A stretch of DNA of 64,000 bases from Thermoplasmatales archaeon. GTDB lineage: Archaea; Thermoplasmatota; Thermoplasmata; Thermoplasmatales; Thermoplasmataceae. The stretch covers positions 124,001 through 188,000 of the forward strand of contig JAJSLM010000003.1 of the NCBI GenBank assembly GCA_026127925.1, read 5' to 3'. A model generated the notes under the pieces. The model worked only from the letters and a program-made list of their open reading frames with translations, ran no database searches and was not told where the DNA came from. The translations under genes and the position numbers were made by a program. Of this stretch, positions 1 to 64,000 are shown piece by piece. Positions within the stretch are counted from its first letter, which is position 1. Each line of letters begins with the position of its first letter.

Positions 1-119
1 CTTTTATCTTCTTTAAGCAAATAACCATTTTTATCAATAGAAAAGCCCATACCTTCAAGGATTTCTTCTTTTTCAACTCCTTGAAAGTTGATCAATAGTA
101 TATTATTATTTTTAGTCAT
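1..119 (-). CDS. Partial hypothetical protein (N-terminus only)
   Basis: The reverse strand is open from an ATG at 119 to the window edge, giving 39 residues that begin MTKNNNILLINFQGVEKEEI. The C-terminus lies outside the window. The fragment is hydrophilic and shows no motif that I recognise. It points away from the gene-poor region to its right. Confidence 0.5.
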   Translation of the reverse strand, partial: MTKNNNILLINFQGVEKEEILEGMGFSIDKNGYLLKEDK

Positions 120-1261
120 TTCTGAACATGTTATTCCAAGGTCCAATAAAAGGATTATTCTATTAAAAAGCATGCAAACTTATTACGACTTAGAGATCGT
201 AGAATACCATTATCCTTGCGATCCTTTTCCAACTTCCCTATGGTAGCTTCTGATGATTATTCTCGACCAGTGCGAAGGAATCGTCTTTGATTCCGATGAA
301 TTTGGTTCCTCTGGCGCATTTTATTCAAGTGATTTTTTGGGTTTATGGCAATATTTTTATTTTCCACTATGAATATTTATCCATTTTATTGGTTCTCGTA
401 GCAGTGGGAAAATAAAACGATTTTTATATTCCATTTTATTACCCTTTATTTCCCCTTATTTCCCTATTTATTTCCCTAGTGGTAAATATACTACGTATAT
501 ACTCTCTTTTTTCCCGACATGAGACTTGCAGTTTCTCAAAATTTAGATCGGAAATCTGGGGTGGGGAAATAAAATGGAAAAACGTAATGGTTCAGAGGTT
601 AAGGAGAGATGGATTCTCATATCAGAACGAGAACATAAAGAACACTAATATGTCAAACCTTCCTTGTCCTTACATGTTCGCTTTGATTCCATTCTTCACC
701 CTAGTTAACAGATCAGACTCGTTTAAGTAAGGTTCTTAGACCATACCCTTTTCTCTGAAAGGCGCGGAGATCACCTTTTGATTTACCTGTGATTCTCTCT
801 TACAGCTGCTTAAGCTTTGCTCGAAGATAAAGATCGACCCTTTCCCATTCAATTTTTTCTGTTCAGTTTTACTTTTTTAAACACTCGATAAATATTATTT
901 GTACGTGCACTTAAATTATCGTGCAGATCGTCAAGAATTCAAATGTGAATAGAGAATGTGCAATGGACAGAAATAAAAAAATCGCCACCACAGAATCATT
1001 ATCCCTCGAAATAGTTCAAGAGTCAATTGTGATGTTTGTTTCTTTCATCCCCCTGTACGATCGTGAGGAGAGATTCATGGAGAATTATAATTGATATTTT
1101 ACCGATAGTTTAAATGTACGTGGCGGAATCCATAATTTTGATGGATTCGCGGTTGAAATTGAATCTATTCAAATAATCCGAATAGTGCTTGAGTCTCAGA
1201 GCATCGTTGGTGAATCCTTCGAGAGTGCCAAGAGACTTTGGGTGTGTGAAGGAATTGTTCA
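120..1261. other. Gene-poor stretch
   Basis: I see no convincing gene here. Positions 420-478 are pyrimidine-rich with repeated TTTATTTCCC-like words. A purine-rich stretch near 561-577 (GGGGAAATAAAATGG) is an approximate inverted copy of the words near 431-455, so the two could pair. Short coding-like stretches near 190-330 on the minus strand contain stops and are probably decayed DNA. Confidence 0.4.
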
Positions 1262-1390
1262 TAGTATTTCTAAATATACTGTCTTTCCTATGAATTCTTT
1301 AGGTCAATCCACCTTTGCACTTGTTCCGAATCTTGTCACTGTCTTCACGAAGAATCCCTGTATCTCTTCTATACCGAGTATGTTCACTAC
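1262..1390 (-). pseudogene. DUF2080-type transposon-associated protein, decayed
   Basis: The minus strand reads 43 codons that match the small DUF2080 transposase-associated family in order: an IEEIQGFFVKTVTRFGTSAK block, then VD, an in-frame TGA, then PKEFIGKTVYLEI. The stop sits in the family's conserved core (normally KVDVPK), so the gene is dead. No start codon or intact transposase is adjacent. Assignment is from memory of the family, whose conserved core is strikingly well kept here. Confidence 0.65.
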
Positions 1391-1651
1391 ATTCGTCTAC
1401 ATTTTTTCATTGGGTATCGAACGGATCTTCATAAGCTAGGAACGGATACTTCCTTTGATTAGAATGGAAACCAGGAATGAATTCTTGTATCACAGAAATA
1501 AGTATCTTCGGAGATACTACCCAATTACAAACATTTTTTAACTAACAAACATGTACTCATGCGGATACAATAATGAATCTCGATGGTAGAAGAATTCGAG
1601 TATCTCTTGAAAATTTAACTAGGTCTTCCATTCCAGAGGAATACCATTATG

Positions 1652-1746
1652 AATTGCAGTTTAACCAGTTAGTATTGAAAGCAGCTCGTAGCTCTGTATG
1701 AGAGCCACATCCAAGCAAATTGCAGTTTAACCAGTTAGTATTGAAA
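1652..1746. repeat. CRISPR-like repeat-spacer-repeat, unit 1
   Basis: A 29-bp sequence at 1652-1680 recurs without mismatch at 1718-1746, separated by 37 bp of unrelated DNA. The repeat ends in ATTGAAA, the 3' end common among archaeal CRISPR repeats, and the period of 66 bp is in the normal CRISPR range. There is no third copy one period to either side and no cas gene in the window. It could be an array reduced to one spacer, or a chance tandem copy. Confidence 0.5.
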
Positions 1747-1828
1747 AGCATCTGTTACGCGGTACTTCTGTCGGGTAGGAATTCTTATAATTCTTATTAT
1801 ACCTCTAATAGTTTAAAACCCCGAGAGA

Positions 1829-1926
1829 GTCAGAATACAATGATACTTTACTTGGACCTATAGGTACTAGAAGAATAGCCGAAACTGTTAATATGGTCAG
1901 AATACAATGATACTTTACTTGGACCT
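1829..1926. repeat. CRISPR-like repeat-spacer-repeat, unit 2
   Basis: A 31-bp sequence at 1829-1859 (begins GTCAGAATACAATG, ends TTGGACCT) recurs exactly at 1896-1926 with 36 bp between. The geometry matches unit 1, located about 80 bp upstream, but the repeat sequence is different and not its reverse complement. No further copies are seen one period away. It may be another relic array or another class of short repeat. Confidence 0.45.
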
Positions 1927-2217
1927 CGGATTATTCGATTCGATTACTTGCCCATTATAAAGTCGACAAGTGCATCTTCAATACTTATCTTTTCCATGTT
2001 GTGTATTCCATTTTATCTATCACAATGTGCGAAACCAAAAATAACCAGATGTTCTGCACAAGAAATTCACCTAAACCTGGCTTTAGAATCTGTAGTTCCT
2101 AGTTTATACACTTTCAGAGCTAAAATTCGTTCCTGGTCGACTGACAAGGACTAAGGATCTGTTTGATGGTACCATGAGATTTGAAACAACAGTGCTTAAT
2201 TTTAAAATTGTTAAAGT

Positions 2218-2386
2218 TAGTGAACTCACTATCGAACTACGAATATCCACTAATGCATTTTAGTGAAGTCATGTAAGCTGTGATTGTATGTTTAGTGAAC
2301 TCATCTTATGACTCGGTGCCGACTCTTGGGCAGGCCACATATTTTGTTTTTCACCCAAACAGGAGAGATGAGTAACTTCACTAAAC
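2218..2386. repeat. Three direct and one inverted copy of TAGTGAASTCA
   Basis: TAGTGAACTCA at 2218-2228 and 2293-2303 and TAGTGAAGTCA at 2261-2271 are direct copies. The segment at 2367-2386 is an imperfect inverted copy of the word at 2291-2306, so the interval could form a long-loop hairpin. No gene is adjacent. Function is unknown. Confidence 0.35.
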
Positions 2387-3698
2387 GCTCCTTCAAAAGG
2401 AGTAATGGAAATGCGATCATAATTTAAAGGTAAGATACGCATATTTCATAGCTAGTATATCGTTATATATGCAATGTTATACTCATATCCTGTTGTGCAA
2501 TGTAATTTCTTTCCCGATCCATGACCGTCGGCTGCGACTTCAAAAAACTTGGTTTTAAGTCAAGTTATATTTTAGTGGAGTAAGACCTGTTTCAATCAGT
2601 ACGGAACATCCATGCATTTTCATGATTGTAACTGTAGTGATTAAAGCGGAACGGAATCCATTTTGTCGATGCCTGGTGAATTTTGATTTATATAGGTCGA
2701 AGGGATCCATTTTTGTTGATCAGATTTGCCCTGGAGATAGTAACTGCAGGCTCTGTGGTGATTCTCTTGAACTTAGGTTAACGCCGTATAACCCCTGTTA
2801 TACAGCATACAGGCGATTTTACCCACCAAACTGAAAGGTGTGAATTGATTGCACAGGCTGTATTTTACGTATTAACTCAAGCATCCATATGAATCCGTAA
2901 AAGATTCGCGTTCTGTTTATTCTTGCGTCCGGAACATAAACTTCGGTTTATTTAGTGAAATTGATATATGCATATTATATAACTATAATAGCAATATATA
3001 CGATATATAATATGTATTTACTAAGAGACAAGATGGGACAGGGATCTGTTACGTGATCGATTGCCCAGCTATCGATATCGGTACATGATCTGTTTAATAG
3101 CAATGACCCATATTAATATATCATACCCTCTTAAAAATGCCTAGAATGCGAGAAAAGATATAGGGATGATTTACCAATCTCTGATTGCAATAATTTTCGA
3201 GTATCATTTTTTCGAATTTGTAGTCTCTGGCTTTCGATACAGTCCATAGTCTGTAGTGTGTTCTTGTACATCAATATAATATATGTATAGTAACGCTACT
3301 ATATACTCTCTATCTCTAATTATGCACTATCTGTCTAGTCAGCTTCAAGGTCTGTTGAATTACAGTACCTAATAAATACAGATAATACATCGGTAATCTC
3401 GGTATTATAGCTCTGTGAACAATAGTGTTTAGTACATGGTTTATTTTCGCTCGGAATCTGTGAAGGTATTTTCGAAAATAACTAGGATCTAGCTTAATCT
3501 GATTGAAAAGTACGAATCTGATTAAGTTAACTACTGAACATCCCGGGTAGATAATTTGCGGGAAAAGATCCTAAAGACATGACTTTAAATTTAATATCGC
3601 CAACATGAAAGTTTCCTGGGATATTGGCAGTGAACTAATTTCCTATTGAAGGGGAACTCATAGTGAAATACTTTTAATTTATTGTATATGTAGTACAT

Positions 3699-3974
3699 AT
3701 GACCTCAATGAACAGGAAATCAAATAATGACATTCTGGTTGTAAGGAAAATCAACAAAAAAATATATAAAAAATTTAAGCAGAAGGCGCAGGAAGAAAGT
3801 AAGAACATTGGTGAAGCACTTAACCAAGCTATGAGTTACTGGCTAACTATAGAAAGTAAAGCCAAACAGCCAGATATCAGAAAACTTCTAAAGCTAAATG
3901 GAATCGTAAAGGTGGATCACACAGTAAATTGGAGTGAAGATGTAGACGAAATACTGTATGGTAAATCATCTTGA
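3699..3974 (+). CDS. VapB-like antitoxin
   Basis: This is a 91-residue basic protein. Its N-terminal half (VRKINKKIYKKFKQKAQEES) resembles a ribbon-helix-helix DNA-binding region, and the C-terminal tail (NWSEDVDEILYG) is the acidic toxin-binding tail typical of archaeal VapB proteins. A TATA-like stretch at about 3672-3683 lies some 23 nt before the ATG, consistent with a leaderless transcript. A second ATG is three codons in. The gene is followed immediately by a decayed PIN toxin, so it is an antitoxin without a working partner here. It may still autoregulate or cross-neutralise other toxins. Confidence 0.65.
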   Translation: MTSMNRKSNNDILVVRKINKKIYKKFKQKAQEESKNIGEALNQAMSYWLTIESKAKQPDIRKLLKLNGIVKVDHTVNWSEDVDEILYGKSS

Positions 3975-4337
3975 TCTTCGTTGACCCGAGCTTCTAGTTG
4001 AGTATATCACTGACAGGGATGGCAGTCGGGATGATTTAATAATAAGAATTAATGAGACAATCCCTTGAGAATATGTCGCAGGGTCGCATCAAATTACGTC
4101 ATTAATGAAATCGTGACAGTTGTGCTTGTAAGGGCAAAATCTACGGGAGGGGCAAATATCTCAGGAAAATTAATCAATGAATCAACAACTATTTCGACTG
4201 TTAACTACCCTGCTTTTGGGAGTTTATGGAGTACCTTCAGGAATCAAAAATCTACCAGATTCAGCTTCACTGATTACTCTATTTTGTCACTGATAACTGA
4301 TAATCATGTCAATCAGTTAACCACATCTGGTGCTTGA
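3971..4337 (+). pseudogene. VapC PIN-domain toxin, decayed
   Basis: A TTG overlapping the antitoxin stop opens a frame reading IFVDPSF then TAG, which matches the start of PIN toxins (IFVDTSF, with the first catalytic Asp). The PIN-like sequence continues in other frames: DRDGSRDD near 4010-4030, then YVINEIVTVV (the second acidic site, NE) and RFSFTDYSILSLI (the third acidic site, FTD) in the frame ending at 4337. A nonsense codon and at least one frameshift separate these parts. This is a VapC that has decayed beside an intact antitoxin. Confidence 0.6.
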
Positions 4338-4385
4338 ACGTGTAGATGTAAGGGAAGAACGAATCCTAGTCTGCCGTTAACAGAA

Positions 4386-4688
4386 TTATAAACTTCGTAT
4401 TGTAGAAGCCCTGATCGCATGAACTTCCTTTTTGTCCATTAAATGATCTGCAACATCGAACATTTTCTTCAGATTTGTGTCTATGTTTCGTTCTCGAATC
4501 TTTGCTTCAAAATTTTTCTTTTGGCTCAAATATTCGTTTGCGAAGGATCTGCTCATAAATTTTATATTAGAGAAATCAAGAATGAAAGTTTTATCATTCT
4601 TAGCAGCTAATAAAGTAAAAAGTTCATCGGCCCACACTCTTAGTGCGAGATCTTTTGTACCAAGTAGCTCATCTACCTTTAATTCCAT
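4386..4688 (-). CDS. DUF4325-like (STAS-like) protein
   Basis: The 100-residue product contains ILDFSNIKFMSRSFANEYLS at about 36-55, which fits the core of the DUF4325 'STAS-like' family: a buried strand with an Asp, then a Ser-Phe-Ala helix. The N-terminus has the usual R...A..L segment (residues 17-28). Members often accompany histidine kinase-like or signalling genes, none of which is seen here. A candidate TATA (GATTTTAAGC, around 4712) lies about 24 nt upstream of the ATG. A small divergent frame starts at 4725. Confidence 0.55.
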   Translation of the reverse strand: MELKVDELLGTKDLALRVWADELFTLLAAKNDKTFILDFSNIKFMSRSFANEYLSQKKNFEAKIRERNIDTNLKKMFDVADHLMDKKEVHAIRASTIRSL

Positions 4689-4693
4689 AAATG

Positions 4694-4703
4694 CTAATTA
4701 TAT
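4694..4703 (+). promoter_or_regulatory. Candidate TATA box for the small frame at 4725
   Basis: CTAATTATAT is centred about 26 nt before the ATG at 4725, the spacing expected for a leaderless archaeal transcript. It sits in the short divergent region shared with the minus-strand gene at 4688. Confidence 0.35.
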
Positions 4704-4724
4704 GAACGCTTAAAATCATTGCGC

Positions 4725-4886
4725 ATGTTTAACCTGCTTAGACATCAAATGAACTCCTCCTGGTTGCATAGCCTAAAACCTAATTTGAATGAGATAGAAC
4801 ACACGACAGATGACGAAGAGGAACTAAAAAAACACAGTAACAATTTTGTTCCAAAGGGGGCATCAGATGAAAATGAGAAATTTTAA
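4725..4886 (+). CDS. Possible small acidic protein, 53 residues
   Basis: The frame starts at ATG 4725 and ends with TAA at 4884-4886. The predicted protein has a Leu/His-rich start and then an acidic, strongly hydrophilic tail (EIEHTTDDEEELKKHSNN). Composition is more protein-like than the surrounding noise and a TATA box is suitably placed. I recognise no family. It could equally be a remnant of a longer gene. Confidence 0.3.
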   Translation: MFNLLRHQMNSSWLHSLKPNLNEIEHTTDDEEELKKHSNNFVPKGASDENEKF

Positions 4887-4925
4887 TCCGTATTTAAAGC
4901 AACAGCGCAAAATATACAGAAGAAT

Positions 4926-5330
4926 TCACCAAAGTCTTTCAATGAGTTTTTTAATCTTTATTGCCCGAATTATAGTAGATTCGGCTATCATACTTATCTT
5001 ATTTATAGAATTATTGTAGTCTGCCTTGTTTCTAAAGGATCTTAATACGGCTAGCTCGTTTGAGATTTCAATTAGATCTTTTCTTTTAACGCTATTGATC
5101 TCAAAGATAGACATGTCTTCAAGAATGAGTTGTATTTCCTTATGCGCGTCCGCAGTTCTGCTCAGTACCTTACCTGCGGATATCAAGTAATTCTTTGCCA
5201 AATTAAAGCATGAATAATATGCCCTACTAATAGAAGTTCTGTAAAGCGCCTCTTTGAGAGAGATATTACCCTTAGCCTCGTTATTAAGTCTAATGGCTAG
5301 ATCAAGATATTCAGACCATTCGAATGTCAA
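4926..5330 (-). CDS. HEPN-domain protein
   Basis: This 134-residue helical protein has the two signature segments of HEPN proteins: SRAYYSCFNLAKNYL at about 34-48 and RSFRNKADYN at about 96-105. The second is the RNxADY variant; the His of the RNase-type Rx4-6H motif is absent, so ribonuclease activity is doubtful. Its start overlaps the preceding gene's stop by 4 bp, so it is the last gene of a three-gene operon with 5327-5857 and 5835-6521. HEPN proteins are common in toxin-antitoxin and abortive-infection loci; no nucleotidyltransferase (MNT) partner is present. Confidence 0.7.
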   Translation of the reverse strand: MTFEWSEYLDLAIRLNNEAKGNISLKEALYRTSISRAYYSCFNLAKNYLISAGKVLSRTADAHKEIQLILEDMSIFEINSVKRKDLIEISNELAVLRSFRNKADYNNSINKISMIAESTIIRAIKIKKLIERLW

Positions 5331-5857
5331 TCGTATTCTTCCTCTATGATAAGTTTCTGCTTAGTCTTCAGCTTGGTCTCCAACCACCACTCTTTATCTA
5401 ATCTATTTAGCAACTTAATCATTTCTTTTGGATTTTTTTTCGTGTGGATTTTCAAAACCAAGATATCAGAATCATTTTGAATTTCCGGATCACTCTCAAT
5501 TGCAAGTTCAAGTCTTTCATTCGTGAATAGCTCTCTAATTTTTGTTATAGCATCATCTAAAATATCAATCAAGAAGGTATTCTTACTCAAAAAGCGTTCT
5601 TGTTCCGTTAATGAATTAAATTTGATAAACTTGCTTAGATTTCTAATTTTCTCTTCGTACGCTTTTTCCTCTGCATTTATATAAAAATTGAGTAATGTAT
5701 TCTCGAACTGAACAGAGGCCATCTGAGGACTCGTCATCTTCATTATGTTCATTGTGCGCAAGAGTTCCTCGGTGTCCCTCACAATAATATCATTAACAGA
5801 ATCAAAAGAATTTCTATCGTAAAATGAAATGGTATTAATCATTGGAATCAACCCCAT
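5327..5857 (-). CDS. Uncharacterised middle protein of the HEPN operon
   Basis: The 176-residue product is mostly charged and predicted helical, with no membrane segment. The middle (TEQERFLSKNTFLIDILDDA) and the end (KEWWLETKLKTKQKLII) suggest an alpha/beta C-terminal part. I recognise no family. It overlaps the upstream gene by 23 bp from the first ATG; a second ATG at codon 6 (5842) would reduce this to 8 bp. It overlaps the HEPN gene by 4 bp. Translational coupling suggests that the three products act together. Confidence 0.6.
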   Translation of the reverse strand: MGLIPMINTISFYDRNSFDSVNDIIVRDTEELLRTMNIMKMTSPQMASVQFENTLLNFYINAEEKAYEEKIRNLSKFIKFNSLTEQERFLSKNTFLIDILDDAITKIRELFTNERLELAIESDPEIQNDSDILVLKIHTKKNPKEMIKLLNRLDKEWWLETKLKTKQKLIIEEEYD

Positions 5858-6521
5858 ATATCAAATTTTCAAGTGTCCTTGGAAATTTGTCAACAAGTTC
5901 AAATAACGAATCCCTATTAATAAGTTTTTTTGTAAATTGAATAAAGAACATCTTCTCAGGGTTTGATAATAGTGGTTCAATGACAAGGTTAAATCCTTGT
6001 CTTTCCAGAGGGAATACATCACCTAACCTTATGGACAACACATTTAGAGTTTGAAGCAGAGGATCTTTTTTCAATTTTTTAAAAAAGTCAGTTTGTATTA
6101 GTTTAGTAAGTTGATCTATTGGTTTCCTCGTAGCTGTAAATCTTGTTGTAAAATTGAATGTAATGGCGCTAACAGTTTCATCTACCAAGCTAAGCGAATC
6201 CATTAGATACCGTATCATTTCTGAGCTAGGTTTTCCACCAATTTTCTCGCTATTTAAGTCAACCGTATTCATAAGTGTAAATACCAAACTATTCAGTGGC
6301 TGAGTTTGCAACAAATAAATCATCAGGGAATCTTTGGAGTAGATCTGCGTATTCTGAGGTGGAAAGGCTGGATTGAGAGGGTTAGAAGCAACTCCTTGGA
6401 CGATCTGAAATTCATTGCTCTTAAGAACATTCATAAGATTATCTGGCGTAAACATCAAGCCTTGAGTCTCTATTACAATTTGAATTTGGGCACCTTTTGG
6501 AGATAAAACTCTAGTGTTCAT
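5835..6521 (-). CDS. Uncharacterised first protein of the HEPN operon
   Basis: This soluble 228-residue protein has alternating hydrophobic strands and a C-terminal stretch reading LSIRLGDVFPLERQGFNLVI near 166-185. The layout loosely recalls the sporadic TIGR04255 family, often found in phage-defence islands, but I cannot confirm that. It heads a compact operon with the middle unknown and the HEPN gene. No catalytic motif is obvious. Confidence 0.6.
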   Translation of the reverse strand: MNTRVLSPKGAQIQIVIETQGLMFTPDNLMNVLKSNEFQIVQGVASNPLNPAFPPQNTQIYSKDSLMIYLLQTQPLNSLVFTLMNTVDLNSEKIGGKPSSEMIRYLMDSLSLVDETVSAITFNFTTRFTATRKPIDQLTKLIQTDFFKKLKKDPLLQTLNVLSIRLGDVFPLERQGFNLVIEPLLSNPEKMFFIQFTKKLINRDSLFELVDKFPRTLENLIYGVDSND

Positions 6522-7042
6522 TTATACCTTAATCTCATCCTGAACTAAAATATATCTTTCTAACTGCACTAGTAACAAACAATTATTACATTTATTATCA
6601 TGGCGCAGGAAATCTTACATATAAACTTGCAAATATATAATGAATCCGGCATTTAATATCTTGGGAACATTTCTTGGGCACGTCTCATTAGTGCTCTCTC
6701 CTTCCTCCCATAGTTCTGTAAACGAAAAATAGATTATGAAATTGCTTTTTTCTTAGTCTTAGAATACACAAATCTCTCCCTTCGCTTATGTTGTCTGAAC
6801 ATAACTGGATCCGTATCAGGTAGGTTGAAAGGCGCTCTTTTGACGTATACACAAGTTTTATGTAGGACACCAACTCGTCAGCATCTCAAGGACCCTAAGA
6901 AATAAGACAATACAATTACTAGAAAAAAGGATAAGCCGGTTAGGAACGTGACGTAATCGTGCTATATGGTTTGTTTATTAAAATCTACCTGAGATGTGTT
7001 TGTATATGATATCCTTAACGTATATAATAGATTACATATATA
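6522..7042. other. Intergenic, no gene seen
   Basis: This region separates the HEPN operon from the divergent Fic gene. A frame at 6688-6873 (minus) has no promoter, RBS or motif and I do not support it. The sequence becomes very AT-rich towards 7000-7040, approaching the Fic promoter. Confidence 0.4.
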
Positions 7043-7052
7043 CTTTTATATC
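7043..7052 (+). promoter_or_regulatory. TATA box of the Fic gene
   Basis: CTTTTATATC is centred about 28 nt upstream of the ATG at 7075, which predicts a leaderless mRNA. Confidence 0.45.
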
Positions 7053-7074
7053 AGATATGTATATCTAACGAAAT

Positions 7075-7974
7075 ATGGATAGATACATACTAAATCGCCT
7101 GAGGGAAAGGTTGCTGGATCGAGGCTCGATTCGCAATATGCCAGAGAAAACGCTAAAAGAATCATTCATCGTGAACACATGGGGAACAAATACGATTGAA
7201 GGGAACACTTTAACTTTAAAGGAAGTAACTCGAGTAATAGAAAGCGGCATGACAGTACCAAATCGTCCAATAAGACATCTTATGGAAACAATTCAACATG
7301 CTTCTGCTCTGGCTGAAGTAGTCAAAGGGAACATATCCGAAATAAACATGAAAAATGCACTGGAATTACACAATATCATCTTCCATGGAATACTTATAGA
7401 TGCAGGTCAATGGAGAAAAGTCAACGTACAGATATATGGATCTAGATATTCACCTCCTAGAGTGGAAAAACTCTTGTCACTCTTGCAAAAGTGGGTGGAG
7501 AAGTACGTGGAAAATGAACTTGCGAGGGACGACGTATTTCATCAGGCAGCGGAAATGCACTTTGGTTTTGAATCGATACATCCTTTCTCGGATGGAAACG
7601 GAAGAGTGGGAAGACTGCTTCTGAACATACATTTTCTTAATCATAATTGGCCATTAATAAATATTCTTCCGCATGATAGAGCGGCATACCTCAACGCACT
7701 TGAGATTGGTCATTCTAACGGATTAGATGATCTAACAAAGTTCCTGGAAAATAATATGGCCAGTTCACTCGTCTTTCTTCTCGATAAGGTAGGATCCAGC
7801 TCAGATAAGCTAATGACACTGCAACAAGCGAAAGAGGTGACTCGGATAGATTATTCGATAAAATACATGGCATTGAGAATCAACCAAGGAGAACTTCCTG
7901 GATTCCGTTGGAATAATGTATGGCACACGAGTCCAGAAGCAATAAAGGTCTACAGAGAAATCAAAGGAAGATAA
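7075..7974 (+). CDS. Fic-family AMPylase-like protein
   Basis: The 299-residue protein carries the full Fic motif HPFSDGNGRVGRLL at about 171-184, with the catalytic His and the nucleotide-binding NGR. Near the N-terminus it has TNTIEG (about 42-47), matching the inhibitory (S/T)xxxE(G/N) helix of class II Fic proteins that self-regulate through an ATP-blocking Glu. The C-terminal ~60 residues (TLQQAKEVTRIDYSIKYMAL) resemble a small winged helix. Fic enzymes transfer AMP or other nucleotide groups to protein hydroxyls. The gene stands alone; no separate antitoxin is next to it. Confidence 0.85.
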   Translation: MDRYILNRLRERLLDRGSIRNMPEKTLKESFIVNTWGTNTIEGNTLTLKEVTRVIESGMTVPNRPIRHLMETIQHASALAEVVKGNISEINMKNALELHNIIFHGILIDAGQWRKVNVQIYGSRYSPPRVEKLLSLLQKWVEKYVENELARDDVFHQAAEMHFGFESIHPFSDGNGRVGRLLLNIHFLNHNWPLINILPHDRAAYLNALEIGHSNGLDDLTKFLENNMASSLVFLLDKVGSSSDKLMTLQQAKEVTRIDYSIKYMALRINQGELPGFRWNNVWHTSPEAIKVYREIKGR

Positions 7975-8334
7975 GGAACTTCGTTTGTGTTAGCGCTTTC
8001 GATTTCGTAATTTGTGACCGTTTTTTAAATAAATGAGTGTGGTGTAATATATATAGAATTGACATAGATATTCTTTCACCTTCCCAAGATGGCACTGCAT
8101 TAAACGATAAACAGACTCATACTGAAGCTATATAAACAGAATTCTATACCGCATGAGAGTAGTTATAAGTACCACAAACATGGTTTCCAGGAATGCAGAC
8201 CGCATAACCTCTCCAACAAGAGACGTCACAGTCTTCAAAAACTAAATGTTGTGGAATGGGCTTATCTTTTAAGGGCTATATCTCAAATAGTCCAAGTAAG
8301 AGAAATAGAATTCGGGCGTAGAGGATAGAAATTA
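7975..8334. other. Intergenic with a coding-like fragment
   Basis: The plus strand is open from 8104 to the TAG at 8326-8328 but has no start codon. It reads basic protein-like sequence such as KLNVVEWAYLLRAISQIVQV. It looks like the tail of a decayed gene, possibly a transposase, but I cannot name the family. Confidence 0.25.
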
Positions 8335-9258
8335 TTAAGGAATGCCAGGGAATGATTCCTTCGCCGAACTGCTGAGTTTATAGTCATCCTTCTTAACAAC
8401 ATTTTTTGCATTTCCTCTGAAATATTCCATCACATTCCTAAAAGCAAATTCATAGGCGATGTCCATAATTTCTCCAGACATCCCTCCAGCCACATGTGGC
8501 GATAAAATTACGTTATCCAGATTGGTGTCCTTTAAATCTGGCTCATTCCACCAAACATCTGACATATACCATATAGAAGGATTGGATCTTAGGAATCGTA
8601 TCATATCCTGTTTAACAACCACATCGGGTCTTGCTACGTTAACTATCATGGTACCTTTCTTTAGCCCAGAAAGTAGACCAATATTTACCATTCCCCTCGT
8701 TTTATCAGTCAACGGGATAGATAGCACGACTATGTCGGACTTCTCGAACAGTTCTGAAGCAGTGGAGGTAGTTTCGTCTACATTCTCGTCTATGCCTGAT
8801 CTGCTATATGCGATAACCTTCATATCGTACGCTTTGGCTATAGAGGCAACCCTCCTGCCAATTCCACCATATCCAAGAATGCCCAATGTCTTGCCATAGA
8901 GCAGAGTTGTAGACGATTGTTTAAACACGCCTCTCTTCATATCGTAATTGTTTTCTATTATATTCTTTGCATGTGAAAGGATCAACGCAAAGGTGTGCTC
9001 AGCTACAGATATAGAGTAGGCACCAGCATTACTGCATAGTATCACGCTGTCAGGAATCCTAGCAATATCCAAGTGATCCACTCCCGCGCTTACTGTTTGA
9101 ATCATTTTAGTGTTTTTTCCGACAATATATTTGTTTTTTATGATCTGTACTTCTGTGTCATAATATTCAGGGTACCAATAGATATCGCATCCAAATAAAA
9201 CACGTTCAGCGATTGATTTTACTTTATCTTCAATTGGAAAATTAACATACACATCCAT
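8335..9258 (-). CDS. D-isomer-specific 2-hydroxyacid dehydrogenase
   Basis: At 307 residues this is the normal size for the D-2-hydroxyacid dehydrogenase family. The NAD(P)-binding motif GILGYGGIGRRVA lies at about 129-141. The catalytic Arg is in NVARPDVV, the Glu in WNEPDL and the His in LSPHVAGG. The family reduces 2-keto acids such as glyoxylate, hydroxypyruvate or phenylpyruvate, or oxidises the hydroxyacid. Next to sugar-acid genes a glyoxylate/hydroxypyruvate or 2-keto-sugar-acid reductase is plausible, but the substrate cannot be read from sequence. It is transcribed divergently from the DHDPS-family gene at 9730. Confidence 0.8.
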   Translation of the reverse strand: MDVYVNFPIEDKVKSIAERVLFGCDIYWYPEYYDTEVQIIKNKYIVGKNTKMIQTVSAGVDHLDIARIPDSVILCSNAGAYSISVAEHTFALILSHAKNIIENNYDMKRGVFKQSSTTLLYGKTLGILGYGGIGRRVASIAKAYDMKVIAYSRSGIDENVDETTSTASELFEKSDIVVLSIPLTDKTRGMVNIGLLSGLKKGTMIVNVARPDVVVKQDMIRFLRSNPSIWYMSDVWWNEPDLKDTNLDNVILSPHVAGGMSGEIMDIAYEFAFRNVMEYFRGNAKNVVKKDDYKLSSSAKESFPGIP

Positions 9259-9729
9259 TGAATTGTAAATTAATTATTGCTATTTATAGTAGCAAGGTCC
9301 TAAAGTGGTATGGATGGCAAAACGAGACATGTGCTATCTGTCACTATGAGCTTGCTGCTTAGAAGAATAATAATCCTGGTTATTTATGAAGAAGTATTTC
9401 AACGGATAGAATTAGGTCTATAGCAACTGATTGAAAATTGACACGTAGTAAGCAGGAATAACGTCAGAGACATGTCTGAGAATCGCATATTCACTGGGAA
9501 ATATTCGACCATAGGAAAAGAGGAAAATCTCTTACTTCACTTAACAAAAAATAATAATGATAACCTAATAATTTAAAATCAAGGGAAGTAGCAATAGAGA
9601 CTTTTGCTTACGTTTTACAATCAAGTAGTTGTATCATTCCGAATAGTCCATATGATTATTTTCCGATAGCAACAAAACCTCTGCTAGACAACGTACGAAA
9701 TTTCTAATACATTCTTGTGATGTTTAACT
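9259..9729. other. Divergent promoter region
   Basis: The 471 bp between two divergent enzyme genes contain no gene. The minus-strand gene has AT-rich DNA (TAAATTAATTATTGC, 9267-9281) just upstream. A weak TATA-like TTTCTAATAC lies about 25 nt before the plus-strand ATG at 9730. Confidence 0.35.
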
Positions 9730-10629
9730 ATGGAAAGGCTTAGTGGCATTATAACTCCCGCAGTTTCCCCATTCAATGGCGATGAGCTAAACGAGCCAGC
9801 CATAGAAAAACTGATGGCTCACCTTCACCAAATCGGAGTATCCGGGGTATTTCCAATGGGAAGTAACGGTTCTTCTCCATTTATTTCAAATAAAATGCAC
9901 AAGAGAATCCTTGAAGTGTTTTCAAGATACAGAAGTAAAGATGAATATTTCGTGCCTGGTGTTGGAAAAAATAACATAGAAGATACATTAGAACTATCAG
10001 AATTTGCAGCTGACATTAATTCAGACGCAATCGTTGTCGTAACACCATATTACCTGAAAGTAAGTCAGAAATCCATCTATTCCTACTTCGACCGCATCGT
10101 TGCGAGAGTGGATTTACCAGTAATACTATATAACATACCCCAGTTGACAGGAAATACAATAGGACCCGAAACCGTTCTCAAACTTTCGGAAAATTACTCA
10201 AATATAGTGGGAATAAAGGATTCGAGTGGAGACCTCACTCTGTTTCAAGACTATTTACTCAGTCTTCCGAAAAAGATAAAAGTGTTTCAAGGACAGGATG
10301 AACTCTTACTCCCCTCTCTTGTATTAGGGGCTGCAGGAGGTGTATGTGGGTCCACAAATTTTATAGATCTGGCTACAAAAGTTATGAAATCATTCAAAGA
10401 AGGCAATATAGGAGCTGCAGCTGGAATACAACGAAAGCTGAGCATGTTGAAGAGTTATCTCAACACTAAGTCTTTTCCTCAGGTTTACTCATTTCTTTTC
10501 CATAAACTCATACTCGGACAAGACATCACAGGCACACCTCCCATGCTGGATTCATTAGAACAGACGGAGATGGGTGAAATATACCATAACGTTACAAGGA
10601 TACTAGATCAAAAAGTCGAAAGCTTTTGA
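9730..10629 (+). CDS. DHDPS-family aldolase (2-keto-3-deoxy sugar acid type)
   Basis: The 299-residue protein has the class I aldolase layout of the DHDPS/NAL family: a GSNGSSP pyruvate-binding loop near 44-50, the catalytic Tyr in LYNIPQLTGN at about 135-144, and the Schiff-base Lys in GIKDSSGD at about 163-170. Such enzymes cleave or dehydrate 2-keto-3-deoxy sugar acids through a pyruvate-like Schiff base; archaeal KD(P)G aldolase is a member. Given the rhamnose and sugar-acid genes around it, a KDG or 2-keto-3-deoxy-L-rhamnonate aldolase fits. True DHDPS is less likely because no lysine genes are nearby. Confidence 0.8.
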   Translation: MERLSGIITPAVSPFNGDELNEPAIEKLMAHLHQIGVSGVFPMGSNGSSPFISNKMHKRILEVFSRYRSKDEYFVPGVGKNNIEDTLELSEFAADINSDAIVVVTPYYLKVSQKSIYSYFDRIVARVDLPVILYNIPQLTGNTIGPETVLKLSENYSNIVGIKDSSGDLTLFQDYLLSLPKKIKVFQGQDELLLPSLVLGAAGGVCGSTNFIDLATKVMKSFKEGNIGAAAGIQRKLSMLKSYLNTKSFPQVYSFLFHKLILGQDITGTPPMLDSLEQTEMGEIYHNVTRILDQKVESF

Positions 10630-11261
10630 GATCCTGAAACCTAATCTGAAAGTAGCATTCAAAGTCACAAGAATACTTGGATAGGCGCACAGCAATTATG
10701 AAAATTATAGTTATTTATATCCTTTTCATGGTTCCGTCCATTTGTAATATGATACAGACTAAATGAGGACCTCGCTTTATAGTCAAGATATGTATTCGAC
10801 TCTTCTTTTTAGAATCTTGAGCTATATAACTAAAGAAGAATCAATAAATATTTCCGTTGCTCTTATTTCACTTCATGGAAATATCGAATAAGAAGAATGG
10901 TGATTCTTGGCCTGCATCAATATAGTTATATTAAGAATCTAAATGTTGTAAACGATCTTAAATAGTCCAGATTTCAGCTCAAAACCTTCTTTTATACGTA
11001 CCACAGTATATATATCAGAGATGGAAGGGACCTGCCACCAGATACTTTTAATGGGTTCTTAAAAAATTACATTTAGACTCAAAATATTCTGTTTTCGGTC
11101 AATGACCTATTTGTCATGAAATAAATGTGCGTTAAGAAGGATGTACATGTACAATCCCGCAGGATAGAAAGCCCACCTTTGTCGCCTTAAGGAATCTTTC
11201 AGGAAATGTAATAAAGCTGAAAACGAAGAATTATTGATCGAACTGCTAAGTTACCGATACA
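10630..11261. other. Intergenic, no gene seen
   Basis: This is 630 bp between the convergent ends of the aldolase and aldehyde dehydrogenase genes. I find no open frame with coding character. Short AT-rich tracts occur at about 10800-10860. A CCTTTGTCGCCTTAAGGAATC stretch near 11177 shares the word GTCGCCTTAAGG with 14440-14451. Confidence 0.35.
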
Positions 11262-12719
11262 TTAGTTCCCAGCATCTCTATCGTATTGAAGATAAACAAC
11301 ATGGGTGTTAAAGAATTCCAAAATTCCATGCTTTCCATCATCTCCACCTATTCCAGATTTTCTCCATCCAGAGTGATAACCCTGCATTTCTTCGAAGTTC
11401 TCTCGGTTTACGTATGTTTCCCCGAATTTCAACTCGTTTGCTGCTCTAAGTATCACATCTAAGTTTTTTGAATAAATAGAAGAGGTGAGGCCCGCTTCTG
11501 AATCGTTTGCCAAATCTATGGCTTCATCAAGAGTGCGGAATGATCTTATTGGTATGACAGGGCCAAAAATTTCTTTCTGGATTATCTCACTTTTCTGTTC
11601 TGTGTCGGTTATTATTGTCGGTTCAAAGAAATAACCTCTTCCGTTTATACTCTCTCGGGTACCCCCATACAGGAGTTTTCCGCCTTCTTTAACTGCGTTC
11701 AGTACCATTGATTCAACCTTGTCAACAGCGTCACTATTGATGAGTGGCCCCATATCTGCGTCGGTGCTCATTGGATCCCCTATTTTAACACCCTTAAATT
11801 GTTCCGTGAGCAAACGTTCAAATTTTTCCTTCACCTTTTCATGGACATAGACACGCTCAACGTCATTGCATATCTGGCCAGTGTTAACAATCCTTGAGTT
11901 TACGATGTATTTGACGGATTGTTGCAAATCCGCATCGTCCATAACAATAGCAGGTGCTTTGCCCCCCAGCTCAAGCGATACTTTAGCAACATTCTGTGCA
12001 GCATTTCTCATTATCTCTTGGCCTGCTGCAATACTTCCCGTGAAGGTAACAAAGTCAATATGTTTATTCTTAACAAGGTTTGATCCTATTTCTCTTCCTG
12101 AACCATATATAACATTTACAATGCCCTTTGGAAGTCCAGCCTCGAGCAATATCTTGGAGAATTCATAAGCATTGTTTGGTGTTTCGCTGCTTGGTTTTAT
12201 TACGATAGAATCACCAGCAAGCAAAGCTGGCGCCATCTTTCTTGCAAAGACAAAGAAAGGATAGTTCCATGGCACTATTCCCGCAACAACGCCTATGGGT
12301 TTATAATAGAGCAGTATATTCTCATTTCTTCTATCACTCTGTATAACTTCTCCATCGATCCTCCTTGCCCATTCAGCAACGTATTCAACATAATCGGCTG
12401 TAAAATCCACTTCTACTTTTGCATCCTTTAGAAGCTTTCCTTGTTCAATAGCTATTATCCTAGCTAGATTGTCTGCTTTGCTTCTAATAAGACTCGATAT
12501 TTTTTTCAAGTAATGAGCTCTATCGACTGCAGTTAAGCGTTCCCATTTTTTTTGGCTCTCAAACGCATAGTCTATGGCTTCATTTAGCTGTTCTTGGTTA
12601 GAACCATTAAAGGTCGAAAGCTCCTCCTCTGTTGTTGGATTCCTGTTGACAATTGCTTTCCCGTTTCCTTCCACCAATTCCCCGTTTAACAGCAGCTTAC
12701 ATTTTTCAAAACCAAACAT
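11262..12719 (-). CDS. Aldehyde dehydrogenase (lactaldehyde/succinate-semialdehyde type)
   Basis: The 485-residue protein has the complete ALDH pattern: VPWNYPFFVF cofactor region (about 149-158), LELGGKAPAIV with the general-base Glu (about 249-259), and the nucleophilic Cys in NTGQICNDVERVYV (about 279-292). FGPVIPIRSF near 392 is the conserved C-terminal motif. The family oxidises aldehydes to acids with NAD(P). In an island with rhamnose genes and LutAB, L-lactaldehyde to L-lactate is the most economical role. Glyceraldehyde or a semialdehyde are alternatives. Confidence 0.85.
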   Translation of the reverse strand: MFGFEKCKLLLNGELVEGNGKAIVNRNPTTEEELSTFNGSNQEQLNEAIDYAFESQKKWERLTAVDRAHYLKKISSLIRSKADNLARIIAIEQGKLLKDAKVEVDFTADYVEYVAEWARRIDGEVIQSDRRNENILLYYKPIGVVAGIVPWNYPFFVFARKMAPALLAGDSIVIKPSSETPNNAYEFSKILLEAGLPKGIVNVIYGSGREIGSNLVKNKHIDFVTFTGSIAAGQEIMRNAAQNVAKVSLELGGKAPAIVMDDADLQQSVKYIVNSRIVNTGQICNDVERVYVHEKVKEKFERLLTEQFKGVKIGDPMSTDADMGPLINSDAVDKVESMVLNAVKEGGKLLYGGTRESINGRGYFFEPTIITDTEQKSEIIQKEIFGPVIPIRSFRTLDEAIDLANDSEAGLTSSIYSKNLDVILRAANELKFGETYVNRENFEEMQGYHSGWRKSGIGGDDGKHGILEFFNTHVVYLQYDRDAGN

Positions 12720-13120
12720 ATTCTTGAATGCTAAAATTACTATTTAAATATAATCTCATAAATGTACGGGATATCTAAGGTTGAGACATAGTTTTGAGGT
12801 TCCGTCGAGTTCTTTATTATTTGTTTTTTAAAAAAAAACAGTGTGTCGAAATGGTTTATCCATGATGAATGATTATACAAAATTTCAAAATTGGCACGAT
12901 TGATTACTCTTAATACAACACACAAAAGGATAACAAACACAACTACAGACGAGAATAATTGCAAAAAACGGTACAGTCCCAATACGATTCTTACCTTCCT
13001 ATATTGTGAAATAAATTGCGAAATGCTAATTCATTTTCTAACTAATCAAAAATAAATGACGCTGCATTAGATAATGGTTACGACATATTCTATTTTAACA
13101 GTTTCGAACATGTTCGCACA
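12720..13120. other. Divergent intergenic region
   Basis: The region between the minus-strand ALDH and plus-strand KARI-like gene is AT-rich. A frame at 12740-12982 (minus) encodes a hydrophobic start followed by unstructured sequence and begins inside promoter-like DNA; I do not accept it as a gene. Confidence 0.35.
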
Positions 13121-13132
13121 AATATTAATACA
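13121..13132 (+). promoter_or_regulatory. Candidate TATA box of the KARI-like gene
   Basis: AAATATTAATAC is centred about 27 nt before the ATG at 13154. Confidence 0.4.
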
Positions 13133-13153
13133 GATTAGCGAAGATCACTTCTT

Positions 13154-14161
13154 ATGACTGAAATTATCTCTGAACTTGATGACATAGAAAAATACAAAAC
13201 TTTACTAAAGAAAAAGAAAATAGCCGTTATAGGCTACGGGAATCAGGGAAGATCTCAAGCCCTAAATATGAGGGATTTTGGCTTGAAAGTTATAATTGGT
13301 AATAGAAATGATTCTTATTTGGAAACAGCCGAGAAAGATGGATTCCAGGTCATGAGTATAAAGGATGCGTGCAGCGAATCTGACGTGATCTTTGTCCTTA
13401 TCCCTGATGAGATTCAACCGAAAGTCTTTAATGAGATAATACTGCCCTATCTCAAAGAGGGAGATACGCTTGTTATGGCTTCTGGTTACAATTACTTCTA
13501 TGGATACACACGCCCTCCAGATAACATAAATGTTATCATGATTGCGCCAAGAATGATTGGCTGGGGAGTGCGAGATCTATACGTGAAAGGAAAAGGGTAC
13601 CCTGTATTGGTAGCAGTTGGGCATGATTATAGCGGAAATTCAAAAGAAGTCCTAATTGGGCTCTCTGCTGCAATAGGTGTATTTCAGGAAGGAGGATGTG
13701 CAATAGGATCCAGCTTCAGGGAAGAGACTTTGCTTGACCTTCTTTCAGAACATTCATGGGCCGGAGCCATCTTATTTATTTTTAGGACGTACTATGAGGT
13801 CGTTACAGAACTTGGTGCATCTCCAGAAGCCGCAATTCTAGAAATGTATGCATCTGGTGAACTAGCGGAAATTGCCGAATCTATGAAAGACTTGGGACTA
13901 TTTAAACAGCTCAAAACTCATTCCGGGACAAGTCAGTATGGGCAGTTAGTATATGGACCAGCATTTGCCGGAGATGCAGTCAAAAATATGATGCATGAGA
14001 ATGCTATGGATATACTCAACGGTAAGTTCGCCAGAGAGTGGACAAACGAACAGAACACTGGCATGGTTGTCTTTAAGCGTCTTCACGAAATGAACGCTGA
14101 ACACCCGATGGAGAAAAAGGAAGAGGAGTTATATAATCTTCTACGAAGAATCAAATCGTAA
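13154..14161 (+). CDS. Ketol-acid reductoisomerase-like protein with altered active site
   Basis: At 335 residues this is the length of class I KARI (IlvC), and the whole fold is alignable: IGYGNQGRSQALNMRDFG (about 26-43) for NADPH, IMIAPR near 130, and LLDLLSEHS and ILEMYASGE for the two acidic metal-binding pairs, which are kept. Three catalytic-site changes stand out: AHG becomes ASG (His to Ser), APKxPGH becomes APRMIGW (Lys to Arg, His to Trp). The conserved Ser of SGTSQYG is retained but the usual AEYG is SQYG. No other branched-chain amino-acid gene is nearby. It is therefore probably a KARI paralogue with another substrate, perhaps a sugar-derived keto acid. Confidence 0.75.
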   Translation: MTEIISELDDIEKYKTLLKKKKIAVIGYGNQGRSQALNMRDFGLKVIIGNRNDSYLETAEKDGFQVMSIKDACSESDVIFVLIPDEIQPKVFNEIILPYLKEGDTLVMASGYNYFYGYTRPPDNINVIMIAPRMIGWGVRDLYVKGKGYPVLVAVGHDYSGNSKEVLIGLSAAIGVFQEGGCAIGSSFREETLLDLLSEHSWAGAILFIFRTYYEVVTELGASPEAAILEMYASGELAEIAESMKDLGLFKQLKTHSGTSQYGQLVYGPAFAGDAVKNMMHENAMDILNGKFAREWTNEQNTGMVVFKRLHEMNAEHPMEKKEEELYNLLRRIKS

Positions 14162-15450
14162 TAACAGATGATGAAAAATATAGCAATCCATATTCCCTTC
14201 CTTACTACTGTCTGATTTTTCTTTTCATTTTGTCATTTGGTGAACCACATCAGTTATACTGTAGAGAGAATTATTGGGCATCAATTGGTATAGATGTTGT
14301 GATTACAGGTACTCGAGATGAAAGAGCAGGTGCAAATCTTTTACTTTTATGTTGATATTAATCATATTTTTTCAATATGGGATCAACTTTTAAAAGTCTA
14401 TTTAGTTCATGTGAGGGTTTAAGGTCATCGCATTGTTTGGTCGCCTTAAGGTCCTGTTGCAGATTCAGTTATGTTCAGACAACGTGATGATGAAAACTCA
14501 GCTCATGATCTGTTAAGGTTCAAGAGAGTTTTTAGAAAAAGGTCTATACATTAGAGGGGCAATCCTGAAGCACAATGAAATAATCGATCCTAAAAACTGC
14601 AGAAAGCAATATGATTGTCCTAACAGAAAATTAATGAATTGAATACCGGTTGATGTAAACAATCCATTTTTCAGCTGATCAAAACTCCAGCCCCTCATTC
14701 TCTGGTTCCATAACAATTGATGAATCTTTTATTTCCCTTGAATTTTCCTTCCCTAGAATGAGCAACCAGATAAAATGATGTTGCCCGACTTTGTCGTAAT
14801 TCGGAAGGTGAATGAGGAACCATGGTTGCATCCTAACCAAACAACATTGGGACACAACAGTATACCATATAAGGTTAGACTGTCAAACAAGGTAAGGAGC
14901 TTCAATGCATAAAACATCAGATACCGTATAATCCGCTCAGGAACGAGCAGGTTGCTTAGCTAATGTTTCCTGACATGCAGTGCAACAATATCTTCCGTAT
15001 ATCCATGACGGTCTGTGAATATTTTTGCATCTTTACACAGTGAAATTCCCACTGCTGAATAATCCTTCTACAGAGTGAAGGATACACTATTAACTTTGGA
15101 GGGTTCTACTCTAAGACGCTTAAGTACTAAGGTGATGTCATAATACTTGAACACAGGGCATTTTCCGTCAGATTCCATCATCACTTGATTTCTCTAACTG
15201 AGATCAATTGAGAGCACTTTATTGATAAGGAAATTCATGTTCTCGTTTCTTAACCGGAGTACGTGGAATGAAATTTTTCCATCACCTCAACATTTCATCC
15301 AGTATACTTCCGGTGAGAGGAAGTCGAATTTGTCGGTTTTTATAACACTAATCCTGAATACATCGTTTTCTATTTCATTTTCAACCTCTGAACGATATAA
15401 AAACTGTAGAAATAATATAGACTAAATGAAACTGGAAATGATCTTTCAAA
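14162..15450. other. Decayed coding DNA, unassigned
   Basis: About 1.3 kb has no intact gene but protein-like plus-strand pieces. One at about 14519-14640 includes GLYIRGAILKHNEIIDPKNC. Another from ATG 14775 to the stop near 14909 includes RKVNEEPWLHPNQTTLGHNS. They are in different frames and separated by stops. They look like parts of a degraded mobile or accessory gene, but I cannot name the family. The open frames at 14513-14716 (minus) and 15222-15425 (plus) are not supported. Confidence 0.3.
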
Positions 15451-16227
15451 TTAAAGTTGAATTATGCCGTTTGGATATTTCGTTTCAAGAACCGGATCCA
15501 TAATTGGGATCACAATATCTGATAATTCAAGCTTATCAAAAAGATCTTTCGGGTATTCAGACGTGTATCGTGCGCCAATAGGCAATCTTTCCTTGAGGTT
15601 TCTTGTAGTAAAAATGGAATCGGTAAATGTTATGGTCTTTCCCTGCATTTCAAAAGTAATAAGCAGACTACTGGTGTGATGCTGACCAGAGTGCTCAACC
15701 TTTATTCCCAACTCTTCAAACTTATAGCTATCTAATGGACAGATATTATCTGAAGGACACTTGCGGAGAAAATTCAGAGTAGTCGAATCAAAATAGAGAT
15801 TGCTTGGCAGAGTGTCCGGGCTTTTTGATTTAATACAATGAAACATGGATTCAAGAAATCCATTTGATGACATAACAATCTTTGCTTTTCGAAATTTAGA
15901 AACCATTCCAGTTGAGTATTGAACTGTTGGGGTCAGAAATATGTAATTAATATCACTTTGTCTTAGCTTAGAACGCGAAAGTAAATCAAAAACTGTACCT
16001 ATTTTGAAAAACTTTTGTCTATGATCATTACTGATCCAGAAGCGTTCAATCTCAGAGGTACAACTCGGGAATCCCGTATTAACAAGAACATTTTTTTCTT
16101 TGATTCTTATTAAAAAAGAGAAAAAAGAAATCACTGTCATCTCTTTTTTGGAAGCGCCAAAGTAAACTGTGGATCTTGGGACCTTTAATCTTCCACAGCA
16201 GATGAATGAGATACTGTCACGATACAT
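15451..16227 (-). CDS. Metallo-beta-lactamase-fold protein lacking metal ligands (paralogue A)
   Basis: The 258-residue protein follows the layout of AHL-lactonase-like MBL proteins, including VLVNTG (47-52, normally hIDTG) and FTDSIF (201-206). The HxHxDH motif expected after IFLT is replaced by TPTVQYSTG (99-107), so all four ligands are missing; the final His is replaced by the MDP region (243-245). A conserved GQHHTSS (181-187) takes the place of the third ligand motif. Two paralogues of the same length and substitutions occur at 20806 and 26131. It lies downstream of an MFS transporter on the same strand (84 bp gap). It is either a non-metal enzyme or a ligand-binding protein. Confidence 0.75.
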   Translation of the reverse strand: MYRDSISFICCGRLKVPRSTVYFGASKKEMTVISFFSFLIRIKEKNVLVNTGFPSCTSEIERFWISNDHRQKFFKIGTVFDLLSRSKLRQSDINYIFLTPTVQYSTGMVSKFRKAKIVMSSNGFLESMFHCIKSKSPDTLPSNLYFDSTTLNFLRKCPSDNICPLDSYKFEELGIKVEHSGQHHTSSLLITFEMQGKTITFTDSIFTTRNLKERLPIGARYTSEYPKDLFDKLELSDIVIPIMDPVLETKYPNGIIQL

Positions 16228-16311
16228 TTCTATATACCTTTTACCTGTTAAAATAATGCTATTTGTTCATATGAAATGTTTAGTTAGATACTTACACACT
16301 TTGTACCACGG

Positions 16312-17661
16312 TCAGTTTTTTGGTAAATATGGACCTGTTGACTCTAGTTCTTCTAGACTCTTCCCAGCACTTTCCCTTGGAGCAAGCCAGATCGTGCTTA
16401 TAGCCATAATAACAGAAACTAAGCCCACTACATAAGCTATATTTCTGATCCCAGTAGCAATTAGAATAGCCGGAAAAACAAAGGTCCAACTATAACTAAA
16501 ATATTTGTGAACAGCACCCATTACACCCCTTCCAGCTGAGCGAATTGCAGTTGGAAAAACTTCTGTCCCCCATAACCATATAAGGGGCCACATTCCGAAA
16601 CCCTGAAAGAAGCCTATTAATCCGACAGAAAGAATGATGAGTGATGGGTTCTTTAGATCACTTACTCCGAATAGGACAAATCCTATTGCCACACCAATTG
16701 AGCTAATTATGAAAACAATACGGCGGCTGAGAGGAAATGCGGGCTTATCGATAAATGACCAGTAGACAAGTATACCTATAATAGTCAAGCCGAACCAAAT
16801 CATATCATCAGTAACACCACCAACAAATCCCTTTTTACCCAAAGTAGTAGCAAGGTACGGAAGATAAATTCCGAATATTGTTGCACCAAGAGCAAAAAAT
16901 ATGTCCATAAATATAATATAAATCGTGAATGCCCGAAATCTCTTGCTAAATAGTTCTGTCCATTTGTATATCTTTATGTTTCCAAAGGACGTTTTTGATG
17001 GTTCTTGTTGTTCTAATTTGCTGTTCGTTGCATTTGGATTGGCCGCATTAATCTTAGAAATTTCGGCCTTTAGAGCAAGATATCTAGGAGATTCTACGAT
17101 CCATTTTCTCATTATAAGTGTAAAGATTATCCAGATAGTTGCAAAATAGAATACATTTCGAAAATTTTGAATTGTTGTAGGAGAAAAAAGAGCAATAATA
17201 AGGGCAACCATTGGACCAATATACCACCAAATATTTGAGAGGCTCATCATTTTCCCTCTGTGCGACGTCGGGGATATCTCCGCTAGAAGTGCTTCGCTAG
17301 CGGGAATATCAAAACCAACTCCAACTCCAACTATTACATATCCAACTGCCAGAATTGGAAGATTATATCCCGCATATGAACTAATTAGCATTATGGCGGT
17401 GCCAATGAGCATTATGATCAGGTCATAAGTATAGATTGTTTTTCGTCCTATTTTATCTGCAAGATGTGAACCAAGTATAGCCGTTGTTGCCCAAGAAAAT
17501 CCAAAAAAAGCTGGAACTAGACCAATCCACAATGTTGGAATTTTATAGGCCAGGGAAAGACGAGTAAGTTCTACCGAAAAGCCAACAATAAAGAAGGCAT
17601 CCAAAAATTCTCCAAATGATATTATGCTCCCCATACCAATAGACTTAGAAAATTGATTCAT
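16312..17661 (-). CDS. MFS transporter, sugar/sugar-acid porter-like (copy 1)
   Basis: The product has about 12 membrane segments and 449 residues. The MFS loop motif appears as GSHLADKIGRKTIY after helix 2, and the mid-protein SHRGKMMSLSNIWWYIGP resembles the MHS/sugar-porter group. I place the start at the ATG at 17661, because the codon before it is a TTG and a TATA box lies 23 nt upstream. A clear paralogue sits at 28494. Both are divergent from an HTH_10 regulator and associated with a ligand-less MBL protein, which suggests uptake of related sugar acids. The substrate is unknown. Confidence 0.8.
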   Translation of the reverse strand: MNQFSKSIGMGSIISFGEFLDAFFIVGFSVELTRLSLAYKIPTLWIGLVPAFFGFSWATTAILGSHLADKIGRKTIYTYDLIIMLIGTAIMLISSYAGYNLPILAVGYVIVGVGVGFDIPASEALLAEISPTSHRGKMMSLSNIWWYIGPMVALIIALFSPTTIQNFRNVFYFATIWIIFTLIMRKWIVESPRYLALKAEISKINAANPNATNSKLEQQEPSKTSFGNIKIYKWTELFSKRFRAFTIYIIFMDIFFALGATIFGIYLPYLATTLGKKGFVGGVTDDMIWFGLTIIGILVYWSFIDKPAFPLSRRIVFIISSIGVAIGFVLFGVSDLKNPSLIILSVGLIGFFQGFGMWPLIWLWGTEVFPTAIRSAGRGVMGAVHKYFSYSWTFVFPAILIATGIRNIAYVVGLVSVIMAISTIWLAPRESAGKSLEELESTGPYLPKN

Positions 17662-17676
17662 CAATGATGTATCATT

Positions 17677-17733
17677 GAAATATATTTAACCTGACATCCT
17701 GAATATTACGGACTGATCATTTTTTTATATAAC
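17677..17733. promoter_or_regulatory. Divergent promoter pair, MFS copy 1 / HTH_10 regulator
   Basis: GAAATATATTTAACC (17677-17691, read on the minus strand) lies about 23 nt before the MFS ATG. TTTTTTATATAAC (17721-17733) lies about 24 nt before the GTG of the regulator. Both transcripts are predicted to be leaderless. The two boxes are about 40 bp apart, so one bound regulator could control both. Confidence 0.5.
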
Positions 17734-17749
17734 AACGACATAACATCTC

Positions 17750-18463
17750 GTGTATACTTTTTCAAACGGAGAGGAGATATTTGGACTCGTGGATTTTAGC
17801 ATTATTCACTATGGGTGCTGGAGTGGTGCCACTAAATATGAAAATGTTACTGCTCATACTATATTGTGCAAGCCTATATCATCAAAAGGGAAAATTGTTG
17901 CTGGAATAGAGATAAGAGTACCTTCAAAACATGTATTTAAATCGTTTCTGAAGGATTTACGAGGTTCCAAAAAAGTTACAGGAGTGATGGATATCAAAAC
18001 ACTCAACGGGCAGGGCACATTTTATAGAATATTGTTCACTGAGGAATATGACGGCATGGTTGCGTCTGTCTTGTCAGAGTATGGTTCTATATTTCAAGAA
18101 AATATTGTTAAAAATAATGTTGAAAGGGTGATCTCTATCTTGCCAAAGAATGACTTAAAGGACTTTAAATCCAAACTTGAGATTATAGGAAGAATAACCT
18201 CATTCCGCTCAATTAGTGTTGATATAGACAATTATCTTCCGTCTATGCTTGCCCTAACTGAGAAAGAAATAATGACTATATCAATTGCTAATTCCTTGGG
18301 TTATTATATGTTCCCAAAGGAGGCTACATTGCAGGATATTGCAATAAGGATGGGCATTTCGGCATCCACTGCTCATGAATATCTTTCGAAAGCTGAAAAA
18401 AAGCTGATAAGTAAAACCCTACCTATATTTTCTCTGGCAGCAGGCGAAAGGCGGTCGACCTGA
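17750..18463 (+). CDS. HTH_10 (bacterio-opsin-activator-like) regulator 1
   Basis: The 237-residue protein starts at GTG, supported by a TATA box 24 nt upstream. The C-terminal ~55 residues (LTEKEIMTISIANSLGYYMF, then DIAIRMGISASTAHEYLSKA) form an HTH_10 domain as in archaeal Bat-type regulators. The N-terminal ~150 residues are a sensor-like domain with HYGCW at 20-24, a motif shared with regulators at 29947 and 43220. It is divergent from the MFS gene and upstream of an SDR, so it probably senses the imported compound or an intermediate. Confidence 0.75.
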   Translation: MYTFSNGEEIFGLVDFSIIHYGCWSGATKYENVTAHTILCKPISSKGKIVAGIEIRVPSKHVFKSFLKDLRGSKKVTGVMDIKTLNGQGTFYRILFTEEYDGMVASVLSEYGSIFQENIVKNNVERVISILPKNDLKDFKSKLEIIGRITSFRSISVDIDNYLPSMLALTEKEIMTISIANSLGYYMFPKEATLQDIAIRMGISASTAHEYLSKAEKKLISKTLPIFSLAAGERRST

Positions 18464-18516
18464 TAATTCAGGATATCAATTTAAAAGCATTATTTGCGTT
18501 AATGAATTAGATTTTC

Positions 18517-19266
18517 ATGAAGAATGATCTTGAAGGAAAAATCTCAATAGTGACTGGAGGAACTCGTGGAATAGGACGTGGAATTTCAAAAATACTTGCT
18601 GAAAACGGTTCTTTAGTTGCAGCCATTTATGGAAATAGTGACATAGAAGCCCAGTCATTACTTAATGAGATTGGAAATGAAAGGCTTATAATCGCTAAAG
18701 CTGACTTATCATCTCATAGTGAATGTAGAAAAGTTGTTGATCTCGTCGTTTCAAAATTAGGTGGAATTGACATACTTGTTAATAATGCCGCAATATGTCC
18801 ATTCAGAAATATATTTGATATTGATCCAGAATTATGGAATAGAACATGGGAAACAAACGTTTCGGGGCCTTTTTTTATGTCTCAGTATGCGGGAAGCTAC
18901 ATGAAGGAAAATGGGGGGTCAATAATTAATATTGGGAGTATAGGGATATTTTTAGGCTCGGAAACTCAAGTCCATTACAATGCCACAAAAGGGGCACTGT
19001 TTTCAATGACCCGTAGTCTTGCAGTAGCATTTGGAAAATATAATATAAGGGTGAATTGTCTTGCCGTGGGGGGTGTTCCAACTGATATGAATAAGGATCA
19101 ATACACAGAGGATTATCTCAATTGGCTTGTTAAAAAACTTCCCTTGCACAAAATGGGGACTCCAGACGATATAGGAGAGATGGTTGCGTTTCTCGCTTCT
19201 GAAAGAGCAGCATGGATAACAGGGGCTCTCATACCAGTGGATGGTGGAAGATTAGTTGCACCCTGA
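18517..19266 (+). CDS. SDR sugar dehydrogenase (copy 1)
   Basis: This is a 249-residue classical SDR: TGGTRGIGRG nucleotide motif at 13-22, NNAAICPF (about 89-96), catalytic Ser in NIGSIG, and the YxxxK site in HYNATKGAL. The C-terminal DGGRLV is typical of the family. It is a paralogue of the SDR at 44403, with which it shares the unusual NNA(A/G)ICPF motif. In this context an L-rhamnose 1-dehydrogenase or 2-keto-3-deoxy-L-rhamnonate 4-dehydrogenase is likely. It follows the HTH_10 regulator by 53 bp and may be co-transcribed. Confidence 0.8.
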   Translation: MKNDLEGKISIVTGGTRGIGRGISKILAENGSLVAAIYGNSDIEAQSLLNEIGNERLIIAKADLSSHSECRKVVDLVVSKLGGIDILVNNAAICPFRNIFDIDPELWNRTWETNVSGPFFMSQYAGSYMKENGGSIINIGSIGIFLGSETQVHYNATKGALFSMTRSLAVAFGKYNIRVNCLAVGGVPTDMNKDQYTEDYLNWLVKKLPLHKMGTPDDIGEMVAFLASERAAWITGALIPVDGGRLVAP

Positions 19267-19319
19267 ACTCCAGAACTCTTAGTAAGAGTTCGATGATCTG
19301 AAATGCGCTCGAAGGACAT

Positions 19320-19419
19320 GGATCCATAACATCAAAATCATTCAGCCACATCTCGACACTTCTCGATTATCTCCATGAACGATCTGTCTTTGGCGGATTC
19401 AAGATATGTTATGGATCCA
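19320..19419. repeat. Inverted repeat at the distal end of IS debris
   Basis: TGGATCCATAACAT at 19320-19333 is the exact reverse complement of ATGTTATGGATCCA at 19406-19419, with 72 bp between. The position just beyond the IS21-like C-terminal coding remnant suggests a mobile-element end or a hairpin. A related TTATGGATCCA occurs near 33130 in the second IS cluster. Confidence 0.4.
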
Positions 19420-19429
19420 CGTCAGTAGC

Positions 19430-20683
19430 ATTCTCTCGAAACCTTCCTCGTAGAGCTTACACTGTACCGAAATTCAGGTACAGAATCAATGTGTGTTAGG
19501 ATCTCATCCTTCACAACCTCGGCAGGTACCTTTCCTGTTGTTGAGTTCATCTTACCATTCGCCTCAACAAGCCATGGGGAGCACTGTGCATTCATGTCCT
19601 CAAGGGAGGAGAAATTTCTTCCATTGAAGAAATTCCTCCTGAGGTACCCTATTTTCCTCTCTATCTTTCCCTTCGTCTGTGGCCTATACGGAAAACACAG
19701 ACGAATGTTGAATCCATAATGCTTTTAAAAACGCAGAAATGCTTCGTTAAATCTCGATTCTGAGGCCTTTATCTTACGATCTATGACGATCTGCTTCATG
19801 AGATCATAAGATCCATTCTGGACTTCCCCAATAAAGTCTTATAGGTGTCGTCGAAGAGTATCTCTGAAGGTATACCGCCTGTGTACCGGAAGGCGTTCAT
19901 GTGCATTTTGATCACGTTCTCCGTTGATATGTCTGTGGTGAATTCAACATAGCGGTATCTGGAATAGCCAAGTATGTACGAGAATGCGTAGAGTTTCCTC
20001 CTTTTTCCATCGATCTCTATGTATCCGAAGGAACCAAAATCCACCTGTGCCTGCCTTCCAGGTTCGGTCTCGAACCTGATCACTGCAGTGATGGCATGAT
20101 CCTTTCTCAGTGTGGCGCAGTAATACTTGAGCGTTGAGTACCCACCCTTATACCCTTTCTTCCTTATCTCCTCAAGTATACGGACTGCTGAGAGATTGTA
20201 CCGATCTATTCGCTCCTTTATGTACGCTTTGTAAGATTCCAGCTTGGATACCCTGTTCTTCTTGCTGTACTCCGGAGGCTTCTTTCCCTTCAGGTACCTT
20301 CTCACTGTTAGGATTTTGGAAACTTTACTTTGGCATTTTTGGAAAATATTCAACTGGCATTGACAGCGTTTAAGGATAGCTGAGATTCCATATCGATCCG
20401 TTAGAGCCGTAGAGGCATGGAAGACGCCGAAGGATAATGTTGGCTTTATCCTGAGATCGGTGAGCGAGAACTTTTTCATCGCCTCCCTGCATTCCTGAAA
20501 TATCCTCCTGTACCTTTCCCAGTCAGATTCTGGTTTCACAGGACCGAGGTACTTCAGTGTCTTTGTCTTATGTCTATCATTCTCAATGGCCCTTTCGGCT
20601 ATGGAGGCGTATTCAAGAGCAGCTGAACCCGGCCTTACCTTTGTGTATCTCAGGAACACAGAGCTGGAATCGTGTGGAGACAT
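19430..20683 (-). pseudogene. Chimeric transposase remnant: IS1634-like N-terminus joined to IS21 IstA
   Basis: Reading on the minus strand, residues ~1-105 from 20683 resemble an IS1634-family N-terminus (FLRYTKVRPG, then HKTKTLKYLGPV). The frame then passes directly into an IS21 IstA protein (LTVRRYLKGKKPPEYSKKNR, QAQVDFGSFGYIEIDG, EILFDD). After a break near 19796 the IstA tail continues in another frame with stops: PYRPQTKGKIERK, then NFFNGRNFSSLEDM and TTGKVPAE. An IS21-like element thus appears to have inserted in an IS1634-like one, and both then decayed. No IstB is visible. Confidence 0.7.
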
Positions 20684-20782
20684 ACATATAAATGTGCATC
20701 AATTATGCACATACACACAGCACGACAATGTGTTGAAATAGGGAGGAAATGAAAGAGCCTGGAAAAAAGGTATTAAACTATG

Positions 20783-20804
20783 TCATGCGGAACTCAAGTT
20801 TAAA
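20783..20804. repeat. Terminal inverted repeat of the IS1634-like element (copy 1)
   Basis: The 22-bp TCATRCGRAACTCAAGTTTA plus AA is shared by 20783-20804 and 34813-34834 with two purine differences. In the first copy it lies upstream of the IS1634-like N-terminus, in the second downstream of an IS1634-like C-terminus; that is the arrangement expected of left and right terminal repeats. The outer edge is one base from the stop codon of the MBL-fold gene. Confidence 0.6.
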
Positions 20805-20805
20805 A

Positions 20806-21579
20806 TTATTCAAGATCTGGATCATATGCAGGCAGCACCTTTCCGAGTTGCGGAAGCAGTTTGTATGCCTCCAGACATTCGTGAAGGTTCTCTGCGATAC
20901 CAATAGGGATGTGAGATTTAATGTTTCTGTACTTGAACGCTGCGTCACTGAATACACGGACTCCGTCATCTGTGTTTATGGCAAATGCGGTTGATGAACG
21001 ATGATGGCATCCAACTGGAATAGCAGTTATCCCCGGTAGGAGAACTACAGGTGAAGTCCCCTCAAAGAAATGTATTTTATGCTTGCCTTTCGAGTTCATG
21101 AAATTTCGTATATTCTTAGGCATATATAGGTATGGATCTTTCACCTCCGTGTCTGTCGGATCCTGAATATCCTCTGTCCACCCCTTTTTATTTATGTGTA
21201 TCGTTGCATTAACAAACTCGTCCAGACGTCCACACGTATAATCCTGCACTGGAGTCATGGCTACGTTTCGAATGTCGGTAGGCCTGAAACCATGTTTCTC
21301 CAGTTGACTGATTGAATCATAGGATCTGAACAACGCACGTTCTCCTGCAAATTTAATCATTGCCTTATTTCTGTAAGATAGATCAAGTGGCATACCCGTA
21401 TTTATTAACAAATTGTCCTTTGAATTATGCGCAAGGATCATGTGAAATTGTAGATTTTCCCATTCTCCCCAGCCTTTCATCCAGTAGACCTCGGGTGCAG
21501 GAACTTGAGCCTCTCCTACTTTAATAACTTCCAGCCGAAAAGCATCCTCAGTGGAAATCATACTTGATTCCAAAGCCAC
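20806..21579 (-). CDS. Metallo-beta-lactamase-fold protein lacking metal ligands (paralogue B)
   Basis: The product has 257 residues from the first ATG, or 251 from an internal ATG at 21561. It shares with paralogues A and C the LLINTG (57-62), the replaced metal motif TPVQDYTCG (109-117), CHHRSS (191-196), FSDAAF (210-215) and YDP (252-254). The C-terminus ends at DPDLE, about 10 residues short of both paralogues, and an IS terminal repeat starts one base after the stop. It overlaps the rhamnonate-dehydratase-like gene by 32 bp (14 bp from the inner start). That coupling makes a role at the sugar-lactone/acid step attractive, but a metal-free mechanism would be required. Confidence 0.7.
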   Translation of the reverse strand: MALESSMISTEDAFRLEVIKVGEAQVPAPEVYWMKGWGEWENLQFHMILAHNSKDNLLINTGMPLDLSYRNKAMIKFAGERALFRSYDSISQLEKHGFRPTDIRNVAMTPVQDYTCGRLDEFVNATIHINKKGWTEDIQDPTDTEVKDPYLYMPKNIRNFMNSKGKHKIHFFEGTSPVVLLPGITAIPVGCHHRSSTAFAINTDDGVRVFSDAAFKYRNIKSHIPIGIAENLHECLEAYKLLPQLGKVLPAYDPDLE

Positions 21580-22669
21580 TCCCCTCTGGCAGAGTAAAAT
21601 AACCCTTATCAGGTTTCGGAACGTTAGTTACGTGCTGCTCCATCCATTCTCTGTACTTTGTAAGGAATTCTGACATGGGGGCAACAGCCTCCTTCTCAGA
21701 CATTGTGAAATGCAGATTATATATATTGCTAGTATGAGGTATGACTGTGGCACCATAAACCTCCGCCAACGCGGCTATTTTTTTCATGCTTGTAATACCG
21801 CCAGTCCAGACCGCGTCGGGCTGCAAAATTCTAACTCCAGCATCCAAGAGTCTTTTCATATCATACAAAAAATAGTGATGCTCACCGGCGGAAATTGGAG
21901 TTTCTACTGCATGGGTAAGAAGACTATACGCTTCGAAATCGTCTGGAAGCAATGGTTCTTCAACCCAGGCAAGCTCATACTTCTCTAGTTTACCTATCAT
22001 AGTTCTGGCGAAATTGTAATTCCACGACATCCAAGCATCTGCAGCCAACTCCAAAGAATAACCAATTGTATCTCTTACTGTCTTCACCAATCCAAGGTTC
22101 TTCTCGATTGCGTACGGATCAGATGGTCCAGCAGCAAATCTCATTTTCATCGTTCTGTAGCCTTCTTCCACGTAGCTTATTGCTTCCTTAGCAAGTTCTT
22201 CGGCCGAGAGAGGGTGGAGATGACTGGCATACGCTCTGATCCTTTCTCGTGTCTTACCCCCGATTAGAGAATAGACCGGTATATCCAACGATTTGCCCAG
22301 TGCATCGTACATGAGGAGATCTACGGCGCTGATCGAGTGCATTACAAGACCCCCACGTCCCAGAGGCATTGTGTATCTGTAAAGCAGATCCCATGCTTTA
22401 CTAGTCTCTGTCAAATCGAAACCATAAATCACTCGCGATATCTTCATTACAAAATCGGCAACAACTTTTGATACTGCAATGTAACTCTCTATACCTTCAT
22501 CTGTCTTCAGCCTTAGGAATGATATCTGATCGAGCAAAGCAGCTTCGACAGGTGAAATTTGTCCCAAAGTGTTGACGTAATAGTCTGTTGGCTTTACGTA
22601 TGGATACAATGGCTGCTCAACAGATTCTGTTCGAATAATATCGATACTTGCTATTTTCATTTTGCTCAC
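21548..22669 (-). CDS. Enolase-superfamily acid-sugar dehydratase, L-rhamnonate dehydratase-like
   Basis: The 373-residue product has the enolase-superfamily signatures: KMR (about 154-156), ELAADAWMSW with the first metal Asp, WVEEPLLPDD with the Glu, SAGEHH with the third ligand, the general-base pair in LQPDAVWTGG and IPHTSNIYNLHF. The pattern DxWMSW...EEPLLPDD...GEH...QPD..W.GG...PH.S..Y.LHF matches L-rhamnonate dehydratase (RhmD/LRA3) best. GTG at 22669 or ATG at 22660 could be the start; TATA-like boxes suit both. It would convert L-rhamnonate to 2-keto-3-deoxy-L-rhamnonate. Confidence 0.8.
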   Translation of the reverse strand: MSKMKIASIDIIRTESVEQPLYPYVKPTDYYVNTLGQISPVEAALLDQISFLRLKTDEGIESYIAVSKVVADFVMKISRVIYGFDLTETSKAWDLLYRYTMPLGRGGLVMHSISAVDLLMYDALGKSLDIPVYSLIGGKTRERIRAYASHLHPLSAEELAKEAISYVEEGYRTMKMRFAAGPSDPYAIEKNLGLVKTVRDTIGYSLELAADAWMSWNYNFARTMIGKLEKYELAWVEEPLLPDDFEAYSLLTHAVETPISAGEHHYFLYDMKRLLDAGVRILQPDAVWTGGITSMKKIAALAEVYGATVIPHTSNIYNLHFTMSEKEAVAPMSEFLTKYREWMEQHVTNVPKPDKGYFTLPEGSGFGIKYDFH

Positions 22670-22813
22670 GAGCAGTTATTTAACTTTCAAATTAAAAGTT
22701 TTTCCGGACATTTCCTATAAAAATGAATATATATTGAGATGATTACTGTATGAAACCAACTCCTAAATCATTGCGCACAGTAGTCTGCGCCGCTCTAAGC
22801 ATGGAGAATTAAG

Positions 22814-23740
22814 ATGAAGGCTAATGATATTTACAAAGGAATTTTTCCTGCAATTCCCACAATGTTCTCGCAAAACGGAGATCTCGAATTAGATGACCTG
22901 AAAAAAACAGTTAGATTCCTAGTAGATGAAGAAGTCAGCGGCATATTTTCTCTAGTAATAGGTGGTGAATTTTATAAATTGAGCGACAAAGAACGAATGA
23001 CGGTGGCAGAGCAAACTGTGAAGTACGCTAATGGTGATCTGCCAGTGTTTATTGGTGTAACTCACTCAGGATCGCTTCCATCCATTTATCTCGCCAAGCA
23101 TGCCGAGTCAATAGGTGCAGATGGCATAGTGATTTCTTATCCATATTTTGCCCCTTTTATTCAGGAGGCTAAAGCCGGTTTGATGAAGTATATTTCTGAT
23201 GTATGTGACGCCGTAGATATTGACGTCGTGATTCAAGATTACCGGTCTTCTGGATCAATCTCATTTACTGCCAGACAGATATCTCAGCTTGTTAAGAGAC
23301 ATAGTAACATATCCGCTCTCAAGATCGAAGGATCCGGTCACCTGGAAAAGATAAGGAAATATCTTAATTCGCCAGGTAGAAAGGTACCAATTCTGGGTGG
23401 GATGGTAGGAAAGCACTTTCTGGAAGAATTAAAAATAGGCGTAACAGGAACGGTACCTGGAGCTGCCCTTCCCGAGACCTATCGTTCTATTTATGATCTA
23501 TTTCTGTTGAATCGCCAGAATGAAGCTCTGGAAAAGCAATCCGAGCTAGATCCATACCTTGACTATATAATTTCTCATTTCGTGTCATTCGTTGACATTG
23601 AAAAGCGTATACTTAAGAGAAGAGGCATTATAAATAGTATACAAATGCGTGAGCCGAGAATAACTATGCAAGAATCGGATCTTGCTTCATTGGAAAACAT
23701 ATTAAAGAAAATAGAACAAATTTTCAAGTTACAACTGTAA
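22814..23740 (+). CDS. DHDPS-family aldolase/dehydratase (copy 2)
   Basis: This 308-residue class I aldolase-fold protein is divergent (144 bp) from the rhamnonate dehydratase gene. The Tyr of the active site is in VVIQDYRSSGS and the Schiff-base Lys in ALKIEGSGH. The pyruvate-carboxylate loop has VIGGEFYKL instead of the usual GTTGE. It is more divergent than the copy at 9730. The location favours cleavage of 2-keto-3-deoxy-L-rhamnonate to pyruvate and L-lactaldehyde; a 2-keto-3-deoxy-pentonate dehydratase is another possibility. GGAGA precedes the ATG by about 7 nt, so this gene may use a Shine-Dalgarno site. Confidence 0.75.
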   Translation: MKANDIYKGIFPAIPTMFSQNGDLELDDLKKTVRFLVDEEVSGIFSLVIGGEFYKLSDKERMTVAEQTVKYANGDLPVFIGVTHSGSLPSIYLAKHAESIGADGIVISYPYFAPFIQEAKAGLMKYISDVCDAVDIDVVIQDYRSSGSISFTARQISQLVKRHSNISALKIEGSGHLEKIRKYLNSPGRKVPILGGMVGKHFLEELKIGVTGTVPGAALPETYRSIYDLFLLNRQNEALEKQSELDPYLDYIISHFVSFVDIEKRILKRRGIINSIQMREPRITMQESDLASLENILKKIEQIFKLQL

Positions 23741-23834
23741 AAATAGGTATTGCTCAACAATTACCTCACTTCTCAACAGACCAGTAGGTGTAATCTCAAT
23801 TCCAAATTTCTTTACACTATTGATCAAAGCATGC

Positions 23835-24878
23835 TCAGGGGCATAACACATGCCTGCCGATTTCTGAACCTTCTTGAATCTCATCCAAGGCCAAGTTCAC
23901 ATCATCTAATGGGTGCCGTATTACAAATGATTTGATCTTGTTTTGTTCAAGTAGATTACTGGCGTCTATGAAATCAAGCATCGTCCCATAGTTGCTTCCG
24001 ATTATTTTCTTCTCATACCCTACAATGTCAAAAACTGAAAAGGTCCCTTCACTGCCATATAATCCGACGAGAACGATAGAGGAATTAATCCTTGCGTACA
24101 GTGATTTACTTATATTCATCAAACTCTCCCTGGAACCAACAAGATCGATAGCTGAGATTTTTCCGTCATTGGACGTAAAACTCTTTACCGTTTGTTCAAG
24201 TTCTGTCGGTCGGATTGCAATGTCAGCCCCTAATTTCTCCGCAAACCTTAGTTTTTCATCCTTGCGAGAAACTGCAATTATTGGTATCATCGGCGCTAAA
24301 GTCTTCATTATTTGAATTGTGTATAGTGCGATTCCGCCAACACCATATACTAGTGCCGTCGAATCGGTTCTGTTACCGATTTCAGTTAATACCTTCTTTA
24401 CTGCGGAGTATGATGTCGTGCCCGCATCGGCAATTGGAGCAAAATCAACGACATCGCTACTCTTTAGCTTATGGAGAAATCGATACGAATCTACATACAT
24501 GTAATCTGAAAACCCTCCGTTGAAGAATGATTGGCCGGGAACAGCCATATTAATGCATAGGTTGAAGCGACCCTCTAAACAAAAATTACAAGTGAGATCA
24601 CTCCAAACTGCATAAACGATAACCTTGTCTCCAGGCTTTATGTTTTTGACCTTTTCCCCGATTTTGATTACCTCTCCGACATTTTCATGGCCAAGGACAA
24701 AAGGCAAGCTAAATCCTTTCCTTATAATGTTTCCTTTCCAGATCTCTACATCGCTTCCGCAAACGCCCGCACCCAGAATACGTAGAAGAACAGATTCGCC
24801 TTGTGGTTCTTTAATATCTATCTCGCCGATGGACATTTTTGTTTTAAACTCTGTCAAAAGGGCTGCTCTTGACTTCAT
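23835..24878 (-). CDS. Zinc-type medium-chain alcohol/polyol dehydrogenase
   Basis: The 347-residue MDR protein has GVCGSDVEIW with the catalytic-zinc Cys, GHENVGEV with the His, and a Rossmann segment YGVGGIALYTIQ. The structural zinc loop reads SDLTCNFCLEGRFNLC, where an Asp takes the place of the first of four Cys. It is the last gene of a six-gene minus-strand operon and overlaps the CaiB-family gene by 4 bp (ATGA). It probably oxidises a hydroxyl of a sugar-acid intermediate, with NAD(P). The exact substrate is not deducible. Confidence 0.8.
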   Translation of the reverse strand: MKSRAALLTEFKTKMSIGEIDIKEPQGESVLLRILGAGVCGSDVEIWKGNIIRKGFSLPFVLGHENVGEVIKIGEKVKNIKPGDKVIVYAVWSDLTCNFCLEGRFNLCINMAVPGQSFFNGGFSDYMYVDSYRFLHKLKSSDVVDFAPIADAGTTSYSAVKKVLTEIGNRTDSTALVYGVGGIALYTIQIMKTLAPMIPIIAVSRKDEKLRFAEKLGADIAIRPTELEQTVKSFTSNDGKISAIDLVGSRESLMNISKSLYARINSSIVLVGLYGSEGTFSVFDIVGYEKKIIGSNYGTMLDFIDASNLLEQNKIKSFVIRHPLDDVNLALDEIQEGSEIGRHVLCP

Positions 24879-26134
24879 GCAATAACACCTCTTTCTTTGA
24901 GATCCTTTATTCTATCTTCAGAATATCCCAGTATTTCGCTTAGGATTGCTTCCGTATCCTGACCGAGTGTTGGAAAACCTCTCCAGATTCTACCGGGATT
25001 TGAGGTGAACTTTGGAACCACATCTATGCCTTTTACCTTCCCTATATTCTCATCTTCCCACTCGACAATGAGATTGCGTTCCTTGACGTGATTATCGTTG
25101 AGAAAATCAAGAATACTGTTTACTTTGGAAGTGGGAATGCTCTCCTGTTTCAAGGTGTTTTCAGCCTCCTCAACTGTCTTCTTAGAAAGCCATTCCCTGA
25201 GAGTGTTCTCTATTTCCTTCCTCTTGTTTTCTCTGAATTTAATGTCGTCATAGATTACCGGGAAACCCAGCAATTTCCTCAATCTAGTCCAGGTAGCGGG
25301 ATATGGTGCTGACACGGAAATCCATCCATCTGCGCATTTGTAGAACCCATATGGAAATAAGTCAGGGTGTTCGTTTCCTTGCCTCTTAGGTTCCTTTGCC
25401 TTGGGATATGAAGCCAAGAAAGAGTAATAAGGATCAAGTATCCTTACCAGCATTTCATATTGGGCAATATCGACAATATCCCCAGAATCGCTTGATTTCG
25501 CTGTTATATAGCTCAAAACTGAGGAAAAAGCGATCCATATGCTGGATACATAGTCGGCAATAACCCAAGGTACTCTCAACGGTTCTTTCTCGTATCCCAC
25601 CAGACTTGCGAATCCGCTATAGGCCTGAATATCCAGATCGTGCGCTGGGTCTCCCTTCTTTGGACCCGTCTGCCCAAAACCAGATAGGTGGACAACAGAT
25701 ATTCTTTTATTTAATGCTTTAAGATCCTCGTCACTGAAGCCATGCCTATCAAGTGTGCCGGGCCTAGAAGCCTCTATGAAAATGTCAGCCCACTTTACAA
25801 GCCCCCTAAATATATCCCTCCCTTCATCGGACTTAAGAAAGTCCAGGCCTATCGCCAGTTTGTTCCTACCGTTCTGAACTCCATGGGCGGAAACTTGGTC
25901 TTTCGACGACGGAGGCATCAGAGGCTCACTAAATCTATAACTATCTGAAGTTGGAGGTTCAAAAGGTGGAGAGTCGATATGTATGACCTCTGCTCCAAAC
26001 TCTGCTAGTATTGTCGCTCCAAGGTGGCATGCACCGTACCTGCAGGTATCAATAACCTTAAGCCCGCGAAGCGGCCCAAATTCTGGAACCAATTTTTTCT
26101 TGCTTTTATTGCTACGCTCATTTTTATCGTTCAT
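24875..26134 (-). CDS. Family III CoA-transferase (CaiB/BaiF type)
   Basis: The 419-residue protein has the family III pattern: GPLRGLKVIDTCRYGACHLG at about 19-38, EFGAEVIHID, GRNKLAIGLDF, and the catalytic-Asp region HDLDIQAYSGFASLVG. Such enzymes move CoA between carboxylic acids (formyl-CoA:oxalate, mesaconyl-CoA C1-C4, carnitine). A hydrophilic Lys-rich leader of about 16 residues precedes the fold. It overlaps both neighbours by 4 bp. With the MaoC-type hydratase two genes upstream it implies that an acid from this pathway is handled as a CoA thioester. Confidence 0.85.
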   Translation of the reverse strand: MNDKNERSNKSKKKLVPEFGPLRGLKVIDTCRYGACHLGATILAEFGAEVIHIDSPPFEPPTSDSYRFSEPLMPPSSKDQVSAHGVQNGRNKLAIGLDFLKSDEGRDIFRGLVKWADIFIEASRPGTLDRHGFSDEDLKALNKRISVVHLSGFGQTGPKKGDPAHDLDIQAYSGFASLVGYEKEPLRVPWVIADYVSSIWIAFSSVLSYITAKSSDSGDIVDIAQYEMLVRILDPYYSFLASYPKAKEPKRQGNEHPDLFPYGFYKCADGWISVSAPYPATWTRLRKLLGFPVIYDDIKFRENKRKEIENTLREWLSKKTVEEAENTLKQESIPTSKVNSILDFLNDNHVKERNLIVEWEDENIGKVKGIDVVPKFTSNPGRIWRGFPTLGQDTEAILSEILGYSEDRIKDLKERGVIA

Positions 26135-26907
26135 AATTTCATCACCCCGTCCAGGAATCTTTCTTCTAGTTTAGGATCGAAGATCGGTATTATAACATCC
26201 ATTTTATCCAGTCTGTTAAAAACTTCGTACGCTTCATCTATACTTTCTAGTATTCCGATAGGAGTACGTTTGGTGTAATTTTCTAATTTAAAAATACTGT
26301 CCGTGAATGCGACTCTTTTTCCATTTATATTGAAGACAATGATCATACTACTTCGGTGATGCACGCCTCCGAACATTATTTCAGCATTCAAATCCTTTAT
26401 CTTCTGTTCGGAGAGGAGAACTATGTTTTCTCTCTGTTCGGTCACTAGTTTGCATAGAACAGGTTTTTCAATTATAATCTCTAGTGGGAGATCGGAAAAC
26501 GATCCTCTCTTCAAATTGGGAGCCCAGAAATCTATCCACCCATCTCTGTAAAGCATAATCTTTGCGTTGTCAAACAAATGAATATTCCCAGTATTGTAGC
26601 CAACGAATGGTGATATGAAAACGTAATCAATATCATCAGGTGTGATATTTAGCTTTTTCAGTATCTCCTTCATAGAGTTGTATTTTATAAATTTAGAGCG
26701 ACTATCCCATTTGCTCCAAAAGTTTGCGAGATTTTCTGGGTTATCCGGCACACCAGTGTTGATCAATATATTTTTACCGTTTATATGCAAATAAAACACA
26801 TAAAAATTTATATTCTCCCAAGTATCAAAATTCTGCATATAGTAAACTTCTGCAGAAGGAACTGGCAGTTCTCCAACTTTAAAAAATAACACCTTGTCTT
26901 CACTCAA
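26131..26907 (-). CDS. Metallo-beta-lactamase-fold protein lacking metal ligands (paralogue C)
   Basis: This 258-residue protein has exactly the length of paralogue A. It has ILINTG (47-52), then SPFVGYNTG (99-107) in place of THxHxDHxGG, then GVHHRSS (181-187), FTDSIF (201-206) and FDP (243-245). The shared changes across A, B and C show that ligand loss is ancestral to the group, not local decay. The gene overlaps the GH88-like gene by 8 bp and the CoA-transferase by 4 bp, so its product is made with a defined catabolic set. Function is unknown. Confidence 0.78.
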   Translation of the reverse strand: MSEDKVLFFKVGELPVPSAEVYYMQNFDTWENINFYVFYLHINGKNILINTGVPDNPENLANFWSKWDSRSKFIKYNSMKEILKKLNITPDDIDYVFISPFVGYNTGNIHLFDNAKIMLYRDGWIDFWAPNLKRGSFSDLPLEIIIEKPVLCKLVTEQRENIVLLSEQKIKDLNAEIMFGGVHHRSSMIIVFNINGKRVAFTDSIFKLENYTKRTPIGILESIDEAYEVFNRLDKMDVIIPIFDPKLEERFLDGVMKL

Positions 26908-28030
26908 TTTTCATCACCTTCAGGTAGTCTCTTAGCCTTAAAAGGAAATCATAACAATAATAATCGGCGAAAATGAGTTCCGAATAGATTGCTATATTTC
27001 GTGGGTAGTCAAAACAACCATCTTTCAGAATTACCGAGGATTCGTTTTTTGTTTCTATATGGGAAATCAGAGAATCAAGTATCTGCCGTAGGAGATTATA
27101 GCCATTGTAGCCGTTCTCGACCATTAATAGGAAGGATTCTGCCAGTATAGCCAACGAAGATGTATCCTTGGGAACGTTGGGTATGTTTGGATCTGTCATA
27201 TCATAGTACGGTGTCAGATCTTTATCTTTGTTCACGCTTAGATAAAACGAAAGCCCCTTGGTATAAGCCTCACTATATTTCTCTTGCCGGGTAGCGTTAA
27301 AACCGTATGCGAGAGCGAGGAGGAAGAAGGCTTGACCTCTCGACCATGTAGTAGTGGAATCAAATCCCAGATTGTTCCATTTCTGTATGATGTCCCCATT
27401 CTCAGGGTTGAAGCGAATCATGTGAATGGTTGAGCCGTCTTCCCTCATGAATAATTTAATTGATTGATTCAGGTTTTGAATAGCAACCTCTATGTATCTT
27501 TCGTCCAGAGTCCTTTTGTAAGCCCAGAAAAGCAACGTGTTGGGAATTATTGCATCGTCTACGCCAGCAAGATCCTCGCCCTTTATCCCCGTACCTAGTA
27601 TTTTGCACTGAGAACCAAGCGGAATTAAGCCGTTTTTTTTATTTTGTATTTCTAAAAGTTTATCGGCAGCCTTTAGTGCCAATTTTTCATAATCTTCTGA
27701 CTTTAAGACCTCGGAAAGATGAGCGTAAGAATACCGGAATATAAAGCCTAGAAATTCGTCATTGTCTTCGACACGCTTTGCGATCATACCTAACTTCTTT
27801 TTTGCTTCTTTGAGGAAAGTTTCATCTTTTGACCATTCATAGGCTCTCGTAAGTAGGCCTACCCAGTGCCCACCACTCCAGTCGCAATAGTTAGTTCCAG
27901 TCCATCTTCCAGTTTTTAAATCTTTTGAAAATGGAAAATCCTGTGTATCTTCGTCTATAATCCGTCTAATCTTCTCGGTAATCTCATTTAACAAATCGGT
28001 TATTTTATGAACATCTTGAATTTCAAACAT
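26900..28030 (-). CDS. GH88-like unsaturated glucuronyl hydrolase
   Basis: At 376 residues the length equals the GH88/GH105 families of (alpha/alpha)6-barrel enzymes. CDWSGGHWVGLLTRAYEW (about 49-66) and TTWSRGQAFFLLALAYGF near 227-244 correspond to the conserved WxxGFWxG and SWARGQAW segments of GH88, and PKDTSSLAILAESFL to the following active-site helix. There is no signal peptide, so it acts in the cytoplasm on imported unsaturated uronides. GH105 (unsaturated rhamnogalacturonyl hydrolase) is the main alternative. Its presence implies that polysaccharide-lyase products reach the cell. Confidence 0.75.
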   Translation of the reverse strand: MFEIQDVHKITDLLNEITEKIRRIIDEDTQDFPFSKDLKTGRWTGTNYCDWSGGHWVGLLTRAYEWSKDETFLKEAKKKLGMIAKRVEDNDEFLGFIFRYSYAHLSEVLKSEDYEKLALKAADKLLEIQNKKNGLIPLGSQCKILGTGIKGEDLAGVDDAIIPNTLLFWAYKRTLDERYIEVAIQNLNQSIKLFMREDGSTIHMIRFNPENGDIIQKWNNLGFDSTTTWSRGQAFFLLALAYGFNATRQEKYSEAYTKGLSFYLSVNKDKDLTPYYDMTDPNIPNVPKDTSSLAILAESFLLMVENGYNGYNLLRQILDSLISHIETKNESSVILKDGCFDYPRNIAIYSELIFADYYCYDFLLRLRDYLKVMKIE

Positions 28031-28055
28031 GTCGTCACCACCGTCTCATGAAAAA

Positions 28056-28487
28056 TTAAAATAGAAGGACCGTCTCATAGGAAATAACCTCTTCTTCATT
28101 CTGGTTGAATCCCCTCATACTTATCTTAACTATTTTGTTTTTTGGATCTTTATTTGATTCCCTGACGGAGGTCACTTCTCCCCTAACTCTTATGGTATCG
28201 CCTGGAAACACTGGGCGTTTGAATTTAACATCGTTAATACCCAGATTTGCTTTCCCGTATTCTACTATTCCGTACTCCTTTGAGAGAAATCCCTGACATA
28301 TGGATAATGTCAGAAGACCCTGGACAACCCTCCTGCCAAATATAGATTTTTTTGCATATATATCATCTTCGTGTGCCGGATGAGATTCTCCAGTTAACGA
28401 GGCGTAGAGGAAGATTGCGGCGTCTGGGATAGTCATCCCCCTAGTTGTGAACTTATACCCTTCTTTTAAAAAGCAATTCTCCTCCAA
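28056..28487 (-). CDS. MaoC-like hot-dog hydratase
   Basis: The 143-residue protein has the MaoC/R-hydratase signature near 28-60: YASLTGESHPAHEDD, then FGRRVVQGLLTLSICQGF. The usual GDxNPxH is GESHPAH, so the Asp is replaced by Glu while a His is retained. Members add water to enoyl-CoA substrates, and some act on mesaconyl-CoA-type acids. It lies between the MFS and GH88-like genes with gaps of 6 and 25 bp. With the CaiB-family enzyme it suggests CoA-dependent breakdown. Confidence 0.8.
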   Translation of the reverse strand: MEENCFLKEGYKFTTRGMTIPDAAIFLYASLTGESHPAHEDDIYAKKSIFGRRVVQGLLTLSICQGFLSKEYGIVEYGKANLGINDVKFKRPVFPGDTIRVRGEVTSVRESNKDPKNKIVKISMRGFNQNEEEVISYETVLLF

Positions 28488-28493
28488 TCTTTC

Positions 28494-29867
28494 TCACTTC
28501 CTTGAACTACCAATTTCATTTTCTATTTCCTCCAAGCTCTGTGATTCGCCGCCTTTCGGTGCAAAGAACACTGCGGAAATTGCCATTACGATAGCCATTA
28601 TAGCAAGGATGTATGCAACATACTTCAAACCAAGCGTAAGAAGGATCGCTGGGAACGCAAAGGTCCAACTGTAATTTACATATCTGTCAGTTCCCGAAAG
28701 GAAGCCTCTCCCGGCAGCACGTATGGATGTAGGAAATCTCTCTGTTCCCCATAGCCATATAATTGGCCACATCCCAAATCCTTGGAAAAAGCCGACAATG
28801 CCAACGCCTAGGACTCCGACGATACCATCCTTGAGTGGAATGATTCCAAACATTACAAATCCTATTGCTACCATGATGGAACTAGCAATGAACATGTTTT
28901 TTCTGTTGACAGTTTTGTTTGGTTTGTCCGCATATAACCAGTAAACCAAGATCCCAGCAATACTTGTTAAAAACCAAATTAGATCCATCACTACACCTCC
29001 CACAAAGCCAGTTTTGCCAATGTCCGCAGCAATGTAAGGTAGATAGATGCCGAACGTAGACGCGGGTATAGCCCAAAGAAAGTTCATGAACATTATAAAT
29101 ATAGTGAAACCAGCTAATCCTGGCATAAAGAGATCTTTCCACTTATAGGTACGAAGCTTTTCTGCTGGAGCAGGGACAACATTCTTTTTCGAAACCCCAA
29201 GCGCTTCCTCCAACTCCTTGTCCAGTTTCTGAACCTCTCCCTTGAGGGCAAGGTATCTTGGAGATTCAATAAGCAACAATCTAAGGATCATAGTAAGAAT
29301 AGCAAAACCAATAGCGAAGCTAAATAGTATTTGGAAGCCGACAAGATTCGTAGGGCTAACTAACGCGATCAAAAGCGCAGTTATGGGGCCAATGTACCAC
29401 CATATATTGACCAGACTCATCATTTTCCCTCTGTGTCTTCTTGGAGATATTTCTGCAACCAGCGCCTCGCTTGCTGGTATATCTAGACCAACTCCAATTC
29501 CGACGAGAGCATAGCCTCCAATGAGCACCACAATGTTATAGTTCATGAATGAACTGATCACCATAAGGGCCGAACCTATGATAAAGATTATTAGATCCCA
29601 CATGTAGAGCCTCTTTCTTCCAATCAGGTCAGAAATATGTCCTCCCCCAAATGCAGTAGTGGCCCAAGCGTAGCCAAATATTGCTGGAACAAGTCCTGCC
29701 AACACTGTCGGAATTTTGTAATATGGATCAAGATACACAAGTGCAACGGACCACGCCACTATAGCAAAAGCATCCAGAAATTCTCCTAAAGCTGCTATAC
29801 TTCCCCAACCAAGAAATCTTGCGCTCAGTTTCATGTTGTCGTACTCTTCCATTAGGTTTTCTGTCAT
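28494..29867 (-). CDS. MFS transporter, sugar/sugar-acid porter-like (copy 2)
   Basis: A 457-residue, ~12-helix protein, closely related to copy 1 along its length. Both have RHRGKMMSLVNIWWYIGP-like and GFFQGFGMWPIIWLWGTE motifs. The start has an AGAGGTAAAAAT leader, so a ribosome-binding site is plausible. It is the first gene of the operon with MaoC, GH88-like, MBL, CaiB and MDR genes, and diverges from the HTH_10 gene at 29947. It presumably imports the unsaturated uronide or a related acid that GH88 acts on. Confidence 0.82.
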   Translation of the reverse strand: MTENLMEEYDNMKLSARFLGWGSIAALGEFLDAFAIVAWSVALVYLDPYYKIPTVLAGLVPAIFGYAWATTAFGGGHISDLIGRKRLYMWDLIIFIIGSALMVISSFMNYNIVVLIGGYALVGIGVGLDIPASEALVAEISPRRHRGKMMSLVNIWWYIGPITALLIALVSPTNLVGFQILFSFAIGFAILTMILRLLLIESPRYLALKGEVQKLDKELEEALGVSKKNVVPAPAEKLRTYKWKDLFMPGLAGFTIFIMFMNFLWAIPASTFGIYLPYIAADIGKTGFVGGVVMDLIWFLTSIAGILVYWLYADKPNKTVNRKNMFIASSIMVAIGFVMFGIIPLKDGIVGVLGVGIVGFFQGFGMWPIIWLWGTERFPTSIRAAGRGFLSGTDRYVNYSWTFAFPAILLTLGLKYVAYILAIMAIVMAISAVFFAPKGGESQSLEEIENEIGSSRK

Positions 29868-29914
29868 ATTTTTACCTCTCTTGATCGTTATTACCGTGGG
29901 TCTATTTTAATAGA

Positions 29915-29927
29915 AATGTTTATACGT
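29915..29927 (+). promoter_or_regulatory. Candidate TATA box, HTH_10 regulator 2
   Basis: GAAATGTTTATAC ends about 20 nt before the GTG at 29947, centred roughly 25 nt upstream. The same AT-rich stretch, read on the other strand (TATAAACATTTC), may serve the divergent MFS operon. Confidence 0.4.
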
Positions 29928-29946
29928 CAACATATCATAATCATCA

Positions 29947-30597
29947 GTGTTATACGAGATAGAATCTATTCATGTTTCAATTAAGCATGATGGGTGTTGG
30001 GGCAGGATTACAGATTCTTCTAATGTAACAATCAGAACACTAGTGTTTAAGCCATTTCTGGAGCAGTCTTTGATGTTGGGTATTATATCCATTAAAGGCG
30101 ATGAACCAAAAGACCTTTCTGAGTTTATTGAGCAATTTAAAAGACATAAGACGATCCATAAAATAATAAGTATGAAGAGAGCAGCAAATGTTTTGAACTT
30201 AGCATTTTTTGAGTCGTCTAGATATATGACGGCAAACATTATGTCAAATTATCCGCTTTTATGGTATTCCAATGAGATAATCGATGGTATTGAAGTTTGG
30301 AACATTGTTCTACCAAGGAAGGTCAGCAGTTACCTCAAGCAAGATCTAACAGATGTTGCAAAGATATTGAACTGGAGTTCAAAATACCAGGGACAAGACA
30401 TACTTTCTCTGTACTCTCAGTTGACAGAAGTTGAGTCTTTCACCCTTAGGAAAGCGGAAAAATTGGGTTATTTTGAGTCGCCGCGGAAAATAGATTTGAG
30501 CGAGCTCTCGAGCATGATTGGAGTGTCAAAACAGGCAGCTTCAGTTACGTTACGTAGAGCCGTTAAAAAATTAGCTCATAATAGCATGATGGACTGA
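29947..30597 (+). CDS. HTH_10 (bacterio-opsin-activator-like) regulator 2
   Basis: The 216-residue protein begins at GTG and carries the same HDGCW motif (14-18) as regulators 1 and 3. Its HTH_10 domain is C-terminal (LRKAEKLGYFESPRKIDLSE, then IGVSKQAASVTLRRAV). The middle is a mixed alpha/beta region with no recognised family. It diverges from the MFS-GH88 operon with an 80-bp gap, so it is the probable local regulator. Confidence 0.75.
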   Translation: MLYEIESIHVSIKHDGCWGRITDSSNVTIRTLVFKPFLEQSLMLGIISIKGDEPKDLSEFIEQFKRHKTIHKIISMKRAANVLNLAFFESSRYMTANIMSNYPLLWYSNEIIDGIEVWNIVLPRKVSSYLKQDLTDVAKILNWSSKYQGQDILSLYSQLTEVESFTLRKAEKLGYFESPRKIDLSELSSMIGVSKQAASVTLRRAVKKLAHNSMMD

Positions 30598-31873
30598 AAA
30601 GTATTAAAAAAAATAGCTCATTGCTCTCTTCAACATTGGTAGATACATAAATAATCTACACCTTTTACCCTTGTATTCGTCCGCGTTGAGTTCTTGTGAG
30701 GACTTTAATGTGGTCCTGATCTTGTTTTTTATACTTTCTGTACTAGGTTTACTCGGATCTAACCTTATCACATTGACTTTCCCACCGAAGTACCTTTTGA
30801 GGGTTTCGCCACATTTCACTATCTCTAGTATACCTGTCGTGGTGGCACATGTGACCCACCTCACCAAGTATTTCATAGCTGATCTGAACCCGATATATAC
30901 CGACAATATGTTGACTTCACATTTTGTGTGACAGCGTCTATGTATTCCAGCATTTTAATTGCCATATAATTCCCACCTATCTTCCTCTATTTTAGGACTA
31001 TGGGTCAATTTAAAATTTCTCCGGCAGTGTTTTCTAATCCTTTGTTAGTTCAACGGTACTGTGAGAACCATTTATGTAAATGGCTTCCTTAATACATCTA
31101 ATTGTTTTCACACTCCGATTGTATGACGTTCCTGTTGTTGAATTTCATATCCGCTATGTCTTTAAGCCTGCTTTTTGCTTTCCTCTTTGCACTGTAGTAT
31201 ACTATCTGACGCGTCTTAATGTCGATTGCGACCAGATCAACGATCCTCCTTCCTCCCCCCAATGTTTGTGAGTCCGCCGATGGCAGAAATGAAACCATCT
31301 ATCATTCGGAAATCCTCTGCATATCGGTACATTATATATGGTGCAGATTGAATGATACTTCTCACCATGATTCTCTTCTTCGGTTCCTGTATCACCGTCT
31401 TTCCATCCACGGTTATCTCCCTGCCAAAGTACTGGGAATCTTGTTTCCTTTTTTAAGGTCCATTTACCCTGTGGTTTGTCACACGGTAAAGGTAGGTGCT
31501 ATTTCTTACTCGCAACTTGCGCGTGAGTGCCATGTAGTATTATTTTCGTTACAAAGTACAAGAGTCTTTTCTTTCAGAGACACTTTAAAACATGTTATTT
31601 AAGAAAGAATGTGGTGTTAATCAGTGAAAAGATTGGCACAAATTGCTCTATGGACTGTGTCTGATCTCCTAGATTCGGTCAAAAACTATGAAATAAAACG
31701 CAAAGAGGTTTGCTTTTTTTGGCCAGAATTACTACACACACGAGATCCCAGAAAAAATGGGGCAATGTGAAGAAGAGAGCAGCGGGCAGCACTCGTGTAT
31801 TGTACAAATTTTAGATGTGCGGATATAGAGCTTTACCCGTGAACTAACAAGCATGATTGATAGCCCTAACGCG
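30598..31873. other. Decayed mobile-element DNA
   Basis: No intact gene is present. Minus-strand pieces at 30604-30906 (EIVKCGETLKRYFGGKVNVI) and 31098-31298 (IVDLVAIDIKTRQIVYYSAK) have a coding look and appear to be parts of one broken transposase-like gene, since they share orientation and lie in different frames. I cannot name the IS family with confidence. The plus-strand frames here are shadows. Confidence 0.35.
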
Positions 31874-33028
31874 TCATTGTATTTCTATGGTTTTTCCAAC
31901 CTTTTTTAGTTCCTGTACAGTCTGAAGTGCGAGATCCGTCATACCAACAGGACTTATTTGAGTTCCTGAAGGTTTGCCATAAATATGTAGTGGAATGGCT
32001 GAGGAGATATTATCGATAACAACAAGTTCTGCAAGGCCCGCATTTGGAAGCGTACTCATCACGTGCAAAGCCCAAGGTTGTGTAGCAGCATTATGCGGAG
32101 AGAATAAAACTCCGTGAGTTTGAGCCGCATAGCCTATTCTTAAAGCAGCAGATATACCACCGCACCAAGACAAGTCAGGTTGTATAATATTGACTATCCT
32201 TGTACTTAAAAATCTATTTGCTTCAACTGGATCGTGTATGAAATTACCCACAGCTATTCTTTGCCAAGGAATTGAATTTCTGATTATTCTATAACCCTCA
32301 ATATCCGTGGATTCTATCGGGTCTTCGATCCACGAAATCCTTGTGTCGTGAAGCGCGTTGCAAACTTCTATTGTGAACTCAGGATCCCAAGAGGAAAAAC
32401 AGTCAATAGCTATTTCCTTGTCAGGGCCTAGATATTTCTTTATACTTCTTACGATTTTCACCAGTGAGTTGATTCCACTTTTACCATCTTCCGGGCCGAA
32501 ATTAGCTGCCACCTTATAGAGTCCATAAATTGGGTTATCAATTCGTGCTGTCGCTGAGATGGTGCCATATATCTTGAGGTTTTCATTAATCATCCCTCCC
32601 AACATGTTATAGATCGGTTCTCTTTTTGCATTAGAAATTAAGTTCCATAGTGCAATGTCAACTGCTGCTATTCCTGACATAATCATTCGACCATGCCCAT
32701 AGGGGGCGGTGGATCGGTACATTAAATCGTAAATCAGATTAATATTCAGAGATTCTTCATTCAATAAAAAGCCTGAAAACTGATCTTTAATTATACCTAT
32801 TACGCTTGTACCACCTGATGTTAAAGAAGTCCCAAAGTTTCCCTCCCTATCCTCTAGAATGCATAGAACACGAGTATCAAGGTTCATCCAACTTTCTCTG
32901 GATGCAGAATAGTTGTTGTATTTTACCATCGGTCCGTAGATCCTTTCATCATCAAGCCAAGAGTTTTTATTTCTCTTTGGTAATTCAATTAAAGTTATTT
33001 TATCCACTTGCAGCGGTTTATTAAGCAT
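31874..33028 (-). CDS. Enolase-superfamily acid-sugar dehydratase (second, RhmD-like)
   Basis: The 384-residue protein has metal ligands in AIDCFSSW (Asp), ISWIEDPIES (Glu) and a third at AVGNFIHDP where the usual Glu is Asn (GNF instead of GEH). The base pair is in IIQPDLSWCGGIS and FSPHNAATQPW. YKVAANFGPEDGKSG resembles the KxPLxYGPxDG loop of L-rhamnonate dehydratase, but the usual KxK is not clear. It probably dehydrates another sugar acid. It stands alone between two IS graveyards and is less conserved than the copy at 21548. Confidence 0.7.
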   Translation of the reverse strand: MLNKPLQVDKITLIELPKRNKNSWLDDERIYGPMVKYNNYSASRESWMNLDTRVLCILEDREGNFGTSLTSGGTSVIGIIKDQFSGFLLNEESLNINLIYDLMYRSTAPYGHGRMIMSGIAAVDIALWNLISNAKREPIYNMLGGMINENLKIYGTISATARIDNPIYGLYKVAANFGPEDGKSGINSLVKIVRSIKKYLGPDKEIAIDCFSSWDPEFTIEVCNALHDTRISWIEDPIESTDIEGYRIIRNSIPWQRIAVGNFIHDPVEANRFLSTRIVNIIQPDLSWCGGISAALRIGYAAQTHGVLFSPHNAATQPWALHVMSTLPNAGLAELVVIDNISSAIPLHIYGKPSGTQISPVGMTDLALQTVQELKKVGKTIEIQ

Positions 33029-33119
33029 ACAGAGACTATTATATTATGCTAGCATAAAAGAATAAGCCCTGATATATCCGATAACTCAAATCGCTGTGGA
33101 ATTGGGATAGAACCTATAA

Positions 33120-33358
33120 CGTCTATCTGTTATGGATCCATTGCAAACTCATGAGGGAGTATGGCGACCTTAAGCCTCTGAGAAAGTACTCCGCGGAGAA
33201 AATGCTGCTGTAACTAGAGAAACTGCATGTTGTGTAAGATGACAGCGGAAACATTAGCGAACTAGAAAGAACAAGAAAATATAAGGATGTCCTTATGTCA
33301 ACGCCGGTTGAATTTTTTCAAAATCGCCAGTTAATTCTTTCCACTTTCCATTACGGAA
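33120..33358 (+). pseudogene. IS1634-like transposase N-terminal remnant
   Basis: A plus-strand frame from about 33130 reads KLMREYGDLKPLRKYSAEKM, followed by a stop and LEKLHVV. It resembles the segment of IS1634-type transposases that precedes the catalytic core. A short further piece (STPVEFFQNRQLI) follows at about 33298. The matching C-terminal half is at 34037-34747, so the intervening IS21 pieces split one element. Confidence 0.4.
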
Positions 33359-33420
33359 GTGGTGATTTGGCTGTTCGACGCGGAGGTGTGGCATTTGATT
33401 AGAGAAAAGAGGGACATGAA

Positions 33421-33602
33421 CAGGGTATCCAAGCTGGAATCTTACAAAGCGTACATAAAGGAGAGGATAGATCGGTACAATCTATCAGCAGTCCGTATAC
33501 TTGAGGAGATAAGGAAGAAAGGGTATAAGGGTGGGTACTCAACACTCAAGTATTACTGCGCCACACTGAGAAAGGATCATGCCATCACTGCAGTGATCAG
33601 GT
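33421..33602 (+). pseudogene. IS21 IstA internal fragment, near-copy of 20072-20254
   Basis: About 180 bp reading RVSKLESYKAYIKERIDRYN and onward to ITAVIRF are almost identical at the DNA level to the minus-strand IstA remnant near 20072-20254, with only a few differences seen by eye. The copy stops abruptly at about 33602, where an oppositely oriented IstA piece begins. The high identity suggests recent movement or recombination. Confidence 0.65.
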
Positions 33603-33962
33603 TCCGTCTCATAGCGGTATACTGCCTGAACTCTACGATCACTGCGCAGTTCCCTACAGAGCCTCTTGACAGTTGTGTATGATCCGAGATAACCTTTTTC
33701 TCTGATCTCATCATATATCCTCACAGCAGAGAGGTTATATTTGTCAATCCTCCCCCTTACATAATCAGTGTAAGGGGCAATGACAGACTACCTCCCCTCT
33801 CTGCTGTATTTCGCCGGCTTCTCCATTGCAATGTACTTCCTCACAGTTTTCCTGCTCACTCACGTTCTCCTTACTATCTCACTTATGTTCATTCCCTGTT
33901 CTTTCATGGCTTTAAACATGTGCCAATCCTCCGCTGTAAGCGCATTTACCATCTCCAGCATG
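33600..33962 (-). pseudogene. Second IS21 IstA N-terminal remnant
   Basis: On the minus strand from 33962 the frame reads MLEMVNALTAEDWHMFKAMK, NISEIVRRT, TGA, VSRKTVRKYIAMEKPAKYSR, TAG, then DYVRGRIDKYNLSAVRIYDE. That is a typical IstA N-terminal helix-turn-helix with two in-frame stops. It is a diverged relative, not a copy, of the fragment at 33421. Confidence 0.65.
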
Positions 33963-34036
33963 AAAATGCATGGGGTGGTAAATATTCAATGGCCCTTTTT
34001 AGATACTTTTCAATGGCCGAAAATGGGTAAATTTGA

Positions 34037-34747
34037 ATGGGCGATTACACTGGCCATCCCATGGGTGGCCTTATCGTGAAGGAGGTTACGATAAGCCCCA
34101 AAGAAATAATTAGGGGCACTCCTACTGAGGATCAAATAAAGCTTGCAGAAAAGAGGATATACATAGCAGTATACAACAGTGACAGGGAGGAACTCGATCT
34201 TATAGATCTGGAGAAGAAGATCGGTGCCGTCAAGAAGAAGATCTCTGAAATTCATGATCCGGGTGATCTGAAGAAATCGCTGGGGAGTCTCAAATCGCTT
34301 GTCAAGTTCACCAAAAACTCTTCTGTACTCAATGAGAGTCTTATCGATATCATGCGGAAACTGGCAGGAAGATTCCTCATAGTCACGAACACTGATCTTC
34401 CTTACGGAGAGATTGTATCAGCTTACAAGGAACAGTGGAAGATTGAGCGTACTTTCCGGGCAATAAAATCATTCCTTGATATCAGACCGGTATACCACAG
34501 AAAATTCGATAGGATAAAAGCGCATGTTTTCGTCTGTGTATTATCATTTCTTGTTTCCGCCATCATGGAGAAGTCCACTGGAAAATCGATTAAGAGCATA
34601 AGGAAGGATCTGAATTGCCTGGATATTGTTCCATTAACTGTCGAAAACAGGAGGATCTACGTTTCATCCGATAGCCCGGAAGCGTCGTCCCTTCTTAAAA
34701 GTCTGAAAATACCATATCCAAGGATCCATGAAAGTGCACATACATAA
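34037..34747 (+). pseudogene. IS1634-like transposase C-terminal half
   Basis: The 236-residue frame has the DDE transposase end region of the IS1634 (IS4-superfamily) group: GRFLIVTNTDLPYGEIVSAY, then KEQWKIERTFRAIKSFLDIR with the YxxQWxIExxFR motif holding the last catalytic Glu, and VFVCVLSFLVSAIM. The N-terminal catalytic part is missing from this frame. A terminal repeat follows at 34813-34834. It is the surviving part of an interrupted element. Confidence 0.75.
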
Positions 34748-34812
34748 TTTTTCATGATTCACAGGAAACCATATCGAATACACGCTCTGCATGAAAATCT
34801 GACAATGATTCT

Positions 34813-34834
34813 CATACGAAACTCAAGTTTAAAG
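34813..34834. repeat. Terminal inverted repeat of the IS1634-like element (copy 2)
   Basis: It matches the repeat at 20783-20804 in 20 of 22 positions and lies 65 bp beyond the transposase stop, with TTTAAA as the outer end. It marks the right end of this element. Confidence 0.6.
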
Positions 34835-34938
34835 TACTCGGATTATCAAACTTTTGAACAAGTTAAAAGGTAAGACTATAAACTGCGCTATATAGCGTTT
34901 AATAAAGAGAAACGTTATACCTTTACGGTATATTATTT

Positions 34939-37104
34939 TTAGAATATTTTTATAACAGCCATCATCATGTTCTGTGCCATTAAGCTCACGGTAAGAATGC
35001 CCTGAGAAACTATAGTCACGGAAGAACTTGCTAATGAAGTGTCTCCCAGTTTTGTTCCGTTAGGTAAAGTAACAAAGAACTTACCCTGTATTCCTGCAAG
35101 GTTAAGATAATGTTCAGCTAGAGGTACATTGTAAGTTTCCGGAGCAAGGCCTTTTGTTGCATTGTTATAGAAACTGGTGAACCCAGGAGATATTGGACCT
35201 ATGTAGTTCTCTGCAAGGAACATTTTAGAGCCGTTAGAGAAAGTGTAGTAGTACGGTGAATCAATTGCAGTCTGGTTTATCGAATACCATATAGCTTTCC
35301 TAAAGTCAAGTATGTTTGTCGGGAATTTGTAGTTGTTCATTGAGATGTAATAGACTATAGCTATCGGGCCAACATTCTTCCAATAACTGTTTAACGGTAA
35401 TTTGTCATAGGGTGTTGAATCAATTATTGAACTAAGGTAGGATGAGCTCACTAACGAAAGTTGGTATGTGTTGTCAAGAAAACCAGAAACCCTTCCGCTG
35501 TGATCCACTGTGTAATCCATTGTTACTGTTTTTATGTGTGCAGGCTGAGCAATCAAGGGAAAGTTACCTATTGGTTTGTTAGTAATGCTGTTCCAATAGG
35601 TGTTACCCCAGTAGTTGCCAACTTTAGCTATTACCGCCGAATCTAATGAGGCCCCCACACTAAAAATATGGTATGGACCTGTCCCCGGCATTCCATTTAC
35701 GTTTGTGTAATTGTTAGATTCTGTCGCGATAACTCCGTCGTGACTGTCTATGAATAATGGATCAGCTATGTTTCCCCACCAAAGTGCGATATTTAAAAGA
35801 AAGAATCGGTAGGGATGAAGGATATTAATAGTAAGATTGAGTGTGCTAGCATTCGTCACGAAGTCGGGAACAGCAACGGCCTGATTCGGATATTCCAGAA
35901 GCTTTGCCTGTGTCCCGTTGCTCCATGGATCATAATGAGAAAGCATTGTTGCTAGGAAATTGGCTGCAAAGATTGTGTTCGACTTATTAAGGTTAGAATA
36001 GTTTGTCTCATAAGGCATTTTTAGGTAAGACTCACCTGTTTCATTGTAAACAGTTCTCACTGCATGCAGCCAACCTGCTGGGATTGAGTACGGCGCCGTT
36101 GCAGCATACGCTGAATTATTGAATAGCAGGTCACCATAGTCATCAACAGAAACACCCTGGGCCATAACTATTGTTCTGTAGAATGAGAACCAAACCGTTG
36201 AAGCGTTCACAGGATCTGAATTGTTAAAGTGTATTCCTGAACGAAGCGTTATGCCGTAGTTCTGGTCCAATATCCCACCAGTCGGAGTCGTTGGCATACC
36301 AGACGCAAGAACTGGAACCACTTGGGAAACCGTTCCATTTAACTCATAAAGCTGCTGATAGAGTGCAGCGAACACAGGTCCGTCCTCGGTTGTAAACCCA
36401 TGTGAAGGATCAAGGGAATCAGGTGGAGCTAAGGCGCCGCCATCAGCTACATCAGTAAGATTACTGTTGCTCGGAGCTCTAATACCGTTAACATTATAGC
36501 TCATATTATACGACATTAAATTATAAAAATAATTTTCAAAATGAAAGTATGAGAAGTTCTTAACGTAAGGCTGAACAAAGAAAGAAAGCGAAGGATTTGG
36601 AAGCCATAGATAATTGTATTGATCATAAAAGGTATGGTACAAGCTCACGAACTCATTCATCTGGGCTGTCGCATTTGTCATAAATGCTGTGTTAAGCGCT
36701 ATACTGCTATTCAGTGTAGCATTAGTAGTCCAAGCCTCGTTTGCCCCGAACGCACCACCGTTAGCATATGAGGTCATTGGATACAGCATTTGAGCTATTG
36801 GGTCAGCCCAATCTGGACCCCATGCCAGATCAACAAATTGTGGTGTAGACTGTGGCGTAGTCCACGTTCCTAATATTGCTGGTGAAACTAGTTTTATGCC
36901 AACTGGTATCCCTAATGCTTTATAATTATTCACTATAACCCCTAGCTGATATTCATCCAACGTACTTAGCGGAGAAAGAGCTGTCAAATGGAGAGTCGGC
37001 AAATTAGTTTTCGCCGGATGCGTAGCCATATAGCCAAAGTATCCACCGATTCCTGTCGCAACAAGCACAACCACTATAACTATGACCAAAACTTTTTTAT
37101 TCAC
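34939..37104 (-). CDS. Solute-binding protein of Opp type with circularly permuted halves
   Basis: The 721-residue product begins with a signal-anchor (VLVIVIVVVLVATGIGGYFG, 5-24). Residues ~35-200 resemble the C-terminal half of SBP_bac_5 proteins (AWGPDWADPIAQML, 94-107; a MNEFVSLYHTFYDQYNYLWL helix). Residues ~220-690 then resemble the N-terminal half (SLDPSHGFTTEDG, 230-242; GITLRSGIHF; GMPGTGPYHI, 471-480; a LAEHYLNLAGI segment near 662). The tail ends at the point where the C-terminal half would normally begin again. It starts at GTG after GAGGTGA, 4 bp behind the rhamnosidase gene, so it probably binds rhamnose-containing oligosaccharides. No permease is adjacent. Confidence 0.7.
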   Translation of the reverse strand: MNKKVLVIVIVVVLVATGIGGYFGYMATHPAKTNLPTLHLTALSPLSTLDEYQLGVIVNNYKALGIPVGIKLVSPAILGTWTTPQSTPQFVDLAWGPDWADPIAQMLYPMTSYANGGAFGANEAWTTNATLNSSIALNTAFMTNATAQMNEFVSLYHTFYDQYNYLWLPNPSLSFFVQPYVKNFSYFHFENYFYNLMSYNMSYNVNGIRAPSNSNLTDVADGGALAPPDSLDPSHGFTTEDGPVFAALYQQLYELNGTVSQVVPVLASGMPTTPTGGILDQNYGITLRSGIHFNNSDPVNASTVWFSFYRTIVMAQGVSVDDYGDLLFNNSAYAATAPYSIPAGWLHAVRTVYNETGESYLKMPYETNYSNLNKSNTIFAANFLATMLSHYDPWSNGTQAKLLEYPNQAVAVPDFVTNASTLNLTINILHPYRFFLLNIALWWGNIADPLFIDSHDGVIATESNNYTNVNGMPGTGPYHIFSVGASLDSAVIAKVGNYWGNTYWNSITNKPIGNFPLIAQPAHIKTVTMDYTVDHSGRVSGFLDNTYQLSLVSSSYLSSIIDSTPYDKLPLNSYWKNVGPIAIVYYISMNNYKFPTNILDFRKAIWYSINQTAIDSPYYYTFSNGSKMFLAENYIGPISPGFTSFYNNATKGLAPETYNVPLAEHYLNLAGIQGKFFVTLPNGTKLGDTSLASSSVTIVSQGILTVSLMAQNMMMAVIKIF

Positions 37105-37108
37105 TTTT

Positions 37109-39877
37109 TCACCTCATTTTAATTACAATACTATAATCACCAGAATTCAATTCGTATCCGATTTTCTCTTTGTCTTTCCTTTTAACCAGGAGGTTACTGT
37201 TTATTGATACTACATCTTCAATCTCCCTATTATCTAACTCGATCAAACATTTTGTGTTTGTAGGTACATGTATGTAAACCTCTCTTTTCTCCTCACTTAG
37301 GGACTTGAAATTATAATAAACAAACCCTTTGGGGGACTTAAAGGAAAATCTCAGGTTCCTAATTTCTTTCACAAAATGTGGCGATATTTTGAATTCATCG
37401 AATCCGGGATTTTCAAAACATGGCTCTATTCCAACGAGTGTATCAAAGAACCAATTATCGACGGTACCAAACATTATATGGTTATGCGAATTCATACCCC
37501 CCTCAGTTGGCTTTATGTTATTGAGTTCTTTTAATGAACTGTTTGTCAACAGTTCCCATCTCTCCCATAACGTTGTGGCGCCCTCCTTTAACATGTATCC
37601 CCATCCAGGGTAACTTGTTTGTGTAACCACTTTAAATGCAATGTCGGAGTGACCATGTAATGATAAAGTCTGGAGTAAATACCTAGTTCCCCATATACCA
37701 GTGTTTAAATGATTATCGCATTTTATTACAATATCTTTTAACAGGTAATCAAATATTTCACCCCTCTTTTCAGTTGGCGTTATACCAAAATATAACGGTA
37801 AAATTTGGGAAGTTTGTGTTCCATATTCTCGATCACCATAGTAGGATATTTGAAACTTTTCAGGCAATCCAGATCTTTGTTTATCTAAAAATGGAGAAGA
37901 CAGCTGTTCTCTCACTATTAGAAACCTTTGGTTAAAAGCATTTTTAACAATTTCCTTATCTCTTTCGAAAGCCTCATGGTCATTATTTCCCAGTACTTTG
38001 GCTATTTTTGCCATTATGTCTAAATCCTTAAACAAAATAAAAGTGGCATACAACTCACCAGGGGTATCCAAAGGTCTGATCATCTTCGGCGGGCACCAAT
38101 CTCCATATTTATAAAATACCAAAATACCATCTTTGGTCTTACCACGAAGGAAATCTAACCACTTCTTTACGTAAGGATAATAGTCAGACAATATCTTTTT
38201 ATCACCATAATACCTATATACATCCCAAAGAATTGATATATATTCATCACCCCAACCAGGATCTGCTGGATAAAGCTGCAAAAAAGGTGGAACAACATCT
38301 GGAATTTCACCATCCTCTAGTTGTGAGTCCCTTATATCATCTAACCATTTCTTATAAAATCCGTACATGTCAAAATTCATTATAGATTCTTCGGCAACTA
38401 GACTAGAATCTCCTAACCACCCCATTCTTTCGTCTCTTTGGGGACAATCGGTTGGAATTCCCATTAAATTACTTACTTGTGACCAGAGGACCATTTTATG
38501 TATCTTATTAAGTATCTCATTCTCTCCACCAAAAACGATACTACCAACTGGATCTACATTACTGTGCACAATTTTCCCTTCTACCATGTCTAGGGTCAGA
38601 AATAGGTTCTTTCCTTTAATCTCCACGTACCTGAAACCATGATATGTAAATCTTGGCTCATAAATCTCATGACTTTCTCCTTTCGATATATACCTGTCTT
38701 CGTTTTTCGCTGTATTATTTGAACCCGTATTTATGCCATTTTCATCCAGTAATTCTGCAAACCGCAGTTTAATTTCATCTCCTTTCTTTAGTCCTTCTAA
38801 TTTTATTTTGATCCAGCCGCTGTAATTTTGACCGAAATCCAGAATATACCGATCTGGATCATTATAAACGATGGACCTCGGTTTCATAGTCCCTATAATT
38901 TCAATTGGAGGAAATAATGCGTCGGAAACAAGCTCACCTAAAACAGAATCTGAATACGTGCAAATTTTCCATTTAGAATCGTCAAATGAGGGCAGATCCC
39001 AGCCAGATTGTTCTAATCGAGCATCATATACCTCACCGTTATATATATCAGCATATAATATGGGTCCAGAAGACGTTTTCCAAGAATCATTAGTACCAAA
39101 ATAAATAATTTGTCCATCTTTAAAAGTCAAAAGTACGTCCATAATAACTTGATGTTTACCATCGTATCCGTATTCAGCGGTATATCGACTATTGCCCACC
39201 ATGACCCCGATGCAATTCATATTTTTTTTAATATTCTCTGTCACATCGTAAGTTGAATACAAAACCTTTTTTTTGTAGTCTGTCCACTGAGGTGTTAAAA
39301 CTTTTGTTCCTATCTTTTTACCATTTACTCTCAACTCATAGTACCCAAGTGCACTTATGTAAATTTTTGCGCTCTTAATATCATTATTGACATTAAATTC
39401 CTTCCTGAGTATTGAATCAACCAAAATCCATTTTCCTTTCCATGCATTTTTTTCAATAAAAGCAGTTTCAAATGAATATACGTCGCTAAATACACTTACC
39501 TCATCATAATTGTCCCACCATTTAACTCGCCAATAATATTTCGAAAAATTTTCAAGAGGCAAGCCTTCGTAATAAATAAATGAGGTCTTCTTAGATATCA
39601 CTTTTCCGGAATCCCACTCATCACCTACTTCATTATATACCCTAGATTTATTCTTTGATACAATTATTCTGTATGCAACTTGATTACAATTGACTTTTTT
39701 GGAATTAGGTAACCATGAAAAAAATGGGTCCTCTATATCTAAGCCTATTGGATTTTCTACAAAGTTTATCCTCCCGTATAACACCTTATTTAGAGAATCA
39801 TCCACGATGTTATTATGATTTAATACAATATAAACAATTAGCCGGACAATTCCGGACTTGACCATTCTTTCTGGCAA
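37109..39877 (-). CDS. Alpha-L-rhamnosidase, GH78
   Basis: The protein is 922 residues from the first ATG; homologues normally begin near VENPIGLDIEDPFFSW (residues 40-55), so the first ~31 codons are doubtful and GTG at 39784 is an alternative start. The catalytic region carries TDCPQRDERMGWLGDSS and WLDDIRDSQLEDGEIPDVV, diagnostic for GH78. N-terminal beta domains (YYWRVKWWD, YYELRVNGKKIG) and a C-terminal beta domain flank the (alpha/alpha)6 barrel. No convincing signal peptide is seen. It would remove terminal L-rhamnose from glycosides or polysaccharide fragments and feeds the rhamnose genes in this window. Confidence 0.88.
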   Translation of the reverse strand: MPERMVKSGIVRLIVYIVLNHNNIVDDSLNKVLYGRINFVENPIGLDIEDPFFSWLPNSKKVNCNQVAYRIIVSKNKSRVYNEVGDEWDSGKVISKKTSFIYYEGLPLENFSKYYWRVKWWDNYDEVSVFSDVYSFETAFIEKNAWKGKWILVDSILRKEFNVNNDIKSAKIYISALGYYELRVNGKKIGTKVLTPQWTDYKKKVLYSTYDVTENIKKNMNCIGVMVGNSRYTAEYGYDGKHQVIMDVLLTFKDGQIIYFGTNDSWKTSSGPILYADIYNGEVYDARLEQSGWDLPSFDDSKWKICTYSDSVLGELVSDALFPPIEIIGTMKPRSIVYNDPDRYILDFGQNYSGWIKIKLEGLKKGDEIKLRFAELLDENGINTGSNNTAKNEDRYISKGESHEIYEPRFTYHGFRYVEIKGKNLFLTLDMVEGKIVHSNVDPVGSIVFGGENEILNKIHKMVLWSQVSNLMGIPTDCPQRDERMGWLGDSSLVAEESIMNFDMYGFYKKWLDDIRDSQLEDGEIPDVVPPFLQLYPADPGWGDEYISILWDVYRYYGDKKILSDYYPYVKKWLDFLRGKTKDGILVFYKYGDWCPPKMIRPLDTPGELYATFILFKDLDIMAKIAKVLGNNDHEAFERDKEIVKNAFNQRFLIVREQLSSPFLDKQRSGLPEKFQISYYGDREYGTQTSQILPLYFGITPTEKRGEIFDYLLKDIVIKCDNHLNTGIWGTRYLLQTLSLHGHSDIAFKVVTQTSYPGWGYMLKEGATTLWERWELLTNSSLKELNNIKPTEGGMNSHNHIMFGTVDNWFFDTLVGIEPCFENPGFDEFKISPHFVKEIRNLRFSFKSPKGFVYYNFKSLSEEKREVYIHVPTNTKCLIELDNREIEDVVSINSNLLVKRKDKEKIGYELNSGDYSIVIKMR

Positions 39878-40573
39878 AAATCATCTCAAGATACAAATTA
39901 TGAGAATTTTAAGGGACATATTCTTTATACTGTTTTATTGCTTATTTCTCTTAACATACGGTAAACTTTCTCGATTGAACGTTGGCCGTTTGCGAGGGTT
40001 GAGAGAAGTAATATAATAGATTAGATACGGATTCATTAACATTGGAACGAGTTAAGAGTTCAGTGATCTAAAGGTTATCAGAACCTGCGGTACAAGCCTA
40101 AGGACTATTATATAAAGATCGCATAATAGTATTATAACGAATAAAACGTCTGCCAGGTACCCCAATGATCAGATCACAATCGATGATCTCTTCAAGAAGC
40201 TGAATGAGCAAGATAAGATCAATGATGGACTCAAGAAGGAAATGACTCCCTGAGAAAGGATCTAGAGAAACTGAAAAAAGAACTTGTAGGTTACAAGATA
40301 GGACATCCTGAAAACGTTCATTTGACAGTAGCATCTCTGTAATATTATACGGGTATTCTGAAAACTCTTAGCCAAAATAACAACTACTTTTAATTGGTTG
40401 AATCGGGTTATTTATCATAAAATGTCTATCACGGTATTTTTTTAGTTCGAGATCCTCTCAATGGATACATTTTTAACCTAACAAAACCGAAAACTAGAGG
40501 GTCAGCAATAAAGTACCGTACATGTCTTGAATTAAATTTATATTTTTTCAATTAATAATCTTCGAGATGACTT
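39878..40573. other. Intergenic with a decayed coiled-coil transposase fragment
   Basis: At about 40165-40340 the plus strand reads TIDDLFKKLNEQDKINDGLK, a stop, then after a one-base shift LRKDLEKLKKELVGYKIGHP. That is the heptad-rich N-terminal style of IS66-type transposases (LKKELxxYKxPH). It is a relic. Elsewhere I see no gene. An AT-rich stretch with TTTATATTTTTT near 40536-40547 precedes the permease start. Confidence 0.35.
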
Positions 40574-42004
40574 ATGGAACATTATATCGACGGGAATAAG
40601 TTGGAACCTAATCAGGTTTCTGTGCTGAGAGCCTCATTTTACTCATTGGCAACGATCTTACCATTCGGTGTTTTTGGTTTTGCGGCGATAGGTGTCATTT
40701 CATTTACTCCTTATGCTGTTGAAGCTTTTTTGGTTGGATTCTTAGTTACACTGGTATCGATAGGAATAGCAATACCTTTCAGTAAGCGAATTTCAAACGC
40801 AGGTGGATGGGCTGCCTATGCAGCTGCTGGTGCAGGGAAGCAAATTGGTTATCTTACGGGATGGGCCTACGCAGGGGGATATACTGTTAGTACAGGGGCA
40901 CTGTCTGCAACAACGGGTTATCTAACATCAGTTTTCGTATCATATTTCTATCACATTACGCTGCCACTGTACCTTGTGTACGCCATCGACACTTCAGTGA
41001 TTCTTGTTGCTTTTTTCGTAGCTCGGTTGAAGGTAAAACTGATGACGTATGTTGGTGCTATCATTGGAGCTATTGAAGTAGGTTCGGCAATTGCCATTGC
41101 TGTTTTTATAATTGTTCTATTGGGTGAACACAACTCGTTTCAGCCGCTAACATTCCCAAAAATTGGCTCATTACCAGCCTTCTTTGTGGGTTTTATCGTT
41201 GGTGCATTGGGAAGTTATTCAGGATACGGAGTAATCCTGACATTATCCGAGGAATCAAAGATACCTAAAAGAAATGTTGGTAAGGCTTTGCTGCTTACTG
41301 TGATAACGGCTGCCGTTGTGTTCATTCTTGGAACATACGCAATAGTTGCTGGTTGGGGATTCTCAGATTTATCTTCATTGATTTCACTTACTGCACCAGG
41401 ATACACTGTTATAGGAAAATATCTAGGAAAATCTATTGCTATATACGCTTTAGTTTTACTCCTAATTGCAGATTATGGTACCTCGATCGGTTTAATGGGG
41501 GCAGCATCAAGAGTGTACTACTCTCTGGGAAGAGATCATATAATTCCTCAATGGTTTTCTAAATTGAACAAGGGAGATGTGCCGGAGAATAGCTCCTTGC
41601 TGATTGCATTGGTTGGCCTAATTCTTGCAATTGGATTAACACAGATATTCGTATTTGTATATGGGGCTGTAGAGGGCATATTTTACGGCGTTGCTGTGCT
41701 TGGCCTCTTCGGAACTTTTGTTTTCATATTTTATCATATCACAACTTCCATTTCTATGCCTATCTATTTCAAACGAATTGACCAGTTTAAATTTTATTAT
41801 ATAATTTTGCCCGTTATTGCCATTGTTGTGTTTTTAATCATTCTATACTACTCGCTTTTGGGTATTACTATGCCCCTTCTAATCATGCCTGTAGCCGTTG
41901 TAGTCTGGCTGATACTTGGGCTGATATTAATCAGAAGAAGTATGAGGCTCTACAACATAAAGGAATTTAAACTAGACCAACTTGAAGAAGGTAACGGAAA
42001 ATGA
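40574..42004 (+). CDS. APC-superfamily amino-acid permease
   Basis: The 476-residue protein has about 12 membrane helices. The N-terminal region (SLATILPFGVFGFAAIGVIS, then NAGGWAAYAAAGAGKQIGYL) resembles the APC consensus of unwound helix 1 and the SxxGGxYxY motif. SGYGVILTLSEESKIPKRNV corresponds to the GFE...E...P.R..P motif. A weak GAGATGA precedes the ATG. The stop overlaps the aminotransferase start by 4 bp, so the imported amino acid is probably its substrate. Confidence 0.85.
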   Translation: MEHYIDGNKLEPNQVSVLRASFYSLATILPFGVFGFAAIGVISFTPYAVEAFLVGFLVTLVSIGIAIPFSKRISNAGGWAAYAAAGAGKQIGYLTGWAYAGGYTVSTGALSATTGYLTSVFVSYFYHITLPLYLVYAIDTSVILVAFFVARLKVKLMTYVGAIIGAIEVGSAIAIAVFIIVLLGEHNSFQPLTFPKIGSLPAFFVGFIVGALGSYSGYGVILTLSEESKIPKRNVGKALLLTVITAAVVFILGTYAIVAGWGFSDLSSLISLTAPGYTVIGKYLGKSIAIYALVLLLIADYGTSIGLMGAASRVYYSLGRDHIIPQWFSKLNKGDVPENSSLLIALVGLILAIGLTQIFVFVYGAVEGIFYGVAVLGLFGTFVFIFYHITTSISMPIYFKRIDQFKFYYIILPVIAIVVFLIILYYSLLGITMPLLIMPVAVVVWLILGLILIRRSMRLYNIKEFKLDQLEEGNGK

Positions 42005-42951
42005 TGAGATTTGAGACTGGTTCGTGGATTCATTCTCACACGGGAAAATACGATCTTTCACAGAGCGGTATGTACGGAAGAATATCTCTAGATAAATACT
42101 TCGATGTTAAATCTTTAGTGTCTGAGGAAGATCTGAAAGATTCCATAGCAAGTATAAATGATTGCAACAAATCTCAGGTTGTTATAACTCACGGAGCTAC
42201 TGAAGCATCTTTTACATCTCTTTATCACATATATGAGACCGGAATCAAAGATAGCAAAACAAATCTTCCGGAGTACGAACCACTTTATAAATTACCACTA
42301 CAAATCGGTTTTTCAAATGAGGACTTTGGTTTATTTATCACTAGCAACCCCAATAATCCTACTGGTGCCTTAATCCAATTACCTGTTGGTTATTCTGGTT
42401 ATTTGATCGACGAAACTTTTCTTCTGTTTTCCTCTAGTCTAGACATGTTACATTATCCTGCCAACACTTATCGTACTAACACATTTACCAAATTTTTTGG
42501 AGGAGATGACCTACGAGTTGGATACATCATTGCACCGAGTAAAAAAGAAGCTGAGGCCATAGAAGCTCTAAGAGGAATATTCACAGAATATGTTTCTAGG
42601 TACAATATCTCCGTTGCATATCGGATATTAAACGATTTGGATTCAATAGTCCAGAATGTGAGGGATATTCAGACGAAAAACTACAATTTTCTTTTGAAAA
42701 ATAAAGGCAATTTAAAATTTTATTTAGATAGACAGCCTAAACTAGGCACAGTCTCGTTTTTGGACTATTCAAAACTTTCTGAAATTGATTCTCTCACTTT
42801 TTCTGAGCTGCTTTTTAAAGAGTCTATATCCGTTGTTCCAGCTAAATTCTTTGGAATAACTGGCCCTTACATTCGGGTTTGCTATTCACGCAGTGATTTT
42901 CCTGATTCCTTTAGTAAACTAATAAACTTCTTGGACAGCATTTCAGTATAA
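42001..42951 (+). CDS. Class I/II PLP aminotransferase, short form
   Basis: The 316-residue protein has THGATEASFTSLY (PLP phosphate loop region), SNPNNPTG, the Lys region TFTKFFGGDDLRVGY with the Schiff-base Lys, and YIRVCYSR with the carboxylate-binding Arg. It is about 60 residues shorter than usual (aspartate aminotransferases are ~390), mainly at the N-terminus and between the first two motifs. It is translationally coupled to the amino-acid permease. The substrate amino acid is unknown. The HTH_10 gene downstream is in the other orientation. Confidence 0.8.
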   Translation: MMRFETGSWIHSHTGKYDLSQSGMYGRISLDKYFDVKSLVSEEDLKDSIASINDCNKSQVVITHGATEASFTSLYHIYETGIKDSKTNLPEYEPLYKLPLQIGFSNEDFGLFITSNPNNPTGALIQLPVGYSGYLIDETFLLFSSSLDMLHYPANTYRTNTFTKFFGGDDLRVGYIIAPSKKEAEAIEALRGIFTEYVSRYNISVAYRILNDLDSIVQNVRDIQTKNYNFLLKNKGNLKFYLDRQPKLGTVSFLDYSKLSEIDSLTFSELLFKESISVVPAKFFGITGPYIRVCYSRSDFPDSFSKLINFLDSISV

Positions 42952-43219
42952 TGTGAGCAAGTAAGATCTGTTCTACAATCATCATATTTTTACCTATTTT
43001 TTTTGACCTAGGGAGAGAGATTTTAGGAAATTCTATTCTTTATCATCGCTCTCGTCGATAAGGAAACAAAGACGATCACATGTCAAACAGTCCGTATGGC
43101 AGATTTGTTGTTAGGGAATTTGTCGAACTGTAATGAGGTATGAAATAACGGTTAATTTTCGGTTTGGGTATTTGATGCATGATTAGGTACTTTAGCAGAT
43201 GTACGATTCCTTGTTTATT

Positions 43220-43894
43220 TCAGTATTTGGCCATTTCAGAATTTATTATCATATTTTCTGCCTTTCTCAGATGCTCCTCTACAGTTGATTTTGAGAGCCC
43301 CGCTGCCTTGGATATCCCAAGAAGATACGTACGTTTGGGTAATTCATAGTAACCCTTGCTATAAGCTATCTTAAGGATTTCAATCTCGCTCTCTGAAAGC
43401 GAAAGATTGAATTTTAGGTACCTTTCTTCATCAACATGCATAAACTTGAAATCAAAGACTCTGCCAATGTTTTCCAAATCATGCTTCAGGCTATTTACTT
43501 CTTCACTCGGTAACATAACAGAAAGGTTTTCATACCCACTGGAAATAGTATCATTTTCGTACAGCACAGTATAATTATCTAGGAGTCCGCTGAGCATCTG
43601 ATCATATTTCTCTAGGAATAATACCTTGTAATGGTGTTTAGAACCTGCAATGTTCGTAACACTGATCACCTTCTTTACTGATGGGTGCATACCTAAGCGT
43701 CGAACAAAACTACCGAGGGATGCACTCGAGTCACTCTGGATCTCGATGAAACCCAAAATTCTGTCCTTCTCTCTTTGCGGCTTCACAATCAAAGTGTGTA
43801 TCTTTACAGGAAGTTCTTCGCCTAGCAAAGTCCAACAACCTTCATGGGAAATCTTGAAATCAACTTTCGAAAAATCAACAGGTGTATACTTCAT
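43220..43894 (-). CDS. HTH_10 (bacterio-opsin-activator-like) regulator 3
   Basis: This 224-residue protein is the third member of the local HTH_10 family, with HEGCW at 17-21, a variable alpha/beta middle and a C-terminal HTH (LSESEIEILKIAYSKGYYEL, then LGISKAAGLSKSTVEEHLRK). A TATATAATT-like box lies too close to the ATG (about 13 nt), so the promoter is not settled. It faces the RhaM gene across about 200 bp, so rhamnose genes are the likely targets. Confidence 0.75.
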   Translation of the reverse strand: MKYTPVDFSKVDFKISHEGCWTLLGEELPVKIHTLIVKPQREKDRILGFIEIQSDSSASLGSFVRRLGMHPSVKKVISVTNIAGSKHHYKVLFLEKYDQMLSGLLDNYTVLYENDTISSGYENLSVMLPSEEVNSLKHDLENIGRVFDFKFMHVDEERYLKFNLSLSESEIEILKIAYSKGYYELPKRTYLLGISKAAGLSKSTVEEHLRKAENMIINSEMAKY

Positions 43895-44063
43895 ATTGTC
43901 AAATTATATAGCTCTCACTGGTATTAAAATTTTCTATACAACATAGGATAATATTTTCCATGTAGAATGTTTTAATAAAAAGATAAACGCCCACTCTTGT
44001 GAATTTCTTGGAAAGTAAATGTTTTGTTGCAACAATAACAAATACCGTACATATCTGCAAAAA

Positions 44064-44073
44064 TAATTATATC
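44064..44073 (+). promoter_or_regulatory. TATA box of rhaM
   Basis: TAATTATATC is centred about 27 nt before the ATG at 44095 and only about 12 nt before the upstream ATG at 44080. It supports the downstream start and a leaderless transcript. Confidence 0.5.
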
Positions 44074-44094
44074 AAAATTATGCAATTTAGATTT

Positions 44095-44400
44095 ATGCGG
44101 TATTTTTTTCATCTTAAAATAAAGGAATCGAAGATTAACGAATACAAAGAGCGTCATCACAACATCTGGCCAGAAATGATCGAGGCCCTAAAAGGGGCAG
44201 GTATACGAAATTACACTATATTCCTCGAAGGTACTGATGTATATGGTTACTGGGAATGCGACAATTTCAAAAGAACTAGTGAATTCCTTAATAAAAGTGA
44301 GATCAATAGTAAATGGCAGGAATATATGTCGGACGTGATAGTAACTGAATCTAGCAAACGGCTTCCAGAAGAGTCAATGGAGGTATTCCATCTGGATTAA
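44095..44400 (+). CDS. rhaM: L-rhamnose mutarotase
   Basis: The 101-residue product matches RhaM in length and motifs: EYKERHHNIWPEMIEALKGA (the RRHNxIWPEL region with the catalytic His), NYTIFLEG and EYMSDVIVTE. The family interconverts the anomers of L-rhamnose so that the dehydrogenase receives the right one. I prefer the ATG at 44095 over the longer open frame because a TATA box is correctly spaced and homologues start here. Its stop is 2 bp from the end of the convergent SDR gene. It firmly ties this area to L-rhamnose. Confidence 0.92.
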   Translation: MRYFFHLKIKESKINEYKERHHNIWPEMIEALKGAGIRNYTIFLEGTDVYGYWECDNFKRTSEFLNKSEINSKWQEYMSDVIVTESSKRLPEESMEVFHLD

Positions 44401-44402
44401 TA

Positions 44403-45179
44403 TTATTGAAGGTTTACGAGCATCCCACCGTCTGCAAGGAGCTCCGCACCCGTAGAATAGGTGTTCTCCTCCGAAAGTAAGAACAAAGCTGGACCGACCA
44501 TGTCCTCAGGAGTTCCAAGTCGACCGATTGATATTCGTTTTTCCATGTAATTCCTCTTTTCGAGGTTAGAAAGGTCCTCCCTGTTTATGTCTGTTAAAAT
44601 AGTTCCGGGCTCCAACGAGTTTACCAGGATGCCGTATTTTCCAAGCACAATGGCAAGGGAATGCATAAGTCCATTCAAAGCAGACTTCGTCGTAGTATAA
44701 TGTGCCTGAAATTCACCCCCAACATGTGCACTGATTGAACTCATCATGAGTATTCTTCCTTTTAACTTCTCATGTATCATGTGAGAGGCGATTTTTTGCG
44801 TTATGAAGAAATGGCTTTCTACATTAACTTTCCAGACCTTTTCAAAGAGAGGTGCATCAATATCAAAAAAGGCCTTAAATGGGCATATTCCAGCGTTGTT
44901 CACTAATACGTGTATTTTTCCAAGTTTTTCTACAGCAAAATTCGTGAATCCATCAACCTGATCCACATCACTTTGATCTATTTTATAACTAAATGCTCTG
45001 ACTCCGAAGCCCTTCATTTCCCTTACTGCTGATTCTGCCTCATCGGGGTGACTAGAATAGGAAATGCAAACGTTTGCTCCCTCTCGTGCCAGTCCAATTG
45101 ATATCGCCCTCCCAATTCCTCTTGAACCACCGGTAACAACTGCTCCCTTTCCTAGAAATCTTTTCTGATTGGTAATCAT
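44403..45179 (-). CDS. SDR sugar dehydrogenase (copy 2), probable L-rhamnose dehydrogenase
   Basis: This is a 258-residue classical SDR: TGGSRGIGRA at 16-25, NNAGICPF, Ser in MMSSIS, and AHYTTTKSAL with YxxxK. The C-terminal ADGGMLV closes the fold. It is a paralogue of the SDR at 18517. Being convergent with rhaM, it is the better candidate for L-rhamnose 1-dehydrogenase, an activity known from Thermoplasma. A TATA-like GGTTTATCTT is about 29 nt upstream of the ATG. Its coenzyme preference cannot be fixed by eye. Confidence 0.82.
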   Translation of the reverse strand: MITNQKRFLGKGAVVTGGSRGIGRAISIGLAREGANVCISYSSHPDEAESAVREMKGFGVRAFSYKIDQSDVDQVDGFTNFAVEKLGKIHVLVNNAGICPFKAFFDIDAPLFEKVWKVNVESHFFITQKIASHMIHEKLKGRILMMSSISAHVGGEFQAHYTTTKSALNGLMHSLAIVLGKYGILVNSLEPGTILTDINREDLSNLEKRNYMEKRISIGRLGTPEDMVGPALFLLSEENTYSTGAELLADGGMLVNLQ

Positions 45180-45270
45180 ATTAGCTATCTAGCATTACAT
45201 CAAGATAAACCTTTTGGAAGAATAGTGCGGCATGAAAATATATCTTTCTTGGACCTTGACATGTCTAGCT

Positions 45271-45284
45271 ATATGTATATATAT
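45271..45284 (+). promoter_or_regulatory. TATA box of the lutA-like gene
   Basis: ATATGTATATATAT is centred about 28 nt before the ATG at 45305. It argues against the longer TTG start at 45284, which would fall in the box, and for a leaderless message. Confidence 0.5.
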
Positions 45285-45304
45285 TGAATTTCCATCTTAC
45301 TTCT

Positions 45305-46201
45305 ATGGCTCAAAAACTCCAGAGACAGCTCTCTGCCATAAAAAAAGTAATGGTGGGAACTCTGAACAAGAATTATGTTCCTTTTCCAGTTGATAAATCT
45401 CTGTGCAGTAGATGGACGAATGATCTTTCACATGGAGGAGAAACAATCATTTACACGTCGTTTATGTATCAGTTAGCATCATTGTTCAAATCTTACGAGA
45501 AATACCTTCCAACGTTTTCTAACATGGGGGGTTCTTCAAGGATGGCATCGCTGGGGAAATTATTCATTAAACCAAAGAAAGAGGACCTCGAAAGATCATA
45601 CGCAATTTTGAGGAACATCTCTGCCATGCTCAAAAAGGCAGGTATCAATCATGGATACCTGTATGATGATGAACCGTACAGTGGGGGTCTGTTGCTCGAA
45701 CTCGGAATGATAAACGAATTCAAAGAGTACGGTGGGAAGGTGCTGCAGAAGTTTAAGGACAACGGTGTAAGGAGGGTGATAACAGTTGATCCTCATACAA
45801 CCAACGCCATGGAGAGAATGAAAAAATTACTCAATTCGGACATAGAGGTAGTGAACTATCTCACCCTGATCAAAGGACTAAGTGGAAACGGGCAATTTGT
45901 AATACACGATCCGTGCCTTTACACCCGGTATCTTGATCTTGGAGAAACGATGAGGGACGTCCTCACAAATGCCGGGATCAAGGTGAAGGAAGATATAATG
46001 GTGACAAGCAAGGAGTATGGAACTTGCTGTGGGGGTCCACTAGGCCCGGTAGATCTTGAACTGAGTAGCAAGATTGCAGAAGACAGGGCAAGGAAACTCC
46101 TTTCTGTCTCTGATAAGGTACTTGTGGCGTGTCCATTGTGCTACCAGAATCTTTCGCCTTATATCAAAAACATCAAGGATATAGCAGAGGTGGTCTCTTG
46201 A
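45305..46201 (+). CDS. lutA: LutA/LldE-like CCG-domain Fe-S oxidoreductase subunit
   Basis: The product has 298 residues from ATG 45305. The C-terminal CCG domain is intact: HDPCLYTRYL, TCCGGPLG and ACPLCYQN. The N-terminal CCG domain has lost its cysteines: DDEPYSGGLL stands where CCGxxL is expected, and TVDPHTTN replaces the xCPxCY motif. Only one non-cubane Fe-S site is therefore predicted. In LutABC/LldEFG systems this subunit takes part in L-lactate oxidation to pyruvate. It is followed directly by lutB. HdrB/GlpC-like subunits of other oxidoreductases are alternatives. Confidence 0.78.
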   Translation: MAQKLQRQLSAIKKVMVGTLNKNYVPFPVDKSLCSRWTNDLSHGGETIIYTSFMYQLASLFKSYEKYLPTFSNMGGSSRMASLGKLFIKPKKEDLERSYAILRNISAMLKKAGINHGYLYDDEPYSGGLLLELGMINEFKEYGGKVLQKFKDNGVRRVITVDPHTTNAMERMKKLLNSDIEVVNYLTLIKGLSGNGQFVIHDPCLYTRYLDLGETMRDVLTNAGIKVKEDIMVTSKEYGTCCGGPLGPVDLELSSKIAEDRARKLLSVSDKVLVACPLCYQNLSPYIKNIKDIAEVVS

Positions 46202-47361
46202 GCGATTGGCAGATAGCAATTGAAAGGGCACTTGAGAACAACATCCCAAAAGTAGAGGAAATATTAAATCAGTACCCATATCTGAAAGACTACGGCGTAC
46301 AACTACGCCAAACAAAAGAAGAAGTAGTGAATAACCTCGAAAAATATGTTAAGCAGACCATGGAGTCGGTCAAAAGAACCGGAGGAAAAGTTTACCTTGC
46401 AAAAGATGCGGAAGAAGCGAGGGAAATTTTGAAAGACATTGTTGGTAGCAATAAAAAAATTGTGATGGCAAAGACCAACGTTGGTCATGAAATAAATGTT
46501 ACGGAAACGCTCGAAGCAAAGAACAATCAAGTGTTTGAAACCGATCTGGGTGCATATTTGATACAGCTATCACATGGGGAATCTTCCCACATTGTTTTTC
46601 CATCACTCCACCTCACGAGGGAAAATATAGGGGAATTGCTCCACGACAAGCTAAATATGCCAGTCAATAGAAACTCAACAATTGAGGAGCTTGTTGCACA
46701 GGTAAGGCAGTTTCTCAGGCAGAGATACATGGAGGCCGATATAGGTATTACTGGAGCAAACTCAATTTCCGCTGATTCCGGTTCGGTTGCACTTGTTGAA
46801 AATGAAGGCAATATACGAATTGATACCGTTTTTCCTCCAGTTCATATTGTGATAACCGGAATAGACAAGATCGTGCCAACGCTTGATGATGCTCTCAAGG
46901 AGGTCATGGTTCAATCCGCATATGCTGGATTATACCCTCCGACATACATAAATGTAAGTTCGGGACCGAGTTCTACGGCAGACATCGAATTGAAGAGAGT
47001 CAGCCCAGCCACCGGTCCAAAAGAATTTCATGTAATCCTACTTGACAATGGGAGAATGGAAGCATCTAAAGATCCAGATATGAAAGAAGCCCTACTCTGC
47101 ATAAAATGTGGAAGATGCTATTTTTCATGCCCTGTTTATAGGGTAAAGGGAAGCAGCTGGGGACAGCCGCCTTATGGTGGACCAACTGGGGCCATGTGGA
47201 CCGCTATAGTAAACAAGGATTATGAAACTGCAAATTATTGCACGCATTCTGGAGGCTGCAGGGAAGTATGCCCGGTGCAAATAAATATTCCAAAAGTACT
47301 CGAGCATATAAAGTGGCTATTCATAGACGAAGGGCAAAATAATCTTTCCGTAACTCCTTAG
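46198..47361 (+). CDS. lutB: LutB/LldF-like LUD and ferredoxin protein
   Basis: I place the start at TTG 46198, overlapping the lutA stop, because GAGGTGGT lies just upstream; the in-frame ATG at 46129 would overlap lutA by 73 bp. The LUD domain covers about residues 50-270 (GITGANSISADSGSVALVEN). Cluster 1 is complete (CIKCGRCYFSCPVYR). Cluster 2 reads CTHSGGCREVCP, with Ser instead of the second Cys, which would favour a 3Fe-4S cluster or loss. No lutC follows. With the rhamnose genes it suggests oxidation of L-lactate from lactaldehyde. Confidence 0.8.
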   Translation: MSDWQIAIERALENNIPKVEEILNQYPYLKDYGVQLRQTKEEVVNNLEKYVKQTMESVKRTGGKVYLAKDAEEAREILKDIVGSNKKIVMAKTNVGHEINVTETLEAKNNQVFETDLGAYLIQLSHGESSHIVFPSLHLTRENIGELLHDKLNMPVNRNSTIEELVAQVRQFLRQRYMEADIGITGANSISADSGSVALVENEGNIRIDTVFPPVHIVITGIDKIVPTLDDALKEVMVQSAYAGLYPPTYINVSSGPSSTADIELKRVSPATGPKEFHVILLDNGRMEASKDPDMKEALLCIKCGRCYFSCPVYRVKGSSWGQPPYGGPTGAMWTAIVNKDYETANYCTHSGGCREVCPVQINIPKVLEHIKWLFIDEGQNNLSVTP

Positions 47362-47806
47362 AACTCTAAATCCAAATAAGGCGTTACTTCATTATTTTTG
47401 TATTGTTACAGTTTACCTGTTTCCACAATTGCTCTCTCTCCTCGAGACTGAAGGTAAAGGGACCAAAGAAATGGGTAACGTACGTTGATAATCGGACGGA
47501 TAAATATAGAATGAGTTTCCCATTTCCGTCGACAAAAGATAGTTCAAATTTATGAGATAGTACAGGCAGACTCAGTGGATGTGTATGGTAACGCACCGCT
47601 AGGATAGAAACAAAAGACAAGGCGCGAGAAGTGGGTATATGAAAAATCTCAAAGGTAACACTGGATACATAGAAACCGATAAAAGTGTATATAAATTCAA
47701 ATTGATCTCTGAGCTGTATAACCGAACCATACATGGAAGTCGTTTAAAAGAATCGGATGAACAAGGTATATTATTGTTAAAGATAAAATTAAGGACGTCT
47801 TCTTAA
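47362..47806 (+). pseudogene. Decayed plus-strand coding piece, unassigned
   Basis: Plus-strand segments look translated: KGPKKWVTYVDNRTDKYRMS near 47458-47520 then a stop, and from ATG 47639 to TAA 47806 a 55-residue frame with SVYKFKLISELYNRTIHGSR. The segments are in different frames. A minus-strand frame over the same bases (47384-47734) is less protein-like. I recognise no family. Confidence 0.3.
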
Positions 47807-48565
47807 CTTGTCGGGATTGCGTTCCCATTCAGCATCGTAATACTGATCCAAGAGTTCATCCTCATAGTTCCAGTGTTTCTTTCTCCTTATTCGTTTTAGA
47901 AAAGTATCCGTATAGGCAGAATTCAGATGCGTGAAGGCGATCTTTTCGCGCATGGTAAGAATATCCCAGATCCTTCTTACCTCCATAAGTGAGGGGAAAT
48001 CAACGTCGAAAATGTGAGGATAACCGCAAATGTCCCGAATAAGTCTTAGTTTCATTGTTTCATCATATGAGATATTATCGTTGAGAAGCTTTTCAAGAAG
48101 CACATTCCCTTCGCGGTCTTCCCTGATCTTTCCTAGAACTTTTTCTATCACCTCGCCTAAATCATTTGATCTGTAAAGAGAATTATACAAACTAACCTTG
48201 ATAACATCCTTCATAATATCCACATCCTCTTCCTCTGCATTCTTTATGTAGTGTCGAACCCATCTCTTGGCTTCATTTTCCTTCCATTCAGAAATGGTCC
48301 CTTTCTCAAGTAAAATTGATTCTTCACTCCCGTCACAGTCTTTCCATACCACGTGAGGATCTATGTATTTTTCGACAATTTTTTGCTCTACTTCGTTCAG
48401 ACATAGCCCACTTTCCAGCATTTTTCTGATCCATTCTAGCTCAAGTCCATCCAAGATATCGACCCGATCACGAAATGTAACAGTATTGTAAGTTAAAACT
48501 TTATCGGACTTTGATATCTTAAGTCTCAAGTTGATAAGTTGACTGATGCTTTCGGGCTGTTCCAA
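47789..48565 (-). CDS. Hypothetical charged helical protein
   Basis: The 258-residue protein is rich in Glu, Lys, Asp and Arg, with no signal peptide or membrane segment, and is probably all-helical. It ends in a strongly basic tail (RNPDKLRRRP) and contains WKENEAKRWVRHYIKNAEEE near 93-112. I recognise no domain. It stands alone between decayed regions. Even composition and length make a real gene likely, though it could be lineage-specific. Confidence 0.55.
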   Translation of the reverse strand: MEQPESISQLINLRLKISKSDKVLTYNTVTFRDRVDILDGLELEWIRKMLESGLCLNEVEQKIVEKYIDPHVVWKDCDGSEESILLEKGTISEWKENEAKRWVRHYIKNAEEEDVDIMKDVIKVSLYNSLYRSNDLGEVIEKVLGKIREDREGNVLLEKLLNDNISYDETMKLRLIRDICGYPHIFDVDFPSLMEVRRIWDILTMREKIAFTHLNSAYTDTFLKRIRRKKHWNYEDELLDQYYDAEWERNPDKLRRRP

Positions 48566-49183
48566 ACAAACCTTCTTTTGGCTTGGTCCTATGCTTGAAT
48601 AGCCATGACCGAATCAAGAAATGTGGTTCCTTATGAAATCAAGGAACGATCGCATTATTGAATCTTCATAGCAAGGACTGTTAAGCTTGTATAGCATGAT
48701 CTGGACGACTTCCCTCTCGTCCTTACCTGTAATCCTTCTCTATGTGGAATAAGCATCCCTGCCTCCTTATTCGGAATCTATCGGATAGTCTTTCGAACAT
48801 TATTGCACCAACAACTGCTCCGAGGAGCGCAATACCTGAAACTAGGGCTAGTTGCAATTGAGAATAACGAAAAATTATGAACTTAACGAGGACGAAAGAA
48901 AATGCCGCAACTGCGTTCAAATTACAGCCGCCAAGAAAATATCCTATTCTAGATAGAGTAAGAAGATTTTACACATTCACAGTTTGGATGGAGGTGAGGA
49001 TTTTTCTCGCGCCGTTATATATCAATGTTCCTTATAATACATACGAGGGATCTATTCTCTTTACTGTGATAAGCCAAAAAATAGGTAACGTAGTAAGAAA
49101 GGTATATAATTTATCGGACATGCTGTAACAGTGAAAACTAAAAGGAAAGAAATCCAGCACACTATGGAATCTATAATGATTTA
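48566..49183 (-). pseudogene. MFS transporter remnant and surrounding decayed DNA
   Basis: Minus-strand 48770-48950 reads GYFLGGCNLNAVAAFSFVLV followed by GAVVGAIMFERLSDRFRIRR, the helix 1 to loop 2-3 region of an MFS transporter (GxLxDRxGRR loop motif). The frame is lost after RRQG and no later helices are found. Another minus-strand piece at about 48600-48720 (EDSIMRSFLDFIRNHIS) is unassigned. Confidence 0.5.
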
Positions 49184-49663
49184 TTAAAGTAGCTTCACCA
49201 ATTCTGATGGTTTTATGCAGTGCAATCCGTGAAATGTGTCTGGAAAATTTCTATCATTTGTTACGACATAATCAACCTTTTCAAGCAAAGCTGTGGACAT
49301 AATTATGCAGTCAGAGAGTCTCATTCCTGTCCTCGCCCTTATAAGTGTCGAAGAATTCGCTATTTCAACGGACAGCTGAACCACTCTGATATTATTATTC
49401 GAGAGAATGGTCGATAGGAATTGTTGTGCTGCCTTGGATTTGTTATCCGCATAAATATCAGTAAGGACCTCTTCTATCACTAAAGTTGGTATAACTGCAT
49501 CTACTCGACCCTGGTCAATTGCATTCAACACTTCTTTCGAATCATTGTAAAAATTAAGTTCCCTATTCAACACATTCAGAAACACGTTTATGTCAATACA
49601 TACCTTAACGCCACTTATCCCTGATTTTATCGAGTGCCTTCCTAGTCTCCTCGCCGAGGGCAC
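49184..49663 (-). CDS. PIN-domain protein (VapC-like toxin)
   Basis: The domain itself runs from about residue 20: VCIDINVFLN with the first Asp, IPTLVIEEVLTDIY with the second acidic site, MRLSDCIIMSTALLEKVDYV with the third, and VTNDRNF with the fourth. The only ATG in frame (49663) overlaps the AbrB-type gene by 59 bp, which is unusual; no ATG, GTG or TTG lies closer to the domain, so the true start is uncertain. PIN toxins are Mg-dependent RNases inhibited by the antitoxin encoded just upstream. Confidence 0.8.
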   Translation of the reverse strand: MPSARRLGRHSIKSGISGVKVCIDINVFLNVLNRELNFYNDSKEVLNAIDQGRVDAVIPTLVIEEVLTDIYADNKSKAAQQFLSTILSNNNIRVVQLSVEIANSSTLIRARTGMRLSDCIIMSTALLEKVDYVVTNDRNFPDTFHGLHCIKPSELVKLL

Positions 49664-49826
49664 CAGCTTCCTTGAGGACCGATACCAATGTATCTTTCTT
49701 GTTCTTTTTTATGACAATGTTGCCATCTATCTTCCCGAATAAGATTGTATCTCCCACCTCCAGCCCCAGTGCTTTTCTTACCTCTATAGGTATTGTTATT
49801 TGGCCTTTTGATGTGACTTTACTCAT
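49605..49826 (-). CDS. AbrB/SpoVT-type antitoxin
   Basis: The frame is open from 49895, but the swapped-hairpin domain begins MSKVTSKGQITIPIEVRKAL, so I choose ATG 49826 (73 residues); ATG 49838 is also possible. The C-terminal tail (LGEETRKALDKIRDKW) is the toxin-binding part typical of AbrB-type VapB. It is the partner of the overlapping PIN gene. The complex would bind its own promoter. Confidence 0.8.
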   Translation of the reverse strand: MSKVTSKGQITIPIEVRKALGLEVGDTILFGKIDGNIVIKKNKKDTLVSVLKEAGALGEETRKALDKIRDKWR

Positions 49827-49895
49827 TTTAAGAAGCATATCATTACCATAATGTAACGAATTCCTTACATATATTAGTTTCCTGTTACTGGGCAA

Positions 49896-50314
49896 TACAT
49901 AAGCTTCGTTTCTTACTCATTATCGCACTCAACTTGGGGAACAAACGCATAGCCCGCATGCTCTAATTTGATTGCTGTAGTGAAAACCATCCAGAAACGG
50001 TTAAAGGATCTGAATTCACCAGACAGTGAACTATACTGCAGAATACGGAATTTATATAACTTATGAAGTCTACTTACCCCTATGTTCAAGGTCTATCTCA
50101 GGCGCGTTATTTATTATTGGAACAGGGGTGCACAATTGTGAGAAATTATCAAGGAATGTCTGTATCTTCTTGAACTCAGTATATGGTGCCTCTTACAGTT
50201 GCATTTGGTGGTGTACTTTAATGATATTTCATGGTTTCCATTCAAGAAGGCATTCCAGAGTAAAATAAACTAAATTATGATAATGCATACTGTAACAAAA
50301 GTATTTACGCAGAA
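49896..50314. other. Intergenic, no gene seen
   Basis: This 420-bp stretch lies between the divergent antitoxin and small-protein genes. The frame at 50026-50268 shows no motif and no promoter. I see nothing else. Confidence 0.35.
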
Positions 50315-50554
50315 ATGAGATACGTAATTATGACATTTGAAGAAGACCTTGAATTCTATAAGGAAAATAAGCAGAAATTTATGCGAGAATACCAAAATAT
50401 GTTTATCCTAATTAAGAATAAAAAAGTACATGGATCATTTTCTAATTTTCAGGATGCACATAAAAAGGCCCTTGAACTATTTGGGGTAGAGGATGTTTTG
50501 ATAATTCAAATGGTAGAGCAACAACCATTGAATTTCCTTGCGTCGGTGGCTTAG
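50315..50554 (+). CDS. Small DUF5678-like protein
   Basis: The 79-residue product has an N-terminal helix (EEDLEFYKENKQKFMREYQN), then a beta hairpin FILIKNKKVHGSFSNFQDAH, then a helix and a strand (VEDVLIIQMVEQ). This pattern fits the small DUF5678-type proteins, of unknown function. It ends one base before the start of the retropepsin-like gene, so the two are probably translated together. Confidence 0.6.
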   Translation: MRYVIMTFEEDLEFYKENKQKFMREYQNMFILIKNKKVHGSFSNFQDAHKKALELFGVEDVLIIQMVEQQPLNFLASVA

Positions 50555-50555
50555 A

Positions 50556-51065
50556 ATGGGGTTACTTACACTCTCTCCGATGGGCTTTAAAACAGCCTCT
50601 GATCCCAATGATCCTAAAAAGATACACTTTCAATGGAATCCTTCACTTGGAGCATCAGTTTTAGCACAAAGCGGCATAATTTTGAATGTTGCAATATCTC
50701 CGGACATGCCCACTGCTTCCACACTCCAGACTCAGGGAGTGCAAACTCCTCAACCATTTCTTTGCAAGGCCCTTGTGGATACTGGGGCATCAGGTCTTGC
50801 TATTGATAAGACGATCGCCTCTACCTTGGGTCTAAAGAAAAAGGGAATAACGAATAATTTGACAGCTAATGGGGCAAAAATATCCCCTGTTTATTTTGTA
50901 TCTCTGAGTTTTCCAGGATCCAATCTAAAAAATTATGATATTTTGAGAGCGACAGAAGTGGATTTAGCCAATCAGCCGTTTCATTGTCTTATCGGAAGAG
51001 AGACTATGAGTAATTGGCATATGCACTATAATGGCCAAACAGGTCAAATAAGCATATCTGATTAG
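50556..51065 (+). CDS. Retropepsin-like aspartic protease
   Basis: I start at ATG 50556 (169 residues) because GGTGGC and the upstream stop immediately precede it. ALVDTGASGLAID (about 76-88) holds the catalytic DTGA, and HCLIGRETMSNW near the C-terminus is the second signature (hLIGR). One catalytic Asp per chain implies a homodimer as in retroviral proteases. There are no retroelement genes here. The N-terminal 60 residues are of unknown role. The conserved partnership with a DUF5678-like protein may define its substrate. Confidence 0.78.
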   Translation: MGLLTLSPMGFKTASDPNDPKKIHFQWNPSLGASVLAQSGIILNVAISPDMPTASTLQTQGVQTPQPFLCKALVDTGASGLAIDKTIASTLGLKKKGITNNLTANGAKISPVYFVSLSFPGSNLKNYDILRATEVDLANQPFHCLIGRETMSNWHMHYNGQTGQISISD

Positions 51066-51767
51066 TTATTTGAATAGCACTACGCTGTATAATTCCCTGA
51101 CACGCATAAGTTTAAACCTTAATTGACGAAGTTTTGTGTAATATAACTAAATTCATATTAAGTTTCGATACAAGTTCATTGACTTTCTTTGAAATTTCGC
51201 TGACCATTTCTGATCGCTCCATCCTTTAAATCCTGGTCCTTGATAAGATGAGCGGAACATCCAAACACTGCTTTTCCCATCTATCATGTCCAGGATATGA
51301 AAGTGAAGATACAGCGAAAGAAGGTTTAAGAAAATGTGGGCTCTCATCATGTGGTCATTTCTCAAGGATCACCAGTCGGTCTTAAGATCATTCTTGTACA
51401 TATTGAAAGCGTATTCCAAATATTTACATTACTTGTATAGTTTTTATATTCTCTAAGGGTTCTTGGTCAAATCCGAAAGAAGATATAGCTTTACAAAATC
51501 AATATCATTTTCAACGTGCTGTCTCCTGCTTCTCTTGTTTTCCACAATCCTGAGAGGAAAATCCTCCGTCTCCGATCGTGGAACGTGATCCTCGAACATG
51601 TAAACATAATTCTCACGCTTCCACTAAAGACAGGTTTTTTATCGTAAATCTATCATTTCTCATGGAAGTTCTTAGATCTGTGCCTTTCATTTGGATTATA
51701 ACTTGAGTATCAATGGCTATATTCCTCAGTTAAATACTCTTATTAGATCATTATACATGTAGTAAGT
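51066..51767. other. Intergenic with a decayed minus-strand coding piece
   Basis: On the minus strand 51455-51624 is open for 55 codons without a start and reads KRENYVYMFEDHVPRSETED then IVENKRSRRQHVENDIDFVK. It is protein-like but unassigned. The minus-strand frame at 51153-51365 may be another part of it. A TATA-like CTCTTATTAGATC (51737-51749) precedes the TrmB-family gene by about 25 nt. Confidence 0.3.
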
Positions 51768-52790
51768 ATGCAGGAAGACATTTTTGATGGTCTTTCGAAG
51801 CTCGGCCTGAGCAACTACGAAATAAAGATCTACAAGACTCTTCTGTTAAAGGGACAGATGACATCTACCGAAGTCGTAAAAGAGACCAATATACCGCAGC
51901 CAAGGGTATATGATCTTTTTGGTTCTCTGGAGAAAAAGGGGTTTATACAAGGTAGCATTGGTAAGAAGAAATTATACAAAGCAATTCCTGTCTCGTACAT
52001 CTTGGAGAAGGAACGTAAATGGCTGGAATCCTACAGCTTCAACCTGGAAAGATATGTCCAGAACATGAAGATTTATTCCGACAACTATCTTTCTTTCATC
52101 TCTCTTATCGAAGGAGAGGAACATGTTACTGACAGGATCCTTTCGATGATAGACCAAACCCAGGATGAACTCATAATATCCGTCAACTATGAAAGGTTTA
52201 AAACTATTTACCCTTCTCTCCTCAACCTGCAGAAGAAAGGCGTTACGCTGCTCGTACTGGTATTTCTTGAAGGAGACCAGAAACTCAGAGAAAAGTTCCA
52301 GGGGAACTGTTTTGTTAGGACTATGAAGGCGAAACCGATTGAGCTGGTGATATCGGACAGAAAGCAATGCATAATGAAGATCGATACAAAAAGGAAGGAG
52401 ACCGAGGTTGCTCTTTACTTCGAAGAGGATAATTTTATACACGTAATATCTTACTACTTTAACCATACAGTGTGGCAAAATGCTAATATTTATGTGGACA
52501 ATGTGAGCAATGAATCCATAAGACTTCGGACAATCTGGCTTGCTTGCGACATAATTGAATACTACCTTGCACACGGCTTCAAGATAAATGCGCATCTGAA
52601 AGGTTACTACTTGGATGATTACAGAGAACTTGACGGAGAGATATTCAAGGTTGAGAAAATTCCGCTGGTGAGAAATTCGTTCTTTATGAGAATCAAAGGT
52701 CAGGAATACTCTGTTGGTGGGAAAACGTCAACACTGGAACGTTTCAGAATGCTATTCGTTATGCTTAAGCCAGAAATACTACAGAAATGA
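51768..52790 (+). CDS. TrmB-family sugar-sensing regulator
   Basis: The 340-residue protein has the N-terminal winged helix of TrmB (LGLSNYEIKIYKTLLLKGQM, then IPQPRVYDLFGSLEKKGFIQ) and a C-terminal ~250-residue ligand domain with the PLD-like ISLIEGEEHVTDRILSMI start. TrmB proteins repress sugar ABC-transporter genes and are released by sugar. It lies just upstream of GH1 and near an Opp-type ABC operon, which are its probable targets. Confidence 0.85.
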   Translation: MQEDIFDGLSKLGLSNYEIKIYKTLLLKGQMTSTEVVKETNIPQPRVYDLFGSLEKKGFIQGSIGKKKLYKAIPVSYILEKERKWLESYSFNLERYVQNMKIYSDNYLSFISLIEGEEHVTDRILSMIDQTQDELIISVNYERFKTIYPSLLNLQKKGVTLLVLVFLEGDQKLREKFQGNCFVRTMKAKPIELVISDRKQCIMKIDTKRKETEVALYFEEDNFIHVISYYFNHTVWQNANIYVDNVSNESIRLRTIWLACDIIEYYLAHGFKINAHLKGYYLDDYRELDGEIFKVEKIPLVRNSFFMRIKGQEYSVGGKTSTLERFRMLFVMLKPEILQK

Positions 52791-52838
52791 GTATTGTATT
52801 AGCGACAATATTCAAATAGGAACGGAAAATTATTAACA

Positions 52839-54290
52839 ATGTTACCGAAAGGCTTTAAAGTTGGTTTCTCCGAAGCCGGATTTCAGTTTGAGATGGGACT
52901 CTCTGACCCAGATACTAATTCAGATTGGTACCAGTGGGTTCACGACAGAAGAAATATTGAAAAAAGATTAGTTTCCGGTGATTTCCCTGAAAATGGCCCC
53001 GCTTACTGGGATCTGTTCCGGACGGATCATGACAACGCCAAGAGGATGGGTATGAACTCAGCCAGGCTGGGTGTGGAGTGGTCCAGGATATTCCCGAAAT
53101 CCACTGAATCCGTTAACGTAGACATAGAGGAAGATGGCAGTGACCTGATTGCCGTCGACATTTCCGAGAAAGATTTAGAGAAACTCGACAAGCTTGCAAA
53201 TCATTCTGCCCTGGAACACTACACAGAAATTTTCTCCGATTTCAAGTCCAAAATGGACTACCTGATCATAAATCTCTATCACTGGACTGTCCCGTTGTGG
53301 ATAAACAATCCCGACGGTAATGGTGACGGAATATATGGGCGCCCAATGGGTGGAGGCTTTGAGCAAAGGCAGGCGATCGAGTTTTCCAAATTTGCATCTT
53401 ATATAGCTTGGAAATTTGATGAGCTGGCAGACAGCTGGTGCACCATGAATGAGCCAAATATGGTTTTTCTCGGTTGCAGCCATGACACAGGTCTGAAGGC
53501 GCTAAGCGTGAGAAAGAAAAAATTCGCTGAAGCACATGCACGTGCTTATGATGCAATAAGGAAAATCTCAAAAAAACCTGTAGGCATAATATATGCAAAT
53601 GGCGACGTACAGCCTCACACCGCTGAAGATGCTGGAGCCAAAGACACAATGACATATGTTCAGAGGTACTCGTTCTTTGATTCTATAATCAATGGTGACA
53701 TGAAGGACTACAACCAAAATATAGCAGATTCATCCGAAGAACCTACTGATGATTTCAGAACGGACATGAAAAACAAGCTTGACTGGATAGGAGTAAACTA
53801 TTACAGCAGGGATGTCGTGCAGAGTGACGGTAATCCATGGAAGGTCATGCAGGGATACGGCTATGCAACGGGCAACAGAAACAAGTCGCTTGACGGGCGT
53901 TCAGTTAGTGAAGCGGGCTGGGAAGTCTACCCTGACGGAATTTACAACCTCCTGATGGAATACCACAAGAAGTACCATATGCCCATGTTCATAACGGAAA
54001 ATGGCATTGCAGACTACAATGATACCCTGAGACCAAGGTATATAGTTTCTCACATAGACAGGATAGAGAAAGCCATAAGCAAGGGGATTAGGGTCAATGG
54101 ATATTTTCACTGGGCTTTAACTGACAACTACGAATGGGCAAACGGCTTTCAAATGCACTTTGGAATATACGGTTTCGATCCCGTAACAAAACAGCGCCGG
54201 CTTAGACCCAGCGCATTTGTCCTGAAAAGCATAATAGAAAACGAAGGAGTTCCGGAAGAACAGAGATGGATGGCAGAAGAAAAGATCTGA
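52839..54290 (+). CDS. GH1 beta-glycosidase
   Basis: The 483-residue protein matches archaeal GH1 enzymes (LacS type) in length. The acid/base is in WCTMNEPNMV, the nucleophile in MFITENGIADY, and the start FKVGFSEAGFQFEMGL is the typical first barrel strand. NGYFHWALTDNYEWANGF holds the aglycone-site Trp residues. No signal peptide is seen, so it acts in the cytosol on imported beta-glucosides or galactosides. It follows the TrmB gene by 48 bp with its own TATA-like ATTCAAATAG at about 27 nt. Confidence 0.92.
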   Translation: MLPKGFKVGFSEAGFQFEMGLSDPDTNSDWYQWVHDRRNIEKRLVSGDFPENGPAYWDLFRTDHDNAKRMGMNSARLGVEWSRIFPKSTESVNVDIEEDGSDLIAVDISEKDLEKLDKLANHSALEHYTEIFSDFKSKMDYLIINLYHWTVPLWINNPDGNGDGIYGRPMGGGFEQRQAIEFSKFASYIAWKFDELADSWCTMNEPNMVFLGCSHDTGLKALSVRKKKFAEAHARAYDAIRKISKKPVGIIYANGDVQPHTAEDAGAKDTMTYVQRYSFFDSIINGDMKDYNQNIADSSEEPTDDFRTDMKNKLDWIGVNYYSRDVVQSDGNPWKVMQGYGYATGNRNKSLDGRSVSEAGWEVYPDGIYNLLMEYHKKYHMPMFITENGIADYNDTLRPRYIVSHIDRIEKAISKGIRVNGYFHWALTDNYEWANGFQMHFGIYGFDPVTKQRRLRPSAFVLKSIIENEGVPEEQRWMAEEKI

Positions 54291-54441
54291 TGGATGGCTT
54301 CATAGCTGTCTCATTTTATAAAACTTTCCTTTTCCTCAAGCACGAAAAAATTTCAGTTTAAAAAAGAAGCACTCCAGAACTTCGTGGAAAGGGTACGTGT
54401 TAAATTTTGTGTCAACAAACTTTCCAGATTCTCTGGAGATT

Positions 54442-55410
54442 TTATGCTTTCCACTCCGGGTATCTCAAACACCTGTAATAGTGATTCTTACCCTCTAACT
54501 TGACGAGATCAGGATGGGAGACTTCACATTCACCTGTCATGTACGGGCATCGGCTACTGAATTGGCAGCCCGGATATGACGGGTCAAAATTTGTAGGCAT
54601 GCCTTTCAGTTTAATTCCATCATACCTTTTCACTCCGATCCTAGGAATGCTCTTCAGAAGCAGGTAATTGTAAGGGTGGGCCGGCTCATTAAGCATGAGT
54701 TCTCGATCCCCATGTTCAGTGATCTCACCTGCGTACATCATGGCTATTTGATCAGAAATTTCATACAGAATTGAGAGATCATGCGTGATAAGTACCATTG
54801 TCAGCTGCTTTTTTCTTTGAATGTTCTTAAGATCAACCAGGATATCATGTTCTACCAGGACGTCGAGGCCGGTGGTTGGTTCATCCAGGATTACAAGCTT
54901 TGGGGACATAACTAGGGCCATTGCAATAACAACCCTCTGCTTCATACCTCCGCTCAGCTCATGAGGATAATTGATCAAAATATTCTTGTTGAGTCGGACG
55001 AGAGTAAGAACCTCTGAGACTTTTGATGAGCCTTCAGAAGGATCAACACCGTGGGCCACGAATACATCTTCAAACTGATCACCAATACGCTTAACGGGAT
55101 TTAAGGCGTTCATCGCTGCCTGCGGGATAAAACTGATTTCAACTCCTCTTATTTTTCTGAGCTCATTTTTAGGCATCTTCAGAAGGTCTTTATTATCGTA
55201 CATCACCTCTCCGTTAAGGACTTCACCGGGGTACTTTAGCGAATTATACACCGATTGAGCAAGTGTACTTTTCCCAGAACCCGATTCTCCTGCGATTCCA
55301 AAAATAACACCTTGATCTACAGAAAGACTTAGATCGGAGATTATGGTCGAGATCCCTCCCTCCCCATGATATCCGACGGAGAGGTTCCTTACATCAAGGA
55401 TGGTTCCCAT
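54442..55410 (-). CDS. Opp/Dpp-type ABC transporter ATPase 1
   Basis: The 322-residue ATPase has GESGSGKST (Walker A), LSGGMKQR (signature), LVILDEPTTGLD (Walker B) and ITHDLSIL (switch His). The C-terminal CQFSSRCPYMTGEC extension is the oligopeptide-type domain with Cys residues. It is the last gene of the operon and overlaps ATPase 2 by 17 bp. With GH1 and TrmB it most likely serves oligosaccharide import, as in Sulfolobus/Pyrococcus cellobiose-type systems. Confidence 0.88.
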   Translation of the reverse strand: MGTILDVRNLSVGYHGEGGISTIISDLSLSVDQGVIFGIAGESGSGKSTLAQSVYNSLKYPGEVLNGEVMYDNKDLLKMPKNELRKIRGVEISFIPQAAMNALNPVKRIGDQFEDVFVAHGVDPSEGSSKVSEVLTLVRLNKNILINYPHELSGGMKQRVVIAMALVMSPKLVILDEPTTGLDVLVEHDILVDLKNIQRKKQLTMVLITHDLSILYEISDQIAMMYAGEITEHGDRELMLNEPAHPYNYLLLKSIPRIGVKRYDGIKLKGMPTNFDPSYPGCQFSSRCPYMTGECEVSHPDLVKLEGKNHYYRCLRYPEWKA

Positions 55411-56209
55411 AATTGCTCACCTCTATCTTCTTGAAAGGATCGGGTGCGGCTTCCATCAAACGCCTTGTGTAGTCATCCTGAGGTCTCTTTACAACATCCT
55501 GCGTATATCCAGATTCAACGACCTTTCCCTTATTCAAAACATACAATCGATCCGTTATCATGCTGACAGTGTTAAGATCGTGCGTGATGTAAACTATGCT
55601 TATTCCCATAGTATTTCTTATGTAAACGAGAAGATCAAGTATCTCTACCCTTAGAGAGACGTCGAGCATGGAAACGGGCTCATCAGCAATCAGGATCTCA
55701 GGTTCCAGGGCAAGTGCACGAGCCATGTAAACTCTCTGTCTCTGGCCACCGGAGAGCTGGTGTGGATATTTTTGTTTATATTGCTCCGGAGGATTCAGTC
55801 TTACATCAGTGAGCAGTTCTGAAACTCTTTCGCTGACATTTCCCTTATAGCCGGATATAAGAAGAGGCCTCTTTATGTGCCATTCAACAGAGTGATTTGG
55901 ATCAAGAGAAGCGTAAGGATCCTGAAAAACCATCTGAACGTTTCCCCTATACTCTTTTAATTTCTTACCCTTGTAAGGCGTTATATCATCACCCTTATAG
56001 AAAATCTTGCCGGATGTAGGGCGGTATAAAAATACCAGCGTCCTTGCCAGAGTGCTTTTCCCACTTCCACTGGCACCCACTATGCCAAGTATCTCCTTTT
56101 CTCTTAGTTCAATGTTTACATCGATCAAAGCTCTGATTTTTTCCTGTTTGGTAAGACTCTTTCTTACGTCAAAAGTTTTTGATAAGTTTTGCGTATACAA
56201 AATACTCAC
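55394..56209 (-). CDS. Opp/Dpp-type ABC transporter ATPase 2
   Basis: The 271-residue ATPase has GASGSGKST, LSGGQRQR and ILIADEPVSMLD with ITHDLNTV. It lacks the long Cys-containing C-terminal extension of ATPase 1, so it corresponds to the shorter OppF-like subunit. Overlaps of 17 bp and 4 bp with its neighbours show a single transcript and coupling. Confidence 0.88.
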   Translation of the reverse strand: MSILYTQNLSKTFDVRKSLTKQEKIRALIDVNIELREKEILGIVGASGSGKSTLARTLVFLYRPTSGKIFYKGDDITPYKGKKLKEYRGNVQMVFQDPYASLDPNHSVEWHIKRPLLISGYKGNVSERVSELLTDVRLNPPEQYKQKYPHQLSGGQRQRVYMARALALEPEILIADEPVSMLDVSLRVEILDLLVYIRNTMGISIVYITHDLNTVSMITDRLYVLNKGKVVESGYTQDVVKRPQDDYTRRLMEAAPDPFKKIEVSNYGNHP

Positions 56210-57171
56210 GATTCAACCTTCCTTACTTTTTTCTTTCCGTAGACCCTGAGCGATGGATTTGCAATCTGATCCATTCCAAAGTTCAGCAGAATGAACGCAA
56301 ACATCAATACAGAGATCATGATCGCTGGGGGAAGAATCCACCACCATTCGCCGACGAGATAAGCCTCATTGTTTATGGCCCAGTAAAGCATTGTCCCCCA
56401 GTTCACCTGCTGAAGGTTACCAACGCCTAAATATTCCACAAATGTGAGTCCCATGGTTCCGTACATGGCAGTGAAGAAGAAATTGGAGACGATAACAGGC
56501 ATTATTGATTTTATTATCTGCCTGAAAATGATATTTAGTCTATTCTCGCCAATAAGTATGGAGGATAGAATGAAATCTCTCTTTCCCACCGACAAGGTGA
56601 CAGAACGGAAAGTTCTAGCACCAAAAGCCCATCCCGTAATAACAAGGATAATTATGGTAGGAACGTAGCCAAGATTCTGCCGCATTCCAAGAAAGTACGA
56701 ACCGAAAAGCATTATTAACAGAACTCCCGGGACGACGAGGAATATATTGACAACTCCATTGATTATCTCATTGACCCTCTTCGAGGCAAATCCAGAAAGA
56801 ACACCAACAAAAATGGAAATCATCGTTCCGAAAATTCCAACGGAAAAGCCTATCATCAGAGTTGGAGCAGCGCCCGCTAGAAGCTGGGAAAAAACATCCT
56901 GTCCATATACCGTAGTACCGAGCAAGTTAACGCCGCTGGGCGGCAGAGATTTAGGGAAGAGGTAAGCATTTGGGCTGAACGGGGTATAAAAAATACCAAC
57001 AACAGCGAAAACAAGGATTGAAACAAGAAGAAAGAAGCCTGCCTTCGCCTTGTTATTCTGGAGAAGGACCGAAAGCGGACTGTAGAGTTTCCTTAAAAGA
57101 GAGATTATGCTGTTATTCGAGATTTTGTTTGGCAAGTCTGATCCGTCTTTGAGACCATCCAAGTCATTCAC
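56206..57171 (-). CDS. Opp/Dpp-type ABC permease (OppC-like)
   Basis: The 321-residue protein has about six membrane helices. GTTVYGQDVFSQLLAGA and the EAA loop region (LSSILIGENRLNIIFRQIIK) fit the DppC group. It overlaps the DppB-like gene by 8 bp. Confidence 0.88.
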   Translation of the reverse strand: MNDLDGLKDGSDLPNKISNNSIISLLRKLYSPLSVLLQNNKAKAGFFLLVSILVFAVVGIFYTPFSPNAYLFPKSLPPSGVNLLGTTVYGQDVFSQLLAGAAPTLMIGFSVGIFGTMISIFVGVLSGFASKRVNEIINGVVNIFLVVPGVLLIMLFGSYFLGMRQNLGYVPTIIILVITGWAFGARTFRSVTLSVGKRDFILSSILIGENRLNIIFRQIIKSIMPVIVSNFFFTAMYGTMGLTFVEYLGVGNLQQVNWGTMLYWAINNEAYLVGEWWWILPPAIMISVLMFAFILLNFGMDQIANPSLRVYGKKKVRKVES

Positions 57172-58180
57172 CTTCCTGCTTTATCCTCGGATCGAGAAAG
57201 CCATAGAGTATATCAACCACGAGGTTACCCACCAGCACAGCTATTATGACCATAAGGAATATCCCCTGCAAAAGCGGGTAATCAAGATTATCTATGGCAG
57301 TGATCATGTACAAGCCAACACCAGGATATGAAAATATGGATTCCTCTATTATGACCCCGCTTACTGATAAACCGATAGACATGGAAAATCCTGTCAGGTT
57401 CGGCAGTATTGCATTTCTGTATGCTATTCTCTTTAACTGATAATCCTTCATGCCAAGATTCTCGGAAAAATTTATGTAATCGCTGTTGACGTTCGGAATT
57501 ATGTTATTCCGCATACCAAGAACCCACCCCCCGAGGGATGTAAGCATTATCGTAGCTACCGGAAGTACAGCGTGGTAGAGCACGCTTATGATAAAAGGGG
57601 CATTGAATCCCATGTTTACGCTTGAAGAATATGCTCCTCCAATAGGAAAAAGCTTGCCGTAGACTGAGAATATGTCAAGCATGATGAAGGCGAGAACAAA
57701 TGCCGGGAACGCAGCCATGAACATGGCGAAAAGGTCAACGGCCAGGTCCTTCGAGGTGTTACGATTCATTCCCGCATATCGTCCCAGTCTGTTTCCTATG
57801 AAAAAGGATAGTGTTATGGACGAGATCACAAGGAAAAGTGTCCAGGGGAGAGCCTCGGCAAGAATTGTTGCAACTGGAACTGGGTAATAAGCGATCGAAA
57901 CCCCAAGATTACCGTGAAAAAGATCGATTACATAGGTGAAGAACTGAACGTATATCGGTTTATTTGATATCCCGTATTCAACTTCTAGTTGATGGAGATA
58001 TGTCAAATTTATGGAGCCGCCTCCTTCTCTCAGGACATCTTCATAAACTGTGTAAGCAGGGTCACCCGGAATAAGCCTAGGCAAAACAAAATTAAGGATC
58101 AAGGCCCCAAAAAAAACTATTAAAAAAACAGTAAGTTTTTTTAGTATATATTTTACAGGAAGCGACGTTCTAACCACCAA
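57164..58180 (-). CDS. Opp/Dpp-type ABC permease (OppB-like)
   Basis: The 338-residue permease has the short N-terminal helix and LPRLIPGDPAYTVYED loop of OppB/DppB. The EAA-type loop is LGMKDYQLKRIAYRNAILPN. It is second in the operon, 15 bp after the binding-protein gene. An unusually short insertion replaces part of the usual periplasmic loop, with no effect on the assignment. Confidence 0.88.
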   Translation of the reverse strand: MVVRTSLPVKYILKKLTVFLIVFFGALILNFVLPRLIPGDPAYTVYEDVLREGGGSINLTYLHQLEVEYGISNKPIYVQFFTYVIDLFHGNLGVSIAYYPVPVATILAEALPWTLFLVISSITLSFFIGNRLGRYAGMNRNTSKDLAVDLFAMFMAAFPAFVLAFIMLDIFSVYGKLFPIGGAYSSSVNMGFNAPFIISVLYHAVLPVATIMLTSLGGWVLGMRNNIIPNVNSDYINFSENLGMKDYQLKRIAYRNAILPNLTGFSMSIGLSVSGVIIEESIFSYPGVGLYMITAIDNLDYPLLQGIFLMVIIAVLVGNLVVDILYGFLDPRIKQEGE

Positions 58181-58195
58181 ATTAAAGAATGATAT

Positions 58196-60040
58196 TTAAT
58201 CATTCTTTCTCTTTTGCTTTTTGTTGTTTAGGTAGAGAACAGAGCCTATTGCTACAACTGCGACCACAACGCCGACAGCAATATAGTCATAGGTTAACGG
58301 ACTAATTCCTTTATTAGGTGTAGCAGAGGTGTTCAGTGGATACAGGTGAAGCATCACAACTTCAGACGGCCCTGGGTACCATGGAACAGGTATCCAGAAC
58401 GGATTCGAGGCATTCGGCCATCCACCTATTGAAGTATTCACGTATTCATACCACTGAGCAGAGTAGACCAGAGGAATCATAGGCATCTGTTCCGTAACGA
58501 TTGTTACCATGTGGTTTATATCGCTCTTTTGGTAGGTCAGATTTCCTGTAAGCGTGTAGTTGTTGTAGTAAGTCATAAAATTAGTTGAGGAATAATTCCA
58601 CCTCTCCTCATTGATATATGAAGTATTTCCAATGGGGACAATGTTGCCAATGAAGCCGCCATAATCATAATATGGCGTAGGTCCAACTCCTGTAACTGTA
58701 TCAAGTGCCATTTGGTAATTTCCGTCAGATATGTCGCTTGCTATAACGCTTGAAGTGGGTGTTGTCGTTGTAATGGTGAGTCCGATCGCCTTGAGATCTT
58801 TTGCAATGATGGTTATGTCCGTATCCCAGTCAGTGTAACCCGCCACAGACATCAAGTTCAAATCAGGAACTACAGTTCCGTTAGGGGCAGTGAGCTGACC
58901 CTTTGAATTGAGTTTATATCCGTGGTCTGATAGTATGCTTAGTGCGAGAGTAACGTTGTATTCTGCAAATTTGTTGGCCAAATTCGTGTTAGACGTGTTA
59001 AGATACGACATCTGCTGCTGCAGTATATTCGCGCCATTTGCGGGTGTCTCGTATCCATATTCTCCGATGTTGTCTATAGCTGTTCTATTGATAGCCACAC
59101 TCAGTGCTTCTCTGAAGAATGTCTGGTTAAGCGGGTAGATGAGGTTATTCAGGACTATGGTAGTCTGTTGCCCCGGAGGATACCAGTATTTGTTATGCGC
59201 GGGATTATTGGCTGTAAATAATTGAGTCACGTTTGGTTCAAAGACAGAGGCCCATTCGACCTTACCCTCCGCCAAAGCGAGTGCAAGTGCACTGTTGCTG
59301 GTATAATCAACATAGACTACGTTTGTAATTTTTGGTTCATTTGGTTGCCAGTAATGAGGATTTTTCGTAAGCACTATCTTTTGAGGACTGAAGCTCTGCA
59401 GTATATATGGTCCAGTTCCTATCGGATCTGTAACTATCTGACTTTGGGGATCAGGAACGCCGTTAGATGTTGCATTTTCCCATGTCTCGTTTACCGGGAA
59501 AATAACCTGTGATCCGATATAGAAGAGATACTGGGTCTGTGGTGAAGTGAATTTGAACGAGACCTGGTATGGACCTACGGCGGTAATGTTGCTTATAACT
59601 GGCCATGAACCAAGAGCTTTCTTTTCAAGATTAAAGGTATAAACAACATCTTGTGAGTTGAAGGGAGCACCATTGCTATAAGTTACATTATGACGCAATG
59701 TGATGTTAAGGTACATGCCATTAGGGCTAAACTTATACGACGTTCCCAACCAGGGCAGTACAGTTCCATTGTATGTATTTATCTGGAACAACGGCTCAAA
59801 AATGAATCCCATAATCCCAGCAGGAGTTGTCCATACGTTGAACGGGTTAAAATTATCCACGAACGCGGCAGTTGGTCCCGGGGAGAGATACAGCGTACTC
59901 TGGTTGCTCGCAGTTGCTGCATTTGTCACAGTCGATGAGTGCGCGACAGACGAATGCCCACCGAAAACGACAAATCCAGACAAAACCATAATCAACGCAA
60001 TTGCTACTGCAATTTTTCGTTTACTACTTATTATTGTCAT
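58196..60040 (-). CDS. Opp-type solute-binding protein, probable oligosaccharide binder
   Basis: From ATG 60040 the protein is 614 residues. A TATA box 25 nt upstream supports this start over the earlier ATG at 60052 and the long open frame. It has a signal peptide (IAVAIALIMVLSGFVVFGG), the canonical SBP_bac_5 order (DNFNPFNVWTT, LNITLRHNVTYSNG, GTGPYILQSF, then the C-terminal half AKDLKAIGLTI), a Thr/Asn-rich end and a C-terminal membrane anchor (DYIAVGVVVAVVAIGSVLYL) with a basic tail. This is the archaeal membrane-anchored form. It heads the ABC operon. Compare the permuted protein at 34939. Confidence 0.88.
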   Translation of the reverse strand: MTIISSKRKIAVAIALIMVLSGFVVFGGHSSVAHSSTVTNAATASNQSTLYLSPGPTAAFVDNFNPFNVWTTPAGIMGFIFEPLFQINTYNGTVLPWLGTSYKFSPNGMYLNITLRHNVTYSNGAPFNSQDVVYTFNLEKKALGSWPVISNITAVGPYQVSFKFTSPQTQYLFYIGSQVIFPVNETWENATSNGVPDPQSQIVTDPIGTGPYILQSFSPQKIVLTKNPHYWQPNEPKITNVVYVDYTSNSALALALAEGKVEWASVFEPNVTQLFTANNPAHNKYWYPPGQQTTIVLNNLIYPLNQTFFREALSVAINRTAIDNIGEYGYETPANGANILQQQMSYLNTSNTNLANKFAEYNVTLALSILSDHGYKLNSKGQLTAPNGTVVPDLNLMSVAGYTDWDTDITIIAKDLKAIGLTITTTTPTSSVIASDISDGNYQMALDTVTGVGPTPYYDYGGFIGNIVPIGNTSYINEERWNYSSTNFMTYYNNYTLTGNLTYQKSDINHMVTIVTEQMPMIPLVYSAQWYEYVNTSIGGWPNASNPFWIPVPWYPGPSEVVMLHLYPLNTSATPNKGISPLTYDYIAVGVVVAVVAIGSVLYLNNKKQKRKND

Positions 60041-60060
60041 TACTCGATTCATCCAATGGG

Positions 60061-60070
60061 TATATTTATA
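60061..60070 (-). promoter_or_regulatory. TATA box of the ABC operon
   Basis: TATAAATATA (read on the minus strand) lies about 25 nt before the ATG at 60040. It points to a leaderless message for the solute-binding protein, where TrmB-type repression would act. Confidence 0.5.
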
Positions 60071-60272
60071 GTTTGAGCATTTTAATATACTTAGGAATGT
60101 AGTATAGGATACAACAGCGAAATTTACAGCCTCTTCAAAAATACAGTCTCTAGCTGGGATAATCATTCTTAAAACATAGCAAATTTGCAAGAAGAGAGAG
60201 ATGTTTCATTAACTTTAGAGAAATTAATGGAGAGTACACAAGTATCGGCTTGGGACTCTTTTTTGAGTGGTT

Positions 60273-61679
60273 TTAATAAGACTGAGTTTTGTCGCTAATA
60301 AAGTCATTCATCATTTTTATAAGATCTATGAGCAGAACATCTTCGTCACTAAAAGAGAAACCAGATCGGGAGTAAATTATGTATTTGTTGTTTCTTCTCT
60401 CTTTGTACCAAGGAAAAAGTTCAGATTTCTTAATGAGCTCATTTAGTGTATCGCGTCCAACTTTCCTGTTAGTCCATTTAGATTCGGAAAAATACACGGT
60501 GGACGAACGAGAATCAACCGCTACAGCGTCTATCTCAGTTTCTCTGAACCACCATCTCCCTATATCTGTGGCAAAAATTTTTTTTGTTCTAACCATGGTT
60601 GCTATATGTTCAATACAAATGTCTTCGAATATTTTGGAAACATATTCATCTAATCCTTTCATAATTACGTCAGAAACCGCATCCGAAAGCCCAAACTCTA
60701 TCATAGGTACTTTATCTCTGATAAACTTAAACCAGAACCTGAAAAAATTGTCCGCAATTCTGTATCTAGTTCGACCCCGTTTGCCGAATTCAAATATGGG
60801 GTAACGTCTTTCGACTATATCTAGGCCTTCCGTAAGGTAGTGCATATATTTGGGTATCTCAGTCTGGTTTATCCCTGCCTTGTTAGCAATTTCGGACAAT
60901 GTAGAAGCTCCAGAAGCCATATTTTCAAGAATATCCATGTAACGCATGGGCTCTCTAGTATTTTCGGAAAGGATGAAGGATGGCTCCTGAAAAAGCAAGC
61001 TCATTTTGTTCAGCATGGAGGTCTTTAAGTTTCTCTTTAGCGTCAGTTTTGGATCATAGTTCAGGAGATACATAGGTGTTCCTCCATAAACAGAAAATGC
61101 CCTCACCATATCCTGTGGACCAATGTCCTTAAAAAAAGGAATAGCGCCCTTGAAACTCAGAGACTTCATTTTCAGTTGTGCGGTTCTCCTCCCGTAAAGT
61201 GGAGAGGAGTGGGAAAGGAGATCAGATTCTATTACGCCAACAGCAGAACCGGTTAAAATAAGCTTGATCTGACTTTTGCTTAGAGTCTGATCCCATAATG
61301 CCTGGAGCTCAATGTTCAAGTCTTTATCAAGATCGATACCTCTTTGAAATTCATCTAGTACAACTAAAATTTTCCTAGATTGTGAAATCTGAGACAACAA
61401 AACAAAGAACTCCCTAAAGCTCTTTATTGAAGGTTTAACTGGAAGTGCCCCTGCATGGTACATTGTTTCGGAAAAATTGTTCAGAAGACGATTCAAATTA
61501 AAACTATCGAACAAGAAATAAAGTCCTGAGTACTTCCTAATCAGATGATAACACAACTCTGTCTTTCCTATCCTTCTACGGCCATATAAGACAACTAATG
61601 AGGCGCCTTCTGATTGGTATATTTTGTCAATTGTGCTTATTTCATCTTCTCGGTCCAGGAACATGATAATTATACTCAT
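60273..61679 (-). CDS. Archaeal AAA ATPase with DUF234-type C-terminus
   Basis: The 468-residue protein has FLDREDEI at the N-terminus, Walker A in YGRRRIGKTELC (about 31-42), Walker B LVVLDEFQRG, LILTGSAVG (sensor 1) and a C-terminal DUF234-like domain with DNFFRFWFKFIRDK then a PD-(D/E)xK-like ESKWTNRKVG. Residues FRETEIDAVAV suggest the Asp of a nuclease-like core. A winged helix lies between (LSEIANKAGINQTEIPKYMH). These ATPases are frequent in archaea; their role is not settled, with DNA or toxin-like functions proposed. Start ATG 61679 fits a TATA-like AT-rich stretch at about 61700. Confidence 0.8.
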   Translation of the reverse strand: MSIIIMFLDREDEISTIDKIYQSEGASLVVLYGRRRIGKTELCYHLIRKYSGLYFLFDSFNLNRLLNNFSETMYHAGALPVKPSIKSFREFFVLLSQISQSRKILVVLDEFQRGIDLDKDLNIELQALWDQTLSKSQIKLILTGSAVGVIESDLLSHSSPLYGRRTAQLKMKSLSFKGAIPFFKDIGPQDMVRAFSVYGGTPMYLLNYDPKLTLKRNLKTSMLNKMSLLFQEPSFILSENTREPMRYMDILENMASGASTLSEIANKAGINQTEIPKYMHYLTEGLDIVERRYPIFEFGKRGRTRYRIADNFFRFWFKFIRDKVPMIEFGLSDAVSDVIMKGLDEYVSKIFEDICIEHIATMVRTKKIFATDIGRWWFRETEIDAVAVDSRSSTVYFSESKWTNRKVGRDTLNELIKKSELFPWYKERRNNKYIIYSRSGFSFSDEDVLLIDLIKMMNDFISDKTQSY

Positions 61680-61932
61680 AATACTTAGTATTATAATAAT
61701 ATATTCTTACCTACGATCTCAAGGATACTCTGAGAGTTTCACAAAGAATAAAATAGCAGTCTTCTGACAAAAGGAACAGAGATACATAACTACATCCCGC
61801 ATCTTTGCTAAATATTAAGAAAATTATATCACGGTTCCACTACATTTTGCAATTTAATAAACTCAGGAGGCATGCTGATATTGAAACTATTGATTCCAGC
61901 TTGCATGAACAAGTATGCTCACAAAAACATTA

Positions 61933-62769
61933 TCATGTATCATTTCTCTTGCTACTGAGGTCGTATTCCCCTTTGAGTAGAAACATCGCTATGATTATTA
62001 TGGCGAGATAAAAAATAATGGGAAACGGGGTGTATGCTGTTCCGCACGTTCCCATTGATGAAGGATAAAATATCCTCTGAAAAATCAATGCCATTGGTAC
62101 GAATAGAGATATTATAAGAAAAATAGGAAGGCCAACAAGAAGCATCCTTTTGCTCTTAATGGTAAACGGCAAAACAAAGAGTGTGAATATCAACGCAGGT
62201 ACAAGAAAAGAAACGAGGAGATATGGATTCAAACTTATCCCTGAAGGACCATAATTAATATACATCCCAAAAGCTGCACTATCTACTAGCGCAGTCATTG
62301 CTAAAGAACCAGCGAATATAGATCTATTAACGTTAGCCTTGTCAATTTTAAACATAAAGAACGCAGTGATGGCGCTTGTTATTAAAAGAAAGACCATCGA
62401 AAATCTTCCAGGCTGAGCAAGCAGTAAAATAACGCCTCCAGCAGAAATCGCCAACATCAACCAAAAAAGGCCGACAAATGTATCTATCGACACATTTCCA
62501 AGTGGTCCAATGTTCCCTATTTTACGAGAAACAGACATTAACGGGATGAGTTGAGAAGCTGCCTTTCCATATTCATTTAGGGAGTACCTGTTACCGTTTT
62601 TATTTAGCATTGGAAAAAGGACTTTAAGGTGGTAATTCAGAAGACCAGTAGAAATATTCATCTCATTCAGTATCTCTGTGTAGGTCATACTTTCATTTTT
62701 CTCTAATAATTGAATTATCATGATCCTGTTTTTATCTCCTATAGCTTTAATAATTTCATTTTGCGCCAT
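61933..62769 (-). CDS. Membrane-anchored winged-helix protein
   Basis: The 278-residue protein opens with an ArsR-like winged helix (IIKAIGDKNRIMIIQLLEKN, then TEILNEMNISTGLLNYHLKV), followed by about seven hydrophobic segments from residue ~95 to 265. It ends in a short charged tail. The combination suggests a one-component membrane sensor that binds DNA from the membrane. Its targets and signal are unknown. It is divergent from the gene at 62905. Confidence 0.7.
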   Translation of the reverse strand: MAQNEIIKAIGDKNRIMIIQLLEKNESMTYTEILNEMNISTGLLNYHLKVLFPMLNKNGNRYSLNEYGKAASQLIPLMSVSRKIGNIGPLGNVSIDTFVGLFWLMLAISAGGVILLLAQPGRFSMVFLLITSAITAFFMFKIDKANVNRSIFAGSLAMTALVDSAAFGMYINYGPSGISLNPYLLVSFLVPALIFTLFVLPFTIKSKRMLLVGLPIFLIISLFVPMALIFQRIFYPSSMGTCGTAYTPFPIIFYLAIIIIAMFLLKGEYDLSSKRNDT

Positions 62770-62878
62770 GTTGAAATGGCATGTTTTTCTGAAATAAAGT
62801 CTTATTCGAAAAGAGTTATTGTCAATTCATTTTCAAAGCCGAAATCCTAGGGAAATCTTCACAATTTTGGAAAATCTT

Positions 62879-62889
62879 CTTATATAGTC
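62879..62889 (+). promoter_or_regulatory. Candidate TATA box for 62905
   Basis: TTATATAGTCA lies about 21-25 nt before the ATG at 62905, suggesting a leaderless transcript. Confidence 0.4.
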
Positions 62890-62904
62890 ATATCATCTTA
62901 AATT

Positions 62905-63435
62905 ATGGTAACAATACTAGGTTCAATAGATAACGCTTGGAAACGGGGACATACGACTAACATACATCACCTAATATTCACCGAAGATTCTATATTGATA
63001 TTTGATGTGATGAACAAAAAATATATCAGGAAGGAAACAAGAGATTACCTTCTCTCTGATCCGTTAACCCTAGTTCCTAACACAGCTGTCGAATCTTATG
63101 GCACATACAAAGATTCAAAGATTATACATAAAGAGATCATTGACCAGGCAATATCCGATGGTCTTCAAATCGAGAAAAATATAGAAGGCGAAATCACAAA
63201 GAACCCACCTGATTTCCAACAAATTAACTATGTCGATATAAAGAGCATAACACTTTCTCAGGGTAAATTTCTTGAGTTACCCTCATTAGACATTTCCACG
63301 AATTCAGATAACCTCAAATACAAACTGATGCACAATAATTATGAAAAGCTAGCCCATTTAGACGAGGAAACATTCAATAAATATACAGATACTCTGAAAA
63401 AAGCAATAGGAGACCGAGTGAAAACATTAGACTGA
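62905..63435 (+). CDS. Hypothetical protein, possible PH-like fold
   Basis: The 176-residue soluble protein begins VTILGSIDNAWKRGHTTNIH and includes LIFTEDSILIFDVMNKKY and YVDIKSITLSQGKFLELPSL. The alternating strands resemble bacterial PH-type (bPH) domains, but I cannot assign a family. It is divergent from the membrane HTH gene, which may control it. Confidence 0.55.
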   Translation: MVTILGSIDNAWKRGHTTNIHHLIFTEDSILIFDVMNKKYIRKETRDYLLSDPLTLVPNTAVESYGTYKDSKIIHKEIIDQAISDGLQIEKNIEGEITKNPPDFQQINYVDIKSITLSQGKFLELPSLDISTNSDNLKYKLMHNNYEKLAHLDEETFNKYTDTLKKAIGDRVKTLD

Positions 63436-63555
63436 TCCATTAAACAGACAAAGATATAGTTTAATATTGACATTAATTGTTGTTATTCTGGTCTATATAT
63501 ATTAGATTAGTGGACATATATGCCCGTGAATTTGTGATGCTTAGGCAAACTGTTA

Positions 63556-64000
63556 TCAATGTTTTTCATGAGTATAGTATTTTTCCAAGAATTGCTTAAG
63601 AATCTCGTCAGGATAGAGTGCGAATGCCCAGATAGGGTACAAGAAGAGATTTATACCGTTATATTCCCTGGCTTCAAAACTGTCCATGTTAAGAATAATA
63701 CCTGAATCTAAGTTAAGCTTACTTAAAGAATTTGCAATTGCCTTATAATCTATGTTTCCATTTTTCACCTCGACAGCAATCACGTTGCCATTTAGTGTTT
63801 TCACAAAATCAATCTCTGTTGATCCATCTCTGAAGTACATGTCAGTTGACAGGAAAAACTGAGCAGCATTCTCCAAGACATATGGAAATGACTCGTCATG
63901 TTCGGATGGCTCGACTGCATAGGTAAACGCTGTGCTGTATGGATAGACCTTTTTTAATTTTCTTGAGCTTGAAAAATTTCCAGGTCTGAAATTGCTGACA
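63556..64000 (-). CDS. Partial AAA ATPase of DUF4143 type (C-terminus)
   Basis: The reverse frame is open from the TGA at 63556 to the window edge, beyond the TTG (63876) that a gene caller might use as a start. Upstream of that codon it reads VYPYSTAFTYAVEPSEHDES, and then YFRDGSTEIDFVKTLNGNVI with AVEVKNGNIDY, the C-terminal nuclease-like (ExD...ExK) region of DUF4143 ATPases. The AAA part lies outside the window. It is the second such ATPase within 4 kb. Confidence 0.7.
   Translation of the reverse strand, partial: VSNFRPGNFSSSRKLKKVYPYSTAFTYAVEPSEHDESFPYVLENAAQFFLSTDMYFRDGSTEIDFVKTLNGNVIAVEVKNGNIDYKAIANSLSKLNLDSGIILNMDSFEAREYNGINLFLYPIWAFALYPDEILKQFLEKYYTHEKH

Follow-up and report, generated by a model that had tools for sequence, protein, structure and literature searches.

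A circularly permuted family-5 solute-binding protein in a Thermoplasmatales archaeon, and the recurrence of the permuted order in archaea

The window analysed here is a stretch of 64,000 nucleotides from a Thermoplasmatales archaeon (assembly GCA_026127925.1, contig JAJSLM010000003.1, positions 124,001 to 188,000), whose genome of 1.73 Mb in 17 contigs contains five SBP_bac_5 genes. The gene under study, perm1, its parts and the genes with which it is compared or associated are listed below, with the basis of each assignment in brackets.

34939..37104, minus strand: perm1, a circularly permuted SBP_bac_5 protein of 721 aa with a GTG start (open reading frame, Pfam, swapped two-block alignment, dN/dS).
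37021..37104, minus strand: N-terminal signal anchor of perm1, aa 1-28 (sequence, weak match to the anchor of a canonical paralogue, junction comparison).
36496..37002, minus strand: C-block, the C-terminal part of the SBP fold, aa 35-203 (BLASTP, C profile).
36469..36495, minus strand: short linker between the former C- and N-termini, aa 204-212 (alignment).
35047..36468, minus strand: N-block, the N-terminal part of the SBP fold, aa 213-686 (BLASTP, N profile, Pfam).
34942..35046, minus strand: C-terminal tail of 35 aa, aa 687-721, ending NMMMAVIKIF (shuffle tests).
37109..39877, minus strand: GH78 alpha-L-rhamnosidase, directly upstream of perm1 in the same operon (Pfam Bac_rhamnosid domains, junction sequence).
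44403..45179, minus strand: L-rhamnose 1-dehydrogenase-like SDR (NF041159 at 442 bits, slightly below the cut-off of 450).
31874..33028, minus strand: L-rhamnonate dehydratase-like protein of the enolase superfamily (NF011968 at 198.7 bits, below the cut-off of 393; Pfam MR_MLE_C).
58196..60190, minus strand: canonical-order SBP_bac_5 comparator with an N-terminal signal and a C-terminal TM segment (single Pfam match, 144-512, to profile 2-359).

Along the chain, the parts of perm1 are ordered anchor, C-block, N-block and tail, with the anchor at the N-terminus, the place it also holds in canonical relatives. The Pfam family SBP_bac_5 (PF00496) is matched significantly (81.5 bits against a cut-off of 32.4) by aa 281-683, at profile positions 17-297 of 368 only. 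By BLASTP, a canonical-order paralogue of the same subfamily (652 aa; contig C8, L009:5810-7768) aligns to perm1 in two swapped blocks, where perm1 residues 212-716 match residues 41-508 of the paralogue (38% identity, E 1e-97) and residues 35-200 match its residues 485-650 (36% identity, E 1e-30). Both blocks are complete, the C-block spanning positions 2-168 of its profile (E 1.7e-72) and the N-block positions 1-441 (E 1.7e-209). Each homologous segment occurs once, in swapped order and without a leftover duplicate, and the reversal of the blocks makes perm1 a permuted variant rather than a collinear member of the family. The initial annotation of this DNA had placed the C-terminal half before the N-terminal half and proposed a circular permutation; the swapped alignment bears out both, and a single collinear match preceded by an unrelated N-terminal domain was not what we found. 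It had also taken the SBP at 58196 to be in normal order, as its single Pfam match confirms, although this protein is a distant relative of perm1. A second permuted paralogue, perm2 (contig C1, L006:6459-8648), is 78% identical to perm1 over its full length and has the same order. Of a third permuted copy, contig C15 carries a frameshifted fragment (L058:7461-7700) that comprises the end of the N-block and the tail and shares about 80% identity with perm1. A DDE transposase fragment (34037-34747) lies immediately downstream of perm1 on the opposite strand.

From the Pfam coverage, which is confined to profile 17-297, together with the transposase fragment, perm1 might be read as an SBP that has lost its C-terminal part, for example to a nearby insertion element, behind an N-terminal domain unrelated to it. 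Against this reading, the N-terminal segment aligns to the C-terminal part that would be missing (E 1e-30), so that the alignment of aa 35-200 already refutes it, and the C1 paralogue and homologues in other genera share both the order and comparable ends; we give this reading virtually no weight. Because both blocks align to the canonical paralogue and perm2 has the same order, perm1 is neither a truncated SBP nor one with an unrelated domain added. That perm1 is a circularly permuted family-5 (cluster C, Opp/Dpp type) solute-binding protein is strongly supported.

The gene is under strong purifying selection, with a dN/dS against perm2 of 0.054 for the whole gene, 0.055 for the N-block and 0.11 for the tail (in the C-block, dS is saturated). 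Its GTG start lies 5 bases past the stop of the GH78 gene, which it follows in an operon, and no ABC genes adjoin it. Elsewhere, the genes after the permuted SBP of L041, from a Thermoplasma genome, form an OppBCDF set made up of two permeases and two ATPases that carry oligo_HPY domains; permease or ATPase genes adjoin the permuted SBPs L103, L104, L145 and L153; and homologous Opp-type genes sit beside perm2 on the opposite strand. These observations bear on whether the permuted proteins could be non-transport relatives, such as sensors or adhesins, or decaying paralogues. Such a reading could draw on the position of perm1 beside a GH78 gene instead of ABC genes and on the frameshifted third copy on C15, but it is quite unlikely given the strength of purifying selection and the several permuted homologues that sit with OppBC and OppDF genes.

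The pairing of perm1 with a GH78 gene, from which the initial annotation suggested a rhamnoside ligand, is real, as illustrated by the Bac_rhamnosid domains and the 5-base junction. Together with the rhamnonate dehydratase-like and rhamnose 1-dehydrogenase-like genes, GH78 marks positions 31874-45179 as probably a region for L-rhamnose use. A rhamnoside ligand is plausible, with circumstantial support from these neighbouring genes, and could use the importer encoded beside perm2. Among the other permuted homologues whose neighbourhoods were read, no obvious GH78 neighbour was seen. Directly below the rhamnose region, at 26900-29867, are genes for a sugar MFS porter and a GH88-like protein.

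The initial annotation had also proposed looking for the same order across archaeal proteomes, and permuted genes, some of them fragments, were found in 29 archaeal genomes from two phyla. A first contig search with a single protein as query gave no match. A family-level search returned contiguous permuted homologues in five genera (G000, with two, G048, G057, with two, G062, G060, G074 and G053). They are present in Thermoplasma sp. KMA_Bin19, whose genus code G057 shares, and in UBA447 (G062), where several copies lie at contig ends and a further one (L046:6836-8705) is interrupted by stop codons or a frameshift. Class-wide profile searches added the permuted groups f24/f32 (L103, L104, L106, L145-L148), f2 (L105, G212) and f27 (L149-L156, L184). 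The difference in order is visible with the DppA_dipep model, of which positions 44-373 match aa 215-561 of the permuted L105, while the canonical L157 gives one match over 44-529. The cut point, here called type A, is identical in all Thermoplasmata groups. Across 341 genomes of the phylum, no junction-spanning match was found outside the class Thermoplasmata at E 1e-30, and a whole-genome search of five other archaeal genomes gave a junction-spanning match in G642 only, where L192 shows the type A order, flanked by an N-terminal signal and a C-terminal TM segment. In bacterial plasmids, the best 25 places spanned about 1,480 bases for an 813-base query, which we read as the canonical order. 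A second cut point, at about position 290 of the DppA model, is found in the Thermoproteota proteins L201-L204 (G668, G692, G700, G742), which run from an anchor through a CARDB domain to model positions about 281/296-501 and then about 40-270.

The C-terminal tail required separate treatment. According to the initial annotation, the last ~25 residues of perm1 were a renewed beginning of the second half. On visual inspection, the tail was convincing as a duplicate of the C-block start, but shuffles ruled this out: in 23 permuted proteins, the tail scored no higher against the C-block start than did shuffled sequences or other windows taken from that protein (mean z -0.4, combined p 0.97). That proposal is not borne out, and the residues instead resemble a canonical C-terminal tail, since canonical Thermoplasmataceae relatives carry a similar extension of about 30 aa past the C-lobe (...MTSIFMAGVKIF, compared with ...NMMMAVIKIF in perm1; p 0.003). 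With a similar tail and anchor in canonical relatives, the ends are constant and only the binding core is permuted. In other groups, the canonical relatives lack such a tail while their permuted forms have one. Between groups, tail similarity exceeds that of shuffled sequences for groups 1 and 2 and for groups 2, 3 and G212 (p 0.005-0.015), and does not for groups 1 and 3. Similar tails also recur in L103-L106, L145-L156 and L184, across separate permuted groups (SELVARIKF, RDLVARDH, LDMIIARIEI), and are absent from the canonical sisters.

For phylogenetic analysis, the blocks of every protein were first put in canonical order. On a careful tree of 53 proteins, 6 order changes are required, each of them imposed by supported branches, and a single origin was recovered in 0% of bootstraps. 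Trees built from the N-block only and from the C-block only each contain 6 changes and agree with one another, so both blocks of a protein have a common history. AU tests rejected a single clade of all permuted proteins (p 1.2e-49) and, within f24/f32, a single permuted clade (p 0.0008); in f24/f32 gain and reversion are indistinguishable. When the second phylum is included, the tree has 7 changes, and the canonical L207 is sister to L201-L204. There have been at least four or five separate permutation events, and permutation in archaea is widespread and recurrent, with two cut points. One ancient permutation common to all, with canonical forms produced by numerous subsequent reversions or a tree obscured by gene conversion, is an unlikely alternative to which the shared type A cut point of the Thermoplasmata groups, the cross-group likeness of tails (groups 1/2; groups 2, 3 and G212; p 0.005-0.015) and the inseparability of gain and loss in parsimony counts lend some support. 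It is opposed by the permuted G212, nested in a canonical genus and order-level clade where three of the four genomes of the genus are canonical at the locus, by the grouping of permuted blocks with local canonical sequences in the separate N and C trees, and by the different cut point in Thermoproteota.

The comparison of G212 with G296, from one genus, captures the recurrent change in place. The loci are collinear and share a neighbouring gene, and their upstream DNA and anchors are similar; the core blocks, which retain 79-81% DNA identity and 86-88% aa identity, are exchanged. The genus was sampled in three further genomes, each with the canonical order at this locus; the change therefore ran from canonical to permuted, and recently. 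Within ABC transporter operons, in-place exchange is also seen at syntenic loci of same-genus genomes between G397 and G336 and between G228/G112 and G268/G141, and likewise between G250 and G336. Linkers and tails differ between permuted and canonical forms, so the exchange was not a clean cut and paste. At the junctions, neither direct nor inverted repeats bracketing the blocks, nor remnants of a duplicate, were found. The tandem duplication and trimming envisaged in the initial annotation is a plausible route, but the C-terminal leftover it cited as the duplicate was wrong, and no repeats or remnants were found. Most likely, the core was duplicated inside the gene and the first N-block and the last C-block were then lost. 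Candidate intermediates of tandem duplication (L162, L169-L173, L178-L182) were ruled out, as they have no second C-lobe and their N-terminal extensions look PKD-like; they are canonical SBP_bac_5 proteins with long extensions of this kind between the anchor and the binding core.

A more far-reaching possibility is that a DNA process specific to the locus, recurrent and perhaps reversible, reorders the core, such that both orders coexist or alternate in populations and re-tether or re-tune the importer, which we consider very unlikely. A programmed or hotspot-driven rearrangement toggling the core between the two orders is highly unlikely: the shared cut point, the several in-place changes and the constant ends would fit it, but the blocks have no direct or inverted repeats around them, the differing linkers and tails make the exchange unclean, and the permuted form is stable over whole clades.

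How the permuted core would fold can be considered against DppA and OppA, in which both termini lie in domain I. The type A cut presumably falls in domain III. On this geometry, the old termini should be easy to join, and the tether would shift out of domain I into domain III. In the arrangement we propose, the short linker would connect the old N- and C-termini, which in canonical relatives both lie in lobe I, and the new break in the chain would come between the last helix of the N-block and the next strand, with the anchor and the C-terminal tail keeping their places such that the membrane-tethered binding core alone is permuted. The most probable fold is the familiar two-lobed trap, which would bind a peptide or glycoside and deliver it to an OppBCDF-type ABC importer, with the membrane tether now probably entering via the other lobe. 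AlphaFold models were built from few sequences and are of low confidence (pLDDT 47.7 and 35.4). In the PDB, phmmer gave no match, and a profile search of the copy used returned canonical family-5 chains only, none of them permuted. Order, completeness of the blocks, recurrence, in-place change, purifying selection and the operon context of homologues are supported by the data themselves, and a complete two-lobed fold, the ligand, re-tethering and the duplication route are what we infer. The explanation as a whole, a tethered family-5 SBP with a permuted core, a two-lobed fold, delivery to an Opp-type importer and recurrent origin by duplication, is very probably correct.

Among known proteins, the SBP_bac_5 members DppA, OppA and NikA share with perm1 all parts of the fold at significant similarity, and homologues of perm1 sit with OppBCDF genes, but in perm1 the parts are permuted and it is the C-terminal part of the fold that carries the anchor. 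Canonical Thermoplasmataceae proteins (L009:5810-7768; L062) belong to the same subfamily and have the N-terminal anchor, some with a similar tail, and differ in order. The Thermoproteota proteins L201-L204 are likewise anchored, permuted SBP_bac_5 proteins, which are cut at the other point and have a CARDB domain added after the anchor. The only permuted binding protein found in the literature searched, from which subscription journals were mostly absent, was TpMglB-2 (Tp0684), a 'Type Ic / cluster Bc' glucose-binding protein with a natural circular permutation that its authors suggest may relate to tethering (PMC4990184); no published permuted family-5 protein was found there. TpMglB-2, a two-lobed ABC solute-binding protein, is like the archaeal proteins membrane-tethered and naturally permuted in many species. 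It is, however, bacterial and of the Type I/cluster B sugar-binding fold, with the first N-lobe strands moved to the C-terminus and with structure and binding shown, whereas the archaeal proteins are of cluster C (SBP_bac_5), permuted recurrently and at two cut points. The profile matches of perm1 are to family-5 proteins only, placing it outside the Type Ic class.

The main observation is real, well supported and broader than first claimed. The archaeal proteins constitute a second permuted class of binding proteins, beside TpMglB-2, and their permuted order explains why annotation profiles cover them only in part. As a rule, a natural circular permutation is deduced from structures and goes back to a single ancient event. 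The family described here has been permuted at least four or five separate times, at two cut points, and one of these events is recent and took place in situ within a genus that otherwise keeps the old order, which makes the family an unusually clear natural example of protein circular permutation. With several events and a recent in-place case, it can be tested directly how permutation proceeds and what it does to a transport protein.
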